Source: a virus. From it: DNA of 27,992 bases. Shown here in pieces: positions 1 to 27,992 of this stretch. Location of the stretch: positions 1-27,992 of the IMG/VR virus record IMGVR_UViG_3300021091_000327. One strand, 5' to 3'. Within the stretch, counting starts at the first letter, position 1. The number at the start of each line of letters is the position of its first letter. Both the position numbers and the translations under genes were made by a program. The notes under the pieces were generated by a model that saw only the letters and a program-made list of their open reading frames with translations, was not told the DNA's origin and did no database searches.

Positions 1-1384
1 CGGGAATCTCGGCCTTGAGCCGCTTGCGCTCGTTCTCAAGGATCGGCTGCAACTCAGCCCGCGAGACGCCAGACTGGATGTTGTAGGAGATGTTGACCGT
101 CGTTCCGCCAGCGCTGCCGCCCATCTGAGTCATGCGATCATTAGGAATGACGGTTCCGCTGCTGCCAGGCACGAATAGCTCCGGTCCTTTTTCACCGACG
201 ATGTAAGGAGATCCGGCGCGCGCTGGTCCGCCTTCAGCGCGAAAGCCAAAGGCTGCCTGAATCGCATTACTGATTCCGCCAGCCAGCGGTGCCGTGATCA
301 CGTTGCGGAAGATCAGCCGCATCAAGTCTTGCGCCAAGTTCTTCAGCACGTCGGACAGTTTATTTCCACTAAAGATCGCATCTTCAAAGGCAGACCCAAT
401 CGAATCGCCTACGTCATCAGCCAATTGGCGCATCTCCTCAAGGTTGTCGTTTGCCTCGACCAAAGTTTCTACTTGGGCCATGCCCATCCCTTGAATTTGC
501 TGCGTCAACTGCTCGCGACGTATAATTGCCTCATCAAGTGTGAGCAGACCAGCAGCCTCAAGTTTATTGATTAAATCGATTTCACGCTGTAGCTCGCGCG
601 TTGGATCAAGAATGTCCTTTTGCCGCTCGGCCATCGTTTTCATCAGCTCAAGCGCGCGGTTTCCTTCTTCAGCCTGCTCTGCCTTGTCTTTGTTTATTGC
701 GTCCTGAGACTTCTTGAATTCCTGACCGCGCTTCTGAGATTCAGAGATCAGGCGATCAAACTCTGACTGCGATGCGGAGACCGCATCGGAAGCGCGCTTG
801 ATTGCCTCGTCAAAGCGCATTGTCCTCACCTTTATGCCCAGCTGACCCATCTGAACATCAAGACGAGCAGCCTCAACAGTAAGGTCTTTTAGCCTCTGGG
901 ATTCTTCGACAGTTGCTTCAGTATCAAATGTCGTGACTTTACGAACCACGCCAGTTCGATCCATTGTCATCGTCTCGCGCGCAATGACCTTTGTTTTTTC
1001 GCGAAGCGCGACGATTTCCTTTTCCATCTCGCGACGACGCTTCACAACGTCAGCAAGTTGCATCTCTGGCGTCATCGCGTCGAATGTCGCTTGACGATAA
1101 ATCTCCGAGGCTTCACTTGCAGCATCGCGAACATTCTTTTGCACCTCGGCAAAACGCCTTGCCCAGCGGTCCAGCGCCTCAATAGCTTTGTCAACGGCGG
1201 CAACCATTGAAATGCCAAACACTGCCGCAAGACCGCCGCCAATCGCGCGCGGATCGAATGCCTTCTTCATGAAGGCAGCGGCAGTCGATGAACTTTTTTT
1301 GAGCTGCTCTAGGCTGTTCTGAACGTTCAGAAATGCCTGACGTGTTGCGTCAACTGCGCGAATTGTGAAGGAGGCTTCAGCCAT
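1..1384 (-). CDS. Tail tape measure protein, N-terminal 461 residues (gene runs off the left edge)
   Basis: The reading frame is open from ATG at 1384 down to position 1, so the gene is cut by the window. The translation starts MAEASFTIRAVDATRQAF and is long, helical and charged. A hydrophobic stretch (AIGGGLAAVFGISMVAAVD) lies near residue 50. Further on come residues typical of lambda gpH-type tape measures: a glycine-rich segment and the motif GEKGPELFVPGSSGTVIPN near residue 415. The protein sets tail length and passes through the tail tube during DNA delivery. It lies directly after the tail chaperone pair, as in lambda (G, GT, H), and its ATG overlaps the end of the frameshift extension by 8 bases. 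The visible part suggests a fairly short tape measure, but the C-terminus is outside the window. Confidence 0.9.
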   Translation of the reverse strand, partial: MAEASFTIRAVDATRQAFLNVQNSLEQLKKSSSTAAAFMKKAFDPRAIGGGLAAVFGISMVAAVDKAIEALDRWARRFAEVQKNVRDAASEASEIYRQATFDAMTPEMQLADVVKRRREMEKEIVALREKTKVIARETMTMDRTGVVRKVTTFDTEATVEESQRLKDLTVEAARLDVQMGQLGIKVRTMRFDEAIKRASDAVSASQSEFDRLISESQKRGQEFKKSQDAINKDKAEQAEEGNRALELMKTMAERQKDILDPTRELQREIDLINKLEAAGLLTLDEAIIRREQLTQQIQGMGMAQVETLVEANDNLEEMRQLADDVGDSIGSAFEDAIFSGNKLSDVLKNLAQDLMRLIFRNVITAPLAGGISNAIQAAFGFRAEGGPARAGSPYIVGEKGPELFVPGSSGTVIPNDRMTQMGGSAGGTTVNISYNIQSGVSRAELQPILENERKRLKAEIP

Positions 1385-1858
1385 GTTTTTTATTTAGCTG
1401 CTGCTGATGGTAAAAATACACAAGCCAGCCGTTTAGCTCCTGGGACGGCATAGCCAAAACCTCGTGCGCAAACTTGCCGAGCTTTTCCGCAAGAGCATAG
1501 ACGGCGAGGAGATCGGCAGCCTCGCCGCCGTGCGTTAGTTTTTTAGCTCATCGACTGACGGAGCAGCCTCCGACAGGATGAAGTTAGCTGCCTTGGCGAT
1601 CAAGTTTGAGTCGGCCTTGTGCAGCAGCGTCATGCGATGATCGACGTTGAACAGCTTGTTCCCGTCCTTGTCGGTTGCCTTCAAAATCAGAACATCGACG
1701 AGCAGTTCCATGTCGCTTTCCTTGGCCTTGCGGTAGAGGCGATTCTTCTCAGCCAGCGTGACTGGCGTTGCGTAGATCGTTAGCTTCCACTCGGGAATCT
1801 CGATAAAGCGAGTCCCGAGCGCAGCAAAGTGTTCGCGTACTAGGTCAATTGCTTCCAT
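1377..1858 (-). CDS. Tail assembly chaperone GT fusion made by -1 frameshift
   Basis: The last codons of the upstream G-like frame are CTA AAA AAC TAA. They contain the canonical slippery heptamer A AAA AAC in the right phase (bases 1544 to 1538 on the minus strand). A slip of -1 there avoids the TAA and continues for 53 codons to TGA at 1379-1377, giving a protein of about 160 residues. The extension contains LGKFAHEVLAMPSQELNGW followed by LVYFY, the pattern expected of the T domain of siphovirus tail chaperones. In lambda, gpG and gpGT coat the tape measure during tail assembly and the ratio is set by frameshifting. The extension has no start codon of its own near the junction, which supports synthesis only by frameshift. 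The frameshift itself is inferred from sequence. Confidence 0.85.
1535..1858 (-). CDS. Tail assembly chaperone, G-like (unshifted product)
   Basis: This is a 107-residue protein starting at ATG 1858. That ATG overlaps the stop of the tail tube gene by one base (TAATG), which suggests translational coupling. It has the size and position of lambda gpG: after the tail tube gene and before the tape measure. It has an N-terminal beta-rich part (FIEIPEWKLTIYATPVT) followed by charged helices (LAEKNRLYRKAKESD). Its C-terminus VDELKN is encoded over the slippery site used to make the longer GT product. Family members bind the tape measure protein and are absent from the mature virion. Direct sequence identity to lambda gpG is not evident, so the call rests on size, order and the frameshift signal. 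Confidence 0.85.
   Translation of the reverse strand: MEAIDLVREHFAALGTRFIEIPEWKLTIYATPVTLAEKNRLYRKAKESDMELLVDVLILKATDKDGNKLFNVDHRMTLLHKADSNLIAKAANFILSEAAPSVDELKN
1538..1544 (-). promoter_or_regulatory. Programmed -1 ribosomal frameshift site A AAA AAC
   Basis: On the minus strand the bases read C TAA AAA ACT AAC. In the G frame they are CTA AAA AAC TAA, so the heptamer A AAA AAC is in the X XXY YYZ phase immediately before the stop. Six consecutive A residues followed by C allow both tRNAs to re-pair after slipping back one base. The -1 frame stays open for 53 codons and encodes a typical T domain. I did not find an obvious strong downstream hairpin by eye. Confidence 0.85.
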
Positions 1859-2244
1859 TAGACAGTAACGGAGCTAAGAGCGCCGTTCCCTTCGATGGAG
1901 ATGGAGCCTTCGACCATGCCGTCAAACGCGGCGCTGATGTCGAACTTGGTCACAATGCCGCCGCCGCTGTAGTAGCTGTCGCCGGAGTCCGCGCCCTCAG
2001 GATACAAGTTTACGGTCACAGACGACCCGATCGTAAGAGCGATCTGGCCGGCATCCGCTTCGTCCCAAAAGAGGTCGCCCGAGACCGACCAAGTCTTCAT
2101 GGTCGCTTTGCGGGTGCGATAAATGTCTCCGATGACGGAGTCTTCGACGACATCCGACGAATGCGCGAGCGCGTAGTTGCGCAGTTCGCCGATGGTAGTT
2201 GAGCTGATCTTGACGGTGCCTTCGCGGCCTAGGTGATTAGCCAT
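1858..2244 (-). CDS. Major tail tube protein (lambda gpV-like)
   Basis: This is a 128-residue protein starting at ATG 2244. The sequence is rich in beta-strand, serine, glycine and threonine, with segments such as TMKTWSVSGDLFWDEADAG and FDGMVEGSISIEGNG, as in single-domain tail tube subunits. Subunits of this family stack as hexameric rings around the tape measure to form the tail tube. It is about half the length of lambda gpV, consistent with lacking the extra C-terminal Ig-like domain. It lies between the U-like terminator gene and the tail chaperone genes, exactly the lambda order. No clear Shine-Dalgarno sequence precedes its ATG. The stop overlaps the start of the chaperone gene. Confidence 0.8.
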   Translation of the reverse strand: MANHLGREGTVKISSTTIGELRNYALAHSSDVVEDSVIGDIYRTRKATMKTWSVSGDLFWDEADAGQIALTIGSSVTVNLYPEGADSGDSYYSGGGIVTKFDISAAFDGMVEGSISIEGNGALSSVTV

Positions 2245-2245
2245 T

Positions 2246-2680
2246 TTAGTCGGTGGTTAAGTAGATGCAGTTGAAAGTGTGACGCGCGACACCCCAGCGC
2301 TTGTCCTCGTCTTCCTCTATCACATATTGGACATTCGTTAAATGCAGGTCGTCGCAAACTCCGCCGAGCGTAACGTCCTCAAGCACAGCAGCCTCGACCG
2401 CAGCCGATCCGGTGTCGAACAGATCGTCAATGAACGTGACGCCGGTCTGCGCAGTGAAGTAGTCGACGTTGACCGTAAGCTGCCGATACTGAACTCGGTT
2501 GCTTGGCGCGAGCGAGCGCACTTCGATTTGCTCGTCTACCGCATAGACGGCAGCAGACGGAAACGAAACTGACGCGATGGTGTTGTTCCGGCCTTTTAGA
2601 AGATTTGCGGTCGGCACAACTGCGGCTCCAGCCGTCAGCTTTGCTCCGATTGCGTTTCGGATCTGCGTGCGAGTGCTCAT
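2246..2680 (-). CDS. Minor tail protein / tail terminator (lambda gpU-like)
   Basis: This is a 144-residue protein with ATG at 2680, overlapping the upstream stop by one base (TAATG). It starts MSTRTQIRNAIGAKL, a typical opening helix for tail terminator proteins. A beta-rich core follows, including RVQYRQLTVNVDYFTAQTG and a C-terminal strand WGVARHTFNCIYLT. In lambda, gpU caps the tail tube once it reaches full length and joins it to the head. The call depends on length, gene order (Z-U-V) and fold-like features; there is no short catalytic motif to confirm it. Confidence 0.7.
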   Translation of the reverse strand: MSTRTQIRNAIGAKLTAGAAVVPTANLLKGRNNTIASVSFPSAAVYAVDEQIEVRSLAPSNRVQYRQLTVNVDYFTAQTGVTFIDDLFDTGSAAVEAAVLEDVTLGGVCDDLHLTNVQYVIEEDEDKRWGVARHTFNCIYLTTD

Positions 2681-3465
2681 TAAATAGTTGATCCGAGAAT
2701 AGGTTGACCGCCTCTGACGCGCACAAAACCAAGGTTAACGGCCTTGCCTGCCAAGACTCTATCGAGTTTTCGCTGAGTTGTTCCAATTCTAGAACGCAAA
2801 ACGGCGTCAACGTCCTTCTGATAATTAGGAATCTTCACATTGAAGTTGCGCGCGACGATAAACGGATTTGGTCCAAAGTTGGAAACTTGAGAGCCAGACT
2901 TTCCCTCAAACTTACCTGAGAACTTTTTCCATCGTGCGCCAGTTACACGAGCAGCAGGAATCCAGCCAGACACTGTCCATCCGACGCGCTCTTGAACGCC
3001 CTTCATGACTTGCCTTGCGTCCTTCGCATATGCGGCAAATTGTTTTGCGCCGCTGTGAACTCGACCATATCGAGTGCGACGTTTCTTGTGCAGCTCGGTG
3101 ATTTGATTCGCATTAGTCAGCAGTCGCAACCCGAAGTAGCCTTTTAGGTTCGGATTGTTGAACAATTGCTGAAGCTTGCTCGACTCGCGCTTGCGAATGT
3201 AGCGAGAGATAGATCGATAGAAACCGCTTTCCGTTTCGCGCTCCTTGAAGTAGTCGTGACGCAGCGGAGTGATCAGCTTTCCAAAGTCTTTCGAGATCGC
3301 CTTGCGACCTTGTGACTGCGTATCAGGAGGAGTAAACTTGATCAGCAGTTGCGTTACGTATCGCGCCTCTTCCTTGATGACAGCGCCATAGCTGACGCGG
3401 CCAGCCGACGCCAAGCGAAACAAGGCATTCTCTAGATCCTTTGTGCGTAGCTCAAGCGAGATCAT
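2680..3465 (-). CDS. Tail completion / minor tail protein (lambda gpZ-like)
   Basis: This is a 261-residue basic protein with many Arg and Lys residues (for example ELHKKRRTRYGRVHSGAKQ). ATG 3465 overlaps the previous stop in an ATGA junction. Its N-terminal half is helical, with IKEEARYVTQLLIKFTPPDTQ near residue 30, a pattern seen in gpZ/HK97 gp10-type proteins that start with a helix and a short 'TP..T' turn. A C-terminal region has FIVARNFNVKIPNYQKDVDAVL. Family members complete the tail-head interface. It sits between the FII-like and U-like genes as in lambda. It is longer than HK97 gp10-type proteins and closer to lambda gpZ. Confidence 0.65.
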   Translation of the reverse strand: MISLELRTKDLENALFRLASAGRVSYGAVIKEEARYVTQLLIKFTPPDTQSQGRKAISKDFGKLITPLRHDYFKERETESGFYRSISRYIRKRESSKLQQLFNNPNLKGYFGLRLLTNANQITELHKKRRTRYGRVHSGAKQFAAYAKDARQVMKGVQERVGWTVSGWIPAARVTGARWKKFSGKFEGKSGSQVSNFGPNPFIVARNFNVKIPNYQKDVDAVLRSRIGTTQRKLDRVLAGKAVNLGFVRVRGGQPILGSTI

Positions 3466-3779
3466 ATCGACTTCTTGACCTCCATCTGCACGCCAGATCC
3501 TTCCGCGTCGAACTCCAGGTTCTCGATGAAATAGGTCACGCCAGCGCGCACCACGTTAGACGTGAGCTGCGGTGCCGTGACGACCTGCGAGGCAAGGAAG
3601 AACACCGTAAACCGACCCTCATCGCGGCGCTGGTCCTCGAAGGACTCGAAGACGTTGCGCGAGTTAGCCCAGATACCTGTGATGCTCACGCCGAACATCG
3701 AGAACGTGATGCCGGCTTGGTCTTGAATGGCGCTGAAGTCGGCCTCCAGCAGAGCAGGATTGAAATCGCGGACGGTCAT
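3462..3779 (-). CDS. Head-tail connector protein (lambda gpFII-like, neck)
   Basis: This is a 105-residue protein with ATG at 3779, starting MTVRDFNPALLEADFSAIQD. The small beta-rich body (FSMFGVSITGIWANSRNV, FTVFFLASQVVTAPQLTSN, GVTYFIENLEFD) resembles the short neck proteins that bind the portal/adaptor complex and receive the tail. It resumes the lambda-like order after the four sugar-related genes inserted behind the capsid gene. Its stop overlaps the gpZ-like start (ATGA). The exact family is not certain: it could be any of the small FII/stopper-type connectors. Confidence 0.6.
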   Translation of the reverse strand: MTVRDFNPALLEADFSAIQDQAGITFSMFGVSITGIWANSRNVFESFEDQRRDEGRFTVFFLASQVVTAPQLTSNVVRAGVTYFIENLEFDAEGSGVQMEVKKSI

Positions 3780-3781
3780 AC

Positions 3782-4489
3782 CTATGCGCCGAATGTCACA
3801 ACCACCGACTTAGGCGTGATGGTATCGTCCTGCGGCGTGCCGGACGGAATGTGGTAGTACCGCTCGCGGACGGCATCGCAAATGATCGCCGGAGCGCTGT
3901 TGATCGTCATCACCTCGCGAGCGTCACGCAGGATACGGATCAGCTCGGGAATGTTCTTTGCCGTGATGAACAGCGACTCAGACCAGCCACGCCAGACGCA
4001 GGCTTCGACCTGCTGAGGGTCGGCAAGGATGCGCATTGGTGCTTTGAACTGCCCAAAGGCGTACTGGCAGACTAGCGCTGGGTTGTACTTGACCGTCTGC
4101 GAGTAGCCAAACGGCGACACGATGGCCGTCTGTGGCCCCATAATGACGTAATCCACTGCGGACCTAGCGGACAGCTTGTCGAAGACAATGCGACGATCCA
4201 TGCCAGCGCATTCAGGCAGCAGGCCGTAGACGTAGTCTTCCCACGACTTGCCGCTTGCTCGGAAGTCGGCGTACCGATTCGGCCAGATCTGAAGGTCGAT
4301 GCGCCGTCCTTTCGCGTTGTGCCGTGGCTCGACCGGCGCTGCGTAGCTGACGGCATCAAAGAGCGAGTGATACTGCGGCATGCACTCGATCAGCACCTCG
4401 ACGCCATCAGCCGCTAAGTGACGCGCAATCGGCAGGCAGCGCAGCACGTCTCCGAGCCGCTCATGGTAGACCAGCACAACGGTTTTCAT
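3782..4489 (-). CDS. GT9-like glycosyltransferase (heptosyltransferase family type)
   Basis: This is a 235-residue protein. I chose ATG 4489 (MKTVVLVYHERLGDVLRCLP) because it makes an ATGA overlap with the upstream gene and begins directly with the first beta-strand of a GT-B fold. The RLGDVLRCLPIARHL segment matches the nucleotide-sugar glycosyltransferase family 9 opening motif, where the G-D pair lies in the acceptor-side loop. The C-terminal part has a D/N-rich loop (REVMTINSAPAIICDAVRE) where family 9 enzymes usually have DT.-.HLA. The protein is shorter than bacterial heptosyltransferases (about 320-350 residues), and the usual terminal HLA motif is altered, so it may be a reduced or divergent enzyme. 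It is the last gene of a sugar-related cassette. Confidence 0.65.
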   Translation of the reverse strand: MKTVVLVYHERLGDVLRCLPIARHLAADGVEVLIECMPQYHSLFDAVSYAAPVEPRHNAKGRRIDLQIWPNRYADFRASGKSWEDYVYGLLPECAGMDRRIVFDKLSARSAVDYVIMGPQTAIVSPFGYSQTVKYNPALVCQYAFGQFKAPMRILADPQQVEACVWRGWSESLFITAKNIPELIRILRDAREVMTINSAPAIICDAVRERYYHIPSGTPQDDTITPKSVVVTFGA

Positions 4490-5259
4490 ACGTCGCCAGC
4501 AGTTACCCAAGGCTGCCGGTCAAGAAACTTAAAGTAGTCGCAGAGCCGCACGTCACCCTTCGCTTCCTGCAATAGACGCCAGCCGTCGACCAGTCCCTTG
4601 TACTGATAGAACTGCTCCTTGAATGCGACCTGCTCCTCGGTGAAATATGCGTAGTGATCGAACACAAGACCCATCGCCCGCGTCGTTTCGCGCGGAACAT
4701 AGCTCGCCCAAGCGTTCAACACCGGCGGCTCGTGAGTATTGAAGTGCAGTCCTGGTGCCATCTTCCAAGCGCGAAACCACTCGTAAGGCATTGATCCAAA
4801 CCCGTGACGCGACGTCACGACCTTGTGCGGACCCACAAAGTAAAAACAGTCGAACTGTGCGAAGTCGCCAGCCTTCTTGTCCTGCAACATCTCGTAGACT
4901 CGCTCTAGCTGGTCAGCAGTCCAGAACTCGTCAGCGTCGATCTGCATGACGACGCCATCGGTGACGTCCTCCATTGCGGCGTTGACCATCGCGATCTTGC
5001 CAGCCCAAGGACCGAGCCGCCACGTCACGCGCACGCGCGGATCTGTTATGCTGTCGAGGTACTCGGTCGTCCCGTCAATGGACAGCCATTCCCGGTGCCA
5101 GCGGTCCTGGACCTCGGCGCACCACGACGTGCATTCCTGTGGACGCGAAACACCTTCCACAATGTGCCAGCGCCACGGAATCGTGAGCTGCTGAAAGATC
5201 GGCAACTGCTTATCGATGAACGGTTTCCCATTCAAAACAATAGTGAAGATGGTCAGCAT
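4486..5259 (-). CDS. GT2-type glycosyltransferase
   Basis: This is a 257-residue protein. ATG 5259 (MLTIFTIVLNGKPFIDKQL) is preferred over an in-frame GTG at 5271; both overlap the methyltransferase stop. The N-terminus is the first strand and loop of a GT-A fold ('TIVLNG'). The segment GVVMQIDADEFWTADQLE at about residues 102-119 contains the D-A-D metal and nucleotide-sugar binding motif (Asp108, Asp110). The enzyme should transfer a sugar from an activated donor; donor and acceptor cannot be read from sequence. It overlaps the GT9-like gene downstream by an ATGA junction, so the cassette is almost certainly co-translated. Confidence 0.8.
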   Translation of the reverse strand: MLTIFTIVLNGKPFIDKQLPIFQQLTIPWRWHIVEGVSRPQECTSWCAEVQDRWHREWLSIDGTTEYLDSITDPRVRVTWRLGPWAGKIAMVNAAMEDVTDGVVMQIDADEFWTADQLERVYEMLQDKKAGDFAQFDCFYFVGPHKVVTSRHGFGSMPYEWFRAWKMAPGLHFNTHEPPVLNAWASYVPRETTRAMGLVFDHYAYFTEEQVAFKEQFYQYKGLVDGWRLLQEAKGDVRLCDYFKFLDRQPWVTAGDV

Positions 5260-5801
5260 TGCGTGATCCACGACTGACCGACAACCGTGTAGAGCCCGAC
5301 CGTCTCAGCGACTGCGCGTCTGACTCCATCGTATCCCCCAAAGTCATGACCGGCCAAGTAGCCGCCAGGCTGCACCTTGTTTCGCCAGTGCATAATGTCA
5401 GCGCGAACATCCTCGTATTGATGCGATGCGTCGATAAATACCGCGAACACCGACTTATCGTCGAACAGCTTGGACGCTTCGGTCGACGGCAACGGCAAGC
5501 AATGCACCGCGTGCAGGATCGGCTTTATGTTTCCAAGGAAGTGACCGACCATTGAGCCAGTCGCAAGCTGCGGATGGCCTGCGTGCTCCATGCTGCCTCG
5601 GAATGTGTCGACCGCGTACAGCTGCAAGCGCTTCTGGCTTTTGATCGCCTCGACGCCGAGGAACGCCATCGACCGACCGCGCCACGAACCGACCTCGACA
5701 ATGGTTGCACCTGGTGGCGCTTCCTCGACGAAGCGCAAGTAGATGTTCGCATAGTCAAACCAGTTCTCACCAAACCGCGACTCGTGGTAGAAGTGGTTCA
5801 T
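5253..5801 (-). CDS. Class I SAM-dependent methyltransferase (small-molecule or sugar type)
   Basis: This is a 182-residue protein starting at ATG 5801, in an ATGA overlap with the upstream glycosyltransferase. It has SAM-binding motif I TIVEVGSWRGRS at about residues 33-44 and an acidic end of strand 2 at YAVDTFRG (Asp65). FIDASHQYEDVRADI at 122-136 follows (Asp124, His127), then LAGHDFGGYDGVRRAV. The D-x-S-H-x-Y-E-x-V-x-x-D pattern is characteristic of the Methyltransf_24/CmcI-like group, whose members O-methylate sugars, macrolides and other small molecules. Lying between two glycosyltransferases, its likely job is methylation of a sugar residue. There is no DNA methyltransferase motif. 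Confidence 0.8.
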   Translation of the reverse strand: MNHFYHESRFGENWFDYANIYLRFVEEAPPGATIVEVGSWRGRSMAFLGVEAIKSQKRLQLYAVDTFRGSMEHAGHPQLATGSMVGHFLGNIKPILHAVHCLPLPSTEASKLFDDKSVFAVFIDASHQYEDVRADIMHWRNKVQPGGYLAGHDFGGYDGVRRAVAETVGLYTVVGQSWITQC

Positions 5802-7489
5802 GGGTTGCGGGAGTCGAACAGTTCCTTGCCGCGCTTGTAACGCTCGCTCTGGTTATTGTGCCGGTACGTCGGATCGAGCGGACCGTTGCTAAAATGCGGA
5901 TGATCGTGAACGAACGTCACCTTGTCGCGTGCGTCGATGACGATCTTGTCGGCCCAAGCTCGATGGCTAAACTCGTTGTCCGAGAAAACCGACTCGTAGC
6001 CGGCAAAGAACATATCGCCCTGTGCCTCCAACCGTGCGCGCGACATAATCGCCATGCACATCAGCTCGTCCTTGCGGTGGCCGTCGTGTACGGCGATGAC
6101 TAGCTGCTCCTTCTTCAGATCGCGCAGCGCGACTAGTTCCAAGAGCTGCAAATCCCAGTGCAGCGGCGGCAGCCAGTCGTCGGAAAGCTGAATCAGCAGG
6201 TCGCCTTGCGCCTTGCGTGCGCCTAAGTTCCAAGCTGCAACGCAGCTCTGCTCCTTGCTCGTGACGTGAACGAACTGTTGCGCCATCTCCATCGAGACGC
6301 CGTCGTCGATGTCGACGCAGAAGATGTGCTCGACGTTGGCCGGATTTGCGGCGGCTTGGAGGAAGGCTTCGCGGCAGGCAACGGCTTTGCTGGACCGCCC
6401 GCGCGTGGCATGGATCAGCGAGATCGTCGGCTCCTTGCCGCCGTGGAAGTGATCTTGCAGGTGCTGCGCTCGCTCGGCGTGGCCTGCGTAGCGTGCCGCG
6501 CGTGCCGCTAGATCGACTCCATACCAACCGTAATGCTTGGCCTCATGCGTCCACGGTCGATCCTCCAATGGCGGTTCGGGACGCTCTAGCGCGCGTTCTG
6601 CCCAGTAGTAGGCACGCTGCCGGTCGCCCTTCTCAAAGTACAGCAGGATCAGCGCGTTCAGTGCCTCGCGACACCACGGGAAGACACCATGCGCTTGCAG
6701 ACAGTAGTTGATGGACTCGCGGTGATTGCCGCAGCAGCGCGCAACGTTCAGCAATGCCTCGTACTTAAACGAGTCTTGCAAATTCGGCATTGAGATCGCC
6801 AGCTTGCCGAACTCCTCCGCTGCCTTGAAATTGCCCGAGCAGTAGTGCTCCTGATGAATGTAAAAATACTGCGATGCAGCGTCCCGTACTGAGTTCCGCA
6901 GGATCCGCAGGTTGCGGTGCCGGTTCTCGCGCTTGACCTCCAGCGGCGCATGAATCCAGACCGGATCGTCGAGGTCGATGTGCTTGTCGCCGGCGAGCAG
7001 AAGCAAATTCTCATGAACGTCGTGATGCCACTTGCGACCGGCCTCGAACGTACTGCGTCGGATCGCTCGCTCGCGGAACAGCTTCTTGCTGGTGCCTCGG
7101 ACGTCGTAAAGGAAGCGCGCCATCGAAACCTCGTCAGGCAGGCCAGCCAGAACCTCCTTGAGTCGATCTGCGTTGTCCAGCAGGTCGTCGCAATCGGACC
7201 AGATCAGCCAGTCACCAGTGCCTTGGCGGAAGGCTTCGTTGCGCGCTTCACCGAACGAGTCGACGTGCTCCCAATGCTCTGCGCCAGGCTGGTTCAGGTG
7301 CTCGCGGAAACGGAATGTCTTGTCCTTGGCCTCGCACCAGTCGCGCGCGATAGACAGCGTGCGATCAGGCGTGCGTGCGCCTATAGCTCGGACCAGCGAC
7401 AGTTCATCGAACGCTGGACTGAACGAGTCCAGCATACGCTCGATGTGCTGCTCCTCATTACCGCAGATGACGCAAAGCGATACGCGCAT
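5798..7489 (-). CDS. Double GT2-type glycosyltransferase with TPR-like middle
   Basis: This is a 563-residue protein, taken from ATG 7489 (MRVSLCVICGNEEQHIERML). An in-frame upstream codon would place the start inside the terminator hairpin, so I rejected it. Residues 1 to about 200 form one GT-A domain, with WSDCDDLLD at 97-105 as the D-x-D site. Residues about 210-345 are helical pairs of TPR type (SGNFKAAEEFGKLAI; EKGDRQRAYYWAERAL). From about 354 a second GT-A-like domain starts (PTISLIHATRGRSSKAVACRE), with FCVDIDDG at 390-397 and QLSDDWLPP at 434-442. Two transferase domains in one chain suggest stepwise addition of two sugars. The gene is the first after the capsid terminator and leads a tightly overlapping four-gene cassette. 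No Shine-Dalgarno sequence is visible before the chosen start. Confidence 0.8.
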   Translation of the reverse strand: MRVSLCVICGNEEQHIERMLDSFSPAFDELSLVRAIGARTPDRTLSIARDWCEAKDKTFRFREHLNQPGAEHWEHVDSFGEARNEAFRQGTGDWLIWSDCDDLLDNADRLKEVLAGLPDEVSMARFLYDVRGTSKKLFRERAIRRSTFEAGRKWHHDVHENLLLLAGDKHIDLDDPVWIHAPLEVKRENRHRNLRILRNSVRDAASQYFYIHQEHYCSGNFKAAEEFGKLAISMPNLQDSFKYEALLNVARCCGNHRESINYCLQAHGVFPWCREALNALILLYFEKGDRQRAYYWAERALERPEPPLEDRPWTHEAKHYGWYGVDLAARAARYAGHAERAQHLQDHFHGGKEPTISLIHATRGRSSKAVACREAFLQAAANPANVEHIFCVDIDDGVSMEMAQQFVHVTSKEQSCVAAWNLGARKAQGDLLIQLSDDWLPPLHWDLQLLELVALRDLKKEQLVIAVHDGHRKDELMCMAIMSRARLEAQGDMFFAGYESVFSDNEFSHRAWADKIVIDARDKVTFVHDHPHFSNGPLDPTYRHNNQSERYKRGKELFDSRNP

Positions 7490-7507
7490 TGCGTAGTACG
7501 AACCGTC

Positions 7508-7549
7508 AAAAAAGGAAAATCCCCCCACCCGCTACGCAGGTGAGGGGAT
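7508..7549 (-). terminator. Intrinsic terminator after the major capsid gene
   Basis: On the minus strand ATCCCCTCACC (7549-7539) pairs with GGTGGGGGGAT (7529-7519) around a 9-base loop: 11 pairs with one G-U wobble. The stem is followed at once by TTTCCTTTTTT (7518-7508). This is a strong Rho-independent terminator shape, about 20 bases past the capsid stop. It should lower transcription of the downstream sugar and tail genes relative to the capsid. Confidence 0.9.
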
Positions 7550-7570
7550 AACACAACAACCCAACAGAGT

Positions 7571-8536
7571 TTAGGCGTACTGCGTCGCGACGATCTGCGC
7601 CGCGTTGCTGTTAACAACCTTCTCGGAAACGTAGTGCGCAGCCCGGACGATGTCTGACTTGATCGACTCGTCACGGTAGGTGAACACGCCAGTCGGACTG
7701 CCGTACTCCTGCCAGTTTAGAGTGAAGCCCGTGCCGCCGCCGAAATAGCCGGAGGAGGCATCGGTCACAGAACCGACCCAGATGTACGAGTTTGACCAGA
7801 CGTTCGCGCTCGAGAAGGCGAGACCTTCCTTAGCGCTGTCGTAGCTGGCACGACCGATGAGAACCTCGGCAACGCCGAAGACCTCGGCAGCGGCCTGCTG
7901 CGAAGCGTTGAGGATCGTGTCGGTCGACAAACCCGTACCGCGAAGGCGGTTCTGGAATTTGGTCGACGCCTTGATGCGCGTCCACACCGTGTTGCTCATG
8001 ACAACCCGGAGGTTGTCGCGGCTTTCACCCAGCGCCAGGATGCGGTCAATGGCGGACTCAACGTCCAGACCCACGTCGAACGTGGCAAGGTTGGCCGTCG
8101 TGTAGGCGGTGCTAGAGTTAGTCGTTGTGAACGTTGAAGTGTTGAAGATCTGCGCAGCGACGCGCAGCTCGTGAGCGAGCAGAAGCTTGCGCAAGCAGAG
8201 CTTGGCGGCAACGACCTCGGCGTCGAAGAAACGGCTCACGTCCAGCGCGACCGTATCGTCAACCGCTTCCTCGTAGCCGTACTCTTCGGCGGTGTAGGTC
8301 TCCTGCGTGAACGAGCGGGTGCCGCGCGCATACGTCGAGTACGGCGTGCGGTTCTTGACGTCGCTCTTGAGCAGCTGGCCTTCCTTTAGCTTGAAGCAAG
8401 GATACTGACCAGCGCGGAGGGGAACATTGAGGATGGGCATCACTCGCGTGCCGATCAGGTTGGACTCAAAGTCCTTGGCCTGCTCGACAACGCCAGCGAG
8501 ATCGCTACGAAAAATGGCAGCAGCGTTAGTGTACAT
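7571..8536 (-). CDS. Major capsid protein (lambda gpE-like position)
   Basis: This is a 321-residue protein starting at ATG 8536 (MYTNAAAIFRSDLAGVVEQ). Features typical of HK97-fold capsid subunits are an N-terminal region with a long extended arm and loop (FKLKEGQLLKSDVKNRTPY), a spine helix region (FFDAEVVAAKLCLRKLLLA) and a peripheral domain ending RVVMSNTVWTRIKAS. The C-terminal part contains WVGSVTDASSGYFGGGTGFTL and IVRAAHYVSEKVVNSNAAQ, common to capsid proteins of this group. It follows the decoration gene, as in lambda D-E, and is followed by a strong terminator. It has no recognisable Shine-Dalgarno sequence, which is odd for what should be a very highly expressed gene. Confidence 0.9.
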   Translation of the reverse strand: MYTNAAAIFRSDLAGVVEQAKDFESNLIGTRVMPILNVPLRAGQYPCFKLKEGQLLKSDVKNRTPYSTYARGTRSFTQETYTAEEYGYEEAVDDTVALDVSRFFDAEVVAAKLCLRKLLLAHELRVAAQIFNTSTFTTTNSSTAYTTANLATFDVGLDVESAIDRILALGESRDNLRVVMSNTVWTRIKASTKFQNRLRGTGLSTDTILNASQQAAAEVFGVAEVLIGRASYDSAKEGLAFSSANVWSNSYIWVGSVTDASSGYFGGGTGFTLNWQEYGSPTGVFTYRDESIKSDIVRAAHYVSEKVVNSNAAQIVATQYA

Positions 8537-8548
8537 GGTAGGTAGCTA

Positions 8549-8902
8549 TTAGAGGTTCTTCGCGATGAACTCGATGATCGCGCCATCGGTATCAGCGGTC
8601 GTGAGGCTCTTGCCGATAATCACCGTCCCGGCGGGACCGACCTGACCTGACGCATTTGCGTAGATGGTGTCACCCACCGTTACGGGAGCGCCGACGAGCG
8701 TACCCTTCTGGGTGCCGCCTTGGTTGAGGAACTTCACGGTGACATAGTCGCCGGAAGCCGCATCGATCTGGGCGATGCCGTCAACGCTGCCAGCCGTAGC
8801 CGACAGACCGACGCCACCGTTCGTTGAGATGACCACAGCGCGGAATGCGGTGATGGTCGCGTTGGCAAGGAAGGATCCCGTGCCGAAGTACTGAGTGCTC
8901 AT
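8549..8902 (-). CDS. Head decoration / capsid-stabilising protein (DUF2190-like)
   Basis: This is a 117-residue, small-residue-rich beta protein starting at ATG 8902. It contains TITAFRAVVISTNGGVGLS, DGIAQIDAASGDYVTVKFL and the alternating small-residue segment GDTIYANASGQVGPAG. This pattern of a ligand-free barrel with 'DG.a......G....V' is familiar from DUF2190-type capsid accessory proteins that bind the outside of expanded heads. It lies between the protease/scaffold gene and the major capsid gene, where lambda has gpD, and has the size of gpD (110 residues). Like the capsid gene it has no visible Shine-Dalgarno sequence and shares the bases CTACC directly before ATG. Confidence 0.75.
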   Translation of the reverse strand: MSTQYFGTGSFLANATITAFRAVVISTNGGVGLSATAGSVDGIAQIDAASGDYVTVKFLNQGGTQKGTLVGAPVTVGDTIYANASGQVGPAGTVIIGKSLTTADTDGAIIEFIAKNL

Positions 8903-8908
8903 GGTAGT

Positions 8909-9850
8909 TTAGAGTTTGATGACCTCACCGGCCTGCACGCGGGAGCGGAAGGCGGCGTATTCGTTAGAGTGATTCTTGACGCAGAACGCGATGGCCGCGC
9001 TCTTGTCGCCTTTCAGCTCGGAAGCCTTGGCAGCGACCAGCTCCTCGAACTTCTGCGTAACCGGAGCGGCGGCGGCAGGAGCTTCAGAGGCGATCGGCTT
9101 GGTGACCGGAGCGCCAAACGTCTTGGCAAACTCCTTGACAGCAGCAAGACCAGCCGCTTCAGCAGCGAGCTTGATCTCGTCGTTACGGGAAGCCATAGCG
9201 GCTTCCTTGTCCTCAGGCTTCGGCAGCATCGACTCCAGCTTGGAGATCCGCTCGCCCAGGCCCATCATAGCCGACTCAATCATGCCGGCGATGGCGTTTT
9301 TGGTTTCTTCGTTCATGGGGAAATCAATGTATATAGAGTCTTTCGGCTCTTTGCCTTCTTGGAGCTGTTTCATACTGAAAAGTCCATTGACGTTCGCAGC
9401 CGGCTCGCTGACCAGATCGCAAGAATAAATCTCCGAGCAGCGCTGAAGGACCGTCTTCTTGTCCGACGCCATCTCGGTCGGACCAGAGAACGCAATAGAC
9501 ATCCCGAACGTGTCGGGAATCTTGTCGGCGATCTCGAAGATGTACGCGCGATGCGGCGTGTTTTGCAGGACGTGGAAGTTTGCGATCAGCTTATTGCCGG
9601 CGATACGGAAGTCGGTCAGGTAGCCGACGATGTCAGCCGCGCCGCCGCCGTGGTCCATTTTCACTTTGAGACCGCCGCTGTACGTCTCAGCCTGTGCCTT
9701 GACCTGCTCAAGCGTGGTCGCGTCGATGTTGACACCATGACCCAGCGCGCGTCCCTCGGTGATGACCGAGACATCGTGAATCACGCCAGCCGCCTCGTCG
9801 ATTTGACCGACGAAACCGCGAGCAAAGTGCAAGAATGGAGCTTTACTCAT
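8909..9850 (-). CDS. Prohead protease with C-terminal scaffold-like domain
   Basis: This is a 313-residue protein starting at ATG 9850. Residues 1 to about 165 look like a caudoviral prohead serine protease of herpesvirus-assemblin type. KVKMDHGGG at 62-70 gives the candidate catalytic His67, DTFGMSIAFSG at 113-123 gives Ser118, and SCDLVSEPAAN at 143-153 offers the third acidic residue. Residues about 179-313 are helical and Ala/Glu/Lys-rich, ending in EYAAFRSRVQAGEVIKL, as expected for a scaffold domain removed after head assembly. Lambda separates these jobs into C and the nested Nu3 gene. Here Met179 could start a nested scaffold, but it has no ribosome site. The gene lies 22 bases from a small membrane protein gene and just before the decoration gene. 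Confidence 0.8.
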   Translation of the reverse strand: MSKAPFLHFARGFVGQIDEAAGVIHDVSVITEGRALGHGVNIDATTLEQVKAQAETYSGGLKVKMDHGGGAADIVGYLTDFRIAGNKLIANFHVLQNTPHRAYIFEIADKIPDTFGMSIAFSGPTEMASDKKTVLQRCSEIYSCDLVSEPAANVNGLFSMKQLQEGKEPKDSIYIDFPMNEETKNAIAGMIESAMMGLGERISKLESMLPKPEDKEAAMASRNDEIKLAAEAAGLAAVKEFAKTFGAPVTKPIASEAPAAAAPVTQKFEELVAAKASELKGDKSAAIAFCVKNHSNEYAAFRSRVQAGEVIKL

Positions 9851-9872
9851 TACAATTGCTGCAAGCGTTAAA

Positions 9873-10070
9873 TCACGGCTTGTCGTTTACTCCCTTTTCG
9901 AGCGCCTTGAGCTTCTTTAGAATCCAGATCATTGAGAGCACCGACACGCCAAGCGATGCAACGCCGGACAGAATAGCTAGAACAACCTGCACGTTTTGCA
10001 GGCTCATAATAGTTCCGAGCCATGCGCCAAGGTTGGCGAACAGCAGTTTGGTTCCGGCGTGATCGTTCAT
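9873..10070 (-). CDS. Small membrane protein, holin candidate
   Basis: This is a 65-residue protein. ATG 10070 (MNDHAGTKLLFANLGAWLG) is chosen because it makes an ATGA overlap with the upstream membrane protein gene. It has one clear hydrophobic segment (VQVVLAILSGVASLGVSVLS then MIWIL, about residues 28-50) and a weaker one at residues 9-22. It ends in a charged tail KKLKALEKGVNDKP. Size, charge distribution and pairing with another small membrane protein fit a holin or holin partner that would permeabilise the host inner membrane at lysis. No endolysin is seen beside it, so the function is a guess from topology. Confidence 0.6.
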   Translation of the reverse strand: MNDHAGTKLLFANLGAWLGTIMSLQNVQVVLAILSGVASLGVSVLSMIWILKKLKALEKGVNDKP

Positions 10071-10501
10071 TTGCGCGTCGGTTGATTCATCTGCGTCGTC
10101 ATGCGTGAGCCGAACCACCATGCGACGGAGGTTCCGGCCAACATCTGGAAAGACTGTAGCGCGTTAGCTTTTACGGCTTCGTCGTCGATAATCAGAATTG
10201 CGACGAATGCGCCGACGACCAAGAACGCAGTCAGCGCTGGTCGAGTGACGGCGCGAACATTAGCGGCCCACGGCGCGACCTTCTCGGTCATATCCGATGC
10301 AGATGCGGACTGTGACGCCATAAATGCATTCCATGACGCAACCGCCTCGGCTGACGCTGCTTGCTTGTCGAGCAGGTTGAGCTGAAACTGGTTATCCAGT
10401 TTCTTTTCGCGCAGGCGCATCCAGGTTGTCGCCAGCGACCCGACCATGCCGAACAGACCACCGCTGCCGGCGTTAAATAGTAAGTCAGTTATCCAGCCCA
10501 C
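10067..10501 (-). CDS. Membrane protein resembling the 3TM holin family
   Basis: This is a 144-residue protein. The start is GTG at 10501, giving MGWITDLLFNAGSGGLFGMV, the expected N-terminus for this type. An ATG two bases upstream (10503) is in another frame. A glycine-rich hydrophobic N-terminal stretch, an Ala/Ser helix (LLDKQAASAEAVASWNAFM), a hydrophobic segment VTRPALTAFLVVGAFVAILI (about residues 87-106) and a final one (MLAGTSVAWWFGSRM) recall the phage and gene-transfer-agent 'holin of 3TMs' proteins. The RP preceding the second membrane segment and the W-F-G-x-R motif near the end fit that memory. It is paired by ATGA overlap with a second small membrane protein. No Shine-Dalgarno sequence is seen. 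Confidence 0.65.
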   Translation of the reverse strand: MGWITDLLFNAGSGGLFGMVGSLATTWMRLREKKLDNQFQLNLLDKQAASAEAVASWNAFMASQSASASDMTEKVAPWAANVRAVTRPALTAFLVVGAFVAILIIDDEAVKANALQSFQMLAGTSVAWWFGSRMTTQMNQPTRK

Positions 10502-10527
10502 ATAGAAGCGGCTGGCGTAAAACTGAA

Positions 10528-10971
10528 CTACGGCTGGTCAGGCCAGATGACGTTGAACGGAAAACCGGACTGCGCAGGCACATCCCGGAGCGCCTGACGG
10601 TAGTTTGCCCACCGAGCTTTCGCCACGTTTTCCAGCGGCGTGTCGTCAAGCTGCGTCCAGTCGCACTCGGATAGCTTGGTGTTGCGTTCGCGGCGCACGG
10701 CAGCCGCCTTCTGCGTGTTAATTTCAGCCTTCTCCTCAGCCGTGTAAGCCCGCCACAGCTTTACCTCCACCACTTCATACGGATCGATGATGAACGTAGA
10801 TCCAACAAACTTCTCGTCTACGGCACCCTCATCAATACGAACCGGAAGCCAGCCAAGGGCACGAAGCTCGTCGTCGTTCAGCCAGTTGAGACCAGACACG
10901 TTGCGCCAACCGTTAGGCAGCGAACGCGGACCGTCGATGACTTGTCCGTTTTCGATGTAAGCGTAGTTCAT
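10528..10971 (-). CDS. Tail/fibre assembly chaperone-like protein (Phage_tail_APC type)
   Basis: This is a 147-residue protein. ATG 10971 (MNYAYIENGQVIDGPRSLP) overlaps the stop of the sulfotransferase fusion as ATGA. The N-terminal 70 residues resemble small fibre-assembly proteins. After a charged helix (AYTAEEKAEINTQKAAAVR), residues about 100-147 have RNTKLSECDWTQLDDTP and WANYRQALRDVPAQSGFPF, closing with a V-I-W-P motif. The arrangement R..L...DWTQL.D....W..YRQ.LRD....G.P..V.WP defines the phage tail assembly chaperone domain. It probably helps the large fibre encoded upstream to fold or trimerise. Confidence 0.8.
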   Translation of the reverse strand: MNYAYIENGQVIDGPRSLPNGWRNVSGLNWLNDDELRALGWLPVRIDEGAVDEKFVGSTFIIDPYEVVEVKLWRAYTAEEKAEINTQKAAAVRRERNTKLSECDWTQLDDTPLENVAKARWANYRQALRDVPAQSGFPFNVIWPDQP

Positions 10972-12728
10972 AATTGAGCGACAGCGGTGCGCAGTTCCTC
11001 CATAGGATGGGTCCACTGACCAAAGACGCTTTGACGAAACAGCCGCATAGAGTTGTAGTAGGGCGTTTTGGGACCGGGTTCCGCATACAGATAATACCCC
11101 ATTACTGGGATGACAACCCACGTTGGCACGCCCATTGCCGCAGCCAAGTGCGAAACGGACGTGCAAGAGCTGATCACAAGGTCGCAGGTGCTGACGGCGG
11201 CTTGGGTGTCAGACCATGTATCAAGGGGCACCGTTTGCGCCCAATCGGGTTTGTATTCCAAGTCGGCGTCCCGTTGCAGGCTGATAAACTCTACGTTGTC
11301 GCGTTTGACGGCATCGAAGAATGGGGGTGCCGGGAACAGCTTGTGGTGCTGGGCCTCAAACTGCTTGTTGCCCGACCAACGCAAACCCACCCGCAGCTTT
11401 TGGGACTGGCGGACATATGGGATCTTGGAAAGGTACGGGTCGCCATGAATCATCTCTTTGGACAGATTCATGTATGCCGGAGCTGACATACCAGCCATCC
11501 AAGCATCGTGGTAGACGCCGTATTCCGCGCCGTGCTGCACCACCGCCGAACAAAGATTGGCGTCGTGGACAAAGCGCACTAGCTCGCCTGAGCAGGAAAC
11601 CACAATGTTGGCTGTCCCAGTTTGGCGGACGTTGCGGATGTAGCCTAGCTGCTGAATCTGATCGCCCAGCCCTCCCTCAAGGTACATGAGCAGCGTAGCA
11701 CAGGGCTTGCCGTCCCACTCCGGCTGGGGCGTGTCGGGCGGACTGTTGCCGAACACTCCTACGTTGCGTCCACGCCGGAGCAGTTGGTGGCCGAGGCGAA
11801 AGTTGCCATCGCGCAGTTCATACCATCCACGATTAAAGGCTGCGCGGTCGTCCGTGGGGCGTTCAATAGCCAGCTTGTCGGCTATGCGTCGTCCCTCGAC
11901 AAAGTTGCCCATCGTGGACGCTGCAAGCTGAAGATCAAGGTCATCTATCTCTGGCTTGGTACGCGGCTCAGGCAACCAGAACTCAGGCTGGCAAAACTGA
12001 GCGTAGTGGTGCTTGAGAACATTTTTTGGCGACTCGTTGTGCTGCCGTGCCAGCTTGGGTTTGATGTCATGCAGACCCGCAACTCCATGTAGCCCTTCGT
12101 CATCCTCTTTGACCGACGACCCATCAATGCGCTCAAAGTCGTAGGCAAACTCTGGCAGATCAAGAAACTTATGGATGCGCTCCAACTCGCGCTTTGGGTT
12201 AGCAAGCAAGTCCTCGTACTCAACAAATAGGAAACAGCTAGGATTGTGTTTATAGCCCGCCTGTAACACTTGATAGGAAGATTTGAGGTGCGCGGCTAAC
12301 GATGACTTAACAATAAACTCATCCAAGTTGTCTGGCTTGGCTACTCGGACAAATGAAGCCATGCAGTCTGGGATGCTGCGAACAGTAGCAATAATGCGCG
12401 GCTTGCTACCAAGCACTTGGCCCATTGCTGACATCACAACTGGAATCGGCCAATTGCGCGACTTATCAATCACCATTGGCTTTTGCGTGAGCTGATCGTA
12501 ATAGCCATCGATCAAGCCACGCATAGCATTAGCGAGCTTCTCCCGTTTAGGATCATTCTTTTCTAGCAGCGGCTCCTTATGCCAAGCTACAGCAACGGCC
12601 TCAAGCGCAGCACCTAATCCAGAGGTCGTGCTGACGTGCGTTAGCGGATTTTGATTAAGAATTGCTGCAAGAACTGTTGATCCGGATCGAGGAATACCGG
12701 AAAGAAAGAGCAGCGTTTTTGTAATCAA
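10968..12728 (-). CDS. Sulfotransferase-glycosyltransferase (GT9-like) fusion protein
   Basis: The likely start is TTG 12728, one base after the RCC1 stop. GAGGAATAATTTG places a Shine-Dalgarno GAGG just before it, and the product begins MITKTLLFLSGIPRSGSTVL (586 residues). Residues 9-18 are the PAPS-binding loop (SGIPRSGST). Residues 115-126 (TVRSIPDCMASF) look like the 3'-phosphate site, together marking a cytosolic sulfotransferase domain of about 255 residues. A TPR-like link follows (TMGNFVEGRRIADKLAIER). The C-terminal 240 residues are a GT9-like GT-B unit: EGGLGDQIQ at 351-359, GLRWSGNKQF at 448-457 and CDLVISSCTSVSHLAAAMGV at 515-534. One chain could thus add a sugar and sulfate it. 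Donors and acceptor are unknown. The gene lies between the RCC1 propeller and the fibre chaperone. Confidence 0.85.
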   Translation of the reverse strand: MITKTLLFLSGIPRSGSTVLAAILNQNPLTHVSTTSGLGAALEAVAVAWHKEPLLEKNDPKREKLANAMRGLIDGYYDQLTQKPMVIDKSRNWPIPVVMSAMGQVLGSKPRIIATVRSIPDCMASFVRVAKPDNLDEFIVKSSLAAHLKSSYQVLQAGYKHNPSCFLFVEYEDLLANPKRELERIHKFLDLPEFAYDFERIDGSSVKEDDEGLHGVAGLHDIKPKLARQHNESPKNVLKHHYAQFCQPEFWLPEPRTKPEIDDLDLQLAASTMGNFVEGRRIADKLAIERPTDDRAAFNRGWYELRDGNFRLGHQLLRRGRNVGVFGNSPPDTPQPEWDGKPCATLLMYLEGGLGDQIQQLGYIRNVRQTGTANIVVSCSGELVRFVHDANLCSAVVQHGAEYGVYHDAWMAGMSAPAYMNLSKEMIHGDPYLSKIPYVRQSQKLRVGLRWSGNKQFEAQHHKLFPAPPFFDAVKRDNVEFISLQRDADLEYKPDWAQTVPLDTWSDTQAAVSTCDLVISSCTSVSHLAAAMGVPTWVVIPVMGYYLYAEPGPKTPYYNSMRLFRQSVFGQWTHPMEELRTAVAQL

Positions 12729-12729
12729 A

Positions 12730-13848
12730 TTATTCCTCGGTAATGGCTGCGGTGTGGTTGGTTCCTGCTGCAACTCTGAACCATGTTGTCAACGCTCCAA
12801 CTTGGACTGGAGATGAACGGTTGGTCGTGTCCCCTAACCCAAGTTGACCAGTAGTGTTTTGCCCAAAGATCCACAAAGTTCCGTCGGTTTTGATGGCTGC
12901 GGTGTGTGTTTGCCCGTTTGCGACGCTACTCCACGTTGTCAACGCTCCAACTTGAACGGGAGATGAACGGTAGGTCGTGTTTCCTTGGCCGAGTTGGCCA
13001 GCGTTGTTGAATCCAAAGGTCCAGAATGTTCCATCCGTTTTAATGGCTGCGGTGTGAAGGCCTCCCGCTGCGACGCTACTCCACGTCGTTAACGCTCCTA
13101 CTTGGACGGGAGATGAACGGCTAGTTGTATCTCCTAGGCCAAGTTGCCCTTGGCTGTTGGATCCCCAAGCCCACAAAGTGCCGTCAGTTTTGATGGCTGC
13201 GGTGTAGAAGTTACCTACGGCGACTTTTGACCACGTTGTTAACGCGCCAACTTGAACGGGAGATGAACGGTCGGTTGTGTCGTTAAGGCCAAGTTGGCCA
13301 GCGTTGTTGCGTCCAAAGGTCCACAGCGTGCCGTCGGTCTTAATGGCTGCGATGTGGTTTCCACTAAAGGGCGCGGCGACTTTTGACCACGTTGTTAACG
13401 CGCCAACTTGCACTGGAGATGAACGGTCGGTTGTATTTCCTTGGCCGAGTTGACCGAAGTAGTTGTATCCCCAAGTCCACAATGTTCCGTCGGTTTTGAT
13501 AGCTGTGGTGAATCTTTGTCCACAAGCTACGCTTGACCATGTGGTTAACGCTCCGACTTGGACGGGAGATGAACGGTAGCCCGTGTCGCCAAGGCCAAGT
13601 TGACCGTGGCCGTTGGCTCCCCAAGCCCACAAAGTTCCGTCGGTTTTGATAGCTGCGGTGTGGAATTGCCCGCCTGCGACGCTACTCCACGTTGTCAACG
13701 CTCCAACTTGAACGGGAGATGAACGGTTGGTCGTGTTTCCTAGGCCAAGTTGCCCTTGGCCGTTAGATCCAAAGGTGTAGAGTTCATACTGGGGGCCACT
13801 CGGCCCAGCACCCGCGCCCATTGCAAGTCTAAGTACGTTCGGGTCCAT
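12730..13848 (-). CDS. RCC1-type seven-repeat beta-propeller virion protein
   Basis: This is a 372-residue protein starting at ATG 13848 and made almost wholly of seven 50-residue RCC1-like repeats. Each reads roughly RSSPVQVGALTTW..VA.G, then HTAAIKTDGTLW, then an aromatic/G/N loop (WGSNSQGQLGLGDTT). The N-terminus supplies the outer strands (YELYTFGSNGQGQLGLG) and the C-terminus ends with the inner strands (VAAGTNHTAAITEE). The chain can therefore close as a seven-bladed propeller with the ends meeting in one blade. Such propellers are common in virion-associated proteins of aquatic phages (recalled). With the fibre gene 5 bases upstream and a fibre chaperone downstream, a role as host-binding or fibre-tip protein is likely. 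The repeats differ mainly at a few loop positions. Confidence 0.85.
   Translation of the reverse strand: MDPNVLRLAMGAGAGPSGPQYELYTFGSNGQGQLGLGNTTNRSSPVQVGALTTWSSVAGGQFHTAAIKTDGTLWAWGANGHGQLGLGDTGYRSSPVQVGALTTWSSVACGQRFTTAIKTDGTLWTWGYNYFGQLGQGNTTDRSSPVQVGALTTWSKVAAPFSGNHIAAIKTDGTLWTFGRNNAGQLGLNDTTDRSSPVQVGALTTWSKVAVGNFYTAAIKTDGTLWAWGSNSQGQLGLGDTTSRSSPVQVGALTTWSSVAAGGLHTAAIKTDGTFWTFGFNNAGQLGQGNTTYRSSPVQVGALTTWSSVANGQTHTAAIKTDGTLWIFGQNTTGQLGLGDTTNRSSPVQVGALTTWFRVAAGTNHTAAITEE
12740..13790. repeat. Seven tandem 150-bp direct repeats inside the RCC1 gene
   Basis: The shared sequence agatgaacgg occurs on the plus strand at 12811, 12961, 13111, 13261, 13417, 13567 and 13717. The spacing is 150 bases five times and 156 once. 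The six extra bases fall in the blade whose protein reads VAAPFSGNHIAAI. Surrounding bases are also highly similar between copies. The array is coding, without spacers, so it is not a CRISPR. Such an array can gain, lose or shuffle blades by recombination. Confidence 0.95.
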
Positions 13849-13853
13849 AGGAA

Positions 13854-16808
13854 TTAGTCAACGTAGTCAACGAGGGCTGCGCCGCGCCAACGGGTGCCAC
13901 CATCGTCGGTGACAAAAATAAAGATATGCGTTTTGCCAGTAGTTAAAGTGGGAGCGGTATCAGCGGGCCACTTCACGGCGGCGGGCCAAGTGACTGTTCC
14001 CGACGTATGGGTTAGCTCAAGAGCAAAGGCGTATGCGCGGCTGGCGGGTACGCTATCAAACGTAAACGTCGAATTAGCGTTGATGGTCTTTGTAAAGTAG
14101 TTGCCCGCCGAGCAGTCTATGCTGAGCGCGGACACGGCCACGATGTTCTCAACGTAGTTGCCGTCAAGATCTAGTCGGCCAGCAGGCGCACTCTGATTGA
14201 TGCCAATGCGGTCTACCGAGGCATCGCTGAAAAACAGGTGGGTCTTGCTATCACCTTCAACACGGAAGTCCTTATCTGCCCCAGCTTCGTTAAACGTAAA
14301 CGTGCCGCCGTCAAAGGCAACGTTGCCGGTTGCAGTTAGACTTGTAAACGCGCCAGTGCTGGCAGTTGAGGCACCGACCGTCGTGCCGTTGATCGATCCG
14401 CCCGTGATCGAAACATTGCTGCTGTCCTGCGAGGAAATTGTCCCGAGTGAAGGCTTGCCGGTCAGGTCAGCATACGCGCCCGAGGTTGCAACGGTTGCTA
14501 GTCCGCTGACCGCGCTTGCCGCGATGGCAATCGTCACGCTTGTCGCAGTCGTCAGACGTCCCTTCGCATCAACGTTGAACTGCCCGACCTGCGTCGCGCT
14601 GCCGTAAGTGCCAGCCGCAACAGTCGTATCCGACAGCGCGAAGTATAGCGTGCCGCTGGTCGTAATTGGTCCGCCGGTGACTGAGATGTCAGCCGAACCT
14701 TGAGCCGTTACGCTCGTAACCGTGCCGCCCGCGTCGAGCGCCGACAACGTGCCGCCAACGTAGGACAAACCAGTACCAACCGTTACCGGCGAGAAACCGC
14801 CTGACCCGTTGCCGGCGAGAATGGCCGTGCCTGTCGTGGCCGGTGCAAAGTACGTCGTCGACTCAAATGCTGCTGAGCCGAGGCCAGACACCTGACCTGA
14901 CGTAATCGAGATCGCAACGTTTGCCGCAGCGGTCAGCCGGCCTTTAGCGTCAACAGTCAACGACGGCACAGATCCAGCCGTGCCATAGTTACCAGCAGCA
15001 ACCGTAGTGTCAGACAAAGCGAAGTATAGCGTGCCGGTACTAGTGATCGGACCACCAGTCACCGAGATGTCGGCGCTGCCTTGAGCAGTCACGCTCGTCA
15101 CGGTGCCGGTGTACTGGTCAGCCGAGGAGATCGTGAAGTTAGGATATGTGCCGGTGATCGTCGTGGTGCCGCCTTGAGTCAGCGCAACGACCTGATCCGG
15201 TGCCGTGTTGGTCACCTCAATCGTGCCGCTACTAGTGATCGGACCACCGCTGATCGAGATGCCCGTGCCTGCGGTCAGCGCAACGCTGGTCACGCTGCCA
15301 CCGCCTGCCGTGCTTTCGAGCGTGCCTGCGTTATAGGTCAGACCAGACCCGACCGTGACAGTCGAGAAGCCGCCGCTACCGTTGCCGGCGAGGATCAGCG
15401 TCCCAGTCGTCGCAGGCGCAAAGTACGTCGTGCTTTCAAAGGCCGCGCTGCCGAGACCAGACACCTGACCAGCCGTGATCGCAATCGCGGTGTTCGCTGC
15501 TGCCGTTAGACGACCCTTGGCGTCAACCGTGAACGTGCCGACCGAACCAGCCGCACCGTAACTGCCTGCGGTCACCGTCGTGCTGGACAGACCCAGCGTG
15601 AACGTGCCGCTCGCGGTAATGGGACCGCCTGAAGACGTCACATCGCCGTCGCTGGTTACAGCAACGCTTGTCACCGTGCCATTGCCAACGCCTGTGATCG
15701 AAAGAGTGCCGCCACTATATGTCAGGCCAGTCCCGACAACGACCGAAGAAAACCCGCCTGAGCCGTTTCCGCTTAGGATGTCGCTGCCCGTGGTCGCAGG
15801 CGCGAAGTACGTCGTGGACTGCAACGCTGCGCTGCCCAGTCCAGTGACCTGACCAGTTGAGATGCTGATTGTCGCATCCGCCGCAGCGGTCAGACGACCT
15901 TGGCCGTCCACCGTAAACGTGCCGACCTTGTTCGTCGCGCCGTAGCTGCCAGCCGTGACCGCCGTGCTCGCGAGCGAGATGACAAACGTGCCGCTGGTCG
16001 TGATCGGACTGCCGCTGACTGCGACAGCGCCGTCGCCAGTAGCCGCAACGCTTGTCACTGTGCCAGATGTTCCAGTGGTCGCGGCAATCTGAATGCCGCC
16101 AGCCGTGTTCGTGATCGTGACGTTCGATCCAGCCGTGAGCGTGTTGAGCTGAAACGTGCCGCCGTCGCCAATCAGCAACTGACCGACGCCAGGCGTCCCG
16201 GTTAGATCGGTGATGCTGTTGATGTTCGAGCCACCGCCGCCCGCACCGCGAGCAGCCAGCAGCGTCCACGACTTCGCAGACCGACTCGGCTTTTCGCGCG
16301 TCGTCTCGTTCGCGATGTAGCTGTCGCCGTTGAGCGACACAACATCAAGCGACTGATACTCGCCAGCCTTCCACTTGCCGAGCGGTTGAAGCGTAGCAGG
16401 CACGGCGAACTCAGTCCGCGTCTTGACCGCCTCGTCCAGCAACTGCGTGATCTTCTCTGGCAGTTCAGCCGCCGCGAGCTGGATGCGCTGTTCTGCAACC
16501 TCAAGCAGTTGCGCGTTCTTCTCGCGCTCCTGCATCAGCGCCGTGTACTTCGCAGACGCCGCAAGTTCAACGCGACCGAGCAGCTCATTTACCTTTGACG
16601 CCAGCTTAGTCTCAAGTGCTTTGACCTCCTCGCCAGCGATGGTCGCCATCTCCTCGCGCAAATGCGGCTCAACGTCCTCAAGAGCCACAGCGACTTCATC
16701 ACGCAACTGCGCGCGAAGTTGTGGCAGCGAGTTGACGATGCGCGCGATCTCGTCGCGCTGCTCAATCGCCAGTTCGATCAGGTGGTCGATCTGCTTTTGC
16801 GTGTCCAT
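13854..16808 (-). CDS. Large tail fibre / host-recognition protein
   Basis: This is a 984-residue protein starting at ATG 16808, two bases after the portal stop. Residues 1 to about 140 form a long coiled coil (VEPHLREEMATIAGEEVKAL; ALMQEREKNAQLLEVAEQR). Residues about 143-190 look like a small carbohydrate-binding module (GKWKAGEYQSLDVVSLNGDS, then W-T-L-L). Four repeating blocks of about 127 residues follow, including VGTFTVDAKGRLTAAAN, GQVSGLGSAAFESTTYFAP and GTVTSVA. These are typical of trimeric phage fibre shafts. The last 250 residues have a globular end (FTFNEAGADKDFRVEGDSK; HIFIFVTDDGGTRWRGAAL) like fibre proteins of aquatic phages. Its place straight after the portal gene, inside the head module, is unusual. 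Confidence 0.85.
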   Translation of the reverse strand: MDTQKQIDHLIELAIEQRDEIARIVNSLPQLRAQLRDEVAVALEDVEPHLREEMATIAGEEVKALETKLASKVNELLGRVELAASAKYTALMQEREKNAQLLEVAEQRIQLAAAELPEKITQLLDEAVKTRTEFAVPATLQPLGKWKAGEYQSLDVVSLNGDSYIANETTREKPSRSAKSWTLLAARGAGGGGSNINSITDLTGTPGVGQLLIGDGGTFQLNTLTAGSNVTITNTAGGIQIAATTGTSGTVTSVAATGDGAVAVSGSPITTSGTFVISLASTAVTAGSYGATNKVGTFTVDGQGRLTAAADATISISTGQVTGLGSAALQSTTYFAPATTGSDILSGNGSGGFSSVVVGTGLTYSGGTLSITGVGNGTVTSVAVTSDGDVTSSGGPITASGTFTLGLSSTTVTAGSYGAAGSVGTFTVDAKGRLTAAANTAIAITAGQVSGLGSAAFESTTYFAPATTGTLILAGNGSGGFSTVTVGSGLTYNAGTLESTAGGGSVTSVALTAGTGISISGGPITSSGTIEVTNTAPDQVVALTQGGTTTITGTYPNFTISSADQYTGTVTSVTAQGSADISVTGGPITSTGTLYFALSDTTVAAGNYGTAGSVPSLTVDAKGRLTAAANVAISITSGQVSGLGSAAFESTTYFAPATTGTAILAGNGSGGFSPVTVGTGLSYVGGTLSALDAGGTVTSVTAQGSADISVTGGPITTSGTLYFALSDTTVAAGTYGSATQVGQFNVDAKGRLTTATSVTIAIAASAVSGLATVATSGAYADLTGKPSLGTISSQDSSNVSITGGSINGTTVGASTASTGAFTSLTATGNVAFDGGTFTFNEAGADKDFRVEGDSKTHLFFSDASVDRIGINQSAPAGRLDLDGNYVENIVAVSALSIDCSAGNYFTKTINANSTFTFDSVPASRAYAFALELTHTSGTVTWPAAVKWPADTAPTLTTGKTHIFIFVTDDGGTRWRGAALVDYVD
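14520..16080. repeat. Four degenerate direct repeats of about 380 bp in the fibre gene
   Basis: A block coding for the fibre shaft recurs. The motif aagtatagcg begins at 14641 and again at 15022 (381 bases apart). Related blocks continue at about 15595 and 15975. The nearby element aagtacgtcgt recurs at about 14848, 15421 and 15804. Nucleotide similarity is high but imperfect, and one interval is longer (about 570 bases) because of an extra half unit. These are coding repeats of the trimeric shaft. Confidence 0.8.
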
Positions 16809-16810
16809 GT

Positions 16811-19048
16811 TCAGGCGCTCGGATTAAGTTGACGTTGGCAGACTGCGTAACGTTGCGACTCGTCGGGAAACTCAGCAACAACGGTCGCGTCTCCCATACA
16901 GCGAGTCAGGAACTCCTCGCCACTTTCCGCCGCTGCCGGCGTCGGGAGGACGAACTCTTTTTTCTTTTGCTGAAATGCACTGCGACCGTCCGCAAGCGCA
17001 GCCAGCCACTTTTTCGGCGTGAGATGACGAGCACCGAACGCGACCTCGACCGGCGAATCAAGTTTGAGTTTGCGCGTTTCATCGGCGTTCTCCTTTCGGT
17101 TGAGTCGTTCGACAATCGCATTCGCCCAAGTGCGGCCAGCGTCACCGCCCCAGCCATTCCACGCCTGCCAGCCCTTGCCTTGCTCGTCCCAAGTCGCGCC
17201 TTGCTTGTCGATCTCGTGTCGGTCGAAGTAAGCCTTCATGCGGCGCACGGTATCAGCAGATAGCGCACGCTTGTTGATGATGTCGCGCGCACGCGCTAGA
17301 CCCACGGCAGTCATGCCGCGTTGCGATGCCGGCTTTTTCTCGCGCACATCCAGCGCGCGTTTAGCGTTAGCCGCCATCGCGTCGTTGGGAACGTAGCCGT
17401 CCTCGGCGAAGTCGATGACGATGCGCTGGTTGTGCAGCTCAGAGGCTGCCTGCGAGGCTTCAGGAGCAGCGTCTGCGCTGCTTGCTACCTGAGCCGCCGC
17501 CGCGTCCTGACCGACCTTCTCACCCGTAGCAGCAGCCGCAGCAGCCGTGCTCGGCAGCGCGTTGGTCACAAGACGGATCGCAGTCTCCGGTACGTTGTAA
17601 CGCTGCGCCAATTCCGCGACGAAGTTAGCCTCAATCGCGATCTGCTCCAGGCGACCGAAAGCGTCGGTGCCTTCCTCGGCTGCGATCTCTTGCAGCGACT
17701 TCGCGCCTTGGCGGTTCTCGTTCAGGTTCGCCGCAGACTCGCGCCCGATGTCGATCGTTAGCTTGGCCGGGAAGCGCCACTCGCCGCGCGTCGCACGCTT
17801 CATCGCCTGCACCACAGTCTCGCCTTCACGACGCGGAGGAGCCGGAATCAGTTCGCGCGCGATCGCGTCGAGGATGACCTGGTTCTTGATCGGATCGAGC
17901 ACCTTGTCTTGCAGCAGTCCTTGATGGCGCGTGAACACGCGATCAGCCGCCGCAAAGTCAGCGCGAACGCTCGGTCCCTTGTAGTTCTGCGTTCCGAACA
18001 GAACGCCCTCGGGAATGCCGACACCGATCGCGATCTCGTGCATCAAGTGCTGGACGAAGCCCTCGAAGGCTGCGCTGGGCCTCGACGGCATCACCTCGAT
18101 CTTGTCCGCGCTGCCGAAGTACCGGATGTTGCCGATCTCGCTCAGTTCGTTTTTCTGCGTTTGACCGCTCGGGAGCGTCGACGCCGGCGTCGGCGTGAAC
18201 AGGTTGCGCCCGTTGGCAGTTCCTCGGTCAGAAAATACGAGGGCGGCTTGCTGACTAGCAAAGCGGACGCCAGCTTTTTCAGCTTCAAGAATCTCGTACA
18301 GCATACGAGCCGTGCGGATCGCAGCGTGAAAGTCAGTAACTCCACGGTACTGGTCCACGCGGAAAGGGTCGTAGTAATGGCAAAAGAACTGACTTTCGAT
18401 GTCTTCGGGATCATAATACACGCCCTCTCTGGTCACGCGGAACACTCGGTACGCCACAGGACGACCGAACTCATTCGTGAAGATGCCTTGGAAGTAGTTG
18501 GCCGGATCGGCGCCGAGCGAGTTTGGATTCCCGATGCGCGTGCCAGGCACAAGCTGAATCTTGAGTTCACCATCGACGCGACGAATCACAAAGCCGCAGT
18601 CGCCGTCAACTGGTCGCTGCTCGGCTGCAAGCTGGATCAGCTTCTTAAAGGTGTGGCGATTCGTGACGTCGCACGTCTTGCACCAGTCGTGGAAGTAGTC
18701 CGAGACAATCGCGTTGTACTCGCGGTCGCCGGTCGTCGGCGAGTACTCGTGCGGCGTCAGGTAGTTGCCGAACTTGCGACTGATCTCGCGCGCTTCGGAA
18801 TGGTTCTCCACGAGGTCGCGCGCCTCCCACATCATCACGATGCGGTCGCGAACGGTCGTGTTCGACTCAGACGGCAAGCCATACTGCTTCGGCGCGTAGA
18901 GCCGGTTCGTCTGCGCTGCGTTGTAGTTGAATAGCGCTGCCTGCACGCGCGACTCCATGCGCTTCAGTCCCCACGCCGGCGCAACTGCCGAGATTGCCTT
19001 GTCGTACCACGGTGCCGAGGCGATGACCTTTGAAGCGTCGAAGTCCAT
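16811..19048 (-). CDS. Portal protein (lambda gpB-like) with a long C-terminal extension
   Basis: This is a 745-residue protein starting at ATG 19048 in a TAACATG junction. Residues 1 to about 500 are a lambda-type portal: AAQTNRLYAPKQYGLPSES near the N-terminus, DGDCGFVIRRVDGELKIQLV, PFRVDQYRGVTDFHAAI and IPEGVLFGTQNYKGPSVRAD. Twelve copies would form the DNA channel and packaging vertex. After an Ala-rich linker (about 500-535) the extension contains a separate domain at 553-653. It has GLARARDIINKRALS, MKAYFDRHEIDKQ and the motif WGGDAGRTWA. The last 35 residues have EEFLTRCMGDATVVAEFPDE and a Cys (AVCQRQLNP). I recall these two modules from other phage head proteins, but their role is unknown to me. 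Standard lambda portals (533 residues) lack them. Confidence 0.85.
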   Translation of the reverse strand: MDFDASKVIASAPWYDKAISAVAPAWGLKRMESRVQAALFNYNAAQTNRLYAPKQYGLPSESNTTVRDRIVMMWEARDLVENHSEAREISRKFGNYLTPHEYSPTTGDREYNAIVSDYFHDWCKTCDVTNRHTFKKLIQLAAEQRPVDGDCGFVIRRVDGELKIQLVPGTRIGNPNSLGADPANYFQGIFTNEFGRPVAYRVFRVTREGVYYDPEDIESQFFCHYYDPFRVDQYRGVTDFHAAIRTARMLYEILEAEKAGVRFASQQAALVFSDRGTANGRNLFTPTPASTLPSGQTQKNELSEIGNIRYFGSADKIEVMPSRPSAAFEGFVQHLMHEIAIGVGIPEGVLFGTQNYKGPSVRADFAAADRVFTRHQGLLQDKVLDPIKNQVILDAIARELIPAPPRREGETVVQAMKRATRGEWRFPAKLTIDIGRESAANLNENRQGAKSLQEIAAEEGTDAFGRLEQIAIEANFVAELAQRYNVPETAIRLVTNALPSTAAAAAATGEKVGQDAAAAQVASSADAAPEASQAASELHNQRIVIDFAEDGYVPNDAMAANAKRALDVREKKPASQRGMTAVGLARARDIINKRALSADTVRRMKAYFDRHEIDKQGATWDEQGKGWQAWNGWGGDAGRTWANAIVERLNRKENADETRKLKLDSPVEVAFGARHLTPKKWLAALADGRSAFQQKKKEFVLPTPAAAESGEEFLTRCMGDATVVAEFPDESQRYAVCQRQLNPSA

Positions 19049-19049
19049 G

Positions 19050-19289
19050 TTAGTTGCCGTTGAAGCTGACGAAAGTCACATCCGCGCTGGTGCCGTTCTG
19101 GTAGTCAATCGCAGCCACGATCTGACCCAGCATCACGTTGAGGCGGGCAAGGTCCGCGCGCGTGACGCTCTTGCCGTTGATGCTGTAGGAGCTGTTAACC
19201 AGCACAGCGCGAATCGCGGCCAAAGTCTCACTCTTCAGCGTGGCAAGAGTTGCGAGATCAAGACCCTCGAACGGATTGTCGTTTCCCAT
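19050..19289 (-). CDS. Head-tail joining protein, gpW-like
   Basis: This is a 79-residue protein starting at ATG 19289 (MGNDNPFEGLDLATLATLK). It is helical with a short beta hairpin (SYSINGKSVTRADLARLNVM), the gpW fold pattern of helix, hairpin SI.G.S..R.DL and helix. Lambda gpW (68 residues) binds below the portal and is needed to add FII and the tail. Here, as in lambda, it lies between the large terminase and portal genes. Its start is just 1 base beyond a perfect hairpin and lacks a Shine-Dalgarno sequence. Confidence 0.85.
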   Translation of the reverse strand: MGNDNPFEGLDLATLATLKSETLAAIRAVLVNSSYSINGKSVTRADLARLNVMLGQIVAAIDYQNGTSADVTFVSFNGN

Positions 19290-19290
19290 A

Positions 19291-19312
19291 CTTTAACGCC
19301 AAAACGTTAAAG
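19291..19312. promoter_or_regulatory. Perfect 8-bp hairpin just upstream of the gpW-like start
   Basis: CTTTAACG at 19291-19298 is the exact reverse complement of CGTTAAAG at 19305-19312, with a six-base loop. On the minus-strand transcript the hairpin ends one base before the ATG at 19289. No T run follows, so it is not a normal intrinsic terminator. It could shape translation of the gpW-like gene or mRNA processing. Confidence 0.7.
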
Positions 19313-19317
19313 GCGGA

Positions 19318-19337
19318 AGCGCAGACTTGCGCTAGCG
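19318..19337. promoter_or_regulatory. Second small hairpin and palindrome in the terL-gpW gap
   Basis: AGCGC at 19318-19322 pairs with GCGCT at 19329-19333 around a six-base loop. The overlapping octamer CGCTAGCG at 19330-19337 is itself a perfect palindrome ending at the terL stop codon. Together with the neighbouring 8-bp hairpin, nearly all of the 48-base gap is dyad sequence. Confidence 0.5.
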
Positions 19338-21125
19338 TTAATCCTTTTTAGGCGGCGTGTAGCGAATGACGCCGGCGATGGTCGCCATACAAAGCAGCAT
19401 GGAGGACGTGTCTAGACCATGGTTCGGTGCGTTGCTGCGGACCTCGCGCCACTCCCAAACGCCGGTTCGCACCTCAACCTTAGACTCGCCCTTGAGGTGC
19501 TCGACGTAGAGCGGATTCACGTCGGACGGCAGCTCCCACTTGAGGTCGCCTTTGCCGTCCAGCGCCGTCGCTAGCGTGTCCTTGAAGTAGTCGCCCGACC
19601 ACTCGTAGAAGAAGACGTCGCCGCCTCGGTAGTCGCTGACGCGCGGTTCGGAAAACGGGAAGTTGATGAGCTGGTCTGTGTGCTCGTCTCGCATTGTCCA
19701 GGTCTTGCGCCCGTAACCACGCATACCACGCCAGCCAAAATCTGCGCAGTCGCGGTCGACGTCAGACGGTCGGTAGCCTCTGTCCTGCGCAACGCACGAA
19801 TCCGGCACAGCGTACTGGCGCTGAATCTCGCGCAGGTGATCCCGCGTGTCGACGCGGCCAAACCACAACTGCCGATAGCGCGGACCAGTCGCAGTCGAGA
19901 ACGCGCCGATCTCAACCCACCAGTGGTCGAGCTGACGGTCGAGCGCCATGAAGCGGATGACCTCGTTGTCGATCTTCTGGCCGGCGTTGTACTGCTGCGA
20001 CGAGTAGTCCGCCTGCGTAGCTTGAAACAGATTGATCGTCTTCTTCGCGACCAGCCACGGCTTGGCCTCGCGCTTCGTGCGAAAGTCCACGCGCATCTGG
20101 TCATCGCCGGTCCGCAGTGAATGGTTCTCGGCCTCGCAGAACTCCTCCACCAGAAACTTCATCGGACGCGCGACGACTGCCTCGATGCGGAATGACACGT
20201 TCTCAGGTTGCGCGTCGGTGCGCGTTGCAATGTACCGGCCAGTCTTCTTCCAGGCCTCGCGCGTTGCGTCTGAGTCCGACGACTCGTGACCGCAATGCAC
20301 GCAGCGAAACCGCGTCGATGCAATTGCGCGCGCTACGTCCCATGAGTTGTCGTCCCGCCTTGCCTCGCGGTCCCACACCACGCCGGCGCGCTCTTCGCCG
20401 CTGGACTGGTCGAACGTGATCGGATGCGGCTTGTGGCAGCTCGGACAGTCTGCGTGCCACTCCTGCTGGTTGCCGCTCATGAACGAAGCGTGCTCCACGT
20501 TCCCGTTCTGTTCGTCCATGATCGGAGCCTGGCTGATGTTGTAAACCTTGCTGCGTCCGACCTCCTCGAACTTCGATACGCGCGCGACAGCATGACCGTA
20601 GACCTCCTGCCAGCGCGGCAGCCAGATCTCGTCGTTGATCTTGTATCGGATCGACTGGGACTGCTGCGTTGAAAGGTTGGCGGCGTTCAGCGTCAGGAAG
20701 AAGCCGCCAAAGTAAATCTCGGTCGTTGTGCGGTGCGGCCCAAGCTTAGGGAGCATCTCAGCGACCGGTCGGCAGCGTTCCAGCAACGGCCACAGGCGCG
20801 TCTTGGCGTGGCGCTCGACCATGTCGTCGGTCTGCATCGTCCACGAGATCGGGCCGGGATCGTTCGCGATAATCCACGGGAGCCAGACATCAGCGACCAG
20901 CGTACCGCCGATCTGCACAGCTTTGCGGAAGTGTACGCGGCGGACAAGCGGATCTTTGAGTGCGTCGAACACGGGAACGAGCCATGGCGACAGCCGCACG
21001 TTGAACGGTCCTGGCGTGGCGTAGGACTCGGGCAACTGAACGTGCCGCCTCGCCCAGTCGTAAATGGGCGCGCGGTCAGGACGCGGCATCCGCAGTTTGC
21101 GGTCAATGATTGAATCGTCAGTCAT
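19338..21125 (-). CDS. Terminase large subunit (lambda gpA-like)
   Basis: This is a 595-residue protein from ATG 21125, overlapping the small subunit by 8 bases. It powers DNA packaging and cuts the concatemer. FRKAVQIGGTLVAD at about 66-79 aligns with the unusual lambda gpA P-loop KSARVGYS: the lysine (Lys68 here) sits at the start rather than before the final Thr/Ser. A Walker B-like IRYKINDEIW lies at 159-168. Two Cys pairs at 227/230 (CPSC) and 275/278 (CVHCGHE) make a zinc-binding site. The nuclease half has FGRVDTRDHLREI and CVAQDRGYRPSDVDRDCADF, which supply the acidic metal-binding residues. The length is close to gpA (641). The gpA family usually packages by cos cutting, so a cos site is likely but not located here. 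Confidence 0.9.
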   Translation of the reverse strand: MTDDSIIDRKLRMPRPDRAPIYDWARRHVQLPESYATPGPFNVRLSPWLVPVFDALKDPLVRRVHFRKAVQIGGTLVADVWLPWIIANDPGPISWTMQTDDMVERHAKTRLWPLLERCRPVAEMLPKLGPHRTTTEIYFGGFFLTLNAANLSTQQSQSIRYKINDEIWLPRWQEVYGHAVARVSKFEEVGRSKVYNISQAPIMDEQNGNVEHASFMSGNQQEWHADCPSCHKPHPITFDQSSGEERAGVVWDREARRDDNSWDVARAIASTRFRCVHCGHESSDSDATREAWKKTGRYIATRTDAQPENVSFRIEAVVARPMKFLVEEFCEAENHSLRTGDDQMRVDFRTKREAKPWLVAKKTINLFQATQADYSSQQYNAGQKIDNEVIRFMALDRQLDHWWVEIGAFSTATGPRYRQLWFGRVDTRDHLREIQRQYAVPDSCVAQDRGYRPSDVDRDCADFGWRGMRGYGRKTWTMRDEHTDQLINFPFSEPRVSDYRGGDVFFYEWSGDYFKDTLATALDGKGDLKWELPSDVNPLYVEHLKGESKVEVRTGVWEWREVRSNAPNHGLDTSSMLLCMATIAGVIRYTPPKKD

Positions 21126-21771
21126 CGTCTGCAGTTTCCAATCCGCTTGCCTTGATCGCTTCGGTTTTGAATCTCGATAGGCCAGCGTTTACCACTTCGC
21201 GGATCTCATCGAGCATCACCGATCCCTCAGCGCAAATTTCAGCTGGTGCCTTGCCAGCAAATCTCGGCCCACTTTCCACCTCAAGCTTGAGCCGCAAAAG
21301 CAGATCCCACCTTTGACCCAACTTCTGGACCATTGATTCCACAACCTCAAGACTCACCGTTTCTGCGTTTTCTCGCCTCACTTTTGCCCGAGCTAACCAG
21401 ATCTGCTCGCGCATCAACTCGGCTTTTAGATCAGCTAGTGTCTTAGTGGCTACGTCTTTCCCGATCAGCTTTTCGGCGGAGAACTTTCGCCACGCCTCCA
21501 AGTTCTCACGCTTGCCGTCCGCGTGCTTCGCTGGCGCTTCAGACGGGAATCGCGCGCGCGCGTCGTAGATGGCTTGCCGAGACAAGCCTAATTCCCTTGC
21601 CAGCGCGGACGTGTCCTTGACCCATTCGCCGCCAGACTGGCTTGCCTCGTAATCGTCAAGCGCCTTGCGCTCGGCTGTGCTCAGAGTCTTCCCAGACTTG
21701 AGCTTCTTTACGATGTTGCTGACGTTCGCCTTTTTGTAAACGTCAACGACGGCTGGCTCAGACTCGCTCAC
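21118..21771 (-). CDS. Terminase small subunit (Nu1-like)
   Basis: This is a 217-residue protein starting at GTG 21771, in a GTGA overlap with the methyltransferase stop. AAGGAG lies 11 bases upstream. A helix-turn-helix at about residues 53-75 (TSALARELGLSRQAIYDARA) matches the winged-helix DNA-binding start of lambda Nu1. The C-terminal part is a long helical region (AELMREQIWLARAKVRREN; MVQKLGQRWDLLLRLKLE) fit for oligomerisation and binding the large subunit. It should recognise the packaging start site. The HTH lies later than in Nu1 because of a 45-residue N-terminal leader (SNIVKKLKSGKTLSTAERK). Confidence 0.8.
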   Translation of the reverse strand: MSESEPAVVDVYKKANVSNIVKKLKSGKTLSTAERKALDDYEASQSGGEWVKDTSALARELGLSRQAIYDARARFPSEAPAKHADGKRENLEAWRKFSAEKLIGKDVATKTLADLKAELMREQIWLARAKVRRENAETVSLEVVESMVQKLGQRWDLLLRLKLEVESGPRFAGKAPAEICAEGSVMLDEIREVVNAGLSRFKTEAIKASGLETADDD

Positions 21772-22964
21772 AGTTTGCGCGGCTCCTTGCCGGTCGCGTC
21801 AGCCCAGCGTTGAATGGCGACGGCGACGTAGGCAGGAGAGATTTCGATGGCGCGACATTTGCGGCCAAGTTGTTCGCAGGCGATGATGGTGGTGCCGGAG
21901 CCCGAGAAGGGTTCGTAGACCGTCGCAGCGACCGGACAACAAAACCGAATGGCTTTTGCCACCAACTCGACAGGCTTGGTGGTTGGGTGCAAGTATCCAG
22001 CCGCAGCATCGCGCCCAATTTGCCAAACGGTTGTGGCAGTCCTGTCTTCAACACGCATTCGGTTTGCGCCATCTGTACAGCCAAACAAGATCGGTTCGTG
22101 CTGCGCCCTAAAGTCTTGCCAACCCATTGACGCTTGGTTCTTCACCCATATTACCGTTCCCAACATCCGCAACCCTGCAGACGACATAGCTGACTCAAAG
22201 GCTGGACGGATGCCCTTCTTCTGGTCGGCGTGACACACGAATACGTTACTCCCAGCTTCAAGTGGCATAACCTTGAAACATTCAGTTAGGAAATGTTGCA
22301 GTTTGGCAGGGTCAAGGTCGTCGTTTTCAATAGTCTGTTGCGACGTGCTTTTCCCTCTCCCTGAGTAGGATACTCCATACGGCGGATCCGTGAAACAGAA
22401 TGCAGCCCTCTCGCCGAACATAACTCGATCCACATCCTCCTTCTTCGTGCTATTGCCGCACAGCAACCGATGGTCGCCAAGCTCCCAAAGCTGCCCTAGT
22501 TCCACGCCCCACTTCACCCGTAGTTCCTCGGCCTTGTCGATCTGCGGTTCTGCGTCCGTGTCGGACGGTTCAGGCTCCTTCACCAGCTCTTTTAGGTCAG
22601 CCTCATCAAATCCGATGTCCACAAGTGGGAAGTCTTCGGCCTTGAGCGATGCCAACACGTTGGCCAAGTTCTCGTCCCACTCGGCTAGCTCCGCGCTGCG
22701 ATTGTCGGCGATGCCAAACGCGGTTGCCTGCGTACCGACCAGTTCGGACCGAACAACCTTGACCTCTTTCCAGCCAATCGCGCGCGCGGCAGTCAGCGTG
22801 CCATTGCCGGCAAGCACAACGTTTTGCGCGTTAACAACAATTGGTTTCTGTTGACCGAACCGACGCAGGCTTGCGCCAATTGCGTCCAAGTTGCGCTGGC
22901 TGTGCTTTCGCAAATTGGCCGGGTCCAAAGAGAGTGAATCGATTGCAACTGTTTCAAGTTTCAT
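21768..22964 (-). CDS. ParB-domain / DNA (N6-adenine or N4-cytosine) methyltransferase fusion
   Basis: This is a 398-residue protein from ATG 22964. Residues 1 to about 100 are a ParB/Spo0J-type nuclease-like domain: SLRRFGQQKPIVVN, the box LAGNGTLTAARAIG at 51-64 and IADNRSAELAEW at 85-96. Residues about 160-398 are an amino-methyltransferase. The catalytic motif DPPYGV at 193-198 comes before the SAM motif FSGSGTT at 353-359, the beta-class order. TKPVELVAKAIRF precedes motif I as usual. This fusion is common in phages and mobile elements. It sits immediately upstream of the terminase genes, so it may mark phage DNA before packaging or shield it from host restriction. No restriction partner is adjacent. 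Confidence 0.9.
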   Translation of the reverse strand: MKLETVAIDSLSLDPANLRKHSQRNLDAIGASLRRFGQQKPIVVNAQNVVLAGNGTLTAARAIGWKEVKVVRSELVGTQATAFGIADNRSAELAEWDENLANVLASLKAEDFPLVDIGFDEADLKELVKEPEPSDTDAEPQIDKAEELRVKWGVELGQLWELGDHRLLCGNSTKKEDVDRVMFGERAAFCFTDPPYGVSYSGRGKSTSQQTIENDDLDPAKLQHFLTECFKVMPLEAGSNVFVCHADQKKGIRPAFESAMSSAGLRMLGTVIWVKNQASMGWQDFRAQHEPILFGCTDGANRMRVEDRTATTVWQIGRDAAAGYLHPTTKPVELVAKAIRFCCPVAATVYEPFSGSGTTIIACEQLGRKCRAIEISPAYVAVAIQRWADATGKEPRKL

Positions 22965-23010
22965 GTGTCAAGTTTGCAAAAGGAACAAAAACCGTTTTTT
23001 CCCGCCAGGT

Positions 23011-23184
23011 TTAACCACCCGCGGCTTGCCGTGTTGCAAAAAAGTTTCCTTTACCCCACCCCCCTATTTGCATCTGCAATCGTTTGCAACAGTCAGCCAG
23101 TGCAACAGCAGCCCGCCTGCATCGTTTCCTTGCCCTATACGAGGCGATCAGGTCCGACCCGCTGGGCTGGTATAGGTCAGGCAT
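23011..23184 (-). CDS. Small unknown basic protein (57 residues)
   Basis: The ATG at 23184 overlaps the upstream stop by 8 bases (ATGCCTGA) and is preceded by GAGG with a six-base spacing, a convincing start. The product begins MPDLYQPSGSDLIASYRARK and continues with a basic Cys-containing helix (ALADCCKRLQMQ), then GGWGKGNFF. It fills what would otherwise be a 212-base gap in a compact operon. I recognise no family. Basic charge and paired cysteines would fit nucleic-acid or metal binding, but that is speculation. Several TTGCAA-like hexamers lie within it. Confidence 0.6.
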   Translation of the reverse strand: MPDLYQPSGSDLIASYRARKRCRRAAVALADCCKRLQMQIGGWGKGNFFATRQAAGG

Positions 23185-23632
23185 CGTTCGCCTCATTCTG
23201 ACTGTCAGAACGGCTTGCAAACCGCATCGCATCCGCCGCGCTCATCGTTTCTTCGTGATGCACGACCGTGTCGCGAAGCTCTTGCAGCATTGTCGCAAGT
23301 TGCGGGAATATGGCCTTGATCGCTTTTAAATCTTGAGCCCACTGCCAATGCAGCGCCTGCCGCGTCAGCCCACGACCCTTGACCTGCTGCTCGTAGCTGG
23401 ACACAACGGCCCGAACCTGACCACAGCCGACGTGCAGCACGGTGCGATACGCGCTAGGCGACAGGTCAGCGATAGTAGCCAGCCGGCGAACCAGTGCAGC
23501 TCCTTCCGAATGCTTGACCTCATCCAACTCAATCAACCGCTCGCAAATCTCGGACAGTAGTTTCGACGCTTCGCTGCTCGCCGCCGCAGACGGTCTGTTC
23601 ACGGGCGTGCGCCGCAGCGAGTACGTTATCAT
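23177..23632 (-). CDS. Unknown helical protein, possible DNA-binding
   Basis: This is a 151-residue protein starting at ATG 23632, one base after the upstream stop (TAACATG). It is almost wholly helical. A middle section (LVRRLATIADLSPSAYRTVL, then QVRAVVSSYEQQVKGRGLTR) has the look of a helix-turn-helix with a following linker. It is followed by a long helix (WAQDLKAIKAIFPQLATMLQ). The N-terminus is Ser/Ala-rich. No family is recognised. Its position at the end of the replication block suggests a regulatory or terminase-related DNA-binding role, which is inference only. Confidence 0.75.
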   Translation of the reverse strand: MITYSLRRTPVNRPSAAASSEASKLLSEICERLIELDEVKHSEGAALVRRLATIADLSPSAYRTVLHVGCGQVRAVVSSYEQQVKGRGLTRQALHWQWAQDLKAIKAIFPQLATMLQELRDTVVHHEETMSAADAMRFASRSDSQNEANDA

Positions 23633-23633
23633 G

Positions 23634-23882
23634 TTACAGTCCCTCCGACGGGTTCAAGATCAGCTTTTCGTCGTCCTCCGTAAGCTGAATCGCGTCCAGG
23701 CCTTCCATAGGCAACACGCCCATCTGGTCGCGTGCCTGCACCATTTGGATAATCTTGCCGAGCCGCTTGAGCCGCTCGTTGTACTCTCCCACCACCGCCT
23801 TCTTGTGCGCCTCGAGTTGCGTGATCGCGCGCAATGTGCGAGCCGTCAGTCGTAGCGCTTCCAGTTCTTTGCTGTCTGACAC
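23634..23882 (-). CDS. Unknown helical protein (82 residues, GTG start)
   Basis: I place the start at GTG 23882, not at an in-frame TTG 51 bases further upstream. AAAAAGGAG sits eight bases before the GTG. The product starts MSDSKELEALRLTARTLRAI and is a predicted helical hairpin or coiled coil (KKAVVGEYNERLKRLGKIIQ), with an acidic tail LTEDDEKLILNPSEGL. No family is recognised. It could be a small scaffold or anti-host protein. It partly overlaps the end of a candidate 56-codon gene in another frame. Confidence 0.75.
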   Translation of the reverse strand: MSDSKELEALRLTARTLRAITQLEAHKKAVVGEYNERLKRLGKIIQMVQARDQMGVLPMEGLDAIQLTEDDEKLILNPSEGL

Positions 23883-24016
23883 AGTCGTTTCTCCTTTTTG
23901 AGCTTGGAAGTTAAGCGTATGTGCTTCTGCCAAGCATGATTTGATACAAGTTTAGGTTTTCCTACCACAGATTCTGCACAACGCAACTCGTGCGCATACG
24001 CAATATAATAATACAT
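23846..24016 (-). CDS. Candidate small basic protein (56 residues)
   Basis: ATG 24016 lies six bases after the helicase-loader stop, and the junction TGAGGCAGAATG contains a GAGG ribosome site. The frame is open for 56 codons: MYYYIAYAHELRCAESVVGK, then a lysine-rich end (KLKKEKRLCQTAKNWKRYD) to TGA at 23848-23846. It overlaps the next gene by 37 bases and runs through that gene's Shine-Dalgarno site, which could couple their translation. Without it there would be a 140-base gap. The composition is unusually basic and I recognise no family, so it may be a chance frame. Confidence 0.4.
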   Translation of the reverse strand: MYYYIAYAHELRCAESVVGKPKLVSNHAWQKHIRLTSKLKKEKRLCQTAKNWKRYD

Positions 24017-24022
24017 TCTGCC

Positions 24023-24838
24023 TCAAAACATCACAGGCTCGCACGATTCAGCAATGCGCCGCCGAATGTCGACACCGAGCACCAGGTCGCCAAATCGTGC
24101 CTCAAAGTCATTGCCGCCGTAGCGCGTCGTGATGACCATTGGGCGCCGGTTAGCGTATCGCGAGTCGATCAGCTCCCAGAGCAGCGCAGCCACGCTCGCA
24201 GTCAGCTTCTCTTTGCCCAGGTCGTCGATGAGCAGAACGCGGCAATGCGTCAGGTGCTTGATCGACTTGATGTCGCGCGCGGCCTCGCTGAGTTGGCGCT
24301 GTAGCTCCACGGCAGTCAGGAACGTGCAGCCGTACTCACGCTGCTCCAGCTCCCGTGCGAGCGCCCACATTGCCGTGGTCTTACCTGCGCCAGACAGCCC
24401 AGTGATGACCAGACCCTTGCCGTTTTGAGACGGGACGTACTGCGTTACGCGGTCATAGCCTCTGCGCCGCACCGTGTCCGGTACGTCGTCGACCAGTTCC
24501 TTGTACAGCGCCGGGCAGTTCTCGTCCCACCACGGCGTGCGTGAGGTGCCGTGGTCTTCGTTCGCCGTGCGCGAATAGTGCGCGTCACGAATAGGCGTGC
24601 AGTCGTCGCAGCAGCCGTAGACAAACACGGTCTCAACGCCGAGGATCTCGAACACACCGCGCGAGATCGGCAAGCGATTGCCGCAGATCTTGCACTGGCC
24701 TTCCGCCCAGGTTGCGGATCCGTCGCCCCACTTGCGCGCAAGACGGCGCTCCATATCGCTGCGAAACTCCGGCTTCGGCTCAATGCTGATGCCTACAGCT
24801 TCGTACACGGCCAGCGCCTCGTAGTCGGTGTGGCTCAT
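24023..24838 (-). CDS. Helicase loader / replication ATPase, DnaC-like
   Basis: This is a 271-residue AAA+ protein starting at ATG 24838, directly after the previous stop (TGAATG). An N-terminal zinc-finger-like region has CKIC at 49-52 and CCDDC at 76-80. The ATPase core has Walker A GLSGAGKTT at 147-155 and Walker B VLLIDDLGKEK at 201-211. Sensor I is VITTRYGG near 235, and a terminal arginine cluster RRRI lies at 259-262. This set, especially DDLGKEK, identifies DnaC/DnaI-type loaders that place the replicative helicase at the origin. The upstream gene encodes a primosomal-type protein, so the two probably act together and recruit the host DnaB. Confidence 0.85.
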   Translation of the reverse strand: MSHTDYEALAVYEAVGISIEPKPEFRSDMERRLARKWGDGSATWAEGQCKICGNRLPISRGVFEILGVETVFVYGCCDDCTPIRDAHYSRTANEDHGTSRTPWWDENCPALYKELVDDVPDTVRRRGYDRVTQYVPSQNGKGLVITGLSGAGKTTAMWALARELEQREYGCTFLTAVELQRQLSEAARDIKSIKHLTHCRVLLIDDLGKEKLTASVAALLWELIDSRYANRRPMVITTRYGGNDFEARFGDLVLGVDIRRRIAESCEPVMF

Positions 24839-25642
24839 TCAAAAGCCTCCGTTTTCCCAAGCAAACTGGCCGCCAGCGGCAGCGCGTTCGCGCGCCACTT
24901 GGTCGCCGCCAGTCGTTGCCCTTGGCTTTGCAGCAGCGCAGACCGCCCAATGCTTCGACAAGGCAGTCGGCGTCAGTGCAGCGCCGTCAAAGTGCGTGCG
25001 GTAATTTACAGCGCGACGTCGGACCTCGTCAGGCGTCACGTCAGGACTGACAACGACAATCTCGGCGCGTGCTGCAATGGCCGGTCCCCACTGCGTGACC
25101 TCCTCCGGCTTGCCGCCTCCGACCGTTGCCAGTGCGTCAAGCAACTCATTGCGTGCGCGCGGCGCGCCGACAGGCGCAATGGATTGATTATCCTTCCTAT
25201 TCCTTTTCTCTTCCTTTTCTTTTCTTTTCTTTTCGTTGCGGCTGTCCTCCAAGGAGTCCTTGCAGGAGTCCTTCGCGTTATCGTCAACCATAGCTTGCGG
25301 CTGGCGTGTAAGTCTCGCCTTAGCAGACGTTAGACCACCTTTGCGTCCGCCTTCACGTTTAGCTGTCAGGACTGCCTCAGCAGACGTTGGATAGGACCAC
25401 ACGACCAAGTCATCGCCTCGCCAAGCCAAGAGCGGTGAAGCATCGTTGACCTCGGCCAGCGTCACACCGCAGAGCTGCTGCCATTGCCGGTCCTTCCAGA
25501 CCTTCGCGCCAGCAAGCGTGCCGCCGTTTTCTTGGTCTGCGCAGTAGGCCAGTACGCAAAACCACGTTGCGCGTGCGACTGGATCGCAGCCGAGAAACTC
25601 AGGTGCGCGGATGTTAGGTATGTAAATGTTAAGCCAATTCAT
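24839..25642 (-). CDS. Replication initiation / primosomal-type protein
   Basis: This is a 267-residue protein. ATG 25642 (MNWLNIYIPNIRAPEFLGCD) overlaps the upstream gene by 14 bases. The N-terminal 110 residues look like the winged-helix part of phage replication organisers (VARATWFCVLAYCADQENGG; WKDRQWQQLCGVTLAEVND), with the common GGRKGGLTSAKARL link after it. A highly charged low-complexity linker follows (NEKKRKEKEEKRNRKDNQ), encoded by a pyrimidine-rich tract at about 25195-25240 on the plus strand. The C-terminal part is helical (SPDVTPDEVRRRAVNYRTHF). This layout of DNA-binding head, flexible linker and C-terminal domain, placed before a DnaC-like gene, is typical of DnaD/O-type initiators. 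The replication origin may lie in or near this gene. Confidence 0.75.
   Translation of the reverse strand: MNWLNIYIPNIRAPEFLGCDPVARATWFCVLAYCADQENGGTLAGAKVWKDRQWQQLCGVTLAEVNDASPLLAWRGDDLVVWSYPTSAEAVLTAKREGGRKGGLTSAKARLTRQPQAMVDDNAKDSCKDSLEDSRNEKKRKEKEEKRNRKDNQSIAPVGAPRARNELLDALATVGGGKPEEVTQWGPAIAARAEIVVVSPDVTPDEVRRRAVNYRTHFDGAALTPTALSKHWAVCAAAKPRATTGGDQVARERAAAGGQFAWENGGF
25195..25240. repeat. Pyrimidine-rich (purine on coding strand) low-complexity tract
   Basis: The plus strand has an almost pure C/T run with repeated ttttct units (for example cttttcttttcttttcttttc). On the coding strand it is a purine run coding for the Lys/Glu/Arg linker of the replication protein. Such mirror-symmetric homopurine tracts can melt or form triplex, and lambda-type phages often keep their origin inside the initiator gene. 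No iteron pattern is visible beside it. Confidence 0.6.
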
Positions 25643-26153
25643 TTTTGTTTCGAGCCTCCATCTCTTTAAAACCGTAAGGAACCACTTCTTCAAACTGGTC
25701 CAGCGGGATCATGATGCATGGCTCATAGTTTGACGGACTATCTGTGCCGCGAGGTTTGCAACGGATCATCCGAACATTGACGTGATGCGCATCGAGCTTG
25801 CGAACGTCGACCCACCCGGTCCAGTCGGACCATTGCGAGACGTATATCGGAGGCACTGCCATTCCTTGACCAGCCAACAGCAGCGCGAGCCATTTGCGCA
25901 GATTGAGGATGGCTGTTGGATACTTTGTGCTAGGGCCTCTGTGGATTTTTAACTCTCCAACTCCAACAACTCGATCGTGCCGCAAAAAGACCCAATCGAC
26001 GGGTGACATATCCGCGATTGCATGAGTTACGCAGTTAAACTTTTCGGACACCAGCTTCGCCACAGCTTTTTCATTTTCTGTGTCCTCCTTCGTCTTGAAA
26101 ATCAGACTCCCGTCGATGTGCGTTGCAGGCCCGCGATCTTGCCAGTTGTTCAT
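25629..26153 (-). CDS. PD-(D/E)XK nuclease-like protein
   Basis: This is a 174-residue protein starting at ATG 26153 in an ATGA overlap. The segment SPVDWVFLRHDRVVGVGELK holds Asp53, then Glu67-x-Lys69 thirteen residues later, after a helix with Glu28. This is the beta-hairpin D...ExK signature of the restriction-endonuclease-like fold. The rest (PTAILNLRKWLALLLAGQG; PPIYVSQWSDWTGWVDVRK) fits the later strand and helix of that fold. Possible roles are a recombination nuclease or a VRR-type resolvase partner. The family call rests on this single motif, so it is tentative. Confidence 0.6.
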   Translation of the reverse strand: MNNWQDRGPATHIDGSLIFKTKEDTENEKAVAKLVSEKFNCVTHAIADMSPVDWVFLRHDRVVGVGELKIHRGPSTKYPTAILNLRKWLALLLAGQGMAVPPIYVSQWSDWTGWVDVRKLDAHHVNVRMIRCKPRGTDSPSNYEPCIMIPLDQFEEVVPYGFKEMEARNKNELA

Positions 26154-26413
26154 GCTCCCTCCCTTCGCAGCCTATAAAACGAATGCACCTTGCGAGCGCG
26201 CCGAACGCTCGTCTGCTCGATGTCGTACCCGCGCTTGCGCAGATCAGCAACGCGAGAATGAACAGCGTACCCGCCGCAGGCCGCCACGAGATCGGGCATG
26301 TTAACCCAGCCATCGCGGAGCTGGTCTGCGGTGGTTAAGTTGCGCAGGCGCAAGAGCACCAGTTCGCACTGGGTCAGACCCGCGCCGCACGCGGTAAAGG
26401 TAAATTGGTTCAT
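26150..26413 (-). CDS. Small winged-helix DNA-binding protein (HTH_39-like)
   Basis: This is an 87-residue protein. ATG 26413 (MNQFTFTACGAGLTQCELVL) makes an ATGA overlap with the methyltransferase-like gene. The body WVNMPDLVAACGGYAVHSRV then ADLRKRGYDIEQ is the helix-turn-helix and wing of the small phage HTH_39 family, where (S/A)R(V/I)(A/S)DLR..G..I is conserved. It ends in a basic strand (RRARKVHSFYRLRREGA). It may regulate this replication operon or assist recombination. No operator was found. Confidence 0.75.
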   Translation of the reverse strand: MNQFTFTACGAGLTQCELVLLRLRNLTTADQLRDGWVNMPDLVAACGGYAVHSRVADLRKRGYDIEQTSVRRARKVHSFYRLRREGA

Positions 26414-26967
26414 GACAGTGCTCCCCACTGATCCGCCATAGCGTCGGCTATTCCTTGATATGTGAGCGAACGAAGTTTCCACCGATCAGGGCCAGGCGGC
26501 ATGAGATGCACGGCAGGATGTCGGCCATCAACGACCTTGGTCGGCCTCAGCGGCGACAGGTTCTTCAGCCATAAGCACGTCGCCTTCGTCTCACCATGGC
26601 CGAACTGCCAAGGTTGGATCACCTGATCCGGTTTGCGAATCTGCGATGAGATGACTGAAACTGGATTCTCCAGAGCGATGTGATTAATTGGTGCGGCCAA
26701 AAGTAGGCGCACGAAATCAAGCGCCTCGGCCTGCTCCACCTGTTTAGCCCTGAACCATCGAGCACCGCTCACGGCTAGATGTGTGCATGGTGGATGCGCG
26801 ATCATCAAATCCCAGTTAAGTCCGAGCACGTAGCGAACATCGCATTGGTGGTGTTGCCCAACACTGTCGGTCGGCAGGAGGTCGCAGGACCAAGCATCCC
26901 AGCCACGCGCAGCGAAGGCATCGCGGACGCGGCCAGAATACTCACAGGCTACAAGGACTCGTTTCAT
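26410..26967 (-). CDS. DNA cytosine methyltransferase-like protein, reduced
   Basis: This is a 185-residue protein. I chose ATG 26967 (MKRVLVACEYSGRVRDAFAA); ATG 26976 is a close alternative. It carries the start of a Rossmann fold (VLVACEYSG), the acidic residue after strand 2 (WSCDLLP), AHPPCTHLAVSG at 57-68 with the Pro-Cys of C5-methyltransferase motif IV, and ALENPVSV at 98-105 (ENP, motif VI). It lacks the long target-recognition domain of true C5 enzymes (normally over 300 residues). Such short versions are widespread in phages and their activity is doubtful or unknown. Its neighbours are a small basic protein and an HTH protein. Confidence 0.75.
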   Translation of the reverse strand: MKRVLVACEYSGRVRDAFAARGWDAWSCDLLPTDSVGQHHQCDVRYVLGLNWDLMIAHPPCTHLAVSGARWFRAKQVEQAEALDFVRLLLAAPINHIALENPVSVISSQIRKPDQVIQPWQFGHGETKATCLWLKNLSPLRPTKVVDGRHPAVHLMPPGPDRWKLRSLTYQGIADAMADQWGALS

Positions 26968-26992
26968 GGGATTCATATAAGTAGAAGCAAGC

Positions 26993-27220
26993 TCATAACC
27001 GGCCCTCCTTGCGTGCGGCGCGGAAAGCTGCGAATCGCTTACGCAGCGACTCATTCTTTTTAAGCTGCCCACCGTTAGGCTTGCCGTTTTTTTTGCGCCG
27101 CCGCCAACAGAGAGCGTTTTGAACATCACGCGACTCGTCCGGAAACTGCGAATTGAGATCGCGTTGACCTTCGACGTATGCAGCGAGCGCATCGGCGGTA
27201 AGCTTAGAAAATGATTTCAT
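26993..27220 (-). CDS. Unknown basic protein (75 residues)
   Basis: ATG 27220 (MKSFSKLTADALAAYVEGQR) overlaps the preceding small gene in an ATGA junction and has AGGAG about 13 bases upstream. The sequence is basic and helical, with LCWRRRKKNGKPNGGQLKKN and a terminal LRKRFAAFRAARKEGRL. No family is recognised. High positive charge fits nucleic-acid binding near the recombination genes. Confidence 0.7.
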   Translation of the reverse strand: MKSFSKLTADALAAYVEGQRDLNSQFPDESRDVQNALCWRRRKKNGKPNGGQLKKNESLRKRFAAFRAARKEGRL

Positions 27221-27366
27221 GACTTGGTCTTTTTCTCCTGCACCGCCGCCTGAGCAGCCTCGATCTGTTGCACGCTGCACTGTTCTTCCAGCGCGATTAT
27301 GTATTCAGTTAGCTGCGCAATTAGTTTCCGGTAATGACTCGGAAAGTCGTTAATCGGCTCAATCAC
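27217..27366 (-). CDS. Small acidic helical protein (49 residues, GTG start)
   Basis: This short gene starts at GTG 27366, with AAGGAGG placed six bases upstream, the best ribosome site in the window. The GTGA junction overlaps the resolvase stop by four bases, and its own stop overlaps the next ATG. The product begins MIEPINDFPSHYRKLIAQLT and continues as one long helix (EYIIALEEQCSVQQIEAAQA) ending in KKTKS. Such small coiled-coil proteins are frequent in phage replication operons. Function unknown. Confidence 0.75.
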   Translation of the reverse strand: MIEPINDFPSHYRKLIAQLTEYIIALEEQCSVQQIEAAQAAVQEKKTKS

Positions 27367-27824
27367 AGCGCACCTCCTTGCCTCTGTGCATAATCCAGCA
27401 GCAACAGCGCATCACAGTTGTCAAGCGTCACGCGCAGACCAGACGCAGCGAAGCGCCGCGCAGCCTCGTCCCGCAGCGCACGCTTCCGCTCCGGTCCCCT
27501 CAGCGACGATCCAGCCAGACCTCGTTGCCACGTCTGCGGCCTAACCAGCAAAGTGCGCACCTCAAGCGCTGCGAGCAGCCCAAGCCAAAAGCCAAAGTTC
27601 TGGCCGAACTTAAACATCGCAGAGCCAGGCTGCGGCTTGCCGATGAAGCCGCCGACCTGCTCGACGTAGGCGACAGCACGTTCAGCGCCGGCGATCGCGT
27701 CACGCAGCGCGTCGAGTGGCGGCGTGGTCCTGGTGAGATGTACAACGACCGCAGGCCTTCCAGCAGGCTGAAACGCAAGCGCGCCGTTAGCGCCAGGATC
27801 AATTGCAATGTAGCGCGTGCTCAT
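27363..27824 (-). CDS. RuvC-like Holliday junction resolvase
   Basis: This is a 153-residue protein starting at ATG 27824, in a TGATG overlap with the upstream gene. It has the RNase H-fold motifs of the RuvC family. YIAIDPGANGALAF near the N-terminus supplies Asp9. AVAYVEQVGG supplies Glu55. LDNCDALLLLDYA near the C-terminus supplies the acidic pair at about 135 and 138. Between them lies a Gly/Phe-rich segment (MFKFGQNFGFWLGLLAALEV), as in phage and bacterial RuvC. It should resolve branched DNA formed in replication or recombination before packaging. Confidence 0.85.
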   Translation of the reverse strand: MSTRYIAIDPGANGALAFQPAGRPAVVVHLTRTTPPLDALRDAIAGAERAVAYVEQVGGFIGKPQPGSAMFKFGQNFGFWLGLLAALEVRTLLVRPQTWQRGLAGSSLRGPERKRALRDEAARRFAASGLRVTLDNCDALLLLDYAQRQGGAL

Positions 27825-27992
27825 CAAAACGGCACTCCCTCCGTGTCATCAAGCCGATCGACCTGAGCGAACTTTAGCTGCGGAGCTTGCGGCGTATAGG
27901 ACGCACCGGGAGCCGCGTCTTTGCGCTCGGCTCTGCCGCGAATGTACTTGCTGCCGGCGTTCTGGCCGTTCTTTACCTCAGAAATCCAGCCG
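27824..27992 (-). CDS. C-terminal fragment of a possible single-strand DNA-binding protein
   Basis: The frame is open from the right window edge to TGA at 27826-27824. The visible 56 codons begin GWISEVKNGQNAGSKYIRGR and end in an acidic tail, LDDTEGVPF. A disordered Pro/Ala/Gln stretch (APGASYTPQAPQL) followed by an acidic tip ending in hydrophobic residues (V-P-F) recalls SSB proteins (DDDIPF). That end recruits partner enzymes. Its position next to a RuvC-like gene fits. The start lies outside the window, so the assignment is tentative. Confidence 0.5.
   Translation of the reverse strand, partial: GWISEVKNGQNAGSKYIRGRAERKDAAPGASYTPQAPQLKFAQVDRLDDTEGVPF

Follow-up and report, generated by a model that had tools for sequence, protein, structure and literature searches.

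Glycosylation of the phage virion as such is already known, and the capsid part of the locus described here has published precedent. Corndog and other cluster O phages carry capsid glycosylation genes (PMC4351075), and capsid glycans have been described for Che8 and Rita (PMC11256854); in these mycobacteriophages, modification of the major capsid protein has been proposed or shown for glycosyltransferases and an O-methyltransferase encoded in the head operon. RCC1-repeat proteins have been detected in virions by mass spectrometry, according to excerpts of two reports (PMC11370258; GAP32 in PMC5259590). The role of the known phage sulfotransferases has been called unclear (PMC10580990), and our literature searches on sulfated phage fibres and phage tyrosine sulfation returned nothing relevant.

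The window analysed here is a 27,992-nucleotide stretch of a contig from an aquatic phage, and a near-identical contig of 36.7 kb is present in IMG/VR. No integrase was detected in the window, nor was an integrase match obtained in seven records of its relatives, some of which are fragments. The open reading frames and their order on the minus strand were as given in a first-pass annotation made from the sequence alone. Family searches assigned TerL, a W-like adaptor, the portal (PF05136), the capsid protein (phrog_1005), the cement protein (PF09956), the major tail protein, the tail terminator, the tail assembly chaperone and the tape measure protein; TerS, a C/Nu3-like protein (8909-9850), Z and FII were assigned by position alone. 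The features discussed below are the following.

3462..3779, minus strand: FII-like gene, end of the capsid cassette (by position)
3782..4489, minus strand: GT9s, short GT9-fold glycosyltransferase (AlphaFold2 model and Foldseek; ATGA overlap with GT2s)
4486..5271, minus strand: GT2s, single GT2 glycosyltransferase (PF00535 7.5e-8, above cut-off)
5253..5801, minus strand: SAM methyltransferase, variable slot of the capsid cassette (Methyltransf_24 1.4e-15)
5798..7528, minus strand: dGT2, core enzyme of the capsid cassette (PF00535 2e-11, phrog_13126, phrog_14945)
7571..8536, minus strand: major capsid protein, candidate acceptor (phrog_1005 1.8e-34)
8549..8902, minus strand: cement/decoration protein, candidate acceptor (PF09956 at cut-off)
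10528..10971, minus strand: tail fibre assembly chaperone (PF16778; ATGA overlap with the sulfotransferase stop)
10968..12728, minus strand: fusion of a TPST-fold sulfotransferase, a TPR-like stretch and a GT9 domain (Sulfotransfer_3 6e-14; fold)
12730..13848, minus strand: RCC1-repeat beta-propeller protein, likely fibre-borne adhesin, candidate acceptor (PF00415 7.7e-91, seven repeats)
13854..16808, minus strand: tail fibre protein (phrog_9017 7.9e-14)
16811..19048, minus strand: portal, upstream border of the adhesin module (PF05136 4.9e-38)

The first-pass annotation had described two sugar cassettes inserted among the structural genes. Both are real, with intact genes, and lie where it had placed them, but the one on the fibre side is no lone insert: the fibre, RCC1, sulfotransferase-GT9 and chaperone genes form an adhesin module between the portal and the C-like gene. 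Family search and fold bear out its tally of six transferase domains, spread over four proteins, in addition to one methyltransferase, and the co-translated set that it had proposed shows overlaps between neighbouring genes at ATGA-type junctions.

The core enzyme of the capsid cassette, dGT2, has a GT-A glycosyltransferase domain in each half and a TPR-like region between them. Its N-terminal half scores above the Pfam cut-off for GT2 (44.6 bits, and 32.9 for GT2s; cut-off 23.3), and its C-terminal half matches the phrog_14945 glycosyltransferase. The motifs DCDD, DxDD and SDDW are invariant in 18 sequences, including the DxD-type motifs D112-C-D-D and D406-x-D-D. Judged by family score and DxD-type motif (motif positions given for dGT2), dGT2 and GT2s are probable members of glycosyltransferase family 2.

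The AlphaFold2 model of GT9s (pLDDT 90.7) has a WaaC/WaaF/TibC fold, with Foldseek matches to a GT9 (3tov), TibC, WaaF and WaaC (E 1e-6 to 1e-5) and conserved RLGD and NSAP motifs; there was no hit to Pfam PF01075, and its profile found no match among PDB sequences. Residues 359-601 of the fusion align with WaaF (VIA-align Z 14.7) and reach 12.9 bits against PF01075, below the cut-off of 22. The GT-B fold of GT9 is thus predicted for GT9s and for the C-terminal half of the fusion, and because both fall below or outside the PF01075 cut-off, they are termed GT9-like in fold rather than proven GT9 members. TibC and the LPS heptosyltransferases are equally good matches to the GT9 domains, an observation that counts against a virion acceptor.

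Residues of the fusion are numbered on the open reading frame 10971-12773 (start 12773), in which the sulfotransferase occupies approximately residues 14-269 and the GT9 domain approximately 359-601, in addition to the TPR-like stretch. The Sulfotransfer_3 match spans residues 23-207, with 53.2 bits against a cut-off of 27. The PRSGST 5'-phosphosulfate loop (P28 R29 S30 G31 S32 T33) and the 3'-phosphate-binding residues R132 and S140 are invariant in 31 sequences. Family score and PAPS-binding motifs together indicate that the N-terminal part is probably a PAPS-dependent sulfotransferase of the Sulfotransfer_3 family. By fold, it is closest to TPST1 (VIA-align Z 16.7, 3.7 A over 231 residues), followed by heparan sulfotransferases (Z 14).

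Conservation in relatives, the check suggested by the first-pass annotation, was found at both sites. dGT2 directly follows the major capsid gene in 113/113 relatives with enough sequence, and the fusion follows an RCC1 gene at 78/78 loci; these locus counts are not independent events, because the loci share ancestry. The order in relatives is capsid gene, dGT2, a variable slot, usually the short GT9, and then FII, which is present after dGT2 at 105 of 106 loci. The slot holds a methyltransferase, a GT2 or a DUF5672 protein; a methyltransferase is found in a minority of relatives, and other enzymes replace it elsewhere. The cassette enzymes are under purifying selection (dN/dS 0.04-0.29), and only 2-3 in-frame stops occur per 81-88 homologues. 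The position and integrity of the cassettes are far beyond chance. Randomly scattered or decayed insertions, the case that would have spoken against the original proposal, are rejected on the basis of the invariant position, the purifying selection and the scarcity of stops; the one exception is a sulfotransferase relic at locus L164. As in a phage virion (capsid) glycosylation system, the head operon holds glycosyltransferase genes at all 113 loci. Relatives of the capsid protein were absent from sequenced phage records.

The linkage on the fibre side is equally strict. An RCC1 gene lies directly upstream of the fusion in several phage backbones, of GT9-only relatives (72/72) and of standalone sulfotransferases (27/28), giving 177/178 for the wider class; among the loci of the GT9-only and standalone sulfotransferase scans, RCC1 directly preceded other open reading frames in 0/632 cases. 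With RCC1 as the starting point, the next gene encodes a sulfotransferase, sulfotransferase-GT9, GT9 or GT8-GT9 at 8 of 13 informative loci; some RCC1 genes (L358, L370) have no adjoining enzyme, which counts against the reading proposed below. The pairing also occurs in S-SRM01, BUCT-ZZ01 and AG-345-E08. Judging from this gene context, the fusion is part of an adhesin module that is mobile, and a sulfotransferase with a dedicated RCC1 partner appears to be undescribed in the literature searched.

The idea that all these enzymes build, methylate and sulfate one glycan did not hold up. Some phages have the capsid cassette but lack the sulfotransferase, and no dGT2 homologue was found within up to 10 kb on each side of sulfotransferase modules on other backbones. 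One joint pathway is rejected because of this two-way separation. This capsid clade acquired the sulfotransferase module on at least two occasions, and the two cassettes are evolutionarily independent.

No convincing APS kinase was found in the MAG that contains the contig, a point against the sulfation proposed below. Tetranucleotide correlations were 0.79-0.83 between the window and three contigs of this MAG and 0.95-0.97 among those contigs, and with these lower values for the window the MAG is not established as the host. A pattern-based scan of GTDB did not confirm dGT2, and 55 relatives of the MAG lack it. The sulfotransferase was found in MAGs on four short contigs only; RCC1 adjoins it in three and lies ~4.5 kb away in the fourth (L234).

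The genes and their linkage suggest that the phages give their own particles a chemical coat. As the best explanation, with a probability of about 0.6, we propose two separate post-translational modification devices, both serving the phage's own particle. The acceptor had been left between the virion and the host surface; positional ties make virion proteins most likely, with the capsid shell and the RCC1 adhesin modified separately. Solved relatives acting on proteins or peptides are TPST for the sulfotransferase, GmaR and SunS for dGT2 and TibC for GT9; the respective substrates of GmaR, SunS and TibC are flagellin, a peptide and an adhesin. Starting from gene identity, folds, PAPS-binding and DxD-type motifs, purifying selection and linkage, we infer protein acceptors, an order of steps, sulfate transfer and a benefit. 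Late in infection, dGT2 would put the first sugar on a shell protein of the capsid, either the major capsid protein or the cement protein, and the enzymes of the variable slot, here methyltransferase and GT2, together with the GT9s would extend or cap it; with the core position fixed and the slot content exchanged, lineages would have different coats. The tail fibre would bear the RCC1 beta-propeller, whose dedicated enzyme is encoded directly after it: the TPR-GT9 half would attach sugar to the propeller, while its fusion partner, the PAPS-dependent sulfotransferase half, would sulfate that sugar or a side chain. The likely benefit would be shielding, or else a change in surface charge and in receptor binding. 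More tentatively, aquatic phages may share a general mobile module of RCC1 adhesin plus modifying enzyme, in which TPR-GT9 and PAPS sulfotransferase, in some cases fused, would yield sulfated glycans of the fibre-borne beta-propeller and hence a sulfated virion.

Instead, the enzymes could change the LPS or capsule of the host at a late stage of infection, so that superinfection or the re-adsorption of progeny is prevented, while the virion itself stays unmodified. GT9 is the family of LPS heptosyltransferases, WaaC and WaaF are among the best fold matches, and the fusion adjoins receptor-binding genes, so it could change the receptor used by the fibre. We nevertheless regard this as unlikely: the fixed place behind the capsid gene would go unexplained, the strict RCC1 tie across backbones fits a protein acceptor better, and the cassette proteins include neither a membrane flippase or membrane glycosyltransferase of the gtr kind nor any TM-like stretch. 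A gtr-type seroconversion cassette was likewise rejected, with no TM-like stretch or Gtr Pfam hit in the cassette enzymes and no integrase match in seven records of relatives, some of them fragments. DNA-base glucosylation was set aside, as the cassettes have no recognisable base-modification gene and sit among virion genes, which would argue against it.

It seems quite improbable that the sulfotransferase half sulfates RCC1 or fibre tyrosines in a TPST-like manner, with the GT9 half separate. Although no solved structure is closer than TPST1/2 in profile or fold, the position of the TPST catalytic glutamate, Glu99 in TPST2 numbering, aligns ungapped with invariant Thr50, and the fold score of heparan sulfotransferases is almost as good (Z 14). 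RCC1 proteins before standalone sulfotransferases do have conserved acidic-tyrosine termini (e.g. TYIDDYQ), but the RCC1 next to the fused enzyme is almost without acidic tyrosine sites, and neither composition nor termini supported a tyrosine-sulfation signature in RCC1 of the fused class. Very doubtful, too, is an inactive sulfotransferase half, now a binding or structural domain beside an active GT9 half, given its invariant PAPS-binding residues (31 sequences), its low dN/dS and the standalone sulfotransferases after RCC1 (27/28), which show this half retained at that position by itself. Such inactivity would fit the GT9-only enzymes in that position (72/72), which make the sulfotransferase half dispensable in relatives, and a MAG without a clear APS kinase.

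The capsid cassette resembles the capsid-glycosylation genes of Corndog and Che8 in enzyme kind and operon setting. In Corndog the genes stand between portal and protease, and in relatives of Che8 close to the end of the genome, whereas the cassette of the window is flanked by capsid and FII in every relative; the accounts of Corndog and Che8 mention no sulfotransferase (PMC4351075, PMC11256854). If the reading of a self-modified virion is true, capsid modification would be a constant feature throughout an environmental phage clade, not a mycobacteriophage peculiarity, and the swappable enzyme slot could diversify the coat. dGT2 shows profile similarity to GmaR and SunS, and the GT9 parts fold similarity to TibC, at low sequence identity and with acceptors that are candidates in the window. 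The sulfotransferase (residues 14-269) has TPST1/2 as its closest solved fold and probably shares this fold, including a PRSGTT-type PAPS loop, but differs in its 13-17% identity, its invariant threonine at the position of the catalytic glutamate, which it appears to lack, and its fused TPR-GT9. The RCC1 product is like the virion proteins of phages W70 and GAP32, for which the excerpts describe no adjoining sulfotransferase or GT9 (PMC11370258, PMC5259590). The PAPS sulfotransferases of cyanophages and OM43 phages (S-SKS1, S-SRM01) share the Sulfotransfer_3 domain with the window. In S-SRM01, one RCC1 gene is followed by TPR-GT9 and another by a sulfotransferase, whereas in the window both activities are predicted within one fused protein. 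If true, phages would sulfate their own adhesion apparatus, giving phage sulfotransferases a role and a testable substrate, and S-SRM01, which is in culture and has these gene pairs, makes the module idea directly testable.

The window constitutes the entire contig C30 of a metagenome-assembled genome (MAG G000; 2.7 Mb, 195 contigs, 99% complete) and is a phage contig. A near-identical IMG/VR record, 3300021376_000164 (36,657 bp), extends the sequence through the remaining tail genes, among them one for a J-like central fibre. A search of the record for an integrase gave no hit. Relatives of the capsid protein were found at 72 IMG/VR loci and in none of the sequenced phages of the INPHARED set. 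Base composition does not clearly assign the window to MAG G000 as host. Two DNA methyltransferase genes were also noted, one with a fused ParB-like domain (phrog_498; 21768-22964), immediately upstream of the terminase genes, and another at 26410-27192 (phrog_757).

The minus-strand genes are ordered as follows, with TerS, C, Z and FII named from position alone.

Gene order on the minus strand
Packaging to adhesin module: TerS, TerL, W-like adaptor, portal, fibre, RCC1-repeat gene, sulfotransferase-GT9 fusion (ST-GT9; 10968-12728), fibre chaperone
Head and capsid cassette: membrane protein(s), C-like gene, cement, capsid, double GT2 (dGT2), methyltransferase, GT2, short GT9
Tail: FII, Z, U, V, G, tape measure

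ATGA-type overlaps join the genes of the capsid cassette and, likewise, the sulfotransferase and chaperone genes. An ORF and domain check upheld the count of enzyme domains in the first-pass annotation. Neither GT9 call reaches the Pfam cut-off, but the fold is GT-B as in WaaC/WaaF: the short GT9 is predicted to adopt it (model pLDDT 90.7), and the modelled C-terminal half of ST-GT9 aligns with WaaF at Z 14.7, the whole fusion being modelled with moderate confidence (mean pLDDT 75).

Every window gene was mapped onto 229 related loci. Where more than 1.2 kb lay behind the capsid gene, dGT2 followed it in 113/113 loci, bearing out the cassette conservation for which relatives were to be searched; the gap is 37-124 bp in most loci and ~740-860 bp in eleven. 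FII comes after dGT2 in 105 of 106 loci, while the interval between them holds Methyltransf_24, Methyltransf_23, DUF5672, GT2 or a protein of no assigned family, and the short GT9 frequently comes next. The capsid cassette thus belongs to the core of these phages, with one slot whose content changes. The dN/dS values of its enzymes (0.04-0.29) lie in the same range as those of the capsid and terminase genes. A profile search of dGT2 against solved structures placed GmaR at the head of the list and SunS lower down, both of which act on proteins or peptides. For the modelled short GT9, matches to LPS heptosyltransferases and to the protein heptosyltransferase TibC are equally good.

ST-GT9, on the other hand, is not tied to the capsid lineage of the window. 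Relatives occur on other phage backbones, one with a different major head protein (L077) and two with the phrog_3287 structural protein (L133, L126). In the ST-GT9 tree, capsid-clade copies require at least three label changes, and the window copy is closer to that of L075, on another backbone (88% identical), than to that of the capsid relative L010 (67%). Since each cassette is found without the other, dGT2 homologues having been sought in up to 10 kb on either side of ST-GT9 on other backbones, and their histories differ, they do not form one pathway, contrary to the single build-methylate-sulfate route proposed initially.

The constant partner of ST-GT9 is an RCC1-repeat gene, immediately upstream in 78/78 loci; a second lies downstream in 34/70. 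Linkage was tested by two independent scans, of GT9-only relatives and of standalone sulfotransferases of the S-SRM01 type. RCC1 was just upstream in 72/72 and 27/28 loci, respectively (in the remaining locus it ends ~460 bp upstream), and for 0/632 other ORFs at these loci; the loci share ancestry and are not independent events, yet their sequences and genomes are very different. Of 13 informative loci scanned from the RCC1 side, 8 continued with ST, ST-GT9, GT9 or GT8-GT9. The pairing extends to cyanophages S-SRM01 and BUCT-ZZ01 and to marine virus AG-345-E08 (23% identity); in the same test, it was not seen near the sulfotransferases of S-SKS1, AG-345-O18 and AG-345-L05.

The capsid-clade relative L018 (2541-4293) carries three tandem 2OG-Fe(II) oxygenase genes between fibre and chaperone, a different type of modifying enzyme in the place of RCC1 and sulfotransferase. 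L367 (296-3102) and L368 add one more variant of the RCC1-enzyme pair, with a GT8-GT9 fusion coming after RCC1. In L164 (1-2361) fibre-RCC1 modules stand in tandem, and only sulfotransferase residues 14-41 are left after the second RCC1, as a relic. RCC1 proteins preceding standalone sulfotransferases (L245-L274) have conserved termini of the type MPTFYNYTENGxVYSFDDVFVPADAFRQG and TYIDDYQ, possibly virion attachment or modification sites.

For ST-GT9 the analysis shows PAPS-binding motifs, folds, RCC1 linkage and selection. We propose that the RCC1 protein would be the acceptor, the TPR-GT9 half attaching a sugar and the ST half sulfate; the occurrence of GT9-only and ST-only versions after RCC1 fits such a two-step device with separately usable parts. 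Tyrosine might be considered as the sulfation target, as tyrosylprotein sulfotransferases (TPSTs) are the nearest fold to the modelled ST half (Z 16.7). However, what we take to be the TPST catalytic-glutamate position is an invariant threonine, and RCC1 proteins adjoining the fused enzyme have hardly any acidic tyrosine sites, so that a glycan or non-tyrosine target is favoured. No convincing APS kinase candidate was detected in MAG G000, whereas 4 of the 18 members of its genus have one. Supply of the PAPS donor therefore depends on the actual host; if this were MAG G000, the source of PAPS would be unexplained.

Both phage capsid glycosylation and RCC1 virion proteins are already known, the latter from mass spectrometry of phages W70 and GAP32 (PMC11370258; PMC5259590). 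Phage sulfotransferases are known as genes, their function being called unclear (PMC10580990). Within a limited literature search, we found neither a systematic pairing of RCC1 with sulfotransferase and/or TPR-GT9 nor a description of the sulfotransferase-TPR-GT9 fusion. In an unrelated podovirus, ctDrO704 (MW202512.1; 3517-8744), a TPR-GT9 relative is encoded shortly behind the major capsid gene, together with an FkbM-type methyltransferase and a gene labelled 'galT-like'. For the capsid cassette there is published precedent: PMC11256854 cites reports of glycans on the capsids of Che8 and Rita, and the head operon of Corndog, like that of the window, contains GT-type genes (three) and a methyltransferase (an O-methyltransferase), proposed to modify the capsid (PMC4351075).
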